From: Planctomycetota bacterium
GTDB taxonomy: Bacteria; Planctomycetota; UBA8742; UBA2392
NCBI GenBank assembly: GCA_015075515.1
Contig: JABTUE010000002.1
Location: forward strand, 597,478 to 661,477
DNA: 64,000 bases
Direction: 5' to 3'
In this document: piece by piece, positions 1 through 64,000 of the stretch
Position numbering within the stretch: the first letter of the stretch is position 1
Layout of the letters: each line of letters starts with the position of its first letter
Program-made: the position numbers and the translations under genes
The notes under the pieces: generated by a model
Told to the model about the DNA's origin: nothing
The model's input: only the letters and a program-made list of their open reading frames with translations
Database searches by the model: none

Positions 1-675
1 CCGCGCAACCAGCCAGTGGTCTTCAGCGCTGCGTACATCGGGGTAGCGCACCCCTGATCGTGTGCGAAGGAGAAGATTGCACGAGGGCAATTCGTTCTCT
101 GCCGTTCCTTCAGCCATCTGCTCAAGCCTCTTGACAACGAACTGAGCGTCAAGCAGTTCGGAAGTGGCGTTGTTCGTTTGGGCCGTAAGGCGGCCATCCC
201 GAAACAGGCGGTTGCCCCCGAGGACGAACATAGCGTCATGGCGCTCACCCGCTTCAATCGCTGCGCCTAGCGATCTTGAGGTCGTGAAGCAATCGTCAGC
301 GTCAAGGCGAGCCACCCAAAGGGCTGACGGCAGGTGGGTATCAACGTAGTCAAGGATCGCATTACGAGATCGGGCAGCAGAGCCGCAGTTTGCTTGCAGG
401 CGGACTAGAGCAAGTTGGTTCAACAGGTCAGCATTGGTGACATCCCAGTTGTCTGTCGAACCGTCATCCAGAATAACGACGGCGACACGGCGATGACCAA
501 CGTCCTGGGCCACTACGCTCAGCAAACACCGTCGGAGTAAAGTACTTTGGTTGCGCAGGGCCACACCGACCACGACATCTGGTGGTGCCGCAAGTATTTG
601 TTCGGACGTAGCAATTACCCGCAATCCCTTTCGGGCCAGTACGCCACCTCCACGAATCGAGGCGAAGAGCGTCAT
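1..675 (-). CDS. Family 2 glycosyltransferase, C-terminus beyond window
   Basis: The frame is open from an ATG at 675 down to the left edge (225 codons), so the gene is partial. The translation shows the GT-A fold pattern of family 2 glycosyltransferases: a strand reading VVVGVALRNQSTLLRRCL, then VVILDDGSTD, a conserved RNA(I)LDY segment, and the metal-binding region ARLDADD. A late SAEDHW segment fits the acceptor-side acidic motif. It would transfer a sugar from a nucleotide-sugar donor, probably in the cytoplasm, to a glycan or lipid carrier. Its ATG overlaps the stop of the radical SAM gene by four bases, so it is the third gene of a translationally coupled leftward operon. Donor and acceptor cannot be read from the sequence. 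Confidence 0.8.
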   Translation of the reverse strand, partial: MTLFASIRGGGVLARKGLRVIATSEQILAAPPDVVVGVALRNQSTLLRRCLLSVVAQDVGHRRVAVVILDDGSTDNWDVTNADLLNQLALVRLQANCGSAARSRNAILDYVDTHLPSALWVARLDADDCFTTSRSLGAAIEAGERHDAMFVLGGNRLFRDGRLTAQTNNATSELLDAQFVVKRLEQMAEGTAENELPSCNLLLRTRSGVRYPDVRSAEDHWLVAR

Positions 676-1604
676 GCAGACCGTCCGGCATTGAGCGGGG
701 CCATCGTGTCATCGGACACAGGCTCATGGTTGCCTCTGCGCTGGTCGCGCCACTTGGAATATGCTTCTTGCCAAGTCGGGGAAATCTGCTCGCTTGTCAA
801 TGCTGGCCGCAACTCAGGAGGAATGTAGTGCCCGTCCTTGAACCGGCCGCACAGCCTGCAAAAGGCACGAGCTGCCTCAAGCATGCTGTCCCCGTCGTCA
901 GGCAGACCGGGCTTACCTAAGCCAATCCCGACCACGCGGTCGATACCACCGGCAAGCGCACAGGGGTAGTAACCTGTCGGCGTCAAACCCATGCCGCACT
1001 CGTCCATGATGGCGCACCCATTCGTGAAGTCTGCAGATGCGAACGCAGGGTCGTCAATCGGCGCCATGTTGAACGGCCGAAATGATGGCTGGATAACATT
1101 GGTCTTGGCGGAGTCCTCTATCCAGATGTCCTCAGGAAGTTGTGCAAGGCGCGCTTTGACAAACTCACCATATCCGTTGGTTACTACTTCAATGCGGCAT
1201 TGAAGATTCCAAGCCCGATATCGGCGAAGTTCGGCGATGATTTCAAGAAACTCCGGATGAAGTGTCGGCTCGCCGCCCAGAACTCTGATTCTCTCCCAGC
1301 GCTTACCCCTCGCAATTGAATCATCCACAAAGCGCTGGATCATCCGCAGGGGCATGTGTCGGGATTCCGGGGCTTGGGTGACTGAGCGATTGCAGTTGAG
1401 GCAGAAGAGGTTGCACGCGTAAGTGATGTCAATTTCAATCTTGCTTCGACTGCGAACATACTGCGGCCCAAGCAGCTTTGTGATCACGCGACCAGTGCGT
1501 ATACGACGCCACGCCCCCTTGAAAGTGTAGAGTAATCGGCCGAGCCAGCGCCAAGGCCCGCCGAAGTAAACCCGCTTGGGGAAACTACCCGAACGCTTGC
1601 GCAT
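672..1604 (-). CDS. Radical SAM protein
   Basis: This 310-residue protein has the radical SAM cluster motif C64-x3-C68-x2-C71 within TYACNLFCLNCNRS, followed by a glycine/glutamate loop (VLGGEPTLHPEF) typical of SAM binding. A later CRLCGRF pair near the C-terminus could help bind an auxiliary cluster, as in SPASM-like proteins, but the full SPASM cysteine set is not evident. The start overlaps the preceding glycosyltransferase by 20 bases, and the stop overlaps the next glycosyltransferase start. Lying between two GT2 genes suggests a role in building or modifying a glycan or glycopeptide. No precursor peptide gene is apparent nearby. The substrate is unknown. Confidence 0.85.
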   Translation of the reverse strand: MRKRSGSFPKRVYFGGPWRWLGRLLYTFKGAWRRIRTGRVITKLLGPQYVRSRSKIEIDITYACNLFCLNCNRSVTQAPESRHMPLRMIQRFVDDSIARGKRWERIRVLGGEPTLHPEFLEIIAELRRYRAWNLQCRIEVVTNGYGEFVKARLAQLPEDIWIEDSAKTNVIQPSFRPFNMAPIDDPAFASADFTNGCAIMDECGMGLTPTGYYPCALAGGIDRVVGIGLGKPGLPDDGDSMLEAARAFCRLCGRFKDGHYIPPELRPALTSEQISPTWQEAYSKWRDQRRGNHEPVSDDTMAPLNAGRSA

Positions 1605-2448
1605 CCCAGTCCCCCTTGTCTTTGCGCACCGGTAGCAGATCGTCAGCGGCTGTTACGATCTCGTTGTGACAGAAACCGAATAGGTCCTGCGCGCGCCCAA
1701 AGAACTGCAGCCGTTCAAGTGCGTTCATTTGCTCTCCGTAGATCTGCCAAAACCAGCGCAAGCCCGAGAGTTTCTCGGGCGCGCGTGGGGAGGACAGCGT
1801 GCCAGCAGATCGGCAGTGCCATTTCGCGGTCCACTCGTCAGTGTATGCAATGTGTGATCTATCGTTACGAAGCAAGCGGATCGCGAGGTCTCGATCATTC
1901 AGGCTGCAGAGCCCTTCGCGGTAGCCACCGACGGCGGCCATCAGATCAAGCCGCACAAACGTATTCGACCCCTGCCAACCGGGGTTGCCGACAAGGAAGT
2001 CTCTATCTCGCAGGCTGTTGGGCAGGGCACGCGTCACCTCCTCGCCTCCGATCACGAGGCGAAGGCCGGACACGACGATGTTGGCGCCCGTCGATAGGGC
2101 GCACTTCGTGCAGGCTTCCAAGTGAGAAGGTTCCCACTCGTCGTCATCGTCCAGGATGGCCACAAATCCCGATGCCCCTTTGCGGGCTATGTGATCCAAT
2201 CCCGAGTTCCATGCGCCGGCAGCCCCTCTGGCGCACGTGTTGGCTATCAGGTCAAGCGGGATAGTGCCGACGGCTCGCGCCAGGCACTGAGCGTACCCGC
2301 CCGTCCATGGCTCGCCGTCGTTTACAACTACGATGGACGCCGGAGGACATGTTTGCAGTGCAATCGACTTCAAGGCCCGCAGGAGAAAGTCCCGACGATC
2401 CTTGGTGGCAACGAGCGCACTGACGTCCAATGCGGCAGTTGGTGGCAT
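1585..2448 (-). CDS. Family 2 glycosyltransferase
   Basis: This 287-residue GT-A glycosyltransferase is the first gene of the leftward operon. It has VSALVATKDRRDFLLRAL at the N-terminus, the nucleotide-binding VVVNDGEPW, and the acidic metal-binding motif AILDDDDEWEP around residues 95-105. A downstream LNDRDLAIRLL segment fits the catalytic-base region of family 2. There is no membrane segment, so it probably acts in the cytoplasm or at the membrane face. The 3' end overlaps the radical SAM gene, implying co-translation. It faces away from the ankyrin gene across a 181-base divergent spacer. The acceptor is not predictable. Confidence 0.88.
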   Translation of the reverse strand: MPPTAALDVSALVATKDRRDFLLRALKSIALQTCPPASIVVVNDGEPWTGGYAQCLARAVGTIPLDLIANTCARGAAGAWNSGLDHIARKGASGFVAILDDDDEWEPSHLEACTKCALSTGANIVVSGLRLVIGGEEVTRALPNSLRDRDFLVGNPGWQGSNTFVRLDLMAAVGGYREGLCSLNDRDLAIRLLRNDRSHIAYTDEWTAKWHCRSAGTLSSPRAPEKLSGLRWFWQIYGEQMNALERLQFFGRAQDLFGFCHNEIVTAADDLLPVRKDKGDWDAQAFG

Positions 2449-2593
2449 GGCGATTCGCGATAACGCGGCCCGCAGACAGGATACCTACCAGTATCGGATA
2501 GGGAAGAACGTCACACTCGCCCTACTTCTACGAAGGAGTAGTGTCGGCCCGGTCTTGGTTGCAGGGGCGCGGCCTCAAGTTTTTCCGGTTTGA

Positions 2594-2603
2594 GGTAAAA
2601 TCC
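2594..2603 (+). promoter_or_regulatory. GGTAAAATCC element, possible -10 region of first ankyrin gene
   Basis: The ten bases GGTAAAATCC lie 26 bases before the ATG of the first ankyrin gene, and TAAAAT resembles a -10 box. The identical ten bases recur 26 bases before the second ankyrin gene. No convincing -35 box is seen at 16-18 bases upstream, so promoter function is tentative. Confidence 0.35.
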
Positions 2604-2629
2604 AGCGGAGCTGCGGCTGTGTACTGGGT

Positions 2630-3034
2630 ATGGAAAATCCCATCCCGTACAAAGCGAGTCTGCAGCGGGGCGAGCTGACTGCCCCGCAACCCAGCCAGCA
2701 CTGGTCTGACCTGCCTTGGTTGGCTGACCAGCGTAACCTCCGGGCCATTCTCCGGTTGCTGAAGCGCGGTGAGTGCCCGAACGCCCAGGACCACTACGGC
2801 AGAACTGCCCTGCACTTGGCGATCTTGCGCGATGAAGTGGAGATCGTCCGTGTCCTGCTACAGCACGGTGCGTCGGTGCACATTGAAGATCGCAAGGGAC
2901 GTTCGCCTTGGGACATTGCCTTGAGCTGCAGCCCTGACGACATGATCCTCAAGATGTTGTTGGAGGGCTTTCTCAGCCCGTCAGACCGGAAAGAATGGGT
3001 TGAGTTGGGCTTGAGCAAGATCTTCCCCTCATGA
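2630..3034 (+). CDS. Small ankyrin-repeat protein
   Basis: This 134-residue protein carries about two ankyrin repeats in its centre. The signature DHYGRTALHLAILRDEVEIV is followed by RVLLQHGASVHIEDRKGRSP and a partial third repeat ending LKMLLEGFL. Ankyrin repeats bind other proteins, so it probably acts as a cytoplasmic adaptor. No signal peptide or enzymatic domain is seen. It starts an island segment of plus-strand genes and is followed by a second ankyrin protein with the same upstream decanucleotide. The two proteins are only modestly similar outside the repeats. The start is the first ATG after the shared element; the ribosome binding site is weak. Confidence 0.7.
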   Translation: MENPIPYKASLQRGELTAPQPSQHWSDLPWLADQRNLRAILRLLKRGECPNAQDHYGRTALHLAILRDEVEIVRVLLQHGASVHIEDRKGRSPWDIALSCSPDDMILKMLLEGFLSPSDRKEWVELGLSKIFPS

Positions 3035-3131
3035 TGGCGTTCGGCCAAGACCGGGCAGAACACGGGGCTCCTTCCCAAAGGCAAGTGCTACGTTCACGCG
3101 CATACATCAAATAAGCAAACTTTGAGATTTC

Positions 3132-3141
3132 GGTAAAATCC
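3132..3141 (+). promoter_or_regulatory. GGTAAAATCC element, possible -10 region of second ankyrin gene
   Basis: This is the second exact copy of GGTAAAATCC, 26 bases before the ATG at 3168 and at the same spacing as the copy before the first ankyrin gene. Conserved spacing suggests a shared promoter or duplicated upstream region. A -35 box is not obvious. Confidence 0.35.
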
Positions 3142-3167
3142 TCAAGGGCGGGCTTTGTCTACAACAC

Positions 3168-3575
3168 ATGTTCAGGTTCTCGTCGGACATGAGTTGCCGG
3201 ACGGCCCTCGTTGAGGTGCTGCGCAGTCTTGCCAAGTGGCATTGGCTGCCCGCCACCCACGCGCTGGCCCGCGAAGGCCAGGTTGCGGCGCTGAGACTCC
3301 TGCTGTCTGCAGGGTACCCGGCTCAGGCAACGGACGACGGCGGTTGGACATTGCTGCACATCGGTGCCTCGCAGGGCGATCCAAGGATCGTGGCGCTCGC
3401 GCGGGCCTTGGGTTGCAGCCCGGACTTCGCTGCGCGCGACGGCACCACTCCGGTGGACATCGCGCGAACCAAGTCATCTTCGCGTGTGTTGGCGGTGCTG
3501 GAGCGTCCAGCAGCGATGCCGCACACCGTCATGGCGGGCGCAGAAGGCGTCCGCGAACCCATGGAGGAAGCATGA
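3168..3575 (+). CDS. Small ankyrin-repeat-like protein
   Basis: This 135-residue protein has ankyrin-type helices: THALAREGQVAALRLLLSAG, then TDDGGWTLLHIGASQGDPRI, then a third unit RDGTTPVDIARTKSS. The repeats are more degenerate than in the upstream ankyrin protein. It is probably a protein-binding adaptor. Its TGA overlaps the ATG of the next gene (ATGA at 3572-3575), so it appears coupled to the DNA-metabolism-like cluster. An alternative start lies at 3189. No catalytic motif is present and its partner is unknown. Confidence 0.65.
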   Translation: MFRFSSDMSCRTALVEVLRSLAKWHWLPATHALAREGQVAALRLLLSAGYPAQATDDGGWTLLHIGASQGDPRIVALARALGCSPDFAARDGTTPVDIARTKSSSRVLAVLERPAAMPHTVMAGAEGVREPMEEA

Positions 3576-4120
3576 TCCGTATCAACGCCCATTACAGTCG
3601 CAAAGTACCGGGCGCTCAGGAGTTCTCGAGCGAACAGGCCGGTGCAAGTCTGGAAATCGAGGTGGCGGACGCTGCCGCGCCCCAAATTCGGCATCAGTTG
3701 CAGGAACTCTGGAACAGCCTGCGCCAGGCAGTGGACGCCGAGCTTGGTATCGCTGAACAACCTGCCCGGAACGCCGTATTCGGTAACGGCCAGCACCGGC
3801 TGACCGAACAGACTGCCGGCAACGGTCGGAACGGCAACGGGCTTGCTGCCCACTCCAACGACGCGCCGCGCACCGGTGATTGGAACGAGCGCGGACCGGT
3901 CCTGGACCTCCCCCCGTCCAACAGTGCCAATGGCGGCGACGAGCGCGCGACCCGCAAGCAGATCGGCTTTTTGCTCGCCAGTGCGCGGCGCACCCGGAAT
4001 CTCGACGCGGCTGCTCTCAAGTCGCTGATTCAGCGCGAATTCGGCTGCGGGCTCAACGACCTCTCCAAGCGCCAGGCTGGCGACCTGATTGACCGCTTCC
4101 AAGGACGCAAGTCGGCCTGA
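3572..4120 (+). CDS. Unknown protein with C-terminal helical domain typical of recombination-gene neighbours
   Basis: The ATG at 3572 overlaps the previous stop and follows a good GGAGGAAG ribosome binding site, giving 182 residues. Three zones are visible: an acidic, beta-like N-terminus (residues 1-50), a Gly/Asn-rich linker (about 68-125) that looks disordered, and a compact helical C-terminus beginning ATRKQIGFLLASARRTR and ending near GDLIDRF. Similar C-terminal tails (a kQ-x2-fLl start and a final a-x-x-lId-x-l) occur in some phage single-strand annealing and nuclease-associated proteins; this is from memory of family patterns, not a search. The next gene is an iron-sulfur nuclease, so a role in DNA recombination or processing is plausible. 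Confidence 0.6.
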   Translation: MIRINAHYSRKVPGAQEFSSEQAGASLEIEVADAAAPQIRHQLQELWNSLRQAVDAELGIAEQPARNAVFGNGQHRLTEQTAGNGRNGNGLAAHSNDAPRTGDWNERGPVLDLPPSNSANGGDERATRKQIGFLLASARRTRNLDAAALKSLIQREFGCGLNDLSKRQAGDLIDRFQGRKSA

Positions 4121-4139
4121 GGCCACGGAAAGGAACGCC

Positions 4140-4925
4140 ATGACGACCGACACCATGACATCCGTCAGCTACACGCGGCTGAGCACCTGGCAGGATTGTC
4201 CCAAGCGCTTCAAGTTCCGCTATGTGGACGAAGCGCCCGAAGACGGTACTGCCGTCAACCTCGTGTTTGGCACGGCTATACACGAGGCGGCAGAGGCCTT
4301 TCTGGAGTCTCTGGCCCAGACGCCCAAGGGCGACGATGAGATCATTGCCGTATTTGAACGCGCCTTCCGTGACTCCATCAAGTTCGCTGAAGAAAGCCAA
4401 AGCCCGCTCGATTGCGGCCCTGAAGAACTGGAAGCGCTGGTCGAGAAGGGCAAGGCGATGCTGCGGTGCTTCACGACCAAGGTAGATCGCAACGCCAAAG
4501 TAATCGGCACGGAACTCGCCTTTGACGTGGAAGTCCAGCCAGGCGTCACCCTCACCGGCTACCTCGACTGCCTTCTGATGACCGGCCTCAACCAGTTCAA
4601 GATTGTTGAACTAAAGACAGCCGCGCGCACTTATGGCGAGGACCGTCTGCGCTATGACCTCCAGCCCACCTGCTATCTGGCGGCGGCTCAGCGGTTGCTG
4701 CCTCCGGGCGCCAAGGTCGAGTTCGAGTACTGGTTGATGATGAAGACCAAGGAGCCCGACCTGAAGATCCTCCCGGCAGTTCGCAATGGTCAGGACCACG
4801 ACGAACTGCACCAGTTAATCCGCGATTACCTGAAGGCGGTAGGCGTTCAGGTGTTTCCCCGGCGACGCAGCTACCAGTGCGACGGGTGCGGCTACGCGCG
4901 GCTTTGCGCGGAGTCCAAGCAATGA
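4140..4925 (+). CDS. PD-(D/E)XK nuclease, Cas4/AddB-like with iron-sulfur cysteines
   Basis: Starting at the ATG at 4140 (after GGAAAGGAACGCC), the protein has 261 residues. It contains the RecB-family nuclease core: D143 in LTGYLDCLL, E157 and K159 in VELKTA, and Q175/Y179 in LQPTCYLAA. C20 at the N-terminus and C247, C250 and C256 at the C-terminus match the four-cysteine arrangement that holds a 4Fe-4S cluster in Cas4 and AddB. It should be a metal-dependent DNA exonuclease or end-processing nuclease. There is no CRISPR array or cas1/cas2 in the window, so Cas4 function in adaptation is not supported. Neighbours suggest a phage-like or island recombination module. A longer in-frame start at 4089 would overlap the upstream gene. 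Confidence 0.85.
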   Translation: MTTDTMTSVSYTRLSTWQDCPKRFKFRYVDEAPEDGTAVNLVFGTAIHEAAEAFLESLAQTPKGDDEIIAVFERAFRDSIKFAEESQSPLDCGPEELEALVEKGKAMLRCFTTKVDRNAKVIGTELAFDVEVQPGVTLTGYLDCLLMTGLNQFKIVELKTAARTYGEDRLRYDLQPTCYLAAAQRLLPPGAKVEFEYWLMMKTKEPDLKILPAVRNGQDHDELHQLIRDYLKAVGVQVFPRRRSYQCDGCGYARLCAESKQ

Positions 4926-5248
4926 AGGCCCGCATTGTCGCCACCAGCACGGTGATCGCTGATCGCCTGCGCCATGCTTGCGTGATTGCGGGTCTGGAGC
5001 ACGAAGTGGCCTCTTTGGACGCCCCGGGTGCCTTTGACGTGCTGATCGTGGACCAGGATGCCCGGCCACCCCAGCCAGAAGACCTTCGGGCCAAGTATCC
5101 CGATGCGTCCCTGTTTGTGCTGACTCGCTCGCGAACACCGCTGTACTTGAAGGAACTCGTCCAACGCGGGGCCACGGCCACGCTGGGTTACTCCATGTGT
5201 GCCCGAACCGTGGCGGAGGTGCTCGTCGGGGCGCTGGTCAAAGGCTGA
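4922..5248 (+). CDS. Receiver-like single-domain protein
   Basis: The ATG at 4922 overlaps the nuclease stop (ATGA), giving 108 residues. The alternating beta/alpha pattern resembles a CheY-type receiver: FDVLIVDQDARP at the third strand, LFVLTRSRT at the fourth, and LKELVQRGATATLGYS at the fifth. The N-terminal acidic pair normally used for magnesium is missing, so it may be a pseudo-receiver that is not phosphorylated. No output domain is attached. Coupling to the nuclease suggests it regulates or assembles with that protein. It is followed directly by a terminator. Confidence 0.55.
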   Translation: MKARIVATSTVIADRLRHACVIAGLEHEVASLDAPGAFDVLIVDQDARPPQPEDLRAKYPDASLFVLTRSRTPLYLKELVQRGATATLGYSMCARTVAEVLVGALVKG

Positions 5249-5274
5249 ACAACAACCAATTCGCTCAAAGCTAC

Positions 5275-5297
5275 GGCCGCATGGTGCGGCCCTTTTT
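5275..5297 (+). terminator. Rho-independent terminator after the nuclease cluster
   Basis: The stem GGCCGCA/TGCGGCC (7 bp, perfect, loop TGG) is followed by C and five T. It lies 26 bases after the receiver-like gene and just before the DUF932 ribosome binding site, so the DUF932 gene may be attenuated or separately transcribed. Confidence 0.85.
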
Positions 5298-5315
5298 CGT
5301 TGATGGAGGTGAAAC

Positions 5316-6311
5316 ATGGTCCAACTTGTGGAAACACCAGCCAGTTCGCTGCGCTCGCAGCCCGATTCCGGTCTTGCCCAGCTTGAGGAAGTCTTGGAGC
5401 AAAGGGCGGCGTCATACCATGACGTGAAGGCATCCAAGGACGAACTTCTCGTGGACTCGAACACCGGGGCGCTCATCCACCGCCCCACCGGGCGCGAGTT
5501 TACCCTCAGCGAGCTTGCCCTCGCCCAGCTTGGCGGCAAGTTGAGGGTTCCCACCGCGTACCTGTTGCGCTGCCCGCCCGACCTGCTGGCGACCAACGTC
5601 AACCACTGGCTTGGTGTCGCTGGTGCCCGCAACTTCCTGCTGCGGTGCGACGGCAACCGGGTGCGCGCAGTCCTGTCCGAGCGTTACGCGCCCGTGGACA
5701 ACCTGCCGTTGGTGCGCTCGCTTCGCCGCACGTTGGGCAATGCCCCTTTGCGCTTTGAACTGACCGAGTACGAACTCAACGTGCAGTTCGTTTCCGGCCG
5801 AGTCCGTGTCGCGGCACCCGGCGACACGTTGAACCCTGGCGTCGCCATCCGTAACAGCGAGGTAGGTCTGGCCAAGGTCGAGATTCGCGGCCTGATCTAC
5901 CGTGCCATCTGCCTCAACGGCCTCATCCTCGGGGGCAGCCAGGACACCTGGGCTCGGCGTCACATCGGCCATGTTGACCTTGCGGCCAGTGTCCAGCGCG
6001 CCATCGACACCATCCAGGCCAAGGCGGATACGAGCATCGAGGGCTTTTCTCGCACGATGCACATCCGTGTGCCCGACATGGCGCGCGTGCTGGCGCGCAT
6101 CATCGAGCGTTACGCGCTCAGCGAAGAAGAAGGCGCGGCACTTCGCATGGCCCACGAACAGGAGCCAGGTGATTCCCTGTATCACGCGATCAACGCCCTG
6201 ACTCGTGCGGGCAACTCGGCCCACCTTCCCCTGTCGTCCCGCCAGAGGCTGCAGGAATTGGGCGGAAGCATGCTGGAGAGCGCCGAGAACGGCAACCGCT
6301 GGCTTAACTAG
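5316..6311 (+). CDS. DUF932-family (phage/plasmid-like) protein
   Basis: This 331-residue protein starts after an excellent GGAGGTGAAAC ribosome binding site. The order of blocks is that of DUF932 proteins of phages and plasmids: FTLSELALAQLGGKLRVP near residues 60-80, NFLLRCDGNRVRAVLSERY near 107-125, a central NSEVGLAKVEIRGLIYR block, and CLNGLILG near 198. DUF932 proteins are cytoplasmic and functionally uncharacterised; they often sit near recombination and DNA-modification genes on mobile elements. Hairpin terminators flank it on both sides, so it is probably monocistronic. It supports the view that this region is a mobile island. Confidence 0.8.
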   Translation: MVQLVETPASSLRSQPDSGLAQLEEVLEQRAASYHDVKASKDELLVDSNTGALIHRPTGREFTLSELALAQLGGKLRVPTAYLLRCPPDLLATNVNHWLGVAGARNFLLRCDGNRVRAVLSERYAPVDNLPLVRSLRRTLGNAPLRFELTEYELNVQFVSGRVRVAAPGDTLNPGVAIRNSEVGLAKVEIRGLIYRAICLNGLILGGSQDTWARRHIGHVDLAASVQRAIDTIQAKADTSIEGFSRTMHIRVPDMARVLARIIERYALSEEEGAALRMAHEQEPGDSLYHAINALTRAGNSAHLPLSSRQRLQELGGSMLESAENGNRWLN

Positions 6312-6353
6312 CCGGCCACGAACCCTCCGGGCGGGGCGGTCCCGCCCACACAG

Positions 6354-6391
6354 GAACGACGACGGCAAGCATGCCTCGTCGTTCTTGCTGT
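6354..6391 (+). terminator. Terminator-like hairpin after DUF932 gene
   Basis: The arms GAACGACGA (6354-6362) and TCGTCGTTC (6376-6384) pair perfectly around a 13-base loop and are followed by TTGCTGTTT. A GC-rich hairpin with arms GGGCGG and CCGCCC lies just before it (6329-6347). Confidence 0.65.
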
Positions 6392-6774
6392 TTCAGGAGC
6401 GTCAAAACGGCTAGGCTTGCAGGTGTGCCACATCGGCCACAATCGTCGCGGCGGGGACGGTCAAGGTCTGGTTAGGTCAGCCAAAGGCCCCTTCCTCAAA
6501 CCACAAGATTCTGGAGTCCCGTGGGCCAGAACCGTCAAAAAACACGCTATTTCCCCGCCGCGCCAACTTGGGGGGTGCGGGTGCCGACGAGGCTTGCCAA
6601 GCCCCTGGCTCCAAAGGCCGCCAGGATTCGGCATGAGATTCTGCCTAAGTTGCCTTGGCCAGCGCTCGCCCCGAGGCAGGCTTTGGGGGGACCGCATTGG
6701 GCTGTGCCACTTCCGCTGCTTAGTCGGAACGATAAAGTACTTGGCTTCAGGCATTGATCCGACCGAGGGCGGGC
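6392..6774. other. Apparently non-coding spacer before the restriction cassette
   Basis: About 380 bases lie between the DUF932 terminator and the helicase start. Both strands have open frames here (for example 6417-6812 plus and 6461-6787 minus), but their products are low-complexity Arg/Gly/Pro-rich with no recognisable pattern. The segment AAAGTACTTGG at 6734 recurs in related form inside the first helicase codons. It presumably holds the cassette promoter, but no clear -35/-10 pair is visible. Confidence 0.5.
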
Positions 6775-9687
6775 ATGGGGACATCATACCACGTCAAGTA
6801 CTTTGCCCATGATCTCGCTCGCCAGAGTGCCGAGTCCGGCGTGGAACGTCTGGCATCGTCGCTCTTCAACGCCTCAATCGAACTCACCCCGCACCAGATT
6901 GACGCTGCGCTCTTTGCCCTGCGCTCGCCCTTGGCGGCCGGGGCGCTGCTTGCCGACGAAGTGGGCCTGGGCAAGACGATTGAGGCAGGGTTAGTACTTT
7001 GCCAATGCTGGGCCGAGCGCAAACGCAGGTTGCTCGTTCTTTGCCCGGCCTCGCTGCGCACCCAATGGCAAGACGAGCTGCTAACAAAGTTCAACCTGCC
7101 ATCCAGGATCGTCGATGCTTTCGCTTACCGGCAGGCGGCCAAAGACGGTCAAGGCATCCCCTTCCAGTGCGACGAAGTCGTCATCAGCTCTTTCAACTTT
7201 GCCGCCGCCAAGCACGAGGACCTTCTGAAGGTCACGTGGGATCTGATTGTTTTTGACGAGGCCCACAAGCTGAGGAACTGCTACCGCGAGAGCAACGTCA
7301 TGGGCCAACGACTGCTCTCTGCAACGCGCGGCTTCCGCAAGCTGCTCCTTACCGCCACGCCATTGCAGAACAGCCTGCTGGAGCTGTTTGGTATTGGTCA
7401 GTTGCTCGACGAGTACATCTTCGGCGACAAGACGGCATTTCAGCAGGCGTTCATGAATGGCGGTGGGGACCCTGATGCGCTTCGCAATCGCCTGGCGTCT
7501 TTCTGCAAGCGAACGCTGCGCAAGGACGTTCAGGAATATGTGCCGTTCACCGAGCGTCATGCGCTGCTGGAGTCATTCGCCCCCAACGCCGACGAGCAGA
7601 ACCTCTATGAGCGCATGTCGGCCTACCTCCAGCGTGAAGACACTTACGCCATTCCCAAGCGGCTTCAGCACTTGCAAGTGCTCGGGGGAAGAAAGCGGCT
7701 GGCGTCAAGCACAGCAGCCATTGTCGGAACCCTTGACGCGCTCATTACGCGGCTTAAGCGCATGGCCCAGGGGCTTCCCGCACCAACTGACGACCTTGAG
7801 CGCCTGGTAGAGGAACTCATCGACGACGAAGCGCTGGACGACGACGAGGCTGAGGAACTTCTGGTTGCCGACTCCAGTCAGGGCACATCCCACAGTGCCG
7901 AGATTGACCGCCTAAAGCTGAACGCGGAAATCGCCGAACTCGAAGAACTGGCCCGGCTGGCGCGCTCCATCCGCGTAGATTCCAAGGCCAAGGCCCTTCT
8001 CAAAGGGCTCGAAAAGGGCTTTCAGCAAATGCAGAAGGTTGGCGCGCAGCGCAAAGCCCTGATCTTTACCGAGTCGCGCCGCACACAGGACTATCTCAAG
8101 AACTTCCTCGAACAGAACGGCTACTTGGGCCAGGTGGCCCTGTTCAACGGCAGCAACAGCACACCCGAGGCCCGCGCCGCATACGACGCCTACGTCCATG
8201 CGCAACGAGGGGCGGGCAAGCCCCTGACTTCTCGTGAGGTAGACATGCGTGCGGCACTGGTTGAAGATTTCCGCAACCAGCGCGAGATCATGATCGCCAC
8301 CGAAGCAGGCGCTGAGGGCATCAACCTCCAGTTCTGCTCACTGGTCGTGAACTACGACATGCCCTGGAACCCCCAACGTGTCGAGCAGCGCATTGGACGC
8401 TGCCACCGCTACGGGCAGAAACACGACGTCGTGGTCCTCAACTTCCTCAACAGCAAGAATCTGGCTGACAAGCGCGTTTATGAATTGCTCGAAGCCAAGT
8501 TCAGGCTGTTTAACGGCATCTTCGGCAGTTCCGACGAAGTCCTTGGCAGCCTTGAGTCCGGCGTTGACTTCGAGCGCCGCATCCTGGCCATCTACCAGAA
8601 GTGCCGTACCCCCCAGGAAATTGAAGCGGCCTTCGCGGAGCTTCGTTCCGGCCTTGACGAACAGATCAACGAGCGGATGCAGAAGACCCGCGACCAATTG
8701 CTGGCCCACTTCGATGAAGAGGTTCACGAGCGCCTCAAGGTGCAGTTGGACGACGCCCGCCAGCTCATCGGCAAAATGGAACGCCGTTTCTGGATCGTTA
8801 CGCGCCATGCGCTTGCCCAGCGCGCCGAGTTCCAAGACGAAGCGCTTTGTTTCAAGCTTCATGACCCGCCAATGCCCCCGGCCAAGTCGCCTCCCGGCCT
8901 TTACCGCCTGATTTCAAAGCTCGATCAGAAACCCGAGGACGGCGTCGTTTATCGCCTGAACCACCCCTTGGGCGAGTGGGCGGTTGAACAGGGCAAGCAG
9001 GCCGCATCGCCCCCTGCGGAGATCACCTTCCACGTCACCCAAAACCCGACGCGCATTGCCGTGGTCGAGCAACTGAAAGGCAAGGGCGGCTGGCTGCGCC
9101 TTGACCTGCTGACGCTCAAGGGCGCTCCACGCGAAGGTGCACAGCGTCAGAGTGCTTATCGCGAAGATCACCTGCTTTTCACCGGCATCGACGATTCCGG
9201 CGCGGCCTTGCCCAACGACGTTTTGTCACGGCTCTTTGATTGCCAGCGCGCCGAGGTTCGGCCCGTAAGCGAAGTGCCCGATGACGTTGAGCAGCGTTTG
9301 GCCAAAGAAGCCGAGCAGCACGCGGCAGGCACCATAGACGAATCCAGCAATCGTTCGCTGAAGTTCATGCACGAGCGCTTTGACATGGTGGACCGCTGGG
9401 CCGACGATCAGGAAAAGGGCCTTGAGCGCCGTATAGACCAGAAAAAATCCGAGTTGCGCCAGGCCTTTGCCAACAGCAACAAGGCCAAGAACCTGGCCGA
9501 GAAAGAGCAGTTTGAATCGGAGAAAGAAAAACTGCGCCGGGAACTCCAGAAGCTGCGCAGGCAGCGTGAGGAGGCCTTTGACGCGATCATGGAAAAGTCC
9601 GAGCAGATCAAGAGCAAGCTGCGCGACGCCGTGAAGCAAACCACGGATCGCTCGCATCTGTTCACCATCCGCTGGCAAGTTCGTTAG
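6775..9687 (+). CDS. SNF2-family helicase/ATPase, DrmD/HepA-like
   Basis: The ATG at 6775 follows GAGGGCGGGC and gives 970 residues; a TTG at 6754 is also in frame. The first RecA lobe has Walker A DEVGLGKT (61-68) and DEAH (161-164); the second has EAGAEGINLQ and motif VI VEQRIGRCHRYGQ (536-548), the SNF2/RapA signature. The C-terminal third (about 870-960) is a long Lys/Glu-rich coiled coil. SNF2 ATPases translocate on double-stranded DNA. Similar helicases occur in DISARM (DrmD) and near restriction genes. Here it is first in a tightly packed operon with a small protein, a Mod methyltransferase and a Res nuclease, which suggests it moves along or remodels DNA for a restriction or defence complex. 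Confidence 0.9.
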   Translation: MGTSYHVKYFAHDLARQSAESGVERLASSLFNASIELTPHQIDAALFALRSPLAAGALLADEVGLGKTIEAGLVLCQCWAERKRRLLVLCPASLRTQWQDELLTKFNLPSRIVDAFAYRQAAKDGQGIPFQCDEVVISSFNFAAAKHEDLLKVTWDLIVFDEAHKLRNCYRESNVMGQRLLSATRGFRKLLLTATPLQNSLLELFGIGQLLDEYIFGDKTAFQQAFMNGGGDPDALRNRLASFCKRTLRKDVQEYVPFTERHALLESFAPNADEQNLYERMSAYLQREDTYAIPKRLQHLQVLGGRKRLASSTAAIVGTLDALITRLKRMAQGLPAPTDDLERLVEELIDDEALDDDEAEELLVADSSQGTSHSAEIDRLKLNAEIAELEELARLARSIRVDSKAKALLKGLEKGFQQMQKVGAQRKALIFTESRRTQDYLKNFLEQNGYLGQVALFNGSNSTPEARAAYDAYVHAQRGAGKPLTSREVDMRAALVEDFRNQREIMIATEAGAEGINLQFCSLVVNYDMPWNPQRVEQRIGRCHRYGQKHDVVVLNFLNSKNLADKRVYELLEAKFRLFNGIFGSSDEVLGSLESGVDFERRILAIYQKCRTPQEIEAAFAELRSGLDEQINERMQKTRDQLLAHFDEEVHERLKVQLDDARQLIGKMERRFWIVTRHALAQRAEFQDEALCFKLHDPPMPPAKSPPGLYRLISKLDQKPEDGVVYRLNHPLGEWAVEQGKQAASPPAEITFHVTQNPTRIAVVEQLKGKGGWLRLDLLTLKGAPREGAQRQSAYREDHLLFTGIDDSGAALPNDVLSRLFDCQRAEVRPVSEVPDDVEQRLAKEAEQHAAGTIDESSNRSLKFMHERFDMVDRWADDQEKGLERRIDQKKSELRQAFANSNKAKNLAEKEQFESEKEKLRRELQKLRRQREEAFDAIMEKSEQIKSKLRDAVKQTTDRSHLFTIRWQVR

Positions 9688-9696
9688 GATGGCCCC

Positions 9697-10143
9697 ATGG
9701 CCCAACCACGCAAACACAAGTTCAAGTTTAAGTTCTTCTTCCTTGGCATAGAGCAGGCAAAGACATCCGACAATCCCATCGACCGGCCTGACTTTGTTCG
9801 CGAGACCGCGAGTCGGTACCTCAGGGTGCTGGCGGCAGCAGGCGGCGGCGCGTTCCCCGACAGGTCACTGGATGGAGTTACGTTCAAGTTGATCAAGGCG
9901 ACCATAGGCAATACGCCCGAAGCCATGAACACTCTGAAAGCCGAGCTTCGCGAGTGCAGCGAAGAACTGGACAAGCTGCTGAAGCCGCCGTTGATCAACG
10001 AGAAAGAATTGCGGAAACGGGCCGAGGAGTTCGTGGACAACTACCTGTTCCTCGACCCTCCAGGCGAAGGCAAGCTCTTCGCCGATGACGTGGTCGCCAA
10101 GGTGCGCGAGGCCGAAAAGGACAGCCACGACGAGGACAAGTAG
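9697..10143 (+). CDS. Small unknown protein of the SNF2-Mod-Res cassette
   Basis: This is a 148-residue protein, nine bases after the helicase and three before the methyltransferase, so clearly part of the operon. It has a basic/aromatic N-terminus (RKHKFKFKFFFLG), a central helical segment, and an acidic C-terminus rich in Glu, Lys and Asp. There is no signal peptide, membrane segment, zinc site or nuclease motif. I do not recognise a family. Position and size suggest a subunit bridging helicase and methyltransferase, or a control or inhibitor protein, but this is inference. Confidence 0.75.
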   Translation: MAQPRKHKFKFKFFFLGIEQAKTSDNPIDRPDFVRETASRYLRVLAAAGGGAFPDRSLDGVTFKLIKATIGNTPEAMNTLKAELRECSEELDKLLKPPLINEKELRKRAEEFVDNYLFLDPPGEGKLFADDVVAKVREAEKDSHDEDK

Positions 10144-10146
10144 CCC

Positions 10147-13100
10147 ATGCCTGAAACCAAGTACCAGCGCCTGATCCGCTTGCTCAAGGAAATGTTCCAG
10201 CTTGGTGATGCCGCCGAACTGGATTTCGGCATTTATCGCATCATGCACGCGCGCAAGGCCGAGATTGAGAAGTTCCTCGATCAGGAGCTTTTCCAAAAGC
10301 ACGTCAAAGAGGCTTTGGCGGGCGAAGCCGGCGGCAAGCGCGCCGAGCTTGAAGCGCAAATCGCCGAACTTGAGAAGACGCTCAAGGCCGCAGGAGTTGA
10401 TCCCAAAACAGCCCCCAAGTACCAGGAGCTTGTAGCCCAGCGTGAAGCCGCGCCGGATCAAGGCGCGCTTGAAGATCAGGTTTACAGCCACTTGTTGACG
10501 TTCTTTGGCCGCTACTACCAGGAAGGCGACTTCATCAGCCAGCGGCGCTACGGCGAAAATGCCTACGCCATCCCCTACAATGGCGAAGAGGTCAAGCTGT
10601 ATTGGGCCAACTACGACCAGTACTACATCAAATCCAGCGAAGATTTAAAACACTACGCCTTTCTTGTCGGCCCTGAGAACGCCCGCAAGCGTGTGCGTTT
10701 CAAACTGGTCGCGGCCTCCACCGAGCGTGACAACGCCAAAGAGCAAAAGGGCAAAGAGCGCTACCACATTTTCGCGCGCGGCGAGAATTCAATTGCAGAA
10801 GAAAAGACCGAGGCCGGCACAGAACTGGTCATTCCCTTTGAGTACCGGGTGGTCACGCGCGAAGAGGTTGCCGAGCACCAGCCGGACATCGGCGCGCGGC
10901 CCAACATGCGCGACGAGCTTTCCGCCCTCAGCGCCAGATGGATTCTTGAAAGCGCCAGGTTGCCCCAGGCGTGGAAGCCAATGCTGGAAGCCGCCCATAG
11001 CAGAGACGGCGAGGCTACGGGCAAGAGCGTGCTTGAACACAATGTGCTTCGCTTCATGAGGAAAGCTCACTTCGATTACTTCATCCACAAGGATTTAGGC
11101 GGGTTCTTTCGGCGTGAGTTGGACTGGTACATCAAGCATGAGCTGCTCAAGCTGGAGGACATTCTTGATGGCAAGCAGACGCCCGAACAATTGAGCACGC
11201 GCCACTTCGCCAAGCTGCGCGTCCTGCGGGCGATTGCCGAAAAGCTGATAGACTTCCTCGCGCAGATCGAGAACTTCCAGAAGAAGCTGTGGCTTAAGAA
11301 AAAGTTTGTGCTGGAGACGCACTACTGCGTCACGCTCGACCGTATTCCCGAGCGGTTGTACCCCGTAGTCGCGTCAAACGAGGGACAAAGGCTGGAGTGG
11401 GAGCGATGGTTCGCGCTGGAACGCATTGAAGGCTACAAAGGGACATTGACGCCTGATTTCCTCAAGGCCAACAAGACCTTGCCCGTCAATACCGCTCACT
11501 TCCCCCGGGCATTTCGGGATGAGTTAGTGGCTGGCCTTTCCGGACTGGCGGAAAACACCAACGGACTTTTGGTGCGCAGCGACAATTTTCAGGCGCTGAG
11601 AGCCTTGCAGCCCGCCTACACGGATCGTGTGCGCTGCGTCTACATCGATCCGCCTTACAACACAGACGTAAGCGCCATTCCCTACAAGAATAACTACCGC
11701 CATTCTTCCTTCGCGTCACTCATCCACGACCGTATGGAGGCTTTGCGCCCAATACTCTCGAAGCAAGGCGTGTTGTTTGTATCCATTGACAAGAACGAGC
11801 GCCTCATGGTGCAGGCTGCGCTGGACGCAGCATTTGGACCGGAAAACAAGGTGGAGGAACTGATTTGGGTCCAGAACACAAACGACAGTCGCTCTCCGAC
11901 GTATTCCGTTAACCACGAGTTCGTGGAAGTATACGCCAAAGACCGACCGACAACCGAGGCCAACCACCGTACGTTCCGCGAACCGAAGCCGGGCTACGCC
12001 GAAGTGATGGAGTTGGTTCAAAGGCTCAACCCCGGGTTTCCGCCCATTGCGCAGGTCGAGCAGGAATTACGAGCGCTCTACAAGGCACACGTGAGCGAAT
12101 ACCGCCGAATGATTGAGGAGCAAGGCCTAGATTGGGAAGAAGAGAAGCGAAACAACCCTTGGAATGGGGTTTATCAGTACAAGTTTGCGGAGTATCGGAC
12201 TGCGGATGGGAAGCTCGTAAGAGAAGCCGAAGCCAAGCAGCTCAACGCCATGATTTGGGTTTATCGCGAAAGCGACTGGACCATCATGTCTGCCGAAGAC
12301 AAGCAATCGGACACGATTAATGACCCAAAGAGCCCGAACTACCGCTTTTATCGACCGCTTCACCCCATCACCAAGAAACCCGTTGAGATGCCTTCACGGG
12401 GGTGGAAGGGTACGGAACGAATTGATCCAGAACATCCTGATCGGAATAGCTGGGAATCGTTGCTCGCGGACCACCTTATCGCGTTCGGGCCGGACGAAAC
12501 CAAGGTCCCCCAGCAGAAGCGCTTTCTACACAACGTCGAAACCAATGTCTGTAAGAGCGTCTTCGCGGATTACTCTGACGGCGAGAAAGAGACAACATCG
12601 CTCTTTGGTCGGGCTGGCGTGTTCCTTGCGCCTAAACACACTAACTTCGTGCGCCGTTTCTTACGTCAAGTGGTTATGCCCGGTGACACAGTGCTCGACT
12701 GCTTTGGCGGCTCCGGCAGTACCGGACATGCGGTCATTCGTGCGAATCGCGAAGAGGGCCTGAAGTTGAAGTTCGTCTTGGTTGAGGTCAACGAGTACTT
12801 CAACACAGTGCTCATGCCGCGCATTCTGAAGGGTGCCTATGCATCGGCTTGGGAAGCCGGCGCTCCCAAAGAGCGTGATGGGTTAAGCCAGATTCTGAAG
12901 GTCGTTCGCTTGGAGTCCTACGAGGATGCCTGCGACAACATCTTTCTCAAGCGGGGCGAGGCTCAGCAAAAGGCCTTTGACAAATTGCCCGAGGCCGAGC
13001 GGGAAAAGTACCGGCTCCATTACATGCTCAATGTCGAAAGCCGAGGCAGCGCCAGCCTGCTCAACATCCAGAAGTTCGAGCGCCCCTTTGAGTACACGCT

Positions 13101-13488
13101 GCGCGTCACCCGTGACGACGTAACCCGTGAGCAGCCCGTTGACCTCGTTGAAACGTTCAATTGGCTGCTTGGCCTTCGGGCGGACACTATCCGCTTGTCC
13201 AAGGATTCCACGTTCAAAGCCGCCGATCACGGCATCCTCGAAGTCACGGGCAAAGACCCACAAGGCAACCGCTGCCTCGTCCTCTGGCGCAACGTAGATG
13301 AAGTGCCCGACGACAAGCTCATCAAATGGTTCGAGAAGAACCGCTACAAGGTCAAGGACTTCGAGTGGGATTTGATCTACGTCAATGGCGATAACACGCT
13401 CGAAAACCTGAAACGCGACGACCAGACTTGGACTGTGCGGCTGACCGAACAGGAATTCCATCGCCTCATGTTCGAAGGCACTGAGTAG
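10147..13488 (+). CDS. Type III-like DNA methyltransferase (Mod), long N-terminal extension
   Basis: This 1113-residue protein has the beta-class amino-methyltransferase order: catalytic motif IV DPPY at 501-504 (in YIDPPYNTD), a long target-recognition region, then SAM-binding motif I FGGSGSTGHAV near 853-863. It should methylate adenine N6 or cytosine N4. Typical type III Mod proteins are about 600-700 residues; here about 450 residues precede the catalytic domain, starting with a charged helical stretch. It is three bases after the small cassette gene and two before the Res gene. It would mark host DNA and supply sequence recognition for the nuclease. The recognition site is unknown. Confidence 0.9.
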   Translation: MPETKYQRLIRLLKEMFQLGDAAELDFGIYRIMHARKAEIEKFLDQELFQKHVKEALAGEAGGKRAELEAQIAELEKTLKAAGVDPKTAPKYQELVAQREAAPDQGALEDQVYSHLLTFFGRYYQEGDFISQRRYGENAYAIPYNGEEVKLYWANYDQYYIKSSEDLKHYAFLVGPENARKRVRFKLVAASTERDNAKEQKGKERYHIFARGENSIAEEKTEAGTELVIPFEYRVVTREEVAEHQPDIGARPNMRDELSALSARWILESARLPQAWKPMLEAAHSRDGEATGKSVLEHNVLRFMRKAHFDYFIHKDLGGFFRRELDWYIKHELLKLEDILDGKQTPEQLSTRHFAKLRVLRAIAEKLIDFLAQIENFQKKLWLKKKFVLETHYCVTLDRIPERLYPVVASNEGQRLEWERWFALERIEGYKGTLTPDFLKANKTLPVNTAHFPRAFRDELVAGLSGLAENTNGLLVRSDNFQALRALQPAYTDRVRCVYIDPPYNTDVSAIPYKNNYRHSSFASLIHDRMEALRPILSKQGVLFVSIDKNERLMVQAALDAAFGPENKVEELIWVQNTNDSRSPTYSVNHEFVEVYAKDRPTTEANHRTFREPKPGYAEVMELVQRLNPGFPPIAQVEQELRALYKAHVSEYRRMIEEQGLDWEEEKRNNPWNGVYQYKFAEYRTADGKLVREAEAKQLNAMIWVYRESDWTIMSAEDKQSDTINDPKSPNYRFYRPLHPITKKPVEMPSRGWKGTERIDPEHPDRNSWESLLADHLIAFGPDETKVPQQKRFLHNVETNVCKSVFADYSDGEKETTSLFGRAGVFLAPKHTNFVRRFLRQVVMPGDTVLDCFGGSGSTGHAVIRANREEGLKLKFVLVEVNEYFNTVLMPRILKGAYASAWEAGAPKERDGLSQILKVVRLESYEDACDNIFLKRGEAQQKAFDKLPEAEREKYRLHYMLNVESRGSASLLNIQKFERPFEYTLRVTRDDVTREQPVDLVETFNWLLGLRADTIRLSKDSTFKAADHGILEVTGKDPQGNRCLVLWRNVDEVPDDKLIKWFEKNRYKVKDFEWDLIYVNGDNTLENLKRDDQTWTVRLTEQEFHRLMFEGTE

Positions 13489-13490
13489 GC

Positions 13491-16400
13491 ATGGCGCGCA
13501 AATCAAAGTCCGACACCCCAAAGGTCACGCGCAGGCTGCGCCAGCGCCTCGTGCTCAATCGCTGGGCGCTGAACATCCTGGGCGCACCCTTGGATGAAAA
13601 GCACCCGCTTGAGCGCATGCGCGGCCTGCTTGGAGGCGACGAACATCGCGGCTTTGTTGAAGGCCACACCAGATTCTGCCGCGCCCTGCAAAGCACGCTC
13701 GACATCGGCTGGCTTCTGGGACTGACCAGGGACCAGCTTGATGCCTACGACGGCAACATTGTCGAAATCACGCGCAAGCTGTTTCCGCCCGAGAAAGACC
13801 GCGAAAACTTCGAGTGGACCTGGTTCCAGTACCTGTGCCTGCTGCTGACCGAGATTTACCTCGACCGTTACTTTGGCGACAAGCGGGCGCTCTGTGCCGC
13901 GCTGAATGAGACGCGCGAGGAGTTCAACCGCACATGGGAAGACGACGTTCCGGCCTTTGAAATCAGCGACTTGAACAAGCTCGCGTTCCAGAACGCCACA
14001 GGCAGCGGCAAGACGCACCTGATGCACGCCAACATCTTGCAATTCCGCCACTACGCCAAGCGCGCGGGATTGCTCGGGAAGATCAAGAGCACCATCCTGC
14101 TCACACCCAGTTCCGGGCTTTCGCAGCAGCACGTAGAAAAGTTTCCCGATCACCTGTTTGCGGCCGAGCAATTCCAGAAGGACCACCTGCCGGTGTTCGC
14201 GGCGGGCAAGATTCAGGTGACCGTGCTGGACTACCACGACTTCGCCAAGCAGGGACGTGACGGGCAGACCAAGGAAGGGCCGAATACCGTTCACCCCGAC
14301 CAGTTCGAGCGTTGCAACCTTGTGCTGGTTGACGAAGGCCACCGTGGGGCCAAGGGCGGCGAAACCGGCCAGTGGAAATCGCGCCGCGACGAATTGAGCG
14401 AAGAAGGCTTCTCTTTTGAATATTCCGCCACGTTCAGCCAGGCCATTGACGGCTCGGCGGACAACGCGCTCAAGAACGAGTACGCAAAAAGCATCCTCTT
14501 CGATTACAGCTATGGCGAGTTCTACAAGGACGGCTACGGCAAGGAATTCCGCATCCTGAACGTGGAAAGCCGCGCCGGAGAAGCACCCAAGAAGAAGGGC
14601 AAGTCCAAGCAGATCGACGAAAGCGAGTTTCCCTATCTGGTGGGCGCGCTGCTGGCGTTTTACCAGCAGGTGCGTTTCTTCGACGAACACCGCGCCAAGC
14701 TGGTGCCGTTCAACATTGAGCGGCCATTGCTGGTGCTCGTGGGCGCGAGCGTGACGGGCGGCGACAGCCTTTCTGAAGGCGAACTTTCGGACGTGCAGGA
14801 ATTGCTTGCCTTCTTCCGCGACGTGCTGACCAAGAAAGACGAACTGACGCGGCTTATTCAGCAGTTCATGGGCAATGAGGTCGTAGTAGCGTCGAAGGAT
14901 GGCGTGAACGCTTTCGAGGGCACGTTTGACTGGCTGCGAACCAAGCACGACACGCCGGAACAGCTCTACGACGACCTGAAGCGGCGCGTGTTTGGCTCGA
15001 CGGAGAACACGTTCAAGCTCACCTACGTGACCGCGAGCGGCGAGATACGGCTTTCCGTGGGCGCGGCTGAAAAGCCTTTCGGCATCATCAACGTGGGCAG
15101 CGAAGGTGCGCGCAAGGTAGCCGAGACTTGCGAGGAAAGGCTGAAGCTGACGGTAGAACGCGACCAGACTGGCACAGAGGCGCTGTTTCCGAAGATCAAC
15201 AAGCTGGAACACGTTCAGGTTCTGATTGGCTCGCGCAAGTTCACCGAAGGCTGGGATTCGTGGCGCGTGAGCACCATGGGTTTGCTCAACCTCGGCAAAG
15301 GCGAAGGAACCCAGGTTATCCAGTTGTTCGGGCGCGGCGTGCGCCTCAAGGGCCAGCGCATTCGCGACTCGCAGGGCAACGAGAAGGGTTTCAGCCTCAA
15401 GCGCAGCAGCCGCTTCAACGGTCAAGCCAAGCCGCCGGCACACGTGCAAGTCGCGGAAACACTCAACGTGTTCGGCGTTCACGCAAGCTACATGGCCACG
15501 TTTAGAGAAATGCTCCAGAACGAGGGCTTGGACGTGACGCGCAAGCGCACGTGGGAATTGCCGGTAATCGAAGTGTTCCGCGACAAGGGCGTATACGAGA
15601 AGCTCAAGATTCCGGTCGTTCCCAAAGGCGAGCGCGGCTTTAGGGATGCCGTGAGGATCCCGCTGCTGGCGGAGTACCAATCGCAGCGAAACAGGCTGGG
15701 CGAGATTGAACTGAATTGGTTCCCGCAGGTCGAAACGACGACCAGCAAGGGCGTTCGGCCCGACACCGACGCTGCCCATGCACCCGACAAGACCCGCATT
15801 CCCGATGAAGCGCTGGCGTTCCTCGATTGGGACAAGCTCTATTTCGGCGTGCAACGCCTGAAGTACGAGGTAGGCCACAACATTAAGGTGACGCCTGGCG
15901 ACGTGCAGGCCGTGCTTTCAGACGCCGGTTGGTACAGGCTACTGCTGCCCAAGCAGGATCACGAGTTCCGCTTTGACCGGCTTGGCATGTGGCAGGAAAT
16001 CGCAGCGCAGTTGCTTGCCAAGCTCTTCCGCAAGCTCTACGACGACGCCAAGGCCCGTTACGACGCCAAAAACCGCAAGCTCGTGCCCTTGAAGGAGGCC
16101 ATTGCCGAAGGGGGCGAGTACGAAGGCATGTTCCCGACGTGGCTGATTTCGATGTCAGAGGAGGCGGCGGAACAGCAAGGCGAAGAGAATCTAAAAATGC
16201 TGGAGGCGCTCATCGGAGCAGTGAACGATGGCGACCTGAACAAGTTCAAGCTGCCGAAGTTCCTGGAAGAGGCGCTGAATGAGCGCCACCTGTACCGGCC
16301 ACTGCTGGTAGGCAAGGCGGGCAGCATCACCATCGCGCCCGTTGCGCTGAATGACCACGAGAAGCGGTTGGTGCTAGACGTGGCCAAGGAGTGTGGAGCC

Positions 16401-16826
16401 AGCGGGTTGCTGGCCAAGCACGAAGTCTACCTGCTGCGCAACGGCTCGCGGGGCAAAGGCATCGGGTTTGCGGAGGCCGGAAACTTCTACCCCGACTTCC
16501 TGCTCTGGATCGTGCTCAAGGACCGGCAGCACATCGTCTTTCTGGACCCGCACGGTATGCACCACGAGGGCTTGGCCAGTTCCAAGGTGGCGTTCCACAA
16601 GGACATCAAGGCCATCGAACGGGACTTGGTGGCCAAGGCCAAAGAAAACGTGCACCTGCACTCGTTCCTGCTTTCAACGACCGAAGCGCGAGCCAACGAA
16701 CCCGACTGGATGCGCCCGATGAATGACGATGAGTTGCATTCTCGCGGCGTGGTCAGGATGTACGCGACCGACTACTTGAAGCGTGTTGTAGGCACTGTCG
16801 TCAGCACAGAGCAAGTCGCTTCCTAG
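13491..16826 (+). CDS. Type III-like restriction helicase-endonuclease (Res)
   Basis: This 1111-residue superfamily 2 protein has Walker A ATGSGKT at 169-175, DEGH at 281-284, EYSATF as the SAT-type motif III, EGWD at about 586, and motif VI QLFGRGVR at 611-618. The C-terminus has a PD-(D/E)XK-type segment: D1002 in FYPDFLLWI and a following HIVFLDPHG strand. The normal second acidic-x-Lys is degenerate, so cleavage activity needs confirmation. With the adjacent Mod it resembles a type III restriction enzyme, which translocates after recognising unmethylated sites. The upstream SNF2 ATPase is not part of a classical type III system. The gene ends the cassette. Confidence 0.88.
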   Translation: MARKSKSDTPKVTRRLRQRLVLNRWALNILGAPLDEKHPLERMRGLLGGDEHRGFVEGHTRFCRALQSTLDIGWLLGLTRDQLDAYDGNIVEITRKLFPPEKDRENFEWTWFQYLCLLLTEIYLDRYFGDKRALCAALNETREEFNRTWEDDVPAFEISDLNKLAFQNATGSGKTHLMHANILQFRHYAKRAGLLGKIKSTILLTPSSGLSQQHVEKFPDHLFAAEQFQKDHLPVFAAGKIQVTVLDYHDFAKQGRDGQTKEGPNTVHPDQFERCNLVLVDEGHRGAKGGETGQWKSRRDELSEEGFSFEYSATFSQAIDGSADNALKNEYAKSILFDYSYGEFYKDGYGKEFRILNVESRAGEAPKKKGKSKQIDESEFPYLVGALLAFYQQVRFFDEHRAKLVPFNIERPLLVLVGASVTGGDSLSEGELSDVQELLAFFRDVLTKKDELTRLIQQFMGNEVVVASKDGVNAFEGTFDWLRTKHDTPEQLYDDLKRRVFGSTENTFKLTYVTASGEIRLSVGAAEKPFGIINVGSEGARKVAETCEERLKLTVERDQTGTEALFPKINKLEHVQVLIGSRKFTEGWDSWRVSTMGLLNLGKGEGTQVIQLFGRGVRLKGQRIRDSQGNEKGFSLKRSSRFNGQAKPPAHVQVAETLNVFGVHASYMATFREMLQNEGLDVTRKRTWELPVIEVFRDKGVYEKLKIPVVPKGERGFRDAVRIPLLAEYQSQRNRLGEIELNWFPQVETTTSKGVRPDTDAAHAPDKTRIPDEALAFLDWDKLYFGVQRLKYEVGHNIKVTPGDVQAVLSDAGWYRLLLPKQDHEFRFDRLGMWQEIAAQLLAKLFRKLYDDAKARYDAKNRKLVPLKEAIAEGGEYEGMFPTWLISMSEEAAEQQGEENLKMLEALIGAVNDGDLNKFKLPKFLEEALNERHLYRPLLVGKAGSITIAPVALNDHEKRLVLDVAKECGASGLLAKHEVYLLRNGSRGKGIGFAEAGNFYPDFLLWIVLKDRQHIVFLDPHGMHHEGLASSKVAFHKDIKAIERDLVAKAKENVHLHSFLLSTTEARANEPDWMRPMNDDELHSRGVVRMYATDYLKRVVGTVVSTEQVAS

Positions 16827-16963
16827 CTTACGGCACACATAGTGGCCACGGTACGCACTTCGGGTGGACTATGCCGCTCGCATTTGAGTTGCAGACACCC
16901 TTGTTGAGGCCGTCAATGGCCCATGGAGGATTGGATCACGGCGACCGAAGTGCCCCGAAGAAT

Positions 16964-16984
16964 ATCGTGTACGGAATCGTGTAC
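16964..16984. repeat. Short direct repeat ATCGTGTAC x2
   Basis: ATCGTGTAC occurs at 16964-16972 and 16976-16984 with a 12-base period, in the spacer between the Res gene and the tRNA terminator. It might be a trace of an insertion junction; no function is assigned. Confidence 0.4.
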
Positions 16985-17007
16985 AACCGGGCAAAATGCC
17001 TTGTGTG

Positions 17008-17052
17008 TTAAAAAGCAAACCCGCCTTGGGGTTGGCCTCCAAGGCGGGTTTG
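17008..17052 (-). terminator. Terminator of the tRNA-Gly transcript
   Basis: A 14-bp perfect stem (17016-17029 with 17039-17052) has a 9-base loop and, on the minus strand, is followed by CTTTTT (A-tract 17010-17014 on plus). It lies five bases beyond the tRNA CCA end. The stem could also stop plus-strand transcripts from the Res gene. Confidence 0.9.
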
Positions 17053-17056
17053 GGGC

Positions 17057-17131
17057 TGGAGCGGGCGAAGGGGTTCGAACCCTCGACCACCTGCTTGGGA
17101 AGCAGGAGCTCTACCACTGAGCTACGCCCGC
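17057..17131 (-). tRNA. tRNA-Gly(CCC)
   Basis: Read on the minus strand, the sequence folds as a standard tRNA. The acceptor stem GCGGGCG pairs perfectly with CGCCCGC, there is a D-arm GTAGCTCAGTGGTAGAGC, an anticodon stem CCTGC/GCAGG with loop TTCCCAA, and a T-arm containing GGTTCGAACC. The anticodon is CCC, which reads the glycine codon GGG. The discriminator base is U and the CCA end is encoded (17057-17059). A strong terminator follows at once. Its 3' end points towards the accessory region on the left, the usual orientation when elements integrate into a tRNA 3' end. Confidence 0.97.
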
Positions 17132-17160
17132 TCGATGACTCTCTCCCATGGCGCGGCCGA

Positions 17161-17338
17161 GCGACTTCCTCAACAAACCCACTGAAACAGGCAATGGCCG
17201 CGTAGTTTTCTACCAGACTCTACTCACACCAGCCGGGACAGCGCAACTTCCGCACCCATCCCCACTGAAACAGGCCGCAACTGCGCAGCCTCTGCGTTCA
17301 ACCGTACCCGCACAAACCGCGGCCTCGCAACTTCCGCA
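17161..17338. repeat. Imperfect tandem repeats of about 83 bases
   Basis: CCCACTGAAACAGGC occurs at 17178-17192 and 17261-17275 (83-base period), and CGCAACTTCCGCA at 17243-17255 and 17326-17338 (83-base period), with a related GCGACTTCCTCA at 17161. About 2.2 degenerate units lie directly upstream of the tRNA-Gly gene. No open frame here looks coding. The origin of the repeat is unknown. Confidence 0.6.
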
Positions 17339-17694
17339 ACAAGACACCCAGCCTCACTCACACAACCCGCGCTCACCCCATGCGGCAACGATTACAGCGC
17401 CTCAAGGCCTTGCGCAGGACACACTTTGCTCGATTCGAGCCGGCACAGCGTCCTCGCGGCGGGCCACGCATCAACCCCAAAACCATATCAGCCCAAGGCC
17501 AACGCATCACCGGCGGCGGGTGGCAAGCCTGGTCTGGTCCGTCATTGGGTGCGGCCGCGCGGCCGCTGAGCCACTCATCGTCGGCGCTTGCCTTCGCGCC
17601 GCGGTTGTCAGGCTCCGCGACCAGCCACACACCAATGCCAAGCCGCCCTATGATGCCCCACCGCTCCGCACGGTCAAGCCGGCGGCACGCGCGG
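17339..17694. other. No convincing gene; contains a 16-base palindrome
   Basis: This spacer follows the tandem repeats and lies downstream of the DUF2075 gene. Open frames exist on both strands but encode Pro/Arg/His-rich low-complexity products and run antisense into the helicase gene. The palindrome GCGGCCGCGCGGCCGC at 17551-17566 could form a hairpin but has no T-tract on either strand. It may be decayed island DNA. Confidence 0.5.
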
Positions 17695-19689
17695 TCAGGC
17701 CAACTCGGCAATGCCGGCCTGGCGCAGGTACGCAAACGTGGAGTCGTACCACTGTGGCCAGCGTGTGGGGTCGGCGGCATCACCGGGCGGGACAAAAATG
17801 ACCATGCCCTGGCGCGCGCGGGTAAGCAACACGCGATAGGCATTGAGCAGATAGCGCCGGTTGGCCTGGTTGTGGATGGTGATCCATTTGTCGCCGCGAA
17901 AGTCGTGGTGGCTCCAGCCGCCGCGGCCAAAACGCAGGTCGGCGTCCCAGTTGACCAATGCCCAGTCCAGTTCCAGCCCTTGCACCTGAAACTCGGTGGC
18001 AACGTCTTCCAGGTAAAAACTCGAGCGCGTGTCATCAGGCCCATTGAGAAACCAGTGCACAGGGTCAACCTTGAAGCGCACATCAATGGCATGAGGCTTA
18101 AGCCGTTGAGCCCTGGAGGAGCACAGCATGCCGAAGCGTTCGGTGCCCCGGGCGCGGGCGCGGACCCACTGCTTGGCGGCGGCAAGATTACGCGTGACAC
18201 GGATCGGAAAGCGGTCCTGGGTTCGATCAAGAGCTTTGCACGCGGCCTGTGTATCGCAGTCCAGCAGCGCCTTCACAAATGCAGCGACATTGTCCGCCCG
18301 GAACGAACGCATCGAGGTTGCCAAATGGAGCGACGGTTCCAGCGTGCAGTTCGGCCGGGCGCGCACTTGTTCCAGCGCACGGCCCGCAGCGTACTCACTA
18401 TCAGTGAGTTTCTCTGAGATATGCAGGTGCCAGCCCGGAAACCGCTCGCGTGCTGCGTCAAGCCACGCCTCAATACCGGCCTCACCGGTGTTGATTTCCT
18501 GCCCGCCGCCGACAAGGCACACAACCACGGCCCAGTCCGGGTGGCGATCCATACAAGAGATGAGAAACTCCGGCTCCGACTGGTTGAAGTCTGGCCTGCG
18601 CTTCTTGCGCAGCATGAAGGCAGCGGTTTGTTGAAGGTTCCAGGCGCGCTGCGCTTCGTCGAACACTGCAACGTGTTCGGATGGCGGTCCTGCGTGCTGC
18701 AGCCCGTCGTCACGAAAGTGGTGAACGTTCTGGATGAAAGCCTTGATGCTTTCGCCTACGTGCCCTTTACGCGGCTTTTCACCCCGGAGCTTGCGGCGCT
18801 CGTATTCATCACGCGTCAGCGCCGCGCGCAGTACATTGACCAACGGACCGTTGCCCGAAAGGAACACCGCGTGCAACGATGGATCATCTTCGTTGCGCTG
18901 GGTCGCTACGTTCAGGCCAACCAGCGTCTTGCCGGCACCGGGTACGCCGGTCACGAAGCAGAGTGACTTGCGGTTGTGGGCGCGAGATTCGCGCACAATC
19001 TCGCGTAGACGCTCAGAGGTAACAGCGAGGTTCTCTGCGCCTGCGTCAAAGCGCGCGATGGCTTCCACGCTGTGGTGTTGGTACAGGGCACGTGCAGCTT
19101 CGATAATGGTCGGTGTTGGCTTGTATGGCGCAGACTCCCAGGCTCTTGGGTCAATGGGTGGCGAGCCTCCACTTGCCAGTTCGCGATCGAGTGCAGAACG
19201 CAGTGTTGTTGGCGACACAACGACAGGCTCCGAAACAAGATCATGGGCCATGCCGGACGCTTGGACTTGTCTTGGTGCACCGCCAGTCACCAGCAGCGGC
19301 ACCACACGCGCCTGATGCGTTCCGGCGTGGAAGTTCTTGAGGTCAAGCGCGTAGTCCCAAACCTGATTTATGGCCGACTGGTCAGCGGCTGTTGTCTTGA
19401 ACTCAATCACGAACACAACAGGCCCGGCAATCAGCACCGAATCAATGCGCTTTCCCATCCGCGGGATGTTGAACTCCAGGTAGACATGCGCAGACAGGCC
19501 CACCAGAGCCGACTGCAAGTCTCGAATCTGCTGCAGCCAGGCGTCGCGCTGGTCCAGCTCGATGGCAAAATCTGTTCTTCGTGCCACCTCTCCCAATATT
19601 GCTCCGGGTGGCCTGGCCACGAACTCGGAGACCGGGGCGCTGTACCAGGCGCGCGAGGCCAGCAATAAGCTTGTTTCATGAGCGGGCAT
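17695..19689 (-). CDS. DUF2075-type helicase fused to an N-terminal PD-(D/E)XK-like domain
   Basis: This is a 664-residue protein. The N-terminal region has a nuclease-like pattern: acidic residue in KRIDSVLIAG followed by VFVIEFKTTA (E-x-K), as in PD-(D/E)XK folds. The C-terminal two-thirds are a superfamily 1 ATPase of the DUF2075 type: Walker A GVPGAGKT, Walker B VAVFDEAQRAW, and a UvrD-like end NAYRVLLTRARQGMVIFVP. Such nuclease-helicase proteins are common in defence islands and act on nucleic acid in the cytoplasm, though the biological role is often unknown. It sits 560 bases from the tRNA-Gly end of the island and 33 bases after a beta-helix gene on the same strand. The start ATG has a weak ribosome binding site. 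Confidence 0.85.
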   Translation of the reverse strand: MPAHETSLLLASRAWYSAPVSEFVARPPGAILGEVARRTDFAIELDQRDAWLQQIRDLQSALVGLSAHVYLEFNIPRMGKRIDSVLIAGPVVFVIEFKTTAADQSAINQVWDYALDLKNFHAGTHQARVVPLLVTGGAPRQVQASGMAHDLVSEPVVVSPTTLRSALDRELASGGSPPIDPRAWESAPYKPTPTIIEAARALYQHHSVEAIARFDAGAENLAVTSERLREIVRESRAHNRKSLCFVTGVPGAGKTLVGLNVATQRNEDDPSLHAVFLSGNGPLVNVLRAALTRDEYERRKLRGEKPRKGHVGESIKAFIQNVHHFRDDGLQHAGPPSEHVAVFDEAQRAWNLQQTAAFMLRKKRRPDFNQSEPEFLISCMDRHPDWAVVVCLVGGGQEINTGEAGIEAWLDAARERFPGWHLHISEKLTDSEYAAGRALEQVRARPNCTLEPSLHLATSMRSFRADNVAAFVKALLDCDTQAACKALDRTQDRFPIRVTRNLAAAKQWVRARARGTERFGMLCSSRAQRLKPHAIDVRFKVDPVHWFLNGPDDTRSSFYLEDVATEFQVQGLELDWALVNWDADLRFGRGGWSHHDFRGDKWITIHNQANRRYLLNAYRVLLTRARQGMVIFVPPGDAADPTRWPQWYDSTFAYLRQAGIAELA

Positions 19690-19722
19690 GGCCGCGCCAG
19701 GCTAGCACGTGCGCAGTCCTTG

Positions 19723-21210
19723 TCAGTCCTTGATCTTGCCCGCGGTCTTTCCAGGCTTGGCCAGATCGGTTTTGGCGCCGGTGCCGGGGGTATCGTTTTT
19801 GGGAGGTGCAGGCAGGGGGTCCGCGCCGGTCTGGTCGGCGCCGATGTCCCAGGGTTTGCGGTCTTTGGCCTCGGGGCGCTGGTTGCCGTCGTAGTCATCC
19901 GTGAACCCGGCGGCCGGCCCGGCTTCGGGCTTGTCTTCGGCGTTATGCTTGCCTGTGGCCGGCTTGTCGTTGCCCGCTTTCTCGGGGGGTGCCAGGTTTG
20001 CGGCCTTGCCGATGCAGGGGCTGTCTTTCTTGAGGTGCCAGGTTTCGTCCAGGCCGGGGTCACCTTCGGCGGCTTCCTTTTCGCCGCTGGCTTTTGCCCA
20101 ACCGGCCAGGTCCAGGTTGTAGGCGTTGTCGGGCTCCCACCAGAACAGGGGTTTACCGCCGACCTTGTGATAGTGGTTGTGGCTGATGGTCAGTGTGCCT
20201 TCGTGGCTGTCCTTGTGCATGGCAATGGCCGGGCGGCGTGACTCGGCGCCGATCACAATAATGTTATTGCGGATATCGGCGTCTTTCACCTTCACCAGGC
20301 CCGCGTTGCCACCCTTGTTGTTGCCCGAAATGCGGATGCCGGCGCGCATGGTCTGGGCAACGTTCACCAGGGTATTGTTATAGACCTTTGGGCGCAGCGC
20401 GCTTTCCAGGTCAATGCCGCTACCCTTGATGTCCACAATGATGTTGTTGCGTGCGATGCAGTCGCGGCACGAGTAATATTCAGGGTTCACTTTGGTATCA
20501 TAGAACTGCAGACCACTGGCCTGGGCCAGGCTGATGCCGGCGGCGCCACAGCGGGTAATAAAACAGCGCTCAATGATCGAGCCGATGCTGCCGCCCTTGG
20601 GGTACACGCCGCAAGTGGCAATATCGTGGATGTAACAATCCTGAACCAGCATGTAGTTGCCGTTGACGTTATCAATGCCCTCGGCATTGCTGTTGTCGCG
20701 CAGGCCCGAGTTGAATATTTCGCAGCGCCGGATCGTGATGTTGTGGGCACCGGCGATCTTGACGCAGTCGCGGCCGCTGCCGTAAATGCGGCAGTCTTCG
20801 ACCAGGCCGCCGGTCACGCCCAGTTCGAACTTGAGCGCGTAAAAGAATCCGCCCTCGATGTTCAGGCGCCTGAACGAAACATTGTTGGCCGTGGCCCACA
20901 GACAGTTGCCCAGGCGTTCGACATCGTTGGGCACTTTAACCGTGGCCGTTTCGCCCGCGAAGGACTGCACGGTGATGTCCGGCAGGCTGATCGTCTGGCC
21001 GCCGGCATAGGTTCCGGCGCGCAGGGTGATGGTGTCGCCGGCGGTGGCCAGTTGCAGCGCGCGGTTCAGCGTTGCCACGGGCGCGTCTTTGGTGCCTTTG
21101 GCGGCATCGTCACCGCCAGGAGCCACGAAATATTCGGCGGCACCAAGGCCGCAGGCCAAAACAACGGCCACCATCAGCAGTGTACGCATGGTGTGCATGA
21201 TAGCACGCAT
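19723..21210 (-). CDS. Secreted right-handed beta-helix protein
   Basis: From the ATG at 21210 the protein has 495 residues; an ATG at 21189 gives a cleaner signal peptide (MRTLLMVAVVLACGLGAAEY). The mature N-terminus YFVAPGGDDAAKGTKDAPVA is the classic opening of DUF1565/pectate-lyase-like beta-helices, followed by many turns with NITIRRCEIFNS, CIARNNIIVDI and YNNTLVNV. The C-terminal 100 residues are Pro/Lys/Asp-rich and look disordered. It is exported, and might bind or cleave polysaccharide; no catalytic residues can be assigned. It is divergent from the Gly/Asn-repeat lipoprotein gene and precedes the DUF2075 gene. Confidence 0.85.
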   Translation of the reverse strand: MRAIMHTMRTLLMVAVVLACGLGAAEYFVAPGGDDAAKGTKDAPVATLNRALQLATAGDTITLRAGTYAGGQTISLPDITVQSFAGETATVKVPNDVERLGNCLWATANNVSFRRLNIEGGFFYALKFELGVTGGLVEDCRIYGSGRDCVKIAGAHNITIRRCEIFNSGLRDNSNAEGIDNVNGNYMLVQDCYIHDIATCGVYPKGGSIGSIIERCFITRCGAAGISLAQASGLQFYDTKVNPEYYSCRDCIARNNIIVDIKGSGIDLESALRPKVYNNTLVNVAQTMRAGIRISGNNKGGNAGLVKVKDADIRNNIIVIGAESRRPAIAMHKDSHEGTLTISHNHYHKVGGKPLFWWEPDNAYNLDLAGWAKASGEKEAAEGDPGLDETWHLKKDSPCIGKAANLAPPEKAGNDKPATGKHNAEDKPEAGPAAGFTDDYDGNQRPEAKDRKPWDIGADQTGADPLPAPPKNDTPGTGAKTDLAKPGKTAGKIKD

Positions 21211-21295
21211 AGTAGAGGCTGCACTGTGCAACACAAGGCACGGAGATAGTCCCAAACCGGCTGCGGCCACCTTGAACGTGTCCGGGGAAACGGGT

Positions 21296-21325
21296 TTGGC
21301 ACACGGTCGCCACGCAGGCTATAGT
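21296..21325 (+). promoter_or_regulatory. Sigma-70-like promoter of the repeat lipoprotein gene
   Basis: TTGGCA (21296-21301) and TATAGT (21320-21325) are separated by 18 bases; each matches the consensus at five of six positions. The ATG at 21372 lies 46 bases downstream of the -10 box. This is the best promoter seen in the window. Confidence 0.75.
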
Positions 21326-21371
21326 CCGTGCGTATTCGGCAACTTACTTCGACCACAGAACAGGACAATCC

Positions 21372-24179
21372 ATGAACACGGGCTCACGTTGGTTTCGTTT
21401 AACCGGCGCTCTGGCGCTGGGAGTTATTGTCGGCCTTGTGGGAGGCTGCAAGGGTGACGACAAAAAGAGCAGCAGCGGAGGAGGCGGCGGTATCGCCCCG
21501 CCCCCGACAGCACGCCCCACCCTGGTGGGCATGCCGCTGCGCGTTGATCTCAGCGGCGGCAATGCTACCGCTGGCGTTGGCGGTAGCGGCGGCAACCTGA
21601 CGACTTACGTGGAAACCGGCTCGTTCAAGGACGGCGCGGGGCCGTCGCGGCCCGGCATTGACAACAACATCATCAGTGCCGCTTCGCTGGCGGACAGCAG
21701 CGTGACCATCGCCGAACTGATAGCCGACGGCGGAGTGTCGTACTGGGCCAGCGGAACCGACGGCTACCTGGAACTGTTCGGCAAGGACTTCTTCCTTCCG
21801 GCCGGTGTCACACTGAACCTGGCTTTGGCGGGCATTGACAGCCTTACCATCCGCTCGCACCAGCCCACGGATTACATCCGCATTGCGGGCACAATCTCGC
21901 TTACTCGCCCCGCGAACTCGTCGGTGAACCTGAACCTGATCGCCAACACGGCCCAGGGGCTGGCGATCTGTGTTGACGGCACGATCAATGGCGACGGCTC
22001 GGCTGGCAACTCGGCCGCGAACATCTACATGGATCTGCTGGCCGGGTCCTTTGCGATGACGGGTACGATCCAGTGTCGGGGCGCGGCCGGAGCTTCCGGT
22101 GGAACCGGTGGCAACCTGGAAATTTACGTTCGCAATGGCGATTTCTGGATGGCGGGCATGGTCCGGGCCAACGGCGGTGACGGCACAGCCGGCGGCGGCA
22201 ACGGCGGCTACTATGACATCGAGGCTGGCGCCAACGGTATGGTCCAGCACTTCCGTTGGGGTATCCAAGTCAACGGCGGGGCAGCCAGCGCGGGCGGCGG
22301 CGGCAACGCCGGCTTTGGTTACTTTTATCTTTATGGCATTGTTGAGTATTTCACGTACCTTCAACTCAACGGCGGTAACGGCACCACTTCCGGCGGCGCT
22401 TCCGGGTCTAACAGCAACTATTTGTACGCCGGTGATGCCCGCGGCGTAATTTCTGTGGAAGGCCACGGTGGTGACGCCACTACGGGCTCGGGCGGCGATG
22501 GGGTTTACCTCTATGTGTACCCTTATCGCATGCAGAGTCTGGCGGTCGTGGTAAACGCCAATGGCGGGGCGTCCACAAGCGGAGGGGGTGGCACAGGCGG
22601 GTACTCGTACATCGTCTCAACCACAGGTGATATGGTGCAGGTGCTTGTTGACATTACCGCCCACGGCGGCAATGGGGTAAGCGGCGGCAACGGATATGAA
22701 TCGTACGTGTACGCCTACTCGAACATGCACCATGCAACAGTGCAGCACACTTCGAACGGCGGTACCGGCACAACCGGCATGGGCGGCAACGGCGGCGGTG
22801 TGTACGTCAACTCCAGCTACGATGATTACGGCGGCGACTTCCGTAATGTCACTGTCAACTCCACCGCCAACGGCGGCAACTCGACCAGCAGTGACGGCGG
22901 GACAGGCGGTACTGTGGAGGTAACACAGGGCCAATACTTCGGCACCGGGTTTGTCACCGTGAACGCCCAGCTCAACGGCGGCAGCGGCGTCAACGGCGGC
23001 AATGGCGGCTACTTCGGGCCCTATGGTGACTATTCGCAACTGGACTGCACGATGAACGTGACCGCAAACGGCGGCACGGGAACCACACTGGGCGGCACGG
23101 GCGGCCAGTTGGAGACGTACGATTACTATGACTCATATTTCCTGCGCGGCACATTTACCGCCCGCGGCGGCATGGGCATGGGCGCGTCAGGCAACGGCGG
23201 CACTGGCGGCGTCGTTGACCTTTACGCCAACGAATACATGTCCAACCTGAACCTGACCAACCTGAACCTTGACGTGCGCGGCGGTGACAGCCAGCAAGAC
23301 AATGGCGGCGACGGTGGCACCGTCACCATGTACTCCGACGGCACGGTATGGATCACCGGGGGCACCTGGGATGCCAGCGGCGGTACCGGCTCGACCGTTT
23401 CGGGTACCGGCCAAGGCGGCCTTGGCGGCACCATCCAGGGTGGCGCGTACGACGGGGCCGTGATTGTGTCCAACACCACCATGCGCGCCAACGGCGGCAA
23501 TGGCCGCGGCGACGGAGGCAACAGCAACCCCGCCACGGCCATTCATTTGTTCGGCGACTACGACAGCGACAACATTGGCGGCTTCATGTCTCTCAATGGC
23601 ATGTTTGAGGCCAACGGCGGCAGTTCCACAGGTACCGGCAACGGCGGCAACGGCGGCAACCTGCGGTTTGCGGGAAGCTTTTGGGCATCCATCTTTGTCG
23701 GTGAACTGGAAACCCGCGGCACCTACAGTGCCAATGGCGGCAACGGCCAGGGTGCGGCAAGCATGGGCGGTAATGGCGGGGAAGTGTACATGTACGGCGG
23801 CAAGCATGGGCAGTACCAATATGGCACCGTGAATGCCAACGGCGGCACCGGAGATACGGGCGGAAATGGTGGTCAGGTCGTGGTTCAACACGGTAACTCA
23901 CCGTTTGTGACCATTGCCGGCAGCATGAGCGCCAATGGAGCCACCGGTACAACCACTGGCGGCAACGGCGGAGGTATTACCGTCCATTACTGGACTGTGG
24001 GCAGCACAATCACCATCAACTCCGGCGTTACTTTGCGCGCCAACGGCGGCGGCCCGGCTGGCAATGCTGGAACAATCTTTCTGAACAGCGACGGCGCCGG
24101 CGTGACCACCACAGGCGCAACGCTGCAGACCAACAACGGCATGGGCGTTGCCGTACCGGCAAACATCACGATCAACTAA
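21372..24179 (+). CDS. Large Gly/Asn-repeat lipoprotein
   Basis: This 935-residue protein has a lipoprotein signal ending LVGGC (Cys at about 27), followed by a Gly-rich linker. From residue 230 to the end, imperfect units of 35-50 residues repeat: a VNANGG-like strand end, a short Gly/Thr stretch, a GGNGG turn, then an aromatic strand such as VYVYAYSN. More than a dozen units are countable. The regular GGNGG turns suggest a long beta-solenoid on the cell surface, resembling PE_PGRS or adhesin repeats in composition only. The gene has its own sigma-70-like promoter and a strong terminator, so it is a single-gene unit. A structural or adhesive role is likely but unproven. Confidence 0.85.
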   Translation: MNTGSRWFRLTGALALGVIVGLVGGCKGDDKKSSSGGGGGIAPPPTARPTLVGMPLRVDLSGGNATAGVGGSGGNLTTYVETGSFKDGAGPSRPGIDNNIISAASLADSSVTIAELIADGGVSYWASGTDGYLELFGKDFFLPAGVTLNLALAGIDSLTIRSHQPTDYIRIAGTISLTRPANSSVNLNLIANTAQGLAICVDGTINGDGSAGNSAANIYMDLLAGSFAMTGTIQCRGAAGASGGTGGNLEIYVRNGDFWMAGMVRANGGDGTAGGGNGGYYDIEAGANGMVQHFRWGIQVNGGAASAGGGGNAGFGYFYLYGIVEYFTYLQLNGGNGTTSGGASGSNSNYLYAGDARGVISVEGHGGDATTGSGGDGVYLYVYPYRMQSLAVVVNANGGASTSGGGGTGGYSYIVSTTGDMVQVLVDITAHGGNGVSGGNGYESYVYAYSNMHHATVQHTSNGGTGTTGMGGNGGGVYVNSSYDDYGGDFRNVTVNSTANGGNSTSSDGGTGGTVEVTQGQYFGTGFVTVNAQLNGGSGVNGGNGGYFGPYGDYSQLDCTMNVTANGGTGTTLGGTGGQLETYDYYDSYFLRGTFTARGGMGMGASGNGGTGGVVDLYANEYMSNLNLTNLNLDVRGGDSQQDNGGDGGTVTMYSDGTVWITGGTWDASGGTGSTVSGTGQGGLGGTIQGGAYDGAVIVSNTTMRANGGNGRGDGGNSNPATAIHLFGDYDSDNIGGFMSLNGMFEANGGSSTGTGNGGNGGNLRFAGSFWASIFVGELETRGTYSANGGNGQGAASMGGNGGEVYMYGGKHGQYQYGTVNANGGTGDTGGNGGQVVVQHGNSPFVTIAGSMSANGATGTTTGGNGGGITVHYWTVGSTITINSGVTLRANGGGPAGNAGTIFLNSDGAGVTTTGATLQTNNGMGVAVPANITIN

Positions 24180-24202
24180 CCGAACACCCTTCATTCCTGA
24201 GT

Positions 24203-24233
24203 ACGGGGCCCGTCTAACGGGCCCCGTGTGTTT
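24203..24233 (+). terminator. Rho-independent terminator of the repeat lipoprotein gene
   Basis: A perfect 11-bp stem ACGGGGCCCGT/ACGGGCCCCGT with loop CTA is followed by GTGTTT. It lies 23 bases after the stop, and on the other strand may serve the converging 24258-24779 gene. Confidence 0.85.
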
Positions 24234-24257
24234 CCGGTGTGAACCATCCGTGCCCGT

Positions 24258-24779
24258 TCAGCGTGCGTACTCCAGGTAGCGGCCGATCTCGTCCAGTACG
24301 GCCCGGTCGGCGTTGCTTTGGCCGTGCAACACCAGCCAGCCCCCCGCGTGCTGAAACTGGTAGTGCAGGCCGGCCGGCTTCATTTCATCCACGCAATGCA
24401 GCCTGAGCTCGGTGCCGTCGCCCAGGCCGCGCAACGGTTGCAGCAGGCGAAACGTGCGGCCGGGCACGAGGTCCCACAGGTTCAGGGTTTGCAGGCTGCC
24501 GGCGACGGCACGAACGATGTCATCGAGAGCGTCCGGCGGCAGGTGCCACAGGCGGTTGGAGGCACAGTCACCGGCCGTCGTAACCACCAGGTGGTCACCC
24601 GCGGCGCGCACAAACGCCGCGTGGCGCAGCCAGGGCGGGTCGTCATGTTCAATGCAACAGTCCAGCACACCGCGCGTGACGTGCCAGTCGCGCCGGTGGC
24701 CCAACAGCGCGTCCAGGGCCTCGGCCAGCCGGCACGCCAGTGCCCAGGCATCATCGTTGGTCAGGTGACCGCCGCTCAA
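24258..24779 (-). CDS. Unknown protein, third gene of the XRE-regulator operon
   Basis: This is a 173-residue soluble protein of mixed alpha/beta pattern with no signal peptide or recognisable motif. It begins with TTG overlapping the TGA of the upstream gene (24776-24779), consistent with translational coupling; other starts would lose the N-terminal helix. The two Cys in GVLDCCIEHD and the His/Asp cluster may be structural. Its invariable position after the 562-residue gene suggests that the two products work together. No function is proposed. Confidence 0.65.
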   Translation of the reverse strand: MSGGHLTNDDAWALACRLAEALDALLGHRRDWHVTRGVLDCCIEHDDPPWLRHAAFVRAAGDHLVVTTAGDCASNRLWHLPPDALDDIVRAVAGSLQTLNLWDLVPGRTFRLLQPLRGLGDGTELRLHCVDEMKPAGLHYQFQHAGGWLVLHGQSNADRAVLDEIGRYLEYAR

Positions 24780-26464
24780 AGCCAGCCCCGGGCCTTGATC
24801 CAGGATGGCACTGTGTCCAGCACCGCCGGCTCCACGACAAACCAGTGGCCGTTCAGGCCGACAAACAGCGTATCGGCCGTCGCGCGCAAGGCCACATCAA
24901 GCCCGTCCACGGGCCAGGAAACCCAGCTTGTGCCGCCCTCGCCCGGCGGCGCCGGCTGGTCAAGCGGGCGCACCCAGAACACGTCTATCACTGGCCTCAG
25001 GTCGTACCCGGCGTGATGCACGGCCACCATGCGGCGGGCGGGCATAACGGCCATCTGCCAGGCCTCGAACATGGGCTCTTCCAGCAGCAGGCGGCCGTCG
25101 CGCAGAACGCGCAGCGATGTCGGCGTCAGTTCGACCTGTTCATCACCGATGGTGGCGGGGGTGCTTTTCGCCGGGGGTTGAGCCGCGACAGCCGGAATCG
25201 CGCCAACCGGCGGCAGCCACACGGCAGCCGGGACATCCAGCGCGCCCTCGATGCGATATCGCGCGCCATCGAGCGTGCGCGCCAGAATTTCGCCGCCGTC
25301 AAGCTCAAGCCCGTCAAGGTCAAAGGCCAGGCTGGTGATCGGCGCCAGACGATTGTCGCGCAGGCCAAGCAGCGTCAACTGGCCGTCGCGCGGGAACTGG
25401 GGGTGATCGCGGCTGGATCGCCGGTACAGCACCGCGGCCTTGCCGCCGGCCACCTGCACCGAATGTTCATGGCGCGCGTTTCCGCCGTCGCCGGACAGCG
25501 CAAACGCCGAAAGGGCGCGGCCGTCGCGGCGCAACACCAGCGATGTACGCGGGCCGGCGGCGGTGACGGTCAGTTCAAGGCCGTTGTCGAGTCTGGCCCG
25601 GGTTGCCGTTTCGCAGGGTTTGCCCTGGCGATCGGTGCGCACCAGCCGCAGGCCGCGCTGGCCCGCCAGAAACGCGTCCAGGTCGGCTCGGCGTCGCGTG
25701 GCAGCCGCACGTTCGCGCACCACCGGGTCGTTGATCACGGTCGCGGCTTGCTCGCGCAGGGCGCGCAGATCGGTGATCGCCCCCAATTCGTTGCGGCCGG
25801 CAAGAATCTGCTGCATCAGCCGCCCGCAGTCACGGATCCAGCGCGACGGGCTTTGGGCCACCACAGGCAACAGCATGTTCAGCCTGGCGTCATCTTTGGC
25901 GAACCAAAGGTGCCACAGCGCGTACAGTGCCGTGGGCGGGTAGTCACGCAGATTGGCTTGGTAATCCGGACGAGCGGCCTCGATGACCGGGTGATCAAAA
26001 GCGGTGAACAGGTCCAGTTCAAACCGGCCTCGCGCCAGGGCCTCCACGATGTAGAGCGACCGCACACAAAAGCGCAGCGGGTTGGCCGGGTCGCCCGGCG
26101 CCAGACCGCCAAGATCTCCGGGGCGGGGCGCCTCAAACAGATCGCGCTGGTGATCCCAGACCACGATGGCCGGCCGGGCGCCGGCCAGTCGGGGCGAAGG
26201 CACGTGCACATGCAGCACGTCGCCGTTATCCAGCGCGTGCATCGGGGCAACGTTCAGAAACGGTCCCCACAACAGCAGGCGATCGGCACCGCGCGAGGCC
26301 GCGACCGCGGCCTCAAACAGGTTCGGCGCGTCCAGAAACCCTGCCGATCGCATGCCGGCAAGTTCGGTGGCGGCGTCAGGAGCAAGTTGCGCCGCCGCCG
26401 TGGGCCACGGGTGGCCGTGCAGGTCGGCCCATTCTGCGGCAAAGTCGCGCGATTCTTGGGCCAA
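24776..26464 (-). CDS. Unknown 562-residue protein, second gene of the XRE-regulator operon
   Basis: The start is TTG at 26464, chosen because AAGGAGG lies four bases before it and the upstream stop is only 21 bases away; the next in-frame ATG is about 37 codons later. The protein is soluble. The first half is helical with repeated Trp/Leu/Asp patterns, and the second half (about 280-562) has short beta-strand repeats with alternating DG turns (LVLRRDGRALSAF, QLTLLGLRDNRLAP, TSLRVLRDGRLLL) that could form a propeller or beta-sandwich. I recognise no family. Co-transcription with an XRE-TPR regulator suggests a sensor or effector partner. Confidence 0.7.
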   Translation of the reverse strand: MAQESRDFAAEWADLHGHPWPTAAAQLAPDAATELAGMRSAGFLDAPNLFEAAVAASRGADRLLLWGPFLNVAPMHALDNGDVLHVHVPSPRLAGARPAIVVWDHQRDLFEAPRPGDLGGLAPGDPANPLRFCVRSLYIVEALARGRFELDLFTAFDHPVIEAARPDYQANLRDYPPTALYALWHLWFAKDDARLNMLLPVVAQSPSRWIRDCGRLMQQILAGRNELGAITDLRALREQAATVINDPVVRERAAATRRRADLDAFLAGQRGLRLVRTDRQGKPCETATRARLDNGLELTVTAAGPRTSLVLRRDGRALSAFALSGDGGNARHEHSVQVAGGKAAVLYRRSSRDHPQFPRDGQLTLLGLRDNRLAPITSLAFDLDGLELDGGEILARTLDGARYRIEGALDVPAAVWLPPVGAIPAVAAQPPAKSTPATIGDEQVELTPTSLRVLRDGRLLLEEPMFEAWQMAVMPARRMVAVHHAGYDLRPVIDVFWVRPLDQPAPPGEGGTSWVSWPVDGLDVALRATADTLFVGLNGHWFVVEPAVLDTVPSWIKARGWL

Positions 26465-26485
26465 GGCGCCTCCTTGGGCGCGACA

Positions 26486-27994
26486 CTAGGTTGCGACTTT
26501 GGGCACGGCAAGATCGCTGCCAGCCCGCAGGGCCTGGTAGCCGGCAGCCCGGTGGGCCTCAAAGAACCGTCGCGCTTCGCGGCGCAAATCGCGGTGCCCC
26601 AGTTCCAGTGCATTGCGGTAGTGCAAAGCCCGCACCAGCAAAAGCGTGCGCGCCGGCCGGACGGGCCGGGTGATGGCGGCTTCCGCTGCGCAAAGGGCGC
26701 GGCGGGCCGGCTCGGCACGACCCAGCAGGCGCAGCAACTGGGTTTCAAACACATGCAATTCCTGTTCCGTAGTAGCCTGCGGGTGTTCCAGCGCCCGGCG
26801 GCGCAGGCGGTCAAACCTGCCGCCCTCGTCACCGCCGGAACGAACTTCGGCAAGCAAACGGGCGTAGTCTTCCACATAGGCCAGCGGAGCCAGATCGGCG
26901 CTTTGGCCCCGAACCTTGTCGCGGTATTTTAACGCCCGCCGCAGATAGCCGGCGTCGGCGCGATAGATTGCAAAATACAGCAGATTCATGGCCTTGACCT
27001 CGCTCTCACCACCGAAGTCAAAAGCCTCGTCAGGCTGCACCAGCCCCGCGTACAAAAGCGCAAACGCCAGCATGTGGCGTGTGGCACGCACGCGCGTGGC
27101 ACCGGTTACATGCGGCTGCCAGCGTTGCATGCGTTCGATCCCCTCAAACAGGCGCAGATGGTTGGTCATGTAATGGCCGGTCAGAAACGCCAGAAACGGG
27201 TAGCTCTCCCATTGTTTGCCCTGTTCCGGCACAAGTTCCAGGGCGGCCAGACACAATGATAACGCTTGCTGTTCCCGGCCCGCCTCAGCCAGCAAAAAAG
27301 CCAGACGTATGGCTTCCTCCAGGTCACTGGCACCGGTAAACAGACCGTCGCCCATGGAAAGGCGGAACACACGCTGCTGGTGGCGCAGCGCGGCCTGCGG
27401 GTTGCGACGCATCAATTCATATTTGGCGCAGGCGCGCTCGACCCGGTACTCAAGATCGGGGGCGTCACAGAAGCGGCGAACTTGGCCTATCGTGCTGTGC
27501 AGTTCGGCCGCGCGATCCACATCAGTGCGATTCATCGCGTCGTCAATGTCTTCCAGCAGGCGGGAAAGCACCGGTTCGGCGTGCTCCTTCAGCCTGCGGC
27601 GCAATGACTCAAACCGGTGCAGCGCGTCGTCCAGGTCACGCAACATCCGCAACTGGTTCTTGCCGGTCAGCGCGCCAAGGCGCGCGTGCGCCACGCTGTT
27701 CATGGCCTCGACCAGTTTCAGCAGATCGCCGGCCATGGCCGAGGTGTGCCCCGGCACATTGGTGGTCCAAGGCACGCCCTCGCCGGTCAACAGCCAGATC
27801 GGATTGACTCCAAAGTGGGTCGCCAGTTCGCCGCAAAAGCCCGCCGGCACGCGCGTACCGCGAAAATAACGCGACACGCTGGCCAGAGGCGTGCCTGTAC
27901 GGCGGGCGATCTCGGACAGACTGTACCGCTCGGCCAGTACACGCAGCCGGCGCTGCAGAGCCTGATGCGAGGCCGGACTCTCTCGATTCCGCAT
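26486..27994 (-). CDS. XRE-family regulator with C-terminal TPR-like helices
   Basis: The ATG at 27994 gives 502 residues; an upstream in-frame TTG would start inside the divergent promoter. Residues about 20-70 are an HTH of the XRE/Cro type (LSEIARRTGTPLASVSRYF, then LATHFGVNPIWLLTGEG, the usual end of such domains). The rest is all helical with TPR-like pairs, resembling regulators that sense a peptide or partner through a TPR domain. It is divergent from the propeller gene, with a 22-base palindrome in the shared promoter region, and probably regulates itself and that gene. Two unknown genes follow in the same operon. Confidence 0.82.
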   Translation of the reverse strand: MRNRESPASHQALQRRLRVLAERYSLSEIARRTGTPLASVSRYFRGTRVPAGFCGELATHFGVNPIWLLTGEGVPWTTNVPGHTSAMAGDLLKLVEAMNSVAHARLGALTGKNQLRMLRDLDDALHRFESLRRRLKEHAEPVLSRLLEDIDDAMNRTDVDRAAELHSTIGQVRRFCDAPDLEYRVERACAKYELMRRNPQAALRHQQRVFRLSMGDGLFTGASDLEEAIRLAFLLAEAGREQQALSLCLAALELVPEQGKQWESYPFLAFLTGHYMTNHLRLFEGIERMQRWQPHVTGATRVRATRHMLAFALLYAGLVQPDEAFDFGGESEVKAMNLLYFAIYRADAGYLRRALKYRDKVRGQSADLAPLAYVEDYARLLAEVRSGGDEGGRFDRLRRRALEHPQATTEQELHVFETQLLRLLGRAEPARRALCAAEAAITRPVRPARTLLLVRALHYRNALELGHRDLRREARRFFEAHRAAGYQALRAGSDLAVPKVAT

Positions 27995-28004
27995 GCGGGC
28001 GCCC

Positions 28005-28058
28005 ACCCTATCAATACTGAAAGGGTAGATTGTTCGGCTTGCTACAACAACCCTATTG
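28005..28058. promoter_or_regulatory. Operator-like palindrome and extra half-site between divergent genes
   Basis: ACCCTATCA (28005-28013) and the inverted TGAAAGGGT (28018-28026; reverse complement ACCCTTTCA) form an imperfect 22-base palindrome with one mismatch. A third half-site ACCCTATTG lies at 28050-28058. The arrangement, 11 bases from the regulator ATG and 33 bases from the propeller ATG, fits binding by the XRE protein. This is inferred from symmetry and position. Confidence 0.55.
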
Positions 28059-28090
28059 ATTTCGGCAGACTGGGTACAAGGAGGCAAACC

Positions 28091-30139
28091 ATGAAAACCA
28101 CACTGCTGATTCTGACCCTTGTCTGTGCGCCGCTGCTGGGGGCCCAGGACCTGCGTTCAGTGTTCAGCCACCGTGGCGTGTGTGTTACCAACGCGCTGGG
28201 GCATGACGCCGCGGGCAATCTGTATACAGCCGCCGGAGGCACCGGGCCCTACGGCAACAACCAGACCTTCTACCCTGGGCCGCTGAACAACCAGGCCCAG
28301 AACCTGCCGGAATGGGGCTTCATTGTTACCAAACATGCGCCGGACAACACCCTGCTGTGGTGGCGCGGCTTTTCCATGGATCCCACGGCAACCTGGGCAC
28401 CGGGCAACCAGGAACTGCTGGTGTACGACATGGCCGTGGCCGCAAACGGCGACCTTTTCATCGTGGGGTGTTTCGCCGGAACCGTGGACTTTGATCCCGG
28501 GCCGGGCCAAGCCAACACCACGGCCAGCACGACACTGGGAGCTGACGCTTTCAATGCCTTTTTGGTCAAGCTGGACACAGGCGGCAACTTCCAGTGGGTA
28601 CGCCACTGGCAAGGCAACACCGAGGCGCTGACTGTTTGTGTGGCGCCGGGCGGAAACATCTATGTCAGCGGAACGAGCGAAGGCGGTCCGGTGGATCTGA
28701 ATCCGGGTGCAGGCCAGCAGATCATTACGGAACTGCCCGGCAACTACCCCTGGGCATCGGCATGGGTCTGCGGTCTGGACAATGCCGGCAATTACCTTTG
28801 GGGGCACTATTTGACGGTTGACACCACGGCCACGCGCCAGACCGCAAGCATTGAGATTGCCCTGTTCTTCGACAGTGCCGTGGACTCGGCGGGCAACCTG
28901 ATACTGGGCGGCTATTTCGGAGGCTCCATGATCATCAGCAGCAACCCAGCCGACTACGACCCGAACGAATTGGTAATTCTGACTGAAGGCACCCCGCGCC
29001 CGCGTTTTGTAGGCAAGGGCAACACAAACATGCTGGTGGTCAGTTATGACCCGGCAGGCAACCGCCGCTGGTTACGGCACTATGGAACGGAATTGACCTA
29101 CTCGCTGGTGGGAAACCTGGGCTGGGGGGTAGCCGTGGATGACGATGATTCGGTCTATTTTACCGGCGGGTTCTGCGGCAGGGTCAGCTTCGACCCGCCC
29201 ACGGGCGCAATGCTGGACAGCCACTACAATCCCGCCGGCAGCGGCCGATACGTCGGCAGCATCATGGTGCAAAAGCTGGACTCCAGCGGTAATCATCAGT
29301 GGGTTCACGGATTCAATGCCCTGAACGCCACGAACAACGACATGAATATTGGCAAGCGGGTGATTGCCGACAGCACCGGCGTGGTGCTGGGCGGCATTTT
29401 CTGTGAGAGCGTAGATCTGGATCCGTCGGCCGCCAGCGCCGTGCACAATCCGGCTGCCGGTCACTCGTTTCTGGCCAAGTACAACAAGCAGGGCCAGTAT
29501 CAGTGGTCCGTCAACTTCGGATCCTCAACCACAACAGGCTGGAGCCAGTACCCGGGATCAGACATCAATGCCCTGTCCTTGACCGGCGCCCATCGTCTTG
29601 CCGTTGGCGGCCACTTTAACGTGGATTTTCTGGCGCCCGGCCCAACCACCCAACAACTGCTTACGCCGTACAACGGCCAAGCCACGTCCTGGATCATGAC
29701 AATGGACCAGACCAGTCTGCACGCGCCGTTGCAGATTGACCAGACATCGCTGGCGCCTCTGTCCGTGGGGCAACCCGTTGTGGCTCCGTTCACCGCTTCC
29801 GGCGGCAGCCAGATCGGTCTGATCTGGAGTATCAGCCAAGGCAGCCTTCCGTCCGGCGTGAGCCTTTCATCCACTGCCGGTCCGGCCATCCAGGTTGTCG
29901 GCATGGCCACACAGACGGGCATGGGCCAGTTCGAACTGACCGTACAGGATGATCTGGGCAACACCGCCAGCCGCGCGTTCCAGTGGGTGGTCGCCAGCCC
30001 GCCGTTGCACAAGGGCGGAGGCGGAGGCTCCGGCGGCGGAGGCTGCACCGCCGCTGCGCCGCGCGCCACACTGTTTGCCCTGCTGCTGCCGGGATTCATG
30101 GCGCTGCGTCGCAGAAAATGTCAACCGGCAACGCACTAA
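28091..30139 (+). CDS. Secreted beta-propeller protein with Ig-like domain and Cys/TM C-terminal anchor
   Basis: The ATG at 28091 follows AAGGAGGCAAACC and encodes 682 residues. The signal peptide MKTTLLILTLVCAPLLGA is clear. The body has at least four blade motifs ending in DPG-like turns (VDFDPGPG, VDLNPGAG, VSFDPPTG, VDLDPSAA), alternating with GNFQWVRHW-type strands. A putative Ig domain of the He_PIG type spans roughly 550-635. The C-terminus is GGGGGSGGGGC, a hydrophobic stretch, then RRRK: a sorting or anchoring signal. It should be displayed on the cell surface. The divergent XRE regulator probably controls it. Confidence 0.85.
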   Translation: MKTTLLILTLVCAPLLGAQDLRSVFSHRGVCVTNALGHDAAGNLYTAAGGTGPYGNNQTFYPGPLNNQAQNLPEWGFIVTKHAPDNTLLWWRGFSMDPTATWAPGNQELLVYDMAVAANGDLFIVGCFAGTVDFDPGPGQANTTASTTLGADAFNAFLVKLDTGGNFQWVRHWQGNTEALTVCVAPGGNIYVSGTSEGGPVDLNPGAGQQIITELPGNYPWASAWVCGLDNAGNYLWGHYLTVDTTATRQTASIEIALFFDSAVDSAGNLILGGYFGGSMIISSNPADYDPNELVILTEGTPRPRFVGKGNTNMLVVSYDPAGNRRWLRHYGTELTYSLVGNLGWGVAVDDDDSVYFTGGFCGRVSFDPPTGAMLDSHYNPAGSGRYVGSIMVQKLDSSGNHQWVHGFNALNATNNDMNIGKRVIADSTGVVLGGIFCESVDLDPSAASAVHNPAAGHSFLAKYNKQGQYQWSVNFGSSTTTGWSQYPGSDINALSLTGAHRLAVGGHFNVDFLAPGPTTQQLLTPYNGQATSWIMTMDQTSLHAPLQIDQTSLAPLSVGQPVVAPFTASGGSQIGLIWSISQGSLPSGVSLSSTAGPAIQVVGMATQTGMGQFELTVQDDLGNTASRAFQWVVASPPLHKGGGGGSGGGGCTAAAPRATLFALLLPGFMALRRRKCQPATH

Positions 30140-30282
30140 AGGGGCGGGGCTCCGGCGGCGTACAACTGATCCCCACAACAGTTGCCGCCCTGGGCAGTCC
30201 GGATAGGACGCGGACGCACAACTTGTTCAGTTTCCTGCCCGGAGCTGCGCCGGGGCCCCTGATGTCCCCATGTACCCGCAGG

Positions 30283-31737
30283 TCAATAGCGTGCCAGAAC
30301 CCACTGGCGCCACTGGGCTTCGAGTTCGTCGGCGGATTTGCCAAAGGCGGTTTCCAGTTCCTTGGCGCGCTCGTCTTTGGGCGCGGCGGGCTTGCCCAGC
30401 CACTTGCGCGCCTGTTCGGGGTACTGGCTGAAGAAAAACTCCATCAGCGCAAAGGCCTTGGCCGCCGCGGACTGGTTGACATCGTTGGTTTCCATCACCA
30501 GCAGCCGCGCCAGTGGCGGGTCAACGCCGAACACCACGTCATTCAGCGCGACCTCGCGCAGCAGTTCGGGACTGCCGGATTTTTTGGTGAACTCGGGGAT
30601 CACTTCGTGGCTGCTGGCGGTGGCCCCTTTCTGCTCGATTGTGTAACGCACCGTGGAAGTGCTGCCCAGCACCTGTGACGTGACCAGATAGCTGAAACCC
30701 ACGGTAATCCACGGCGGCGTGTCGGGACCCTTGCCGCGCGAAGCATGCAGAACCTGAATCGCCGTGCTGTTGCCGATCATGTCATCGGCCGATGCGTCCA
30801 ATACACCGCGGGTCATGAACCCCCAGGGGTCGCGCATGAACGTGCCCTGCAGCTTTTTGGTGAACTCAAGGTTGTCGCCTTCCAGTTTCATCACGCGCGT
30901 CAGCATCGCCTCCCACATCGGCGTCGTGTTCACCTGGGTCAGGGTCATGCGGCGTCCGGCGCCAAAGGGCTGATCCTTGACGCCCAGAATGTCCATCGCG
31001 CGGCGCATGTTGGCCTCGGCATGGCGGTGCATCATTTTGGCGCGGGTTTCGTCCACACTGGTGCGCACGACCAGAAAGGCGCTCTGGCGGCGCCAGAAGC
31101 GCGCGCCGATTTCTCTGGCCTGGGCGTCTTCGCCGGCCAGCTCTTCGCCGAAGGTTCCGGTCTCGACGGCCTTTTTGCCTTCGTCGCGCCAGGCTTTGGC
31201 GAAATCAGGCACCCAGTCGGCGTCGCCACGCACGTGCTCGCGCAGTTTGCGGGCTTCGGCGTCATCGGGCAGGTAATAAAGCACGTACAGCGCGGCCACG
31301 CGGCGGGCGGTTTCGTCTCCGGCGCGGCGGGCGTCTTCCATCAGGCGCCTGCAGCGTTCGGCGCAGCGCGTGAATTCCTTGGTCTTCTTTTCGTCGGGTT
31401 TCTTGCGCGCCTCGACCAGAGCGCGGGCGTCCAGAACTTCCTTGTCCGGCAGCAGTTTGTCAGGCACCCACTGGTTCTGACGGCGCTGGTAGCCCAGACC
31501 TTTCCAGGCCTTGGGCAGTTCCGGCGCGAACTGCAGGGCACGGTCGTACTGCTTGCGGGCGTCAAGGTACACCTGGGCCTTCTTGTACTCGTCACCCATG
31601 TCGGCGTGCTTGTCGGCCAGATACTCCCACAGCCGGGCGAGTTCCTTCTCAAACTCAAAGGGCGGCGGCTCCTTGGGCTGGGCCACGGCACAGGGCACAA
31701 CCAGCAGCAACAGCAAGACAGCGGAAAACAGGCGCAT
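30283..31737 (-). CDS. Secreted TPR-like protein of unknown function
   Basis: Starting at the ATG at 31737 (signal peptide MRLFSAVLLLLLVVPCAVA), the protein has 484 residues. The N-terminal part has TPR-like helices (YKKAQVYLDARKQYDRALQF, PELPKAWKGLGYQRR), then a charged linker and a larger mixed domain with FWRRQSAFLVVRTSVDET. The C-terminal section, with DASADDMIGNSTAIQVLH and LMEFFFSQYPEQA, recalls peptidase-like domains in secreted planctomycete TPR proteins, but the HExxH motif is absent, so a catalytic role is unsupported. It is probably periplasmic. The genes around it are unrelated, and it is likely transcribed alone. Confidence 0.7.
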   Translation of the reverse strand: MRLFSAVLLLLLVVPCAVAQPKEPPPFEFEKELARLWEYLADKHADMGDEYKKAQVYLDARKQYDRALQFAPELPKAWKGLGYQRRQNQWVPDKLLPDKEVLDARALVEARKKPDEKKTKEFTRCAERCRRLMEDARRAGDETARRVAALYVLYYLPDDAEARKLREHVRGDADWVPDFAKAWRDEGKKAVETGTFGEELAGEDAQAREIGARFWRRQSAFLVVRTSVDETRAKMMHRHAEANMRRAMDILGVKDQPFGAGRRMTLTQVNTTPMWEAMLTRVMKLEGDNLEFTKKLQGTFMRDPWGFMTRGVLDASADDMIGNSTAIQVLHASRGKGPDTPPWITVGFSYLVTSQVLGSTSTVRYTIEQKGATASSHEVIPEFTKKSGSPELLREVALNDVVFGVDPPLARLLVMETNDVNQSAAAKAFALMEFFFSQYPEQARKWLGKPAAPKDERAKELETAFGKSADELEAQWRQWVLARY

Positions 31738-31886
31738 GAAGTCTCCAGACCGGCAACCGGGGCAACCGCAGGGCACAAAACACCGGTTGTCGGCCTGGCC
31801 GCCGAAAGCCCGGTCGCACGTTCGCGCCCGCCTGCCAGTATGTATTTCTTACGGCCCGCGGCTTACGCCAAACCCGCGTGCATCGT

Positions 31887-33425
31887 TTATGCCGGCAGCG
31901 CCGCCGCAATCCGCGCCGCTGCCACCCGGCCCGTTTCCGCCGCACCGTTCATGTAGCCTTGGGAACCCAGACTGCAGTGCTCACCGGCGAAGTACAGATC
32001 CCCCACCGACGTGCCCTCGTGGCCGCGAATCGCCGTCCACTGGCCGGGGCGATAGGCCGCGTAGCTGGCCAGCACAAAACGCTCCTGGGGCCAGTTCATG
32101 CGCAGCGACTTGCCGTTAAGCACGCGCTGAACACCCGGAAAGGCGGGTTCCAGGCGCGAAACCAGTCGCTCGATCTGGTTGGCCGGCGTGCCCAGCGCCA
32201 TCATGTCGCACATCGAGCCGCCCGAATAAAAGGTCAGGCCGGCCGGGCCCTGCACCGGGTCGGCGCCCTTGCCCCATTGCAGGCGCGAGTTGTCCCACAC
32301 CAGTTGGAACGGTTCGTCACTGAAGATCCCGCCGGAGTAGCCCGTGACGCGCCAGGGGCGCCGATCCGTGCCCACTATCAGTTTGCCGTTGCGGCCATAG
32401 CCGAGCTCGACAATCGCGCGGCGCTTGGCCGGCGGCAGTTCAACGCGCAGTTCAAGCTCACGCAGAATCGTAAACGGCAGCGCCAGCACCACCACATCAA
32501 AGGCTTCCTCAACCGCGCCGCGCGGCGTGTCAAAGACCAGCCTGAACGGCTTGGGGCCGCTGACGCGCGCCAGCCGGTGCTCCAGCCGGATCGTGCCCTC
32601 CAGACGGCGCGCCAGTTCTTCGCACAAGCGCTCGTTGCCGCCGCGCACCTTGTAGCGTTCATCGCTTTCACCAAAGGGTTCAAACGGGCTGCCGGACGGC
32701 GCCAGCAGACACAGCATGTTCAGGCATGACTGGTCGGCGGCATCCAGCCCGTACTCGGTGACGAACGCAACCTCGATCAGCGCGCGCAGCCAGCCCGTGC
32801 AGCCGATCGCCTGCAGATAGTCTGACAACGATGTCGCGTCCAGCGCCGCGAAGTCGGCGTTCTGGCGCGCGGCGTCGGGTTCCAGACCCGCCAGTTCGGC
32901 GTCGGATTCGATGCGCCGGGCAAAGGGCTTCAGCGCCTGCACGACTTCAGTGTCGCTGACATGGCGGCCGCTGAAGTACCAGGCGTTCTCGATCACGCCG
33001 TGGTCGTCACGCATGTCCAGCAGCGGCAGCCCGAACTCCTTGCACAGGGCCAGCACGTCTTCATGTCCGCTGTCAATGAACTCGCCGCCCAGTTCGGTCG
33101 TCAGCGCCGGGCCCAGCAGGCCCGTCTGGCTGCGCACGCGCCCGCCGGCACGTGTCGCGGCTTCGAACACCGTGGCCCGCAGGTTCTGCTTGCGCAACTG
33201 CCAGGCGCAGTTCAGCCCCGCCAGACCGGCGCCGACAATGCCGATACGCGGCTGGACGCGCGTGGGCGCGTTGCGGTCAGGAGCAGACGCGCAGGCTGCC
33301 ACGGCCAACGCGCCCGCCGCAGCCCCGGCGTGCAGAAAACGCCGGCGCGCCGGTGCCGGAAAATCGCCGGCTGCGGCCTGGCGCAGCAGGGTGCGAAACC
33401 TTGAAAACAGCGGTGTGCGGGCCAT
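31887..33425 (-). CDS. Tat-exported flavin amine oxidase
   Basis: This 512-residue protein starts after CGGAGGTTTTC. The N-terminus has a twin-arginine signal (ARRRFLHAG) and a lipobox-like VAAC, so it is likely a Tat-exported lipoprotein. The dinucleotide-binding motif GIVGAGLAGLNCAWQLRK is followed by VFEAATRAGGRVRS, both typical of the FAD-dependent amine oxidase family. Near the C-terminus LYFAGEHCSLGSQGYMNGA matches the family FAD-binding end. It should oxidise an amine or amino acid to the imine with hydrogen peroxide release. Polyamine, monoamine and amino-acid substrates cannot be distinguished here. A secreted beta-helix gene lies upstream, 100 bases away. Confidence 0.88.
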   Translation of the reverse strand: MARTPLFSRFRTLLRQAAAGDFPAPARRRFLHAGAAAGALAVAACASAPDRNAPTRVQPRIGIVGAGLAGLNCAWQLRKQNLRATVFEAATRAGGRVRSQTGLLGPALTTELGGEFIDSGHEDVLALCKEFGLPLLDMRDDHGVIENAWYFSGRHVSDTEVVQALKPFARRIESDAELAGLEPDAARQNADFAALDATSLSDYLQAIGCTGWLRALIEVAFVTEYGLDAADQSCLNMLCLLAPSGSPFEPFGESDERYKVRGGNERLCEELARRLEGTIRLEHRLARVSGPKPFRLVFDTPRGAVEEAFDVVVLALPFTILRELELRVELPPAKRRAIVELGYGRNGKLIVGTDRRPWRVTGYSGGIFSDEPFQLVWDNSRLQWGKGADPVQGPAGLTFYSGGSMCDMMALGTPANQIERLVSRLEPAFPGVQRVLNGKSLRMNWPQERFVLASYAAYRPGQWTAIRGHEGTSVGDLYFAGEHCSLGSQGYMNGAAETGRVAAARIAAALPA

Positions 33426-33525
33426 GAAAACCTCCGGTCGGGGCGCAGAGTCTAACCATGCGCCCCGCCGGAGTCATGCGACATCGCGGTTGTCCGTCGC
33501 GGCCGCGGATCCTGGTTTCACCGGC

Positions 33526-34863
33526 TCACTTCTCACAGGCACCGGCCACACGTCCGGCGCGCTTTGCGCCCGCGAGGTCGGTTTCCACTTTGGGTTCGCT
33601 GTCCGCGGCGCCGACCAGAGGCGACCCCGCGGCCGGGCGGGCGTCGCGCCGCGCGGCGTCCCAGGTCAGGCCGGCAAAATCCTCAAGACCGCGGCCCTTG
33701 ACGAAACCGGCGCCGGCGCCGCTGACACTGCCGAACACCACGTTGCCGCGCAGATCCACACCCTGACTGCCGCCGGAAAACTGAATCGCCGCGCCCTCGC
33801 TGTAGACGGCGTTGTTGGCAAAAACCATGCCTTCGCGGGCGCTCCACGAGTTCAGCTTTGCGCCCAGTTTGCGGCTCACAATCGTGTTGTGAACCACAAC
33901 CAGATTCACCGACTTGCCCTGGTGGTCGTGGCTGGCAAAGCCCGCGTTGCCGCCGTTCAGCAGAAGGTTGTTGCGCACCACGGCCTCACCCTGCACCTGC
34001 ATGACGTTGTCGCCGCTGTTCCAGCAGGTGTTGCGTTCAATGATGTTCGGGCGTTCGCCGCCGGTGCCGTAGGCGATGATGCACGGGTACGCGGTATCGT
34101 GCACGGTGTTTTCGGCAATCCGGTTGCCGAAGCTGCCCTGCTTGACCTCAATGCCATCGCCCTGGGTGACCTTGTCGCCGCCGATGTCGTGAATGTGATT
34201 CAGCGCGATCACGCTGTCGCGCATTTTTACCTTGCCGTCGTTGGCGCCCAGGTACATGCCCTCGCCGGTGCCGCTGGTTCGGCTGATGTCGTTGCGCGTG
34301 AGAAACAGCCGCGCGGTGTCGCGGGTGTTGGCGCTTATGGCAACTTCGCCGGTGTCGTAAAACCGGCAGCGATCCACCCACACGTCCTCGCAATCATGCA
34401 GACGCAGGCCGTGGCTGCCGCCGGTGATCTCCAGCCCGCGCAGGCACAGAAAGCGCGCCGGCGCTGCGCCGCCCACGTTCAACACGTTCTGTCTGGCATC
34501 GGGCCGTGTGATCACGACCCTGGCTGGTTCGCCCTTGCTCTCGGCGGCCGTCACCCAGACCGGCGCCTTTTCGGTGCCCGCGACGTTCAGTTCAAACATG
34601 CCCCCGGCCAGGCTGTAGGTTCCGGCCTCAATCACCAGACAGTCGCCTGCTTTCAGGGCAACCAGCGCGGTCTTGAGGGCAGCGCCGTTCTGTTCGGGTG
34701 TCTGTTTGGCGTTGTAGGCGTGCTGGACCGTGCGTAACGGTTTGACCGCCGCCCAGGCCGGGTCATAGGGCGACCGTTCGTCCTTTTTGCGCTGCGCCCC
34801 GGCGACGGGCACCAACGCCGGCACAAGGCAGACCAACACCAGCATGAAGGCCGCAACGCGCAT
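33526..34863 (-). CDS. Secreted right-handed beta-helix protein
   Basis: The ATG at 34863 (preceded by GGGAGAATTC) gives 445 residues, starting with signal peptide MRVAAFMLVLVCLVPALVPVAGA. The body shows beta-helix turns: LCLRGLEITGGSHGLRLHDC, VWVDRCRFYDTGEVAISANT, RNDISRTSGTGEGMYLG, and ENTVHDTAYPCIIAYG. These match the parallel beta-helix repeats of carbohydrate-active or surface proteins. No obvious catalytic set is seen. It differs from the 19723 protein by lacking the DUF1565 opening. It lies between an amine oxidase and, divergently, P5C dehydrogenase, and is probably monocistronic. Confidence 0.83.
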   Translation of the reverse strand: MRVAAFMLVLVCLVPALVPVAGAQRKKDERSPYDPAWAAVKPLRTVQHAYNAKQTPEQNGAALKTALVALKAGDCLVIEAGTYSLAGGMFELNVAGTEKAPVWVTAAESKGEPARVVITRPDARQNVLNVGGAAPARFLCLRGLEITGGSHGLRLHDCEDVWVDRCRFYDTGEVAISANTRDTARLFLTRNDISRTSGTGEGMYLGANDGKVKMRDSVIALNHIHDIGGDKVTQGDGIEVKQGSFGNRIAENTVHDTAYPCIIAYGTGGERPNIIERNTCWNSGDNVMQVQGEAVVRNNLLLNGGNAGFASHDHQGKSVNLVVVHNTIVSRKLGAKLNSWSAREGMVFANNAVYSEGAAIQFSGGSQGVDLRGNVVFGSVSGAGAGFVKGRGLEDFAGLTWDAARRDARPAAGSPLVGAADSEPKVETDLAGAKRAGRVAGACEK

Positions 34864-34924
34864 GAATTCTCCCGGTGTTCGGGGTAGTAACCCCGCCGGG
34901 CAACCCAAGGTCAGGAAAAATGGA

Positions 34925-34970
34925 CCGCAGGCTTCCAGTCCGCAAGAACAGGCGGGCTGGAAAGCCCGTT
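34925..34970. repeat. REP-like palindromic element
   Basis: Two arms, GGCTTCCAGTCCGC (34930-34943) and GCGGGCTGGAAAGCC (34952-34966), pair nearly perfectly around an 8-base loop. Similar AGGCTGGAAGCC cores recur at 36.6 and 40.5 kb. A RAYT transposase gene is present at 60935. Confidence 0.65.
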
Positions 34971-34978
34971 TCACGGGG

Positions 34979-35006
34979 TTGCCCCGGGGTAACCCGTCGC
35001 TAAAGT
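34979..35006 (+). promoter_or_regulatory. Possible promoter of P5C dehydrogenase
   Basis: TTGCCC (34979-34984) and TAAAGT (35001-35006) are 16 bases apart; the -10 box is followed 25 bases later by the ATG at 35031. The -35 match is four of six. Confidence 0.5.
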
Positions 35007-35030
35007 CGCGCCTCCGAACCGGAGAATCTC

Positions 35031-36590
35031 ATGCCCACGCCCTTTGTGAACGAGCCGATCACCACCGTCTGGACCGAGGAACGCAGAAAGTCCATGCACG
35101 CGGCCTTTGTGAAGGTGCGCGAACGCGCCGGCCAGGTTCGGCCGCTGTGGATCAACGGCGAACACGACCACGACGGTGAAACCATCGAGTCCTACAACCC
35201 CAGCAACCACAAAGAGATGCTGGGCCGCATCATTAAGGCCAACAAGGAAATCGCCGCCCGCGCCGTCGAACAGGCCCACGACCGGTTCATGAACTACTGG
35301 CGCAAGACCGACCCTGCCATGCGCGCCCGCCTGCTGCTGCGTGTGGCCGGCCTGATCCGCAAGTACCGCGACGAATTCAACGCCTACCTGGTGCTTGAGG
35401 CCGGCAAAAGCTGGACCGAGGCCGACGGTGACACCGCCGAAGCCATTGATTTCTGCGAGTTTTACGCCCGCGAATGCATCCGGCTTCAGGTGGACCGCCA
35501 GCCGCTGACGGACATCCCCGGCGAGGATAACAACCTGTATTACATCCCCATGGGCGTGTGCGCCGTGATTCCGCCCTGGAACTTCCCGCTGGCGATTCTG
35601 GTCGGCATGACCACCGCCGCGCTGGTTTCCGGCAACACGGTTGTCCTCAAGCCCGCCAGCGTCACGCCCTTGGTGGCCGCGCGGTTTGTCGAAGTACTCG
35701 AAGAAGCCGGGCTGCCCGGCGGCGTGCTCAACTTCATTCCCGGCGGCGGCAGCGACGTGGGCAACACGATCGTTGAGCACCCGCTGACGCGCGTGGTGGC
35801 GTTTACCGGCAGCAAACAGGTCGGCCTTGGCATCCAGAAGACCTGCGGCACCGTCGTGCCGGGCCAGGTGTGGCTCAAGCGCGCGATCCTGGAAATGGGC
35901 GGCAAGGACGCGATTCTGGTGGACGAAGGCAGCGATTACGAAGACGCCGCCCAGGCCATTGTCAGCAGCGCCTTTGGCTATCAGGGCCAGAAGTGCAGCG
36001 CCTGTTCGCGTGCGATTCTGGTCGGCGAGGCCTACGACAAGGTCGCGCCGCGCGTGGTGGAACTGACCCAGAAAATCAAAATGGGCAACGTGGAAGACCC
36101 CGCCAACTGGATGGGCCCGGTGATTGATGGCAGCGCCCAGAAGTCCATCATGCAGTACATCGTGATCGGTATGAAAGAGGGCAAGATCCTGACCGGCGGC
36201 AAACAGGGTGACCCGGCCGGATTTTTCATCGAGCCCACCATCTTTGGCGAAGTGAACCCCGACGCGCGCATCCACTGCGAGGAAATCTTCGGCCCGGTGC
36301 TGGCGCTGTTGCGCGCCAAGAACTTCGAACAGGGCCTGGATATCGTCAACAGCACCGAATACGGCCTGACCGGCGCCGTGTATTCACGCGACGTCGAGCA
36401 CCTGGAACTGGCGCGGCGCGACTTTCACTGCGGCAACCTGTACTTCAACCGCAAGTGCACCGGCGCACTGGTGGGCGGCCACCCGTTTGGCGGCTTCAAC
36501 ATGAGCGGTACCGACAGCAAGGCAGGCGGGCGCGACTATCTGCTGCTGTTCACCCAGGCCAAACTGGTCAGCGAAAAAGTACGCTGGTAG
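35031..36590 (+). CDS. pruA: 1-pyrroline-5-carboxylate dehydrogenase (L-glutamate gamma-semialdehyde dehydrogenase)
   Basis: This is a 519-residue aldehyde dehydrogenase of the stand-alone P5CDH type. Motifs in order are PPWNFPLAI, FTGSKQVG (NAD loop), the general-base Glu288 in LEMGGKD and nucleophile Cys322 in GYQGQKCSACS. The C-terminus has EEIFGPVLALL and GHPFGGFNMSGTDSK. Glu288 and Cys322 fall at the same numbers I recall for the Thermus enzyme. It oxidises glutamate semialdehyde to glutamate with NAD in proline and arginine catabolism. No proline dehydrogenase gene lies nearby. The start follows CGGAGAATCTC. The closest alternative would be a related ALDH, but the P5CDH-type N-terminus is convincing. 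Confidence 0.92.
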   Translation: MPTPFVNEPITTVWTEERRKSMHAAFVKVRERAGQVRPLWINGEHDHDGETIESYNPSNHKEMLGRIIKANKEIAARAVEQAHDRFMNYWRKTDPAMRARLLLRVAGLIRKYRDEFNAYLVLEAGKSWTEADGDTAEAIDFCEFYARECIRLQVDRQPLTDIPGEDNNLYYIPMGVCAVIPPWNFPLAILVGMTTAALVSGNTVVLKPASVTPLVAARFVEVLEEAGLPGGVLNFIPGGGSDVGNTIVEHPLTRVVAFTGSKQVGLGIQKTCGTVVPGQVWLKRAILEMGGKDAILVDEGSDYEDAAQAIVSSAFGYQGQKCSACSRAILVGEAYDKVAPRVVELTQKIKMGNVEDPANWMGPVIDGSAQKSIMQYIVIGMKEGKILTGGKQGDPAGFFIEPTIFGEVNPDARIHCEEIFGPVLALLRAKNFEQGLDIVNSTEYGLTGAVYSRDVEHLELARRDFHCGNLYFNRKCTGALVGGHPFGGFNMSGTDSKAGGRDYLLLFTQAKLVSEKVRW

Positions 36591-36615
36591 GGATCGCGGG
36601 TGCCCCGTCCGCGGC

Positions 36616-36650
36616 AGTCCGCGGGGAAGGCTGGAAGCCGGCTCGGCTTC
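36616..36650. repeat. REP-like palindromic element
   Basis: AGTCCGCGG is followed by AGGCTGGAAGCC (as at 40.5 kb) and then the hairpin GAAGCCG-GCT-CGGCTTC (36634-36650). It sits 26 bases after the P5C dehydrogenase stop. Confidence 0.55.
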
Positions 36651-36684
36651 GGCGTAGCATTGTCGCACTCCTTCGAGGTCACCC

Positions 36685-38280
36685 ATGCGCGCCTGTCTGC
36701 TGGCCTGCGTTTTCGTGCTTGCCGCGTCACTGCACGCCGAAACTTTCTTTGTTGACCCGCTCAATGGCAAGGCCGGCAACCCCGGCACCAAGGCCGCGCC
36801 CTGGCGCACCCTGCAGGAAGTTGTGGATTCCGGCGGCCTGCGCGCTGTCAAGCCCGGCGACACAATTGCGTTGAAAAGCGGCTTTCACGGCCGCGTCGTG
36901 ATTGCCGGCGACAACACCGATTTCATCACCATTGCCGCCGACGAAGGCGCCCGCCCGCGCCTGAGCTATTTCGAAATCACCCAGGGTTCCAAGTGGCGCG
37001 TGCGCGGCCTGACTGTCAGCGCCAGCTTTGGCGAGCCCTACGAAGGCGCGATGCTCAAGTTCGCCGACGGCGGCGCCAGCAGCGAAATCATTGTGGAAGA
37101 CTGCTTTGTTTACAGCACGCTGGACACCAGCAAGTGGGGCGCGAAAGAGTGGATGGCCGCAAACTCCGGCATCACCATGGGCCGCCACGGCAAGGGCCAT
37201 GTGGTGCGCAACTGCTACGTGTTCAACACGCGCTTTGGCATTGCCCTGTGCGCCGAAAACTCGATCTGCGAAGGCAACGTGGTTTCGCACTTCTCCGCCG
37301 ACGGCATCCGCGTGACCCGCGACGGCCAGCTGGTACAGCACAACGTGATCCGCAACATCTACGTCAGCGACGACGACGGCGACAAGAACCACGACGACGC
37401 CATCCAGTGCTTTCTGTTCAACGTGGGCACCGGCACCGTGCGCAACGTGACCATCCGCGAAAATCTTGTCGTCATGCGCGAAAGCGAAGACCAGAAACTC
37501 AAGGCCAACATGCAGGGCATTGGTTTCTTTGACGGCCCGCTGATCGGCTTCACCGTCGAAGGCAACGTGATCAACACCAGCCATTGGCACGGTGTATCAC
37601 TGTTCGACGCGCAAGATTGCACGATCCGGAACAACGTGTGTTACACCCAATGGCAGGCCGAAAAACTTCGCCCCTGGGTCATGCTGGGAACCAAGAACAA
37701 GGGCGAGGTCAAGGGCAACACAGTTACCGGCAACTACGCCTACACCTTTGACCTGAAAAACGACAAGGGCGTGACAGCCAGGGACAACAACCCCGTCACC
37801 GAAGAAATCCACACCAAGCGCCAGGCCGAACTGCTGGCGCTGATCGAGAAGAAGTACGGCAAGACCGTGCCGGCGGCTGGTTTCAAACGGCTGGGACTGG
37901 AACGGGTAAAATGGATTGAAGGCACCGCAAGCGCCGACGGCCAGCGCATTGAGGCCATTGACGCCGCCCTGAACCAAGGCCGCCCGGTGGTGCTGTACCT
38001 CTACAAGGCCACCGAGAAAGCCGCAGAAAAGTTTGAGCGCGAAACCCTCGAAGACGCCGCCGTGAACGAACAACTGGACCACGCCACCGGCATCCGCATC
38101 AACGTGGACGACCTCAGCCGCGACCTCAAGAAGAAATATGGTCTTGGCTCCAAACCACCCGCCATCATCATTCTCAAACCCGACGGCACACCCGTATGGG
38201 ACGCCGCCGGCCCCACGGCCAAACAACTCGCCAAGCAGTTGCAGGCAGCAAGAGGAGAAGTGGACAAAGGCGGTGGTTAG
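36685..38280 (+). CDS. Secreted beta-helix protein with C-terminal thioredoxin-like domain
   Basis: This 531-residue protein starts after GAGGTCACCC. Signal peptide MRACLLACVFVLAASLHAE leads into FFVDPLNGKAGNPGTKAAPW, a DUF1565-like opening, then beta-helix turns such as VEDCFVYSTLDTSKWGAKEW, VRNCYVFNTRFGIAL and IRNNVCYTQWQAEKL up to about residue 370. From about 405 onwards a thioredoxin-like fold can be read: RPVVLYLYKAT, then ETLEDAAVNEQLDHATGIRI, KYGLGSKPPAIIILKPDG. The usual CxxC is absent, so it is unlikely to be redox-active. It overlaps the convergent 38277 gene by four bases. This fusion is unusual. Confidence 0.8.
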   Translation: MRACLLACVFVLAASLHAETFFVDPLNGKAGNPGTKAAPWRTLQEVVDSGGLRAVKPGDTIALKSGFHGRVVIAGDNTDFITIAADEGARPRLSYFEITQGSKWRVRGLTVSASFGEPYEGAMLKFADGGASSEIIVEDCFVYSTLDTSKWGAKEWMAANSGITMGRHGKGHVVRNCYVFNTRFGIALCAENSICEGNVVSHFSADGIRVTRDGQLVQHNVIRNIYVSDDDGDKNHDDAIQCFLFNVGTGTVRNVTIRENLVVMRESEDQKLKANMQGIGFFDGPLIGFTVEGNVINTSHWHGVSLFDAQDCTIRNNVCYTQWQAEKLRPWVMLGTKNKGEVKGNTVTGNYAYTFDLKNDKGVTARDNNPVTEEIHTKRQAELLALIEKKYGKTVPAAGFKRLGLERVKWIEGTASADGQRIEAIDAALNQGRPVVLYLYKATEKAAEKFERETLEDAAVNEQLDHATGIRINVDDLSRDLKKKYGLGSKPPAIIILKPDGTPVWDAAGPTAKQLAKQLQAARGEVDKGGG

Positions 38281-40466
38281 GGCGCCTCAGGGTGCGGCAG
38301 AGAGCGGCGGCGGAAGAACAATGGCGCGAAGGCCAGCAACGACAGCAGGCCGCCCGCGCCTGCGGTGCAGCCTCCGCCTCCCCCACCGCCTCCGCCGGAA
38401 CCGCCTGTACCCGGGCCGGGGCCTCCGCCTGCGGCTGTCACAGTGATGGCGAATGCGCCGTTGTCGGTCGTCGGCGTGGGGCTGGTGCTGTCGGTGACTG
38501 TCACACTGAAGTTGAACGTGCCCGCGACCACGTCGCCGGGTGCCGCTGTCAGTGCGCCGGTGAGGCTCATGGCCCACCCCGCGGGCAGGCCGGTGGCGTT
38601 CCATGTGTACGGGGCCGTACCGCCGCTGGCTGTGAACTGCACGTTGAGAGCCGCGTTGGCGGCAACATTCGGCAGCGGCGAGCTGGTGGTGATGCTAACG
38701 CCGCTGCCGCTTCCTCCCCCCGGGGATTGCTCCATCAGCCACGCGAAGCTGTTGCTGGTGCGGTATTCCCAGCCGTACTTCCGCCACGGCGTCACACGAT
38801 AGGCCGTGTTGCCGCTGGCAGGGCCGGTCGGGCGGATCCAGTAGGTCACGGCGGCGTCGTAGGTGTTGTACAGGTTCTGGGCCATGGTCTTGTGCGCGGC
38901 GTCGGGCTGGCCTGTCAGTTCGCTGAAGTACCAGGCCCAGGCCAGCGCGCCGGCGACATCCAGGGCGTGCTCGGCGTCGCCGCCGCTGCGCATGTCGGTG
39001 GTTCCGTTGTACTGCACCAGATAGCTGGCGTAGTAACGCAAGCCGCCGCCGTAGCTGTGTGAGGTATCGCTGAGACAGGCGTTGCGGATGAACACCCCCA
39101 TGCGCCGCACAAACGCCGCGATGTTCGCGTCTTCGGTAAACGCATAGGCCCGCACCATGGCGTCCACCACCAGCGCGCTCATCCACGGTGACGCAAGATA
39201 CGCGCCGCTGGTGCCCTCGCTGTGCTGGGCGCCGGTGTGGTACAGGCCGCCGTCAATGCGGCCAGTGGAGGGAATGGCCCCGCCGGCGCCGTTCTGGTGC
39301 CAGATGAAATGGCCGGTCTGGGTGCCCACGCGGGTGCGGGCGTTGGCGTCACCGGTAACTTCGTAATGCACCAGGTTGGCAATGATGCGGTACGACGTGT
39401 GGCGCTCGGTCCAGAAGCCGGTGCCGGCGCTCCACTGCGTGTTCATGCCGTTGGTTTCGTGGCACTGGGCGACCCATGTGATCGGGTCGAACATGTCGGG
39501 ATCACCCGTGATCCAGTACTGCAACGCCAGACACTCGTTGTAGACGTACTTGGTATCAATACTGGCCGGGTTGGGGCTGACCAGACTGAAGCCGCCCAGA
39601 CCGCTGGCGGGCGAAACGCCGGGTGCGTACAGCTTGCCCTTGTAGAAGCCGGTGTTGCGAACGGCCTCGCGCAGGTGTTTGAAGTTGCCGCTGCGCAGGT
39701 ACAGGGCGAACATGCTTGCGCCGCGGTCGTACAGCCACGGTTCGCTCTGGTTGCGGAAGTCGCACTGGTTGGCGGCGCTGACGTTGGGATCGTCTTCGTT
39801 GATCAGGCTGAAAAAGAAGTTGTGCTGGGCGTGATCCAGTTCGTTGTAGCCGGCAAAGGTACCGTTCTTGATCGTGGTCGGGTCTTCGCGGGTGTTGCTG
39901 ACGCCGCTGTAGAACGGCTTGACGCGGCGGGCGCCCAGCACGCCGTGACCCAGATAGCCTTTGGGCAGCACCGCAAACACGTTGGGTTCCCACACCTGAT
40001 CGGCGGCCTGCCACGGCGCGGTGGTCACCTGGTGCCAGCCGTTGCGCACGGGGGTGAGTGTGGCCACGTTCTGGGTGCGGGCCGTGACACCCCACTGGAT
40101 GGTGACATCCTGGCTGTTGGGGTATGTGACGCTGAACGTGAACGAAAACTGCACCCGGGCCACACGCACGCTCTGGCTGTCAACGGCCGCGTTGGTGGTA
40201 TGCCGCCAGGGCGTAAGCTGTTCCACAAAAGCCGGAATCTCGCTGGCCCCGTTGAGCACACGCAGCGTCGAAAGTTGGGCCTGTGTGATCGAGCCGCGCG
40301 GGAACGGAAAGCCCAGCGTGACCAGTTGCGGCGTGCCGGTGGGGATGCCTTCGGTGGGATGCAGCCTGACCGTGACACTGCCGCTGGATTGGGCGGGTGC
40401 AAAGAAGGGTTCGATTGCCGAAAGCGTGCTCGCAAACAGCAATCCCAGCAGCAGGGCAAGGCGCAT
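38277..40466 (-). CDS. Secreted toroid-like protein with Ig-like domain and Cys/TM C-terminal anchor
   Basis: The ATG at 40466, after GGGGGAACC, gives 729 residues; longer frames run antisense into acs. Signal peptide MRLALLLGLLFASTLSA is followed by a beta-rich domain (about 20-170), then a helical region (180-570) with RYYASYLVQYN, AWAWYFSELTG and LNYTYD-like helices that suggest an alpha/alpha toroid, as in glycoside-active or lyase enzymes. A He_PIG-type Ig domain follows (ASGGTAPYTWNATGLPAGW). The end is nine Gly, Cys, Thr-Ala, a hydrophobic segment and FRRR, the same sorting pattern as in the 28091 protein. The catalytic activity is unknown; polysaccharide processing is a reasonable guess. 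Confidence 0.78.
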   Translation of the reverse strand: MRLALLLGLLFASTLSAIEPFFAPAQSSGSVTVRLHPTEGIPTGTPQLVTLGFPFPRGSITQAQLSTLRVLNGASEIPAFVEQLTPWRHTTNAAVDSQSVRVARVQFSFTFSVTYPNSQDVTIQWGVTARTQNVATLTPVRNGWHQVTTAPWQAADQVWEPNVFAVLPKGYLGHGVLGARRVKPFYSGVSNTREDPTTIKNGTFAGYNELDHAQHNFFFSLINEDDPNVSAANQCDFRNQSEPWLYDRGASMFALYLRSGNFKHLREAVRNTGFYKGKLYAPGVSPASGLGGFSLVSPNPASIDTKYVYNECLALQYWITGDPDMFDPITWVAQCHETNGMNTQWSAGTGFWTERHTSYRIIANLVHYEVTGDANARTRVGTQTGHFIWHQNGAGGAIPSTGRIDGGLYHTGAQHSEGTSGAYLASPWMSALVVDAMVRAYAFTEDANIAAFVRRMGVFIRNACLSDTSHSYGGGLRYYASYLVQYNGTTDMRSGGDAEHALDVAGALAWAWYFSELTGQPDAAHKTMAQNLYNTYDAAVTYWIRPTGPASGNTAYRVTPWRKYGWEYRTSNSFAWLMEQSPGGGSGSGVSITTSSPLPNVAANAALNVQFTASGGTAPYTWNATGLPAGWAMSLTGALTAAPGDVVAGTFNFSVTVTDSTSPTPTTDNGAFAITVTAAGGGPGPGTGGSGGGGGGGGGCTAGAGGLLSLLAFAPLFFRRRSLPHPEAP

Positions 40467-40536
40467 GGTTCCCCCGTCGTTGGCGTCACACCCCGGATGC
40501 ACGGGGGTGCCAGATGGGGTCAAACTTTTCGGGCCG

Positions 40537-40572
40537 GAAGTCCGCGGCGCGCCATGCAGGCTGGAAGCCTGC
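40537..40572. repeat. REP-like palindromic element
   Basis: AAGTCCGCGG precedes the palindrome GCAGGCT-GGA-AGCCTGC (40556-40572), the clearest REP-type core in the window, located in the divergent spacer between the toroid-like protein and acs. Confidence 0.65.
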
Positions 40573-40595
40573 ACCACATTTCCTAACTTGCCCCC

Positions 40596-42533
40596 ATGGA
40601 ACCGCCGAAACCTGAGATTGCCGCGCGCGCCCTGGTGCGCTCGCTGAACCATTACCGTGAACTCTATGCCGAGTCCATCAACGACCCGCTTGGGTTCTGG
40701 GGCAAGGTTGCACGGCGGCTGGACTGGTTCTCGCCACCCCTGAGCACCGGGCGCTGGGACTATCACCGTGTGGACTTTGCCTGGTACGAAGGCGGCAGGC
40801 TCAACGCGGCCTGGAACTGCCTTGACCGCCACCTGCCCCTGCGTGGCGACAAAGACGCCATCATCTGGGCCAAGGACGAACCGGGCCAGTACGAACGCAT
40901 CAGCTACCGCCGGCTGCACCATGAGGTCGGCCGCGTCGCCAACGTGCTGAAGCACCACGGCGTGCGCAAGGGCGACCGGGTGTGCATCTATTTGCCCATG
41001 ATTCCCGAGCTTGCCTACACCGTGCTGGCCTGCGCGCGCATTGGCGCGGTGCATAGTGTGGTGTTTGCGGGCTTTTCCGCCGAAAGCTTGCGCGACCGCA
41101 TCATAGACGCCCAATGCAAGGTCGTGGTCACCGCCAACGAGGGTTTAAGAGGCGGCCGCAAGATCCCGTTGAAGCAGACCACAGATAAGGCCGTTGATGG
41201 CCTCGACCTGGTAACCACCGTTCTGGTCGCGCGGCGCACGGGGCTGGATTGCCCCATGCGCCCGGGCCGTGACCACTGGCTGGCGGAAGAGATGGACAAA
41301 CAGCGCGGCACCTGCCCCGCCGAAGTGATGGACGCCGAAGATCCTCTGTTTGTGCTGTACACCAGCGGCAGCACCGGCAAGCCCAAGGGCGTGCTGCATA
41401 CCACGGGGGGGTATCTGGTGTACGCCAGTTACACGCATGAACTGGTGTTCGACTGGCGCGAAGACGACATCTATTTCTGCGCCGCCGACGTGGGCTGGGT
41501 CACTGGCCACAGCTATATCCTGTATGGCCCGCTGTGCAACGGCGCCACCACGGTGATGTTTGAATCCACGCCGCTGTACCCCGACGCCGGGCGTTACTGG
41601 CAGATCGTGGACGATCTCAAGGTCAACATCTTCTATACGGCCCCCACTGCCATCCGCGCCCTGATTGCCAGCGGCGAAGAACACCTGTCGCGGTCCAGGC
41701 GCGACAGCCTGCGCGTGCTGGGCAGTGTGGGCGAGCCGATCAACCCCGAAGTATGGCGCTGGTACCACGACAAGGTCGGCCGCAAACGCTGCGCTGTCGT
41801 GGACACCTGGTGGCAGACTGAAACCGGCGGCATCCTGATCACACCGCTGCCCGGGGCCACGCCCTGCAAGCCGGGTTCGGCGACGCTGCCGTTCTTTGGC
41901 TGCGAACCCGTGCTGGTGGACGACCAGGGCCGCGAGATCAGCGGCAACGGCGTATCCGGCAACCTGTGCCTGCGGCGCAGTTGGCCCGGCCAGGCGCGCA
42001 CGATTCTGGGCGACCACGCACGCTTTGCGCAGACCTATTTCAGCACCTACCCCGGCCTGTACTTCACCGGCGACGGCTGCCGCCGCGACGAAGACGGCTA
42101 TTACTGGATCACCGGCCGGGTGGACGACGTGCTGAACGTGTCAGGCCACCGCCTGGGCACGGCCGAAGTGGAAAGCGCGCTGGTGGCCCACGAAAGCGTG
42201 GCGGAAGCCGCCGTGGTGGGCTGCCCCCACGACATCAAGGGCCAGGGGATTTACGCCTACTGCATTCTCAACCCGGGTTACGCCAGGCACGACGAAAACG
42301 ACCTGCGCGGCATGCTGCGTGAAAAGGTGCGCGAGGTGATCGGCCCGATCGCCACGCCGGATGTCATCCAGTTTGTGCCCGGCCTGCCGAAAACCCGCAG
42401 CGGCAAGATCATGCGGCGCATTCTGCGCAAGATCGCCGAGCGCGAGTACACGTCGCTGGGCGACGTCACCACCCTGGCCGACCCCGCCGTGGTGGAACAA
42501 ATCCTGGCCGGCCACAAGGCGCTGGTATCGTAG
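40596..42533 (+). CDS. acs: Acetyl-CoA synthetase
   Basis: This 645-residue AMP-forming synthetase has the family order: the adenylation loop [11 protein letters not shown], the acetate-pocket [10 protein letters not shown] region, WWQTETGG, then [20 protein letters not shown] and the C-terminal catalytic Lys604 in [11 protein letters not shown], which is the usual acetylation site. It converts acetate, ATP and CoA to acetyl-CoA in the cytoplasm. Length and the [10 protein letters not shown]-type segment favour acetyl- over propionyl-CoA synthetase, though Acs and PrpE are close. It is divergent from a secreted toroid-like protein across a REP element. It would feed acetyl-CoA to the thiolase and HADH-ECH pathway found further right. 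Confidence 0.92.
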
Positions 42534-42559
42534 GCTGACGGGGAAACCGCGCGATACAC

Positions 42560-42708
42560 ATGGGTTCTGGCGCTCTTCATTCTGGCCGCGGCCTGCGGCG
42601 ACCAGACCGTCACCAACACGCCCGAGCCGCCGCCCCGGCGCATTCTGCCGAAATGAGGAACCGCCGCCCAACCAGGACGAAATGGAAGCCGCGCTTGCCG
42701 ATCCGTAA
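42560..42708 (+). pseudogene. Frameshifted remnant of a small lipoprotein gene
   Basis: A lipoprotein signal can be read as WVLALFILAAACGDQTVTN from 42561 in the acs frame, but that frame has no start codon. The ATG at 42560 is in another frame. The signal frame stops at 42656 after PRRILPK, while a third frame continues EEPPPNQDEMEAALADP to a stop at 42708. Joining the three frames would make a lipoprotein of about 48 residues. This suggests two frameshifts, by decay or sequencing error. Confidence 0.5.
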
Positions 42709-42806
42709 CCCCGCGACAGCCTTTGCTGCCACGCGACACAGGTTGTGCCTTGCACTGCGCGAAATCGCAACGATGGGCCATACTGACGCCACCACCGGAG
42801 ACCTCC

Positions 42807-44114
42807 ATGCTCGCCCGAATCACACCCGCGCTGGCCGCCCTGACCTTGCTGGCACCGCTGGCTCTGGCCCAGAAGCGCCCCGACGCCAAGGCACTGGACA
42901 GCCGCACCGACGCCATCCTGCGCTTCATGGACGCCGACAACGACGGTCGCATCGCCTGGCAGGAGGCCTGGAACAAACATAACGAACACCGCTCGGCCGT
43001 GCGTTCGGCCGAACGCGCCGAGGCCCTGGGCGACGACGAAAAAGACTTTCCCGGCCTGACACGCGCCAAGGTTGCCGCGGCCTATGCGAACCTGCTGGAG
43101 CCGCTGGACGCTCTGCTGGCCGACAGCAACCGCAACCTCAGTGTGGATCGCGGCGAACTGCGCGCCTTTCTGGCCCGCAACGCTGTGGGCGAGGCCGGCA
43201 AGCCCCAGCGCTGGCACTATGAACAGCTTTGCGCCGCGCAGGTGCGCCGCGACTGGGAACTTTGGCTGCGCCGCCTTGACCGCGACAACGACGGGCGCTT
43301 CAGCCGCACGGAAATGGACGACCATTATCTGGTGGACGTCAGCGACAAGGTGTTCCGCGCCGCCGACGCCGACAAGGACAACCACCTGACCCAGGCCGAG
43401 TTCATCACCCTGCACGTCGAGCACCGCCTGGCAGGAGTCACCGTGGAAGTTTCCGACGCCGAAGACAGCGTCGGTGTCAACGGCGACGCGCAAAGCAGCG
43501 CCGGCGAAAAGCCTGCTGACGGCGCCGAGCCCGAAAAGCAGCCTGCCCCTGACGACGCCGGGAATCCTCGCAAGACCGAAGCCACCCGCCCGGTGGCGCG
43601 CGGCGACATGCGTTTCAAGGTTGGCAGCTCGTGGGTGATCCGCCGCCAAAGCTCCTTTGCCGCGGGCGAAGTCGTTCGCTGGGGTGTGGGTAACAGCGCG
43701 ACGGGATTCCAGGAGTTCGAGGCCGTATCCGACGGTTACGCCTATGACCGCCATGAAGTCACGCGCTGGACCGACAAACAGGGCGATGTCAGCCACACCC
43801 GCGGGTACTTTGAGGCCTCGTGCAAAGGGCCGGCTTGCGGCTCCGGTGGCGGCACTCTCAACGGCCGGCTGTTCGGAAAACCCGGCACGATCGAGATCAC
43901 CGTGCCCGCCGGAAAGTTTCTGTGCGTCGTTGAAGACTGTAATATCACGCCGCCGCACGTGCACGGCAGCACCAGGGAAGAACACGACGCCAAGCGTCGC
44001 CGCCTGACCATTACCCGGGCCTGGTACACCTGGATTGACGGGTGGAAAGTCATGGTCAAGGGCGTCAACGCCGACGGCGAACTGGTGGCCGAACTCTACA
44101 CCGTGACTCCGTAA
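42807..44114 (+). CDS. Secreted EF-hand calcium-binding protein
   Basis: The ATG at 42807 follows CCGGAGACCTCC and gives 435 residues. Signal peptide MLARITPALAALTLLAPLALA leads to several EF-hand loops: DADNDGRIAWQE (42-53), a more degenerate DSNRNLSVDRGE, DRDNDGRFSRTE and DADKDNHLTQAE. A Glu/Pro/Ala-rich linker of about 50 residues follows. The C-terminal domain (about 270-435) has beta-strands, a CGSGG and CCVVEDC-like Cys pattern and is unrecognised. It probably binds calcium outside the cytoplasm; the C-terminus may be the functional part. Neither flanking gene explains its role. Confidence 0.82.
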   Translation: MLARITPALAALTLLAPLALAQKRPDAKALDSRTDAILRFMDADNDGRIAWQEAWNKHNEHRSAVRSAERAEALGDDEKDFPGLTRAKVAAAYANLLEPLDALLADSNRNLSVDRGELRAFLARNAVGEAGKPQRWHYEQLCAAQVRRDWELWLRRLDRDNDGRFSRTEMDDHYLVDVSDKVFRAADADKDNHLTQAEFITLHVEHRLAGVTVEVSDAEDSVGVNGDAQSSAGEKPADGAEPEKQPAPDDAGNPRKTEATRPVARGDMRFKVGSSWVIRRQSSFAAGEVVRWGVGNSATGFQEFEAVSDGYAYDRHEVTRWTDKQGDVSHTRGYFEASCKGPACGSGGGTLNGRLFGKPGTIEITVPAGKFLCVVEDCNITPPHVHGSTREEHDAKRRRLTITRAWYTWIDGWKVMVKGVNADGELVAELYTVTP

Positions 44115-44303
44115 GCGCCGCGTACGGCAGACACGCCCGAGACCGGGGCCCGCCACGGCGGGCTCTGGCTCATGGCCTGTGCGCGCCTGGCGCGTAATCC
44201 GCCGATGCCAATCTTGAACAAGGACGGCAGGCTCCTATACAGGTTGGCGGCGCGGTCGCCGTCCGTGCGGGCGCGCCCAGCAACAGTGGCAGCCGGAGAA
44301 CCC

Positions 44304-44930
44304 GTGGGACTGTTTGACCGCATTCTTGGGTTCCGCCAGCCCGCCGCGACGGCGGCGCCGGCAAAGGTTTCGGCGGCTGACCCGGTGGCCAACCCGCCGG
44401 CACCCGCGCCGGGGGCCGGGGCAACGCCACCTGGCGCAACCGGGGGCACGACGCCGACGGGGGGCACACCGCCCAACGGGGCCACCCCCGGTACCAACCT
44501 GGCCGCGACCGCACCGACGCCCGAGAAGAAGGGCCTGCTGCGCAAAATGGAAAGCAACATCCGCCGCGCCGTGGACGGCTACGTAGACCGCAAGGCCGAC
44601 GCACTGCTGGACGACGCCACCAAGCGCGCCGAAGAATTCCGCGAGGAAACACTCGAAATCGTTCAGAACCAGGCCATGCAACTGCTGGACATCACCGAAC
44701 AGCGCATAGACCGCAAGCTGCAGGATATTGAGAACCTGCTGGAACAACGGTTGCAGGCCGAACTGCGCATGCGGCTGCGGGCGCTGATCTGGACGCTGGC
44801 GTTTGTGCTGCTGATGGCGATCATCAGCGTGCTGTATGTATGGATCAAACGCAGCGCAGGGCTGGAAAACGCCCCGGCCGCGGGCCGCGCGACGGCATCC
44901 CCCGTGCAAACAGCCCGCGCGGGTCTATAG
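44304..44930 (+). CDS. Coiled-coil membrane-anchored protein
   Basis: A GTG at 44304 preceded by CCGGAGAACCC is the best-supported start, giving 208 residues; longer in-frame starts lack a ribosome binding site and encode a low-complexity Arg-rich leader. The N-terminal half is Pro/Ala/Gly/Thr-rich and likely disordered. Residues about 85-150 form charged helices ([19 protein letters not shown], then [19 protein letters not shown]) typical of a coiled coil. The C-terminal segment [18 protein letters not shown] is one membrane helix. It is probably a membrane-tethered scaffold. It overlaps the promoter-like sequence of the following gene. Confidence 0.65.
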
Positions 44931-44931
44931 T
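44926..44931 (+). promoter_or_regulatory. Possible -10 box TATAGT for FlgI-like gene
   Basis: TATAGT is preceded by CTATAGT context as at 21319 and lies 36 bases before the ATG at 44968. The -35 candidate GTGCAA (44904-44909) is weak. If used, transcription would start downstream of an alternative ATG at 44932. Confidence 0.4.
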
Positions 44932-44967
44932 ATGCGCTTCCCCGGTCTTTCCCTGTCCGGCCTGACC

Positions 44968-46479
44968 ATGTCGCGTCGTCTTGTCTGTCTTGCCTTTCTG
45001 CTGGTTGCCGCCTGTGCCACAACCGCCGCCGGGCCCGACGACACGGCCCGCCGGGCCGCTCTGGCGCCGGATCACCCCGAGGACGAAGCCGGCACGCCCG
45101 TGGACCTGACGCGCCTGAGCCATTCGCCCCAGGAAGCCCGGCGCTTCATCGTGCGGCGCGAGGCGCTGAAGGTGGGCCTGGTCAACTACATTGACCCCAC
45201 GCGCACCGAACTGGTCTCGCGCCAGTTCACGGGCGAAACTGTGGTGTTCAAACTGGACAACACCGGCGACACCGGGCCGCTGTGGGATGCCGCAGCCGAC
45301 CGCGCGGCCGAAATGGTTTCGGAATACGGCTGGCCCGAGGCACAACTGAAGTGGGAGCCCGTACCCGAAGGCCGCGTGGCGCTGGTGCGCGTGGAATCCA
45401 TCGGCATTCCGGCCGGCGCGCGCGCCGGCGACGACGTGCCGGTGCGCGTGGTGTTGCTGGGCAATGCCAGCGAAATCCGCGGCGGCTATGTGTACCCCAC
45501 GCCGTTGCGCAACAAGCTGGGCCGTACCGTGGCGTACCTGCGCGAGGGCTATCTGCCGATCCACCCCAAGGACGCCGTCACCGACGAACAGCGCGAAGAC
45601 GCCAAACTGATGGAAAAACGCGACGGCGTGGGCCGCGTCACGTTTCTGCTGCGCAAGGGCGTGCGTCTGGCCGGCAATGTGCGCGCCGACGACCTGACCG
45701 CCGACCAGATCATCATGCCCCTGACCCGCGAGATCGAGCCCGGCTCGGGCAAATTCCGGCGCACCCTGTCGGCGGAACTCGTGCCGCAGGTCATCACCCA
45801 GATCGAACACCTGATGGCCGAGGCCAAATTGCCCTGCAAGGCCACCACCGAAGGCGACAACCTGATTGTCACGCCGTTGGGCGTGCGCGAGGCCACGTTG
45901 CGCCAGGTGTTCGAGCGCATCCAGTCACTCAGCGTGACGATCACGCCCCAGAACCAGGTCATTGTCGTGTTCGATGAAGAGGTTGTACGTGTGGTGATCT
46001 ACGGCCCGGTCAAGCACCGGCTGCTGATCCGCGACGTGGCCATGACGGTAGACCCGTTCACGCGCAACTCGACCATGTCCAGCCCCCAGCCGTTGCGCTT
46101 TCGCGTGCATTGCCGTGTGCTGAAACGCGCCGACCCCGGCAGTTCGCGGCGCTACGGCATTCCCAACGCCGAAGAAGCGGCCGCCGGGCGCCGTCCTGAC
46201 GGCGATCTGGGCCGGGTACGCCTGAGCTGGAGCCGCTGGGACGAAAAAGGCCGCATGGTCGCTGACGGCACAGACGAAATCGGCACCACCGACCTCGGCG
46301 ACATCCTGCGCGTTCTGTGGACGCGCGGCATGGGTCCCGCCGAGGCTCTGGCCTTTGTGCTCGAGGCCAAGGAAAGTCTGGCCCTGTCGTGCGAACTTGG
46401 CTTCAACTGGCGCAAGGTGGATGTGGACGCTTTACGGCGCGAAATGGAGGCCGACACGGCGGCCTCGCGCAACCGTTGA
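44968..46479 (+). CDS. FlgI-like (P-ring-like) lipoprotein
   Basis: Starting at the ATG at 44968 the protein has 503 residues and a signal [16 protein letters not shown] with lipobox Cys; an ATG at 44932 adds 12 residues. The region about 75-220 resembles the flagellar P-ring protein Flg[41 protein letters not shown] and [13 protein letters not shown]. The downstream half has [20 protein letters not shown] and a repeated [15 protein letters not shown] strand, different from FlgI. No flagellar genes are in the window, so it may be an envelope ring or secretin-associated relative rather than a flagellar part. It is inferred from pattern memory, not a search. Confidence 0.55.
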
Positions 46480-46657
46480 TGCCAACAGGGTTTGCACCGC
46501 TTTTCCACAGCCGGGCCAGGCAACGCCGGAAGTTACAGTGTAAGGGCTCAAAAACCGCTTGGTGATGCGGGTTTGCGTCAAGAGCCGCGGCCGGACGGGC
46601 CGATGATGTACCTATTGGGGGAAATCATCCCTCTGGCTGATCCGCACCGAGGTCTAC

Positions 46658-49600
46658 ATGCGCATCGTCAAGCTGGAGATGGACGGCTTCAAGTCGTTTG
46701 GTCGCCCGGTCAGTTTCGAGTTCGACGCGCCGATCACCGGCGTGGTCGGCCCCAACGGCTGCGGCAAAAGCAACGTTGTGGACGCCACGCGCTGGGTGCT
46801 GGGCGAAATGAGCCGCAAAGCCCTGCGCGCCGGATCCAGCACCGACGTGATTTTCTCCGGCAGTGCCACGCGCAAGCCCGCCAGCCGCGCCGAAGTCAGC
46901 ATCACGTTTGACAACTCCTGCGGCACGCTGCCGCTGAGCAGCCGCAACGTGAAGATCACGCGCCGGCTGCACAAGAACGGCGAAAGCGAATACCTGCTGA
47001 ACGACGAACCCGCCAAGCTGCGCGATATCAAGGCGTTGATGGAAGGCACCGGCGCGGGCATGAGCGCCTACAGCATCATGGAACAGGGCAAGATGGACAG
47101 CCTGATCCAGGCCAACCCCGACGACCGCCGCCGCGTGTTCGAAGAAGCCGCCGGCATCGGCAACATGCGCAAACAGCAGGAAGCCGCGCAACAGAAACTG
47201 GTTCTGGTCGAACAGAACCTGGAAAAACTCCAGAGCATCCTCAGCGAGGTCAAGGGCCAGTTGCGCAAGATCAAAAGCCAGGCCTCGCGCGCGCTGCGCT
47301 TTACCGAACTGAAAGAGCGCGCGCGGGTGCTTCACCTGCAGCTTGCGCTGGCCGAGTTTGCCCGTCATGACAAGTCGCGCGAGGAACTGCTGGCCACCAT
47401 CAGCGCCGCGGGCCAGCGCGAAGGTTCCATTGCCGCCGATCTGGCCAAGACAAAGATGGATCTGGAAGACGCCCAGGCCAGCCTGGCCGACGCCGAAACC
47501 GAAGAACGCCGGCTGTCGGAACGCATCCACAAACTCGAGCTTGAGGCCCAGGCCGAGCAGTCCCGGCGCGAACGCGCGCTGGGCCGCGTGGAAAGCCTCA
47601 AGCAGGCGATCGAGCGCGCCAAAGACCTTTCCGCGCGCATCCGCGAGCAGGTAACAGGCCTGAAGTCTCGCCGTGCCGGCATTGAACAGGCGGTGGAAAC
47701 CGGCCGCGCCGAAATGGCCGAAGTCGCCAACCGCGCGGCCGAACTGGCCCGCGCCGAGGCCGAGGCCCGCGCGCGCGCCGACGCCCTGGAAACCGAACTC
47801 AAGCAGACGCGCGTGTCGCTGCTGGATGCCATCAGCGGCGCCAACGCCGGCCTGAACGAACGCATGAAGCTGGAGGCCGAAACCCGCGCCGCCCGCCGCC
47901 GGCTTGAAAATCTTCAATCCCGCGCCAACAGCCTGGGCCGCGAACTGGATGAGGCCCAAACCCGTCGCGCCCAGGCCCAATCCGACCGCGACGCCGCCGA
48001 GGCCGAACTTGCCGCCTGCAAAACCGCGCTGGCCGAAAACGAAAACCGCCGCGAACCCGCGCAGGCCCGCGCCCACGAATTGCGTCAGCGCCGCCACGCG
48101 CTGGAACTCAAACGCGGGGCCAAGGTGGAACGCCGCGCCATGCTGCAAAGTCTGGCCGAAGACCGCGGCGGTCTGCACGAAGCCGCCCACGCGCTGCTCA
48201 AGGACGACGCTCGCCGCGCCGGCTTTGGCGTGCTTGGACAGCTTGCCGACGGCCTGCGCGTGGATCTGGCCTTTGCCGCGGCACTGGAGCGCGTGCTGGA
48301 AAACCTGGGCGGCGCGATTGTCACTGACACGCTGGAGCACGCCCACGACCTGTTCAACTGGCTGGCCGCGCGCGGCTGCGCCGGCACGGCGATTCTGGCC
48401 CGCGACGCCTTTGAGGCCGCGCGCGCCGAACGCGCCTGGCCCGGCGGCAAGGGCGTGATCGGCCCGTTGCTGGGTGTGGTGCAGGTTGAGCCCGCCCTGG
48501 CAGCCCTGGCCGGCGCGCTGCTGGCCGATGTGCTGCTGGTAGCCGACCGCAACGTGGCCCGCCGCCTGATGGCCGCCGGCGTCACGGGCCTGCGCCTGGT
48601 CACGCCCACAGGTGAACTGTTTGCGCTGCCGGGCTCGTTCCGTCTGGCGGGCTCGGACGCCAACACCGGTCTGATTACCCAGCAGGCCGAAATCGCGCGC
48701 CTGAACACCGAACTTGAGGCCCTGGACGCCGAAATCCTCCACACCGCCGACCAACTGGCCGAAGCCGACCACGAGTGCGACCAGATCACCGCGCGCGCCG
48801 CCGAACTGCGCAACCGCGTCTACGACGCCAGCATGGGCAGCGTTTCGCGCCGCGTGGCCCTGGAAAACCTGACTTCGCAGTGCCAGCGCCTGACCGAAGA
48901 ACGCCGCCTGCTGGAATCGGAAAGCGCCCAGCTTGACCGCCAGCTGGAAACCGATCTGGCTCGCCACACCGCCCTGGAACAGGAAATCGCCGGCTTTGAA
49001 GCCGAGCGCGCGCGCTGCGAAACCCGCCTGGCGGCGCTCAACGACGAGGCGCTGGCTTCGCGTAACGCGCTGGCCGAAGCCCGCGACGCCCTGACGGCCG
49101 CGCGTGTGGACGAAGCCGCGCGCCAGAGCCGCCTGGCCCAGTCCGAGGAATCGCTCAAGGGCATTGACAGCGCGCTGGCGCGCTATGCCGATGAAATCGC
49201 CCGCGGCGCTGCCGAAATCGAAGCCCACGCTCAGGAATGCCGCAAGCTGGAGCACGAAGCCACGGCCAGCGTCAACGTGCAGGCCGAACTTGAGCGCGAA
49301 CAGCAGGAACTGCGCGCCCGCCGCGACCAGGGCGGCGGCGAACTGTCCCGCGCCCGCACGGTGGTCGAATCGGCACGCGCCAGAGTGGACGAACTGAACG
49401 AACGCCTGTACGCCGAACGCGAAAGCGTCCAGCAGGCCCGCATTGATGAAAACACGCTGTTCATGAAGATGGACGCCGTGCGCCGCCGCATGGCCGAACT
49501 GTACAACGCCGATCTGGACACCCTGTACCGCGAATACAACCCGCAATCCGCACCGGCCGACGAGGCCGCGGCGCGCGCCGAACTGGAGGCTGTGGAAGAC

Positions 49601-50239
49601 CAGTTGCGCAAACTGGGCAACGTGAACCTTGAGGCCATGGACGAGCTCAAGGATGCCGAAGAACGCAATGATTTTTATTCGCGCCAGGAAGCCGACCTGC
49701 TGCGCGCCAAGCGCACACTGACCGAGGCAATCCAGAAGATCGAGCGCGAAACGCGCCGCATGTTCCTGGAAACATTCGAGAAAATCCGCGCCAACTTTGC
49801 CCGGCTGTTCCGGCGCATGTTCGGGGGCGGTTCGGCCGACATATTGCTGACCAACCCCGAAGAGCCCCTGACCAGCGGTGTGGAAATCATCGCCAAGCCG
49901 CCCGGCAAGGAAGCGCTGCCCATCAGCATGCGCAGCGGCGGCGAGCGCGCCATGATCAGCGTGGCCATGATGTTTGCCATCTACGAAACCAACCCCGCGC
50001 CCTTTGCCATTCTTGACGAGGTGGACGCGCCGCTGGACGAAGCCAACGTGGACCGTTTCTGCACCGTGGTCGCCGATTACGCCAGGGTCAGCCAGTTCAT
50101 CATCATCACGCACCACAAGAAGACCATGGCGGCCTGCGACACGCTGTACGGCGTGACCATGCAGGAACCCGGTACCAGCACGCGCGTCAGTGTGGACCTG
50201 CGCGACGTGCGGCAGCAGGAACTGGCGGCGGTAAACTGA
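46658..50239 (+). CDS. smc: Chromosome segregation ATPase SMC
   Basis: This 1193-residue protein starts after GAGGTCTAC and has the full SMC architecture: Walker A GPNGCGKS at 31-38, N-terminal coiled coil, hinge around 523-668 (FGVLGQLADGLRVDLAFAAA to the late GSFRLAGSD), C-terminal coiled coil, signature SGGER near 1093 and Walker B FAILDEVDAPLDEANVD near 1115. It forms condensin dimers that organise chromosomes. The signature reads MRSGGER, with Arg where most SMC proteins have Leu. Neighbouring genes do not encode ScpA or ScpB. The following gene is convergent. Confidence 0.95.
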   Translation: MRIVKLEMDGFKSFGRPVSFEFDAPITGVVGPNGCGKSNVVDATRWVLGEMSRKALRAGSSTDVIFSGSATRKPASRAEVSITFDNSCGTLPLSSRNVKITRRLHKNGESEYLLNDEPAKLRDIKALMEGTGAGMSAYSIMEQGKMDSLIQANPDDRRRVFEEAAGIGNMRKQQEAAQQKLVLVEQNLEKLQSILSEVKGQLRKIKSQASRALRFTELKERARVLHLQLALAEFARHDKSREELLATISAAGQREGSIAADLAKTKMDLEDAQASLADAETEERRLSERIHKLELEAQAEQSRRERALGRVESLKQAIERAKDLSARIREQVTGLKSRRAGIEQAVETGRAEMAEVANRAAELARAEAEARARADALETELKQTRVSLLDAISGANAGLNERMKLEAETRAARRRLENLQSRANSLGRELDEAQTRRAQAQSDRDAAEAELAACKTALAENENRREPAQARAHELRQRRHALELKRGAKVERRAMLQSLAEDRGGLHEAAHALLKDDARRAGFGVLGQLADGLRVDLAFAAALERVLENLGGAIVTDTLEHAHDLFNWLAARGCAGTAILARDAFEAARAERAWPGGKGVIGPLLGVVQVEPALAALAGALLADVLLVADRNVARRLMAAGVTGLRLVTPTGELFALPGSFRLAGSDANTGLITQQAEIARLNTELEALDAEILHTADQLAEADHECDQITARAAELRNRVYDASMGSVSRRVALENLTSQCQRLTEERRLLESESAQLDRQLETDLARHTALEQEIAGFEAERARCETRLAALNDEALASRNALAEARDALTAARVDEAARQSRLAQSEESLKGIDSALARYADEIARGAAEIEAHAQECRKLEHEATASVNVQAELEREQQELRARRDQGGGELSRARTVVESARARVDELNERLYAERESVQQARIDENTLFMKMDAVRRRMAELYNADLDTLYREYNPQSAPADEAAARAELEAVEDQLRKLGNVNLEAMDELKDAEERNDFYSRQEADLLRAKRTLTEAIQKIERETRRMFLETFEKIRANFARLFRRMFGGGSADILLTNPEEPLTSGVEIIAKPPGKEALPISMRSGGERAMISVAMMFAIYETNPAPFAILDEVDAPLDEANVDRFCTVVADYARVSQFIIITHHKKTMAACDTLYGVTMQEPGTSTRVSVDLRDVRQQELAAVN

Positions 50240-50243
50240 GAAT

Positions 50244-50780
50244 CTACAGCAGCATTGCCGTCATCAGCGGCTTGACTGGCGCGAATTCATTGATGCCGAT
50301 CTCAACGATTTCGCCCGTGATCGGAAACGTGTTTTCCATGACCAGCGCGCTGGCACGTCCGATCTGCTCATGCCGCACGCTGGTCATCAGCGTGCAGTGC
50401 GGGACAAACCGGCCCGGCGCGTACTCCTGCCACGGGTTGCGCGTCAGACGCGGCACGTGCGCCCACAGATCGGCGTGCAGGGTCAGCAGGTCGGGCGACA
50501 CCACCGGCGCCAGGAAAAACACCGGCTCGGCCTTTGGAAACATGCCCACCGACGAAAACGTCACCGGCATGGCATTGTGGCGGTCGGCAAGCTGGCGCAC
50601 CTTTTCGGACAGCTCGACAACGTTGCAGCCCTCCATCACTGCCAGGCTCAGGTGTGGCCGCGATTTGATGTCTTCAATCACCGTGACCGCACCATCAATT
50701 TCGGCCCGGATCACATTGCACATGCGCCGCAGGCGCGACTCCAGCGACGGGTTGAAAAACAGTTCAATCGAATAGGCCAT
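50244..50780 (-). CDS. 2H phosphoesterase / RNA ligase-like protein
   Basis: The ATG at 50780 gives 178 residues and is preferred because an upstream ATG at 50798 would fall in the terminator of the preceding gene. Two HxS/T motifs are visible: PHLSLAV at about 41-47 and PHCTLMT at about 127-133, the signature of 2H phosphoesterases, including ThpR-like RNA 2',3'-cyclic phosphodiesterases. It should hydrolyse cyclic phosphates in RNA or nucleotides in the cytoplasm. It is convergent with smc (four bases apart). The substrate cannot be specified. Confidence 0.78.
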   Translation of the reverse strand: MAYSIELFFNPSLESRLRRMCNVIRAEIDGAVTVIEDIKSRPHLSLAVMEGCNVVELSEKVRQLADRHNAMPVTFSSVGMFPKAEPVFFLAPVVSPDLLTLHADLWAHVPRLTRNPWQEYAPGRFVPHCTLMTSVRHEQIGRASALVMENTFPITGEIVEIGINEFAPVKPLMTAMLL

Positions 50781-50797
50781 GGCCGCGCCGGTATACA

Positions 50798-50834
50798 AAA
50801 CAATGGCCCCGCGGCATACGCGGGGCCATTGTTT
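50798..50834 (-). terminator. Strong terminator of the basic-protein gene
   Basis: A perfect 16-bp stem AAACAATGGCCCCGCG/CGCGGGGCCATTGTTT encloses a 5-base loop; on the minus strand it is followed by TGTATAC after TTGTTT. It lies 12 bases beyond the stop at 50846. Confidence 0.85.
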
Positions 50835-50845
50835 CGACCTGTATC

Positions 50846-51556
50846 TTAGACGTTGACGCTGACGTTCTTGACGCTCAGCGGCTGGCGCTCGTAGTAGGCG
50901 ATCTCGTTGGCGGCCTTGCCGCTCTCAAGCTGGCGGCGCGTGAAGGTTTCAGCCTCGGCGCGTGAACCAAACTCGTGCGGTTCAATGTCGCCGCCCACGT
51001 GCAGTATCACCACGTGCTGGGGCATGGCCTTGAGAGTCTCGCGCGTGCGGTAGGCCCGCTTGTCGCTTTCCCGGCGGCCCAGACGACGCTCGACCAGTTG
51101 GGTGCGGGGCTTGGGGCGGCGACCCGGACGGCCTATCTTGCCGCCAGCCTGCTTGAAGGCCTCTTTCAGCCGCGGGAACGCAAGCTGGGTCTTGAACCGC
51201 GCCCGCACCTGCTTGCCGGCTTCGTTCATGGTGATGCCCGGGTTCTTCTGCACCAGTTCTGCCACATAGGCCTGCTTGGCCGCCGTGTTCTCGCGCGAAC
51301 GGCCGCCTTTGCGGCCCTTGCGCGCAGCCTTGGCCTTTTTGCGGCGGCCTTTGCCGGCCTTGGGGCCGCGGCGTTCATCCACCTTGCCGCCGGCGTTTAC
51401 AAAGGCCTCCCGCAGCTTGTCATGGGCCAGTTGCGTGCCGAACTTGGCCTTCACCTGCTTGCCGACCTGGTTCATGGTCAGTGCGTTGTCGGCCTTGAGC
51501 AGTTCAGCCACAAAAGCCTGCTTTTCCACGGTGTTCTGCTGCGAGCGTTTTGCCAC
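50846..51556 (-). CDS. Basic protein with tandem helical DNA-binding-like domains
   Basis: This 236-residue protein has two homologous units of about 53 residues (8-60 and 90-142), each with the pattern KQAFVAELL, a short gap, TMNQVGKQVKAKFGTQLA, then KLREAFVNAGGKV. A Lys/Arg/Gly-rich linker (63-88) separates them, like histone H1 or Lsr2 tails. The end (175-236) is a mixed domain with VVILHVGGDIEPHEFGS. Basic tandem units near smc suggest a nucleoid protein or DNA-binding regulator. It is followed by a very strong terminator. I do not recognise a named family. Confidence 0.7.
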   Translation of the reverse strand: MAKRSQQNTVEKQAFVAELLKADNALTMNQVGKQVKAKFGTQLAHDKLREAFVNAGGKVDERRGPKAGKGRRKKAKAARKGRKGGRSRENTAAKQAYVAELVQKNPGITMNEAGKQVRARFKTQLAFPRLKEAFKQAGGKIGRPGRRPKPRTQLVERRLGRRESDKRAYRTRETLKAMPQHVVILHVGGDIEPHEFGSRAEAETFTRRQLESGKAANEIAYYERQPLSVKNVSVNV

Positions 51557-51649
51557 AGTTGTCTCCCCGGTTCAGTGATTGACGGAATCAAACCTCGGGC
51601 AACGTCTAACATTTTGGCGTCGTGTGCCAAGGCGCAAACCAGCAAATGA

Positions 51650-54181
51650 TTACTTGCGAATCACTGTGTCAGAGACGCAAAATTTCCAGTCCATGTCGAA
51701 GTACCCCGCCGCGCGCAGGCCCGGCGCGCCTTCGCGCAGCATTTCGACATCCAGAACCACAAAATCCGGCATGCCCGCGCCCGAAGTCAGATACGGCAGG
51801 CGGTTAGTAAGCATCAAACCGGCCAGACTGGTGCCCGAAATCACTCCGATGCTCGCGCTCGCGCTCCCCGGTCTGGGATATACCGCCAGCACGGCCAGAT
51901 CACCGCGCAACACCGACTCTCCCACTCTGACCTGGCCCGGGCTGATCTCAAGCGGCGGCGCAAACCCCAGCAGTGCATAGGCGTTGTTGGTTTGAGGCGT
52001 GCCGATCAGAATAATGTTGCGGCCTTCGTGGTTGCAGTTTTTCAACTCGGTGTCCGCCACCACGTCTACACTGCCGTTGCCGCGCACATAGAAATGTTCG
52101 GCATCCATGCGCGCCTTGGCGATTGCCCACTGGCGTGTTTCCGCGTCACCGCCGGTTCCGTAGACAACAATGAAACGGTTGCGGAAGGCATCTTTGAACC
52201 CGCCATAGCGCGCCGGGGTTTTCGCGCCGGCAGCCGGAGCACCGGCCACGCCCCACTGTTCGTCGCGTGCCAGCCACAACACGCCGTCGCGCGGCCATCC
52301 GCATGTCAGCGTCTGGCCGTCCAGCACAACCGTGATCTGGCTGTCAGTGGTCTGTCGCAGGGCGCTGTTCACGTCCAGCCGCAGCAGCCGGACATTGCCC
52401 GTGACACCTGAAACACGCTGCATGTTCGGGTCAGCGCGCAACTGCAGGCGGCTGGGCTCCAGCGGGCGTGTCTGCTGCCATACCGCGGCCCAATGACAAC
52501 GCGCCGAAATACCGGGGCTCATGGTCGTAAAGTCAATCTCGCGCACCTCGTGGTCGGCGGGCACACGGCGGCGCGAAAACAGATCCCAGATCGGCTGATA
52601 ATCCATGCAGTCCGCGCCGGTGTCACCGTTGTCGTCGCCGCCGTCGTACCAGTGCGTGCCGCCCGGGTGTTCGTAATAGTGGAGGTCTTTGTGGAACTCT
52701 TTCAAAAGGTCGCGCATGGCCCGCGCCTCAGTGACCGGCACTGTCGGGTCGGCGTCACCATGCACAATAAAGACCCCGTGCCGCAAGTGATTGCGCGCCA
52801 GCAGCGGCGTGTCCAGCGGGTTGTCGGCCCGACGCCACAGCCGCGCCATGTCGTCCATGACCTCGGGGTCGCGTTTGCCGCCATAGGTGTAAAAACTGCG
52901 CCAACCCGCGCAGGGCGCGATCGCCGCGAACATCGCCGGATAGTGCGCGCCCAGTTGCCACGTGCCGTGCCCGCCCATCGAGTGGCCAGTCAGATAGATC
53001 ATGGCGGGGTCGTGATCCAGTGTTGCCCGCGCGTGCTCAAGCACCTCCAGCGCGTCCAGACGCCCCCAGTCTTCCCAGTCAAATCCGAAGGGCCGCCGGT
53101 TGGTTGGACACACAATATGGCACCACGATTTATCCCCATAGGCCGCGGCCTGACTGCTGGCCTCCACCGACGCGCCGTGCAGGGAAAGTACAATCCCGGG
53201 TTTGGTTGTGACCCCGGCGGGCACCTGGGCCGGGCGCAGGGCGTAATATTGCACACTGCCGTCAATCTGACTCAGAAATGTGATATTGCGAGTCTCATGT
53301 GACTTGCGAACCATCAGGTCTACAGAGCGTTTGTCCACGATCTGACGGCGCCCGTTTCGAACAACGCATAATGTGATCTCCGGTGTCAGTTTCTGCCATC
53401 CGGCCTCTGTATTAACGTGAAAAGACGCCGGCAGCTTGCGTGTGCTCAGCGGCGGCACAAGGAAATGCTGATAGACCGAAAACTCTCCGACTGCTACCGC
53501 AACCTCCAGTGTCTGCGCCGTACCGTTGCACACCGGAATTCCAGCCCAATAGACGCCGTCGGTTCCCGCCACCAGATGCGGCAGTGTGAAATCAGAATCG
53601 CCGATCCAGGCTTCGCGCGTCACGGGTTCGAGTGTCGCACTCACAAAGCCGCGGATCGCGCGAAACACAAAATGATTGTCGCCCTTTCGCAGTTGCACCG
53701 GCAGCTTCACATATCCGGTGTTGTACGGATCGCCAAAGCGGGGCTCGCCGTTTACATACACGCCGATGTGACCCTGCGCCGCCAGCACACGGGTTTCTGC
53801 AACCTCCGACTTCACTTTCCACCACAGGTACCCGCCTGCCAGCGCTCCATGCCGCACCTCTCCCGGCGTTTCGGCCCTTACGGCCTCCCACTTCAACTCT
53901 TTGCCTTCAGGCCCCGTCACCGCATCGCCCGCCGCCGGCGACTTGAGCGTGCCGCGCGCGTATTCGTACTCAATCGGGTCCGTGAACACAAACGATCGCA
54001 CGCCGCGCGCCACCGGCGCCAGCACCAGACAATCTTCCAGCAGGATCGGCGCCCCGCCCGCCGGTGCATCTTGGGCCCGTATCTGCAAGGCCGGCCTTGA
54101 TGCTACACCCACATACGCCAGAGCTGTCAGGGTGGCCACGAACAGGGCCAGGGTGGCCGGGACACGGGTTTGCATGGTCAT
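51650..54181 (-). CDS. Secreted prolyl-oligopeptidase-like esterase
   Basis: The ATG at 54181 (after CGTAGGA) gives 843 residues; earlier in-frame ATGs encode a low-complexity leader. Signal-type segment TLALFVATLTALAYVGVA follows. An alpha/beta-hydrolase domain occupies the middle: nucleophile in LTGHSMGGHGTW, Asp in VHGDADPTVPV and His in HPGGTHWYDGG. The first 300 residues and last 200 are beta-rich, with a propeller- or Ig-like look. This is the architecture of secreted esterases, feruloyl or carbohydrate esterases of the S9 type. The activity and substrate are unknown. It is far from any partner gene and probably monocistronic. Confidence 0.8.
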   Translation of the reverse strand: MTMQTRVPATLALFVATLTALAYVGVASRPALQIRAQDAPAGGAPILLEDCLVLAPVARGVRSFVFTDPIEYEYARGTLKSPAAGDAVTGPEGKELKWEAVRAETPGEVRHGALAGGYLWWKVKSEVAETRVLAAQGHIGVYVNGEPRFGDPYNTGYVKLPVQLRKGDNHFVFRAIRGFVSATLEPVTREAWIGDSDFTLPHLVAGTDGVYWAGIPVCNGTAQTLEVAVAVGEFSVYQHFLVPPLSTRKLPASFHVNTEAGWQKLTPEITLCVVRNGRRQIVDKRSVDLMVRKSHETRNITFLSQIDGSVQYYALRPAQVPAGVTTKPGIVLSLHGASVEASSQAAAYGDKSWCHIVCPTNRRPFGFDWEDWGRLDALEVLEHARATLDHDPAMIYLTGHSMGGHGTWQLGAHYPAMFAAIAPCAGWRSFYTYGGKRDPEVMDDMARLWRRADNPLDTPLLARNHLRHGVFIVHGDADPTVPVTEARAMRDLLKEFHKDLHYYEHPGGTHWYDGGDDNGDTGADCMDYQPIWDLFSRRRVPADHEVREIDFTTMSPGISARCHWAAVWQQTRPLEPSRLQLRADPNMQRVSGVTGNVRLLRLDVNSALRQTTDSQITVVLDGQTLTCGWPRDGVLWLARDEQWGVAGAPAAGAKTPARYGGFKDAFRNRFIVVYGTGGDAETRQWAIAKARMDAEHFYVRGNGSVDVVADTELKNCNHEGRNIILIGTPQTNNAYALLGFAPPLEISPGQVRVGESVLRGDLAVLAVYPRPGSASASIGVISGTSLAGLMLTNRLPYLTSGAGMPDFVVLDVEMLREGAPGLRAAGYFDMDWKFCVSDTVIRK

Positions 54182-54377
54182 TCCTACGCGCGGGGCGCCG
54201 CATTGTGCCAGACAAAGGCGCACGTGCAGCAACTTTCGACAGGGTGTGCGCGAACGCAGCCCGCCGCAGCGACTCCGGTGTTTCAGCCGCCTCCGGCAAC
54301 AACCCCATCGCGTAGTGACACCACCAAGCAGAAACCTGTGCACCATGCCCGTACCCAGCAACGCTGTAACATCCTGA
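54182..54377. other. Spacer upstream of the esterase gene
   Basis: About 200 bases contain the esterase ribosome binding site on the minus strand and nothing else recognisable. Open frames here give low-complexity Arg/Pro-rich products. Confidence 0.4.
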
Positions 54378-54942
54378 TGCTCGCTCAGACCCAACGGCCG
54401 CCGCACGACCGCCCACGTGATCGAGAACGGGACCGACGGCACCGTAGCCACCGGCGACGGCACGGTGATCAACGACCCCAACGGCTCAACCACAGTGGGC
54501 GTGCGATTCACCCTGCTCACCGACGCCGTAGGCCACACCCACGTCTACACGCCCGTCAGCGAGTCTCATCAACCTGGAAACTACCGTTTCAACGCAATCA
54601 ATGACCCCGCCGACATGGTGCAGGCCGGGCTTAGCAAGCTTGCCGAAGCCACGACGCATTTTGGCAGGCGGCGCGGACCTGAAGGGACTTACGCGACCGC
54701 TGCAGGATCTGGCTCAGAATCTACGGGTTCGGGCGGCGAGTGCCGTTATGCCGGGGCGACGGACGGCGAGTTGCAGACAGACAACGCGGGTTGCGCATGC
54801 CGTAACGTCAACCCGTCGCAAACGCGCCAGACTGTGGCAACCGTCAATCCGTCCACGGGTACCCGGACTGATTCAGGTTCAACCAGCGAAAACGACGACA
54901 AGCATCGCACGTCCCGCTATCTCGGCGATCACATACCAATAG
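54378..54942 (+). pseudogene. Fragmentary, probably frameshifted coding remnant
   Basis: From 54378 one frame reads CSLRPNGRRTTAHVIENGT and TVINDPNGSTTVGVRFTL, with VYTPVSESHQPGNYRFNAIN following, which looks like real protein sequence, then a stop-free but low-quality tail. A TGA at 54375 closes it upstream, so an N-terminus is missing or begins at GTG 54417. Near 54660 the plausible sequence moves to the next frame (LKGLTRPLQDLAQNLRVRAA). I interpret this as a decayed gene of unknown function. Confidence 0.4.
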
Positions 54943-55037
54943 ACCGCGCAACGATCTACAGCTTCTCCCGGAATGGGGTCCTCACAAAGCTGCCGGGCGC
55001 CAATTGACGGCGCGCGCGGCGGTGGGATAAGCGTCCC

Positions 55038-56468
55038 ATGCAGATTCGGGGGCAGGGGCGCTTTGCGGTGCCGCGCTGGGCGATTGCCGTGGTCGCGGTG
55101 GCCTGCGTGGTGCTGGCGGCCTGCGCGGTGTGGATCGGCACGTTTACCCACCCCCAGGCCGACGACTACGTGTATGCCCTGATGGCGCGGCAGCACGGCG
55201 TGCTGGGCGGCCAGCTTGAGTACTACATGACCTGGAACGGTCGGGGCTTTGCCAGCGCGATGTGTTTTTTCGCGCTGGGAGCCGAGATGCCGCTTTCGGT
55301 GTATCGCGCGGTGCCGGCGCTGGTGCTGGCGGGACTGTTTGCCGGGTTTGCGCTGTTGACGCGTTCGCTGCTGGGGCGGGCCGCGCCGCGCGGCCAGTGC
55401 CTGCTGCTGGCGGGGGTGTTGACGCTGCTGTACTTCACCGGCGCGGTCTCGACGCGCGAGGGATTCTTCTGGCTGTCGGGCAGTCTCAATTACCAGCCGT
55501 CGCATATTCTGGGGCTGTTGCTGGCGGCTTTGCTGCTGCGGCAACCGCTGCCGCGCGGCGCGCCGTGGCTGGCGGCGCTGCTGGCATTGTGCATGGCACT
55601 GGCCAACGAATCGGGCATGCTGGTGCTGGCGATGGCGCTGACGGCCTTTGCGACGTGGGCGCTGGCCACAAGGTCGCTAGCGCGGTGGGCGGCGCTGGCG
55701 GCTCTGGCGGCCTGCGCGCTGGGCATGGTGATTGACCTGGCCGCGCCCGGCCTGCGCGTGCGTTCGATGATCGAGACCGGTGTTGGCTCGGGCACGCGCC
55801 CGCGCGACCCGCTGTGGGCGTTTGCGGGCAGTTTCGGCCACGGGGCCACGGCGCTGGCGCGGCTTTTGATTCACCCGGCGTTCTGGGGCGTGCTGGTGCT
55901 GGGTCTGCCGTGGCTGGTGCGGGCCGACGGCCGGCTGCGGCGCCGCCTGTGCCGGTGGTGGGTGCCGGTGGTGCCGGTGCTGTGGCTGGGTTTTGCGGCC
56001 GGGGCGCTGTTTCCGGTGCAGTTTGCCACGGGCATTGAACCGCCGGGGCGCATCATGAACGTGGCGGGCTGGGTGCTGGTGGCCGGCGCGTTGCCCGCCG
56101 CGGCGTGTCTGCTTTCGCTGGTGCTGCGTCTTGCGCCGGCGCGCGCGGCAGCACAACGCCTGCCGGGTCGTGTGGTTGTCGCCGTCGGCGCGCTGGCCGT
56201 GACGGCGGGCCTGTACCTGAACCAGAACGCGATCCGCCTGATGCGCGATCTGCCCCAGGCGCCGCAGTACGACCGCGAGATGCGGGATTTGCGCCGCGGC
56301 CTGGCCGAGGCCGGGGCCGCCGGCGCCGCAGGCCACCGCGTGCCGAAGCTTCAGATCCGCCCGCGCACGATTGCCTACCACGAAATGCCCGACGACCCTG
56401 ACCACTGGCACTGCCGCGTGGTGGCCAGTTACTACGGCGTGGGCACGGTGCGCGGCCCGGCACGCTGA
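55038..56468 (+). CDS. Multipass membrane protein, DUF6056/GtrII-like
   Basis: This 476-residue protein has about ten hydrophobic helices. The opening IAVVAVACVVLAACAVWIG is followed by THPQADDYVYA and MTWNGRGFASAM, an acidic DDY plus WNGR motif seen in DUF6056 and Gtr-type glucosyltransferase-like membrane proteins. A long loop near residues 130-150 (FTGAVSTREGFFWLSGSLNY) fits an extracytoplasmic region. It probably acts in lipid-linked glycan transfer or modification. It is convergent with a family 2 glycosyltransferase (56473-57438), which would supply a partner activity. The C-terminal 70 residues are soluble. Confidence 0.75.
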   Translation: MQIRGQGRFAVPRWAIAVVAVACVVLAACAVWIGTFTHPQADDYVYALMARQHGVLGGQLEYYMTWNGRGFASAMCFFALGAEMPLSVYRAVPALVLAGLFAGFALLTRSLLGRAAPRGQCLLLAGVLTLLYFTGAVSTREGFFWLSGSLNYQPSHILGLLLAALLLRQPLPRGAPWLAALLALCMALANESGMLVLAMALTAFATWALATRSLARWAALAALAACALGMVIDLAAPGLRVRSMIETGVGSGTRPRDPLWAFAGSFGHGATALARLLIHPAFWGVLVLGLPWLVRADGRLRRRLCRWWVPVVPVLWLGFAAGALFPVQFATGIEPPGRIMNVAGWVLVAGALPAAACLLSLVLRLAPARAAAQRLPGRVVVAVGALAVTAGLYLNQNAIRLMRDLPQAPQYDREMRDLRRGLAEAGAAGAAGHRVPKLQIRPRTIAYHEMPDDPDHWHCRVVASYYGVGTVRGPAR

Positions 56469-56472
56469 GCGT

Positions 56473-57438
56473 TCAGTCGTAGATCGGGTCACGCCGGCGG
56501 TCGCGCACACGCAGGCCCACCAGCGCGTACAGCCGGGCCTTCCACAGTTTGCGCCGCGTGCGCCGCAGCGGTTCCAGCCATCCGGCGCGCGCGACACCCT
56601 GGCGCAGGTTTTCCGCGGCGCCGGCAAGGTCGCCGGCCCAGATGTAGTGGTTCACGATCTGTTTGTACCACAGGGCCACAGCGTGCTGCCACGCGGGTTC
56701 ATTCCAGCCGGCAAGGTTGCGGCAGGCCTCGCGCGTGATGTCGGCCTGAAGCCGGCGGTTGTGGTCGCGGCGCTGCAGGGCGGCCTTGTCGGGCACCCGC
56801 GACAGGCTGTCGGGGCGGTCAATCCAGGTGGCCAGGACTTCCGGCACGGGGGCGAAATCGGCGTGATGGGCCAGCCGGATCAGAAACTCGTCGTCTTCGA
56901 AGATCTGCAGTCGTTCGTCGTAGCCGCCGCAGGCCTTCAGTACCTCGCGCCGCACAACCAGGCTGTTGGTATGGCCCCAGGCGGCGCGCCGCAGAACCCC
57001 GGCGGGGTCGCGGCCTTTGATCAGGCCGGCCGGGTCATGGGGGTAGGGCCGACTGCTGTCGCCCACGCGGCGTTCAACCTGGCAGCACGAGGCGCCGGCG
57101 CCGGAACTGGCCATCGCGGCAACCTGTTTTTCCAGTTTGGTCGGAAAGAACAGGTCGTCGTCGTCCAGAAACGCGACCAGTTCGCCGCTGGCGCGCGCAA
57201 TGCCGAAGTTGCGCGCGCTTGCGACGCCGCCGTTGGGTTTGGTGGAAAAGGCTGGCGTCACGTCCGCGGCCGAAACTTCGGCGCTCATGGCCTGGATCTG
57301 CGCAAAGCTGTCGTCGGGGCTGCCGTCGTCCACAACCACCAGTTCGATCGGCCGCCAGGTCTGGGCCAGCACCGACTGCACAGCCTGGCGCAGCAGGTGC
57401 GGACGCCGGAAAGTGGGAATGACGACGGAAACAAGCAC
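56473..57438 (-). CDS. Family 2 glycosyltransferase
   Basis: The GTG at 57438 is taken as the start (321 residues) because the catalytic domain begins right after it: MLVSVVIPTFRRPHLLRQAV. The upstream frame is low-complexity. VVVDDGSPDD and the acidic metal-binding AFLDDDDLFF are typical of GT-A family 2, with a later EDDEFLIRLAHHADF for the catalytic base. The C-terminal 100 residues are helical. It lies next to a DUF6056-like membrane protein on the opposite strand and should add a sugar in cell-surface glycan synthesis. Confidence 0.85.
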   Translation of the reverse strand: MLVSVVIPTFRRPHLLRQAVQSVLAQTWRPIELVVVDDGSPDDSFAQIQAMSAEVSAADVTPAFSTKPNGGVASARNFGIARASGELVAFLDDDDLFFPTKLEKQVAAMASSGAGASCCQVERRVGDSSRPYPHDPAGLIKGRDPAGVLRRAAWGHTNSLVVRREVLKACGGYDERLQIFEDDEFLIRLAHHADFAPVPEVLATWIDRPDSLSRVPDKAALQRRDHNRRLQADITREACRNLAGWNEPAWQHAVALWYKQIVNHYIWAGDLAGAAENLRQGVARAGWLEPLRRTRRKLWKARLYALVGLRVRDRRRDPIYD

Positions 57439-57503
57439 ACCGTGATTCCGCCAGCGCCCGGCGCTTCGCGCAAGGCGCCGGTGGCGGGGGGCACCGTTGT
57501 GTT

Positions 57504-59528
57504 CTACGCGTGGACGAATGTGGCTTTGGATTTGGCGCCGTTCTTCAGGAAGTTTTCCATCCCGATGTGCATGTCTTTGGTGTCCACGCAGGCGCCAAAG
57601 GCCCTGCTTTCCAGCTTCAGGCCTTCGCGCAGCGGCAGCGCGCAGCCCCTGATCACCACGTCGCACAGAATCTGGTCAATTTTGCGGCTCAGGTGCCCGA
57701 TGTCGAGCGCGGGCGCGGCAGCCGGCAGATTCTTCAGCGGTTCGCGGTTGATGCGCCGCAGTTCGCGCTTGCCGCTTGCGTATTCGTTGACCAGCGCCAC
57801 AGCGCGGGCAACCAGGTCGCCCTCGACTTCTTCGCTGATCAGGCCCAGCTTGAGCCCCGTCGCGCCGTCAATCGGTTTGGCCGTGCGCATCAACTTCAGC
57901 GCCTCGTCAAAGCCGATCCAGCGCGGCAGGCGTTGCGTGCCGCCGGCGCCGGGGATGATGCCCAGGTTCACTTCAGGCTGGCCGGCCAGAATCTTCAGGC
58001 CTTTGGCCGCAATCCGCGCGTGGCAAGCCATGGCCAGTTCATTGCCGCCGCCGAACGCCAGGCCGTTGTAGGCGCAGACCACGGGCTTCTTCATGTCCTC
58101 GATGTAATCCAGCGTGGCATGGAACTGGCGACTGTTGGCTTCGCCTTCGGCGGCGTTCTTGAGCGCCGCCAGCATGTCAATGTCGGCGCCGCTGACGAAT
58201 GCCTTCGTGCCGAAACCGGTGATCACGGCGCCCTTGAGCTTCGGGTCGGCTTCGACGGCCTCGCAGTGGGCGCGCAACTGGCGGAATACTTCCAGGTTCA
58301 GGGCGTTGAGCACCGCCGGGCGGCGGATCTTGATCACCGCCACGCCGTCCACATCGCGGCGGAACACCATGGCGATCTCAAAGGGCTTGCCGGCTTTGGC
58401 CTGGGCTTCGATGCACCTGGGCACAGGAAAGCCGGGGTTATCCCTGGCGTAAGCCTGCACCAGTTTCAGCGCGTTGGCCGGGCCGATCTCGTTCATCCAG
58501 CCGAACGGCCCGCGCACCACCAGCGCGGTGCTTACGGCCATTTCCAGGTCACCCACGCCGCACAGGCCGGCGTCCACGATCTCGCCGCACAGGCCAAAGA
58601 AGGCGCCGGTCATGGCGTCGCCGATCTGCCTGGCCTGTTCAGGCGTGTATTCAACTTTTTCGTCGCGGCCGGCGGTGGGCCAGGGCTGCTTGAGTTCAAG
58701 CTGCTTTTTCAGCAGATCCGGCGTGCGGAACCACTTGTGAATCTTGCCGGTGTACTGGTCCAGTCCCACGGCCGTAATCGGGTTGCCGCCAGTTAAATTC
58801 ATGGCTGTAAACGGCCCGATGCCCAGACCCAACGCCTTTTGCGCGATCACGTCCACCTGCTTGACGCTGCCGAGTCCTTTTTCCACCAGCAGCGCCGCGG
58901 CCTGAAAGATGCCCTCAAACACAGGGTCCACGGCATAGCCGTAGCGCGACTTGACCTGCACCGGGGCCTTGCCGATGTTTTCGTAAAAGTCCATCACCCA
59001 GTTGGTGACCACGTCGTGGGTTTTGGCGCCGGGCACAACCTCGACGATGATGTTGCGTTCGGCCGGAAAGAAGTAGTGCACCACCAGGCCGTGTTCGGGC
59101 GCTTTGGCCTGCTCGAAAATCACCTCGGGTTCCATGTGGCTGGAGTTGCTGGCGATGATGCAGTCGGGCTCAACGATGCTTTCGAGCTGCGCGACAATCT
59201 TGCGTTTGATGTCCTTGTTTTCGGTTGCGGCCTCGACCACCAGGCGCGCGCCCTTGAGCGCGGCGTAGTCGCTGGTCCAGCTCAGCGCGGCCTTCATGCG
59301 TTCGGCTTCATCGGGCTTGAAGGCGCCCGATTCCACGCCCTTGGCGATCTTCTTTTCGGTGCGGGCCTGGCCGGATTTCAGGGCTTCGGCGCTGACGTCC
59401 ACCACCACGACCGACACGCCGTGGGGCGCCAGTGTTTTGGCAAAATACAGGGCGATGTCGGGGCCGATCTGGCCGCTGCCGATGACGCCGACCTTGTTCA
59501 GTGTCCAGTTCTTGAGCGTGTAGGCCAT
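57504..59528 (-). CDS. 3-hydroxyacyl-CoA dehydrogenase / enoyl-CoA hydratase fusion
   Basis: This 674-residue bifunctional protein has the dehydrogenase first: Rossmann motif GVIGSGQIGPDIALYF and the catalytic His in VVHYFFPAERN, the first-domain end near residue 390. The second domain is a crotonase fold with oxyanion segment SGADIDML, and GGGNELAMACH and PEVNLGIIPGAGG holding both expected Glu residues. This is the reverse of FadB, which has hydratase first; it resembles bifunctional HADH-ECH proteins in archaeal and some bacterial short-chain pathways. It should interconvert enoyl-, 3-hydroxyacyl- and 3-ketoacyl-CoA. The divergent thiolase completes the cycle. Confidence 0.9.
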   Translation of the reverse strand: MAYTLKNWTLNKVGVIGSGQIGPDIALYFAKTLAPHGVSVVVVDVSAEALKSGQARTEKKIAKGVESGAFKPDEAERMKAALSWTSDYAALKGARLVVEAATENKDIKRKIVAQLESIVEPDCIIASNSSHMEPEVIFEQAKAPEHGLVVHYFFPAERNIIVEVVPGAKTHDVVTNWVMDFYENIGKAPVQVKSRYGYAVDPVFEGIFQAAALLVEKGLGSVKQVDVIAQKALGLGIGPFTAMNLTGGNPITAVGLDQYTGKIHKWFRTPDLLKKQLELKQPWPTAGRDEKVEYTPEQARQIGDAMTGAFFGLCGEIVDAGLCGVGDLEMAVSTALVVRGPFGWMNEIGPANALKLVQAYARDNPGFPVPRCIEAQAKAGKPFEIAMVFRRDVDGVAVIKIRRPAVLNALNLEVFRQLRAHCEAVEADPKLKGAVITGFGTKAFVSGADIDMLAALKNAAEGEANSRQFHATLDYIEDMKKPVVCAYNGLAFGGGNELAMACHARIAAKGLKILAGQPEVNLGIIPGAGGTQRLPRWIGFDEALKLMRTAKPIDGATGLKLGLISEEVEGDLVARAVALVNEYASGKRELRRINREPLKNLPAAAPALDIGHLSRKIDQILCDVVIRGCALPLREGLKLESRAFGACVDTKDMHIGMENFLKNGAKSKATFVHA

Positions 59529-59735
59529 GATGGAACCCCCGTGATCGGTTCGGGTTTAGCGAATGCGGCCGCCGGTTCAAGCGCCGCGAACGGGCGAATT
59601 CAGCGAAAAGCGTTTCGTCCACAGATGGACACAGATGAACTTAAGATGAGCCGGGACAGGTTCGGCGTTCACCTTTGGCCCCATGTTGACCCGAAACAGC
59701 CGCCCGCCATACTCGCGACAGAAACGGAGACAGCC

Positions 59736-60926
59736 ATGGCACTCAAGAACGTCTACATCCCCTACGGCGGCTACTGGTCAAGCCCCTTCATCAAGTGGCA
59801 GGGCAGCATCAGCCACCTGCACTCGGGCCTGCTGGCCGCCGAAACCGCCAAACGCTGGCTGGCCTCGCGCCAGATCAGCGCCGAGGGTTTTGACAGCATC
59901 GCCCTGGGCTGGACTGTTCCGCAAAAGCAGATCTTCTACGGCACGCCCTGGGTCGCTGGTTTGATCGGCGCGCCCGGCATCAGCGGCCCCATGTACGCAC
60001 AGGCCTGCGCCACCGGCGCGCGCGTGCTGGCCGGCAGCGCCCATGAAATCGAAACCGGGTTCAAGGATTGCATCCTCGGCCTGACGTTTGACCGTTGCAG
60101 CAACGGCGCGCACGTGGTGTATCCCAATCCCAACGCCCCGGGCGCGACCGTGGACGCTGAAAACTGGGTGTGGGACAACTTCGGCCACGACCCGTTTGCC
60201 AAAAACTCCATGCTGCAAACCGCCGAAAACGTGGCGCGCGAGGCCGGCATCACCCGCGAAGAACAGGACGAATGCGCGCTGGTCCGCAACGCGCAGTACC
60301 AGAAGGCGCTGGCCAACGACCGCATCTTCCAGAAGCGTTACATGTTTCCGCTGGAGGTCGCGGCGGGCAAACAGAGCAAACTGATCGAAGCCGACGAGGG
60401 CGTGTTTCCGACTACGAAGGAAGGTCTGGCGAAACTCAAGCCCGTGCTGCCGGACGGCAGCGTCACCTACGGCGCCCAGACCTATCCCGCCGACGGCAAC
60501 GCCGGCGTGATTGTCACCACCAAAGCCAAAGCCGCGGAACTTTCACGCGACAAGAGCATCAGCGTGCAGGTGCTCAGCTTCGGCCAGTGCCGCGTCAAGA
60601 AAGGCTTCATGCCCATGGCGCCGGTGCCCGCGGCACAACAGGCGCTCAAGGCCGCCGGCGTGGACCTCAAGGACATGAAGGTGATCAAGACGCACAACCC
60701 CTTTGCGGTGAATGACGTCTACTTCGCCAGGCAGAACAACCTGAAGCTGGAAGCCTTCAACAACTACGGCAGCCCGCTGGTGTTCGGCCACCCGCAGGGC
60801 CCCACCGGCCTGCGCGTGATCATCGAGATGATCGAGGAACTGGCGACACTGGGCGGCGGTTACGGTCTGTTTACGGGTTGCGCGGCGGGCGACAGCGCCA
60901 TGAGCTGCGTGCTCAAGGTGGGTTAG
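59736..60926 (+). CDS. Thiolase-family acetyl-CoA acyltransferase
   Basis: This 396-residue protein starts after CGGAGACAGCC. Nucleophile Cys91 lies in YAQACATGA, a His in FGHPQGPTG and a second Cys in LFTGCAAGDSAMS, the expected catalytic set of thiolase I/II. It should cleave 3-ketoacyl-CoA with CoA in fatty acid or short-chain acyl-CoA breakdown, or run in reverse. Its divergent partner at 57504-59528 has the matching dehydrogenase and hydratase. The family assignment is firm; substrate length is unknown. Confidence 0.9.
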   Translation: MALKNVYIPYGGYWSSPFIKWQGSISHLHSGLLAAETAKRWLASRQISAEGFDSIALGWTVPQKQIFYGTPWVAGLIGAPGISGPMYAQACATGARVLAGSAHEIETGFKDCILGLTFDRCSNGAHVVYPNPNAPGATVDAENWVWDNFGHDPFAKNSMLQTAENVAREAGITREEQDECALVRNAQYQKALANDRIFQKRYMFPLEVAAGKQSKLIEADEGVFPTTKEGLAKLKPVLPDGSVTYGAQTYPADGNAGVIVTTKAKAAELSRDKSISVQVLSFGQCRVKKGFMPMAPVPAAQQALKAAGVDLKDMKVIKTHNPFAVNDVYFARQNNLKLEAFNNYGSPLVFGHPQGPTGLRVIIEMIEELATLGGGYGLFTGCAAGDSAMSCVLKVG

Positions 60927-60934
60927 TCGCGGCC

Positions 60935-61354
60935 CTACACGCCCGGCAACGGCGCCGGTCGGCCCTGGTGGGGCCAGTCCTGTGGCGTGGCCACCAGCAG
61001 GCCGCGCACCGGGTTCTGCAGAATGTATTCGCGCGCGTCGGCCAGACCGGCCCAGGTGACGGGGTGGTTGACCGCGCGCTGGCGCCAGTGCAGTCGCGGC
61101 AGGCCGCGCCGGGCCAGCCCGGCGTTGATGCGGCGCTTGATGCGGCCCAGAATTTCATCCAGCCGGTGCGGGCGCTCGGTGGAAAAAAGAACGTGGATGT
61201 GATCCGGCATGGCCAGCCACGCGTACACCGTGGCCTCGCGCGCGGCAAAATCGCGCAGCACTTCGTGCACGACGCCGGCGTGGGTAATGCTGGTCAGGCG
61301 GCGCTTTTCGCGCGAGCGGTCAAGCTGAAGCGCGCCGTTGTACAGGTGTCGCAT
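60935..61354 (-). CDS. REP-associated tyrosine transposase (RAYT, Y1 HUH)
   Basis: This 139-residue protein has the HUH motif MPDHIHVLF at about 49-57, and the catalytic-Tyr helix AREYILQNPVRGLL near 106-119. These mark IS200/IS605-like single-strand nucleases of the RAYT group, which act on REP palindromes. Its start overlaps the KorA-like gene stop by one base. The usual first beta-strand before the HUH is short or missing, so the gene may be slightly truncated at its 5' end. REP-like palindromes are seen at 34.9, 36.6 and 40.5 kb. Confidence 0.85.
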   Translation of the reverse strand: MRHLYNGALQLDRSREKRRLTSITHAGVVHEVLRDFAAREATVYAWLAMPDHIHVLFSTERPHRLDEILGRIKRRINAGLARRGLPRLHWRQRAVNHPVTWAGLADAREYILQNPVRGLLVATPQDWPHQGRPAPLPGV

Positions 61355-62172
61355 CAGCAGCAGCGGGGTGTGTGAAGCAGGCGTTCCAGGATCAGCCCGG
61401 CGCTGACGGGTCCGGGCACGGTGCCGGCCGGGATGATCATCAGCCCGGGCAGCAGGCGGCGCAGCTCGTCGGCGTACTGGCCCAGGTTGCGTTCAGGGAT
61501 CACAACATGGCGCGCGGCGGCCCCGGCGCGGGCAATGGCTTCTTCGGGCACGGGCCAGAGCGTGTGCAGTTGCAGGTGGCCCACGCGCACACCCCGGTCG
61601 CGGGCCAGGGCCACGGCCTGGGCGGCGGGGGCCACCGAAGACCCGTAGCTGACCACCAGCCATTCGGCGCGGGCGCCGGGCGTCGGGTCGGGCTCGTGGG
61701 CGGCCAGGCGCGGCGCGCCGGCGGCGCGGTGGGCGGCCAGGCGCAGGGCGCGTTCAAGCGCGGGCAGCAGGGGATCCAGCGGCGGGTCGGGCGGCAACGG
61801 CCCGGGTTTGACCAGGTCGGGCTCGACGGGCATGCCCTCCAGTTCGGCCGTTTCGTGTTCCAGCAGCACCACAGCCACGCCGCGCGACTGGCGCGCGTGC
61901 AGGGCCGCGCGGGCGGCCAGATCCATGCAACGTTCAAAGTCCGGCACCGCCACCACCAGCGGCGGCACGCCCCCGGGTACAAGCGCGCGCAGCGCGGCAA
62001 CGTCGGTGGGCGCGCCGGGCTCGACGCGCGCCACAAACACCTGCGCGCGGTCCGCATGCGCCGGGCGGCGGCGCAGCAGCGCGCCCAGCGTTACCGCCTC
62101 GGCGTCAGGCACATGGCGCGAAGCCGCCATCAGGGCGGCATCGGCGGCGGTCATGGTCGCGGTGGGTTTCAT
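61354..62172 (-). CDS. Truncated 2-oxoacid:ferredoxin oxidoreductase alpha-subunit-like protein
   Basis: The ATG at 62172 overlaps the upstream stop (ATGA), giving 272 residues. The segment PPLVVAVPDFERCMDLAARA is the KorA/VorB PYR-domain end, and VVSYGSSVAPAAQAVALARD to HLQLHTLWPVPEEAI and VVIPERNLGQYADELRRLLP is the domain II seen in the alpha subunits of such enzymes. The first 150 or so residues that bind thiamine pyrophosphate and the subunit partner are absent, and no beta or gamma subunit gene is nearby. It is probably not a functional oxidoreductase by itself. Confidence 0.7.
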   Translation of the reverse strand: MKPTATMTAADAALMAASRHVPDAEAVTLGALLRRRPAHADRAQVFVARVEPGAPTDVAALRALVPGGVPPLVVAVPDFERCMDLAARAALHARQSRGVAVVLLEHETAELEGMPVEPDLVKPGPLPPDPPLDPLLPALERALRLAAHRAAGAPRLAAHEPDPTPGARAEWLVVSYGSSVAPAAQAVALARDRGVRVGHLQLHTLWPVPEEAIARAGAAARHVVIPERNLGQYADELRRLLPGLMIIPAGTVPGPVSAGLILERLLHTPRCC

Positions 62173-63434
62173 TGGCGGCCGGCCTCGCGTTCCCATTTTG
62201 CCGCCTCGGCGTGGTTGCCGCGCGAGCGTTCCAGTTCGGCCAGCGCCAGGCGCGCGGCGTTGAAGCCCGGGTCAATCGCCAGCACCTTCAGAAACGCGGC
62301 GCGGGCGGCGTCCAAGTCACCGTCCTTGGCCAGAAAAATCGCATTCAGCATCTGGGGTTCGGGCCAGTCGGGCCGCTTGCGCATGGCCTCGCCCAGGTCT
62401 TCGCGCGCCTGCACCTTTTCGCCACTTTCATACAGCAGACGCGCCCGCGCCAGATAGCAGTGCACAAAGTTCGTGTCTATGCGCAGCGCGGCGTTGAAGT
62501 CCTTCAGCGCCTCGCGGTCCTGGCCCAGTTTGCGGCGCACAACGCCGCGGTTGTACAGAGCCTCGCAGTTGGCCGGGGCCAGCTCAATCGCGCGGTCATA
62601 AAAGCGCACGGCGGCTTCGTGGTCGCCGCGCAGGTGAACCAGCCCGGCCAGGTTGTTGTACAGCGTGCCGAAGATTTCGCGGTCGCTCAGCGGCACCAGA
62701 TAAGCCCCGGCCTCAACGCTGGTGGTCGAAAAGCGGTGCTTGGCCCAGTAATAGGTGTCGTCCTGGGGCTCGCCCTGGGTCGTGGTTTCCACCAGCGTTT
62801 CCCACGGGCGGCCGTCGGGTTCCTTGTCGGCAAAGCGCACCACAAAATGCGTGGGCACGCGCACGCCTTTCACGTCAAGCCCCGCGGCCTGGCCGAACAC
62901 GATGTAGGCCAGCGACAGCGTGACGCAATAGCCACGGCGGTTCTGAAGCACGCGGTCAAAGAACAGGTTTTCCGGGTCGTGGCCGTTGGGGTCAGCGGCG
63001 TCAAACCGCAGGCCCAGCTTGCCGTGCACAAACTCGCGCAGCGTGCGCAGGCGCTGGCGCCCGCTGGTGTCACGGCGCAAAGCCGCGCGCAGGTCGCGGG
63101 CGTAGGCGTCAAAACGTTCGAGTTTGGCCTCAATGCCGGTGTCGTGGGTAACCTTGCCGGCCAGCGGCGGGTAATACTTTTCACTGAACAGCAAAAGCGC
63201 GCGGGGCAGGTCGAAATCCGGCTTGGCCAGCATTTCGTCCAGAGTGGCGGGACCGGAGGCGGTGTTGCGCGGGGTTTCGGACGGTGCGTCGGGGGGCCTG
63301 GGGCCGGGGCCAGCGGGGCGGCTCTGGGCGGCGCAGCCCGCGGCCAGGGCCGCCGCCAGCACCAGCGCGCGCAGCCCAAACGCGACCGCCGGAGTTGTGG
63401 TCGGGCCGGCGGCTGGGGTCAGGACGCGGGTCAT
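62169..63434 (-). CDS. SirB1/transglutaminase-like and TPR lipoprotein
   Basis: This 421-residue protein starts with a lipoprotein-type signal (VLAAALAAGC). Residues about 60-230 match the SirB1/transglutaminase-core pattern: the region LGLRFDAADPNGHDPENLFF, then NRRGYCVTLSLAYIVFGQAA and VPTHFVVRF. TPR repeats fill the C-terminal half, for example YDRAIELAPANCEALYN and DFNAALRIDTNFVHCYL. The Cys and His of the first domain are kept, so thiol-dependent activity is possible. It is envelope-anchored. Both its ends overlap neighbouring genes by four bases, so it belongs to a tightly coupled leftward operon. Confidence 0.82.
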   Translation of the reverse strand: MTRVLTPAAGPTTTPAVAFGLRALVLAAALAAGCAAQSRPAGPGPRPPDAPSETPRNTASGPATLDEMLAKPDFDLPRALLLFSEKYYPPLAGKVTHDTGIEAKLERFDAYARDLRAALRRDTSGRQRLRTLREFVHGKLGLRFDAADPNGHDPENLFFDRVLQNRRGYCVTLSLAYIVFGQAAGLDVKGVRVPTHFVVRFADKEPDGRPWETLVETTTQGEPQDDTYYWAKHRFSTTSVEAGAYLVPLSDREIFGTLYNNLAGLVHLRGDHEAAVRFYDRAIELAPANCEALYNRGVVRRKLGQDREALKDFNAALRIDTNFVHCYLARARLLYESGEKVQAREDLGEAMRKRPDWPEPQMLNAIFLAKDGDLDAARAAFLKVLAIDPGFNAARLALAELERSRGNHAEAAKWEREAGRQ

Positions 63435-64000
63435 TGCTTTTCAAATGTTACGGCAACGTCGGTGGTCTGCCCAGCGATCACCACAAACGTCTGTCTGGCC
63501 TCTTTGTAACCCGGCAGCTTCAGGGTGATGGTGTAGGTTTCGGGCGGCATGTCGCGCACGACAAAGCTGTTCTGGTCCAGGTTCTGGGCCGAGCCGTCCG
63601 GGTTGAAGAAATCCAGAAACGTGAAACGCTTGACGAACGTTTCGCCCTTGCTGTTGACAATGTCGTATTGCAGTTCATAGGCGCTGGCCAGCACGATGTC
63701 GCTGTTGGTCAGGGTTACGCGCGCGTTGCCCGAAGCCGCAAAGGCAAACACCAGCGCGGTGGTCTGGCCGGCGGTGAACTTCACGCCCTTGTGCGTCACC
63801 GGCGTGTAGCCGCCGGCCGACAGCGTGACGGTGAACGTGCCCTCGGCCAGGCCGGGCACGGTGAACTCCTTGGACTGCGTCAGGTTGACGGCGTTGTCAA
63901 AACCGCCCAGCGAGATCGGCCGGCCGCGCTCGTCCTCAATCGTCAGGGCCGCGATCAGGCCAAAGGGCGTGTTGGGTTTGGCGTCGTCCAGACCCCTGAC
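63431..64000 (-). CDS. Partial PEGA/carboxypeptidase-regulatory-like repeat protein, N-terminus beyond window
   Basis: The frame is open to the right edge: 190 codons including the stop, so the gene is partial. Its visible part has two beta-sandwich units: LTIEDERGRPISLGGFDNAV leading to FTVTLSAGGYTPVTHKGVKF, then NSFVVRDMPPETYTITLKLP and GYKEARQTFVVIAGQTTDVA. These are PEGA or carboxypeptidase-regulatory-like domains, usually found in secreted or envelope proteins and used for binding. The stop overlaps the ATG of the transglutaminase-TPR gene. A signal sequence and any N-terminal domain lie outside the window. Confidence 0.75.
   Translation of the reverse strand, partial: VRGLDDAKPNTPFGLIAALTIEDERGRPISLGGFDNAVNLTQSKEFTVPGLAEGTFTVTLSAGGYTPVTHKGVKFTAGQTTALVFAFAASGNARVTLTNSDIVLASAYELQYDIVNSKGETFVKRFTFLDFFNPDGSAQNLDQNSFVVRDMPPETYTITLKLPGYKEARQTFVVIAGQTTDVAVTFEKQ

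Follow-up and report, generated by a model that had tools for sequence, protein, structure and literature searches.

The window analysed here, a 64,000-nucleotide stretch of a contig from a Planctomycetota bacterium, contains four open reading frames at 6775-16826 that are separated by gaps of only 9, 3, and 2 bp, as the sequence-only reading had it. They encode an SNF2 ATPase, a small protein of 148 amino acids, a DNA methyltransferase (Mod), and a motor protein with a putative nuclease region (Res). The coordinates are collected in Table 1. The cassette lies at the end of a 31.4-kb integrative element that is inserted in a tRNA-Gly(CCC) gene, is bounded by 47-bp direct repeats, and encodes an integrase. 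In a genome from the same genus (G001) the tRNA gene and the right flank are present and the cassette is absent; no left flank was detected in the stretch compared.

Table 1. Features of the cassette and of the element carrying it (positions in the window; C2, contig coordinates).
Feature	Position	Strand	Remarks
SNF2 (RapA/DrmD-like) ATPase, probable third Type III component	6775..9687	+	970 aa
Orphan protein, accessory slot between SNF2 and Mod	9697..10143	+	148 aa
Mod, beta-class Type III-like DNA methyltransferase	10147..13488	+	1113 aa; conserved N-terminal region of ~470 residues
Target-recognition region of Mod, swapped among cassettes	11824..12636	+	residues 560-830, approximate
Res, SF2 motor with a putative PD-(D/E)XK-type nuclease at the C terminus	13491..16826	+	1111 aa
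Nuclease-like motif of Res, YPDF (1000) ... DPHG (1019)	16488..16556	+	histidine in place of lysine
tRNA-Gly (CCC), integration site	17057..17131	-	
Right attachment site	17057..17103	+	47 bp, identical to C2:583168-583214 (left end of the element, beyond the window)
Right part of the integrative element	1..17103		whole element 31.4 kb, C2:583168-614580

The motor motifs of the SNF2 protein are intact (DEVGLGKT, DEAH, and QRIGRCHRYGQ), and the ATPase motifs are unchanged across 48 proteins. Pfam finds only SNF2/helicase domains in it, and neither an endonuclease motif nor a nuclease domain. An AlphaFold2 model (mean pLDDT 82) has RapA as its top fold match (Foldseek E-value 1.4e-23), and the long helices 836-902 and 907-953 form a tail that fits the long coiled coil postulated from the sequence. 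The likeness to DrmD and HepA that had been proposed is also correct, DrmD being the nearest model in both PADLOC and NCBIfam. However, the protein scores below both curated DrmD cutoffs (634.8 vs. 950 bits and 286.2 vs. 610 bits); the BrxHI/II models give 238.6 bits, compared to 630.4 bits for DrmD. Searches of the operon with Pfam, PADLOC, and NCBIfam identified neither drmA, drmB, drmC, and a DISARM methylase, nor brxC, pglZ, and a PglX-type methylase, and drmA/B/C were not identified among those of the flanking open reading frames of the window that were scanned. SNF2 helicases are also picked up by the PADLOC DrmA model PDLC02572, which gives hits in 13 of 14 control genomes and is hence uninformative on a genome-wide scale. 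Membership of DISARM, BREX-3, or Hma was consequently rejected, since the SNF2 protein is nearest to DrmD and BrxH but falls below the curated DrmD cutoffs and the partner genes are missing. The profiles thus place the cassette outside both DISARM and BREX, in line with the earlier judgement that it does not fit DISARM, and identify Mod and Res as Type III. An origin of the locus from DISARM, BREX, or some other known SNF2-methylase defence system by loss of the marker genes has therefore a very nearly negligible probability, in spite of the position of the SNF2 protein nearest to DrmD.

Mod has the motif DPPYNT at residue 501 ahead of the AdoMet motif CFGGSGSTG at residue 852, with a variable region between them, which is the arrangement of the beta class. 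Its core is similar to Type III Mods of known structure, and the methyltransferase core is found by profile in the EcoP15I Mod. The target-recognition domains of Mod have been freely exchanged among the cassettes, while the SNF2 protein stays constant. Res has intact motor motifs (ATGSGKT, DEGH, and QLFGRGVRLKG) and a C-terminal nuclease-like motif (YPDF...DPHG) that is conserved in the family; the lysine of this motif is replaced by histidine here and in 11 of 51 other aligned Res proteins. A profile search with Res gave no relative in the PDB.

The open reading frame of the 148-residue protein is probably coding, because it displays the same codon-position GC pattern as its three neighbours. 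Searches with Pfam, PADLOC, and NCBIfam, with tblastn against the plasmid collection, with phmmer and tblastn against about 90 related loci, and across 392 genomes of the phylum yielded no convincing homologue. The best matches beyond its own genome are weak (E-values 0.005-0.006) and lie within an unrelated frame of 819 amino acids or cross stop codons. Structure prediction from the single sequence gave a poor, all-helical model (pLDDT 53). In other loci the same slot is filled by varying accessory genes (AbiE, Fic, AAA, YhcG, GmrSD-like, and PIN). We infer from its absence elsewhere that the protein is cargo of an accessory slot, and not a core subunit. It might instead be a working subunit of the system in this bacterium, for instance as an adaptor that links SNF2 to Mod or as an inhibitor tuning Res, and the short gaps on either side (9 and 3 bp) as well as the coding-like codon positions agree with such a role. 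However, both the lack of a homologue in the related loci, genomes, and plasmids and the unrelated genes occupying the slot in other loci count against a subunit, and we regard this as quite improbable.

The other three genes form a real unit that is conserved in different bacterial phyla and also on mobile elements. The SNF2 and Res genes are both present at 48 of the 65 Mod loci that have enough flank to be counted, and in the opposite direction of search Mod is present at 19 of 20 planctomycete loci centred on SNF2 and on 36 of 38 viral or prophage contigs with SNF2. The distance matrices correlate for SNF2/Mod (0.61), SNF2/Res (0.76), and Mod/Res (0.85), while the maximum obtained by permutation was 0.27; for pairs from different phyla the values are 0.59, 0.77, and 0.81. 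Conservation of the four-gene order thus holds for SNF2-Mod-Res, but not for the orphan gene.

An architecture of this kind has been described. Eco86II and BspHIV are tripartite Type III restriction-modification systems in which a gene for an additional helicase-like ATPase lies 5' of mod, and the arrangement was reported from more than 500 genomes (Murray et al., 2021; PMC8259958). The novelty of a composite system of this type is thereby not supported; the sequence-only reading had allowed that it might already be partly described. The Eco86II locus was found in E. coli NCTC86 with the gene order ATPase-Mod-Res, and full-length BLASTP alignments with the proteins of the window give 46% identity for SNF2, 33% for Mod, and 34% for Res. 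The target-recognition domain, on the other hand, is only 14% identical to that of Eco86II, and the target site of the Mod studied here is therefore expected to be different. The Eco86II ATPase is dispensable for methylation, its peptides were undetected in a partly purified fraction with DNA-cutting activity, and partial cleavage ~25 bp away from the site was observed (Murray et al., 2021; PMC8259958). A core role of the SNF2 protein in cleavage is therefore unlikely, and the earlier proposal that SNF2 translocation is added to methylation-gated cleavage is still hypothetical.

As the architecture is the same, the homology to Eco86II extends over the full length of the proteins, and the trio is a conserved unit that co-diverges, the best explanation is that the cassette is a tripartite Type III system of the Eco86II/BspHIV kind situated at one end of the integrative element in tRNA-Gly (probability about 0.8). 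The histidine that replaces the lysine in the nuclease-like motif of Res counts against it. This explanation has to be weighed against a conventional Type III system of two genes next to which an unrelated helicase happens to lie, an alternative that the sequence-only reading had also put forward. SNF2 is missing from 17 of the 65 Mod loci, and the Mod tree requires 10 changes of SNF2 presence, showing that Mod-Res can do without it; both methylation and in vitro cutting by Eco86II also proceed without the ATPase. However, the association of SNF2 with Mod in both search directions, the co-divergence of the trio, also between phyla, and the independent report from more than 500 genomes contradict a chance neighbour and make this highly improbable.

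In such a tripartite system, Mod would read a short asymmetric site via its exchangeable target-recognition domain and methylate one strand, giving m4C or m6A, as the DPPY motif does not discriminate between them. By analogy with Type III enzymes, Mod-Res on unmethylated invading DNA would slide using the Res motor and cut where two complexes meet. For the SNF2 protein we tentatively favour, at less than even odds, a role as an auxiliary in vivo translocase that strips bound proteins or polymerases from the same DNA. This clearing might let Mod-Res reach and cut sites on DNA under transcription or replication, a step for which our confidence is equally low. In the open-access literature no report was found of a Type III system with SNF2 that defends against phages; subscription journals or REBASE may hold further reports.

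A second, separate effector is a somewhat less probable role. The SNF2 protein would then itself attack unmodified invading DNA or its transcription or replication, and the Mod mark would shield the host against Res as well as SNF2, a scheme already suggested for DISARM, BREX-3, and similar pairs of a helicase and a methylase. SNF2 is the best conserved of the trio (mean identity 0.55 vs. 0.46 and 0.47 for the other two), it is partnered with three different Mod/Res lineages, its relatives DrmD, BrxHII, DpdE, and ArmA adjoin DNA-modifying enzymes, and the ATPase is dispensable for cutting by Eco86II in vitro. All this fits an independent effector, but SNF2 is nearly always found with Res and not with Mod alone, and it has no nuclease domain according to Pfam. 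More speculatively still, the RapA-like SNF2 protein could be a portable general enhancer or second effector of modification-gated immunity, used by three or more Mod/Res lineages of Type III and acting by one common mechanism with its relatives in DISARM, BREX-3, Dpd, and ARMADA, while the operon would serve as a platform whose slots accommodate back-up toxins triggered by a failure of restriction, with the 148-residue orphan as a new example. We consider this extended model unlikely.

The system is not new in kind, the trio having been known since 2021, and the locus is an ordinary one: a planctomycete example on a mobile element, with the known architecture and one orphan cargo gene. Hundreds of Type III systems carry an SNF2 ATPase, including those of E. 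coli and of clinical Klebsiella and Salmonella plasmids, and defence catalogues rate it as a stray DrmD-like helicase. According to the counts, SNF2 is selected jointly with Mod and Res in different phyla and in combination with three Mod/Res lineages. Between their core genes the loci also acquire genes of the abortive-infection type, and the exchange of target-recognition domains swaps the specificity around a constant SNF2 protein.

The hallmark of Type III systems is ATP-dependent cleavage at 25-27 bp from one site of an inverted pair, and that of the Eco86II/BspHIV group is m4C on a single strand of an asymmetric site. The cassette shares the adjoining Mod and Res with the classical systems EcoP15I and EcoPI, but differs from them by the added SNF2 protein and by the conserved N-terminal region of Mod (~470 residues). 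As in class 1 DISARM, which contains DrmD, a RapA-like SNF2 protein adjoins a DNA methyltransferase, but the operon has a Type III Mod and Res instead of drmA/B/C/MI. The protein resembles E. coli RapA/HepA in fold and motor motifs, while the alignment begins past the RapA N-terminal domain, at RapA residue 145, and the planctomycete protein has two long C-terminal helices and is encoded in a restriction operon. The closest likeness is to Eco86II and BspHIV, where a helicase-like ATPase gene distinct from res, encoding a protein without an endonuclease motif, likewise precedes mod-res. A DPPY beta-class Mod and an SF2 Res with a C-terminal PD-(D/E)XK-type motif are further shared with Eco86II. 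The planctomycete cassette departs from this pattern by the orphan gene between SNF2 and Mod, and by DPHG in Res where Eco86II has DPKG.

The four cassette genes (see table) lie head to tail with gaps of 9, 3 and 2 bp, and both the coordinates and the spacings claimed by the sequence-only reading were confirmed. All ATPase and methyltransferase motifs of the cassette proteins are intact; by sequence all three enzymes are intact, and the nuclease motif carries one substitution.

Features of the window and of related loci (window positions unless prefixed; C2 is a contig of the window's own genome, L-numbers are related loci)
Feature	Position	Strand	Annotation
SNF2 gene	6775-9687	+	Pfam: SNF2 and helicase C-terminal domains
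148-aa gene	9697-10143	+	Pfam: no domain
Mod gene	10147-13488	+	Pfam: N6_N4_Mtase
Res gene	13491-16826	+	Pfam: ResIII
Element cargo	2630-3572 and 4089-4925	+	Two ankyrin-repeat ORFs and a PD-(D/E)XK (PDDEXK_1) nuclease-like ORF
3' half of tRNA-Gly(CCC) gene, 47 bp	17057-17103
Second 47-bp copy	C2:583168-583214
Second SNF2 helicase	C2:578747-582208 (L279:748-4209)	-	NO VEIN C-terminal domain
Schlafen group 3 helicase	17695-19689	-	PADLOC candidate PDC-S41, 900 bits
Chromosome segregation protein SMC	46658-50239	+	911 bits; mad3-like in PADLOC
SNF2 homologue, then methylase	L166:5103-9488		1462-aa Eco57I/MmeI-type methylase
UvrD helicase, Priestia plasmid	L027:6013-8958		PD-(D/E)XK domain
Transposase gene	L029:8613-9726		IS-like, DDE_3
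Small HTH gene, E. coli LS45	L245:13808-14008		NCBI label MAD1, methylation-associated defense system
E. coli chromosome cassettes	L244, L245, L246
E. coli and Salmonella plasmid cassettes	L025, L167

The nearest model to the window SNF2 is DrmD (630 bits in PADLOC, 635 bits in NCBIfam). NCBI sets its DrmD cutoffs at 950 and 610 bits, and the protein scores under both (634.8 and 286.2 bits); the match spans just residues 29-665 of 970. An AF2 model built from 48 relatives (mean pLDDT 82) has RapA as its closest fold (Foldseek E 1.4e-23). The PADLOC model PDLC02572, named DrmA, matches SNF2 helicases and scores in 13 of 14 control genomes, and calls that depend on it may be wrong. The best PADLOC model for Mod is MTase_III (611 bits); its methyltransferase core resembles two Type III Mods of solved structure, Mbo45V and EcoP15I, and about 470 N-terminal residues, well conserved across the family, are an addition. 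Res matches PADLOC's REase_III (474 bits) and ends in a conserved C-terminal motif, (Y/H)PDF-x15-(D/E)P(K/H)G, where histidine replaces the PD-(D/E)XK lysine in 12 of 52 Res proteins, the window's among them.

The conserved unit is SNF2-Mod-Res. At least 583 relatives emerged from a search with the Mod alignment against one genome per species, and the top 80 loci were annotated together with plasmid and genome loci found earlier. Among the 65 Mod loci with enough flank on both sides, a sample picked by similarity to the window's Mod, Res is found in all 65 and SNF2 in 48. Within Planctomycetota, the phylum of the window, 31 of 294 genomes carry this SNF2, and a beta-class Mod lies downstream of it in 19 of 20 neighbourhoods examined there (seven of class A, as in the window, eight of class B with about 570-670 aa, and four of class C with about 640-730 aa); the remaining one has an Eco57I-type methylase. 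On viral and prophage contigs, Mod accompanies 36 of the 38 SNF2 genes having enough sequence (18 B, 12 A, 6 C), and Res 32 of 38. The samples overlap slightly, two planctomycete loci being in both sets and L111 and L112 being identical.

Related loci vary. L166 has no Type III Mod after its SNF2 homologue, a UvrD helicase takes the place of SNF2 ahead of Mod-Res in L027, and a transposase gene interrupts the Mod of a same-family cassette in L029. Among 5426 complete genomes of E. coli, about 250 carry a relative of the SNF2, for the most part on the chromosome. A small HTH gene stands upstream of a class B SNF2 in LS45, and several plasmid loci likewise have one before SNF2; no such gene was seen in the window.

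Distance matrices of 52 complete cassettes correlate at 0.61 (SNF2/Mod), 0.76 (SNF2/Res) and 0.85 (Mod/Res), while the highest value in 2000 permutations was 0.27. Host phylogeny is not the sole explanation of this co-divergence, since different-phylum pairs alone, with near-relatives uncorrected, still give 0.59, 0.77 and 0.81. SNF2 presence requires 10 changes on the Mod tree, and partner class 7 on the SNF2 tree (minimum possible 3; shuffled mean 17.9). SNF2 thus forms a stable but exchangeable partnership with Mod/Res.

The sequence-only reading was right to place SNF2 in one unit with Mod and Res, but the 148-aa gene that it included is probably not part of that unit. The 148-aa ORF matches the neighbouring cassette genes in GC by codon position, no convincing homologue of its protein turned up in about 90 related loci, 392 genomes of the phylum or the plasmid set, and it is probably cargo. 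Other cassettes hold differing genes in the SNF2/Mod and Mod/Res spaces. AAA_21/AAA_15 ATPases make up 10 of 51 slot proteins, followed by Fic (5), DUF4276, YhcG/DUF1016 nucleases and GmrSD_N (3 each) and PIN (1). The nearest relative of the window Mod, L035, has AbiEi/AbiEii in the slot, and enterobacterial and Deinococcus loci have Abi, AIPR, VapC, and AAA with S8 peptidase. The E. coli LS45 cassette carries Abi and AIPR inserts; that of E. coli C227-11 carries AAA and S8 peptidase and adjoins tRNA-Phe and an integrase. Slot genes may act as back-up toxins, and a similar pattern of auxiliary effectors has been described for BREX (PMC12839542).

The cassette is carried by an integrative element, as its last item ahead of tRNA-Gly. 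The two 47-bp copies lie 31.4 kb apart in the same genome and orientation with zero mismatches, and a phage-integrase gene (Pfam PF00589) begins 82 bp inside that distant end of the element; repeat and integrase together mark its probable left boundary. The genome G001, of the same genus, has the tRNA and right flank and lacks the cassette there. G007, a genome from a different genus, shows this tRNA interrupted in its anticodon loop next to another integrase gene, and a class B SNF2-Mod-Res lies some kb further in. The element also carries ankyrin-repeat and nuclease-like ORFs. The second SNF2 helicase, directly outside its left end, is possibly part of another element in the same site. Directly past the tRNA, the Schlafen helicase gene is intact in G007 and in a further comparison genome, G002, and a remnant in G001. 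The region around SMC is ordinary chromosome outside the element.

Mod specificity is swapped by exchange of the target-recognition domain (TRD) between cassettes. Three cassettes (L030, L095, L103) are 87-89% identical in SNF2 and 79-82% in Res, and their Mods are similar on either side of residues 560-830 but just 7-12% identical inside. Over all Mod pairs, identity in the TRD shows no correlation with identity in the backbone (r = -0.06). The window Mod and that of a Vibrio cassette (L036) share 61% identity in the TRD and 42% in the backbone. TRD exchange is already known in Type III Mods (EcoPI/EcoP15I).

Six m4C Type III systems have been characterised, two of which, Eco86II and BspHIV, have an extra helicase-like ATPase 5' of mod that is non-homologous to Res; more than 500 genomes have such an ATPase in the vicinity of Type III genes (Murray et al., 2021; PMC8259958). 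It is dispensable for methylation and was not detected by mass spectrometry in the DNA-cutting Eco86II fraction (PMC8259958). In the homologue system Mod methylates site-specifically, and Mod and Res together give partial cleavage (PMC8259958); by analogy, the window locus would restrict unmodified DNA. As to the role of SNF2, a RapA-like motor dispensable in vitro yet co-inherited is best fitted by a task that is needless on purified plasmid DNA. It could, for example, clear RNA polymerase or other proteins off phage DNA; the main rival is that it is a separate effector.

The Eco86II locus was identified in NZ_LR217818.1 as SNF2 (963 aa), Mod (1040 aa) and Res (1126 aa). Full-length identity with the window proteins is 46, 33 and 34%, respectively, and the window cassette is therefore a member of the Eco86II/BspHIV group. 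The TRDs are 14% identical, and the target of the window cassette is expected to differ from that of Eco86II. The novelty suggested by the sequence-only reading is not supported, as the tripartite architecture was already described in 2021, and the window cassette adds a further member to this group.
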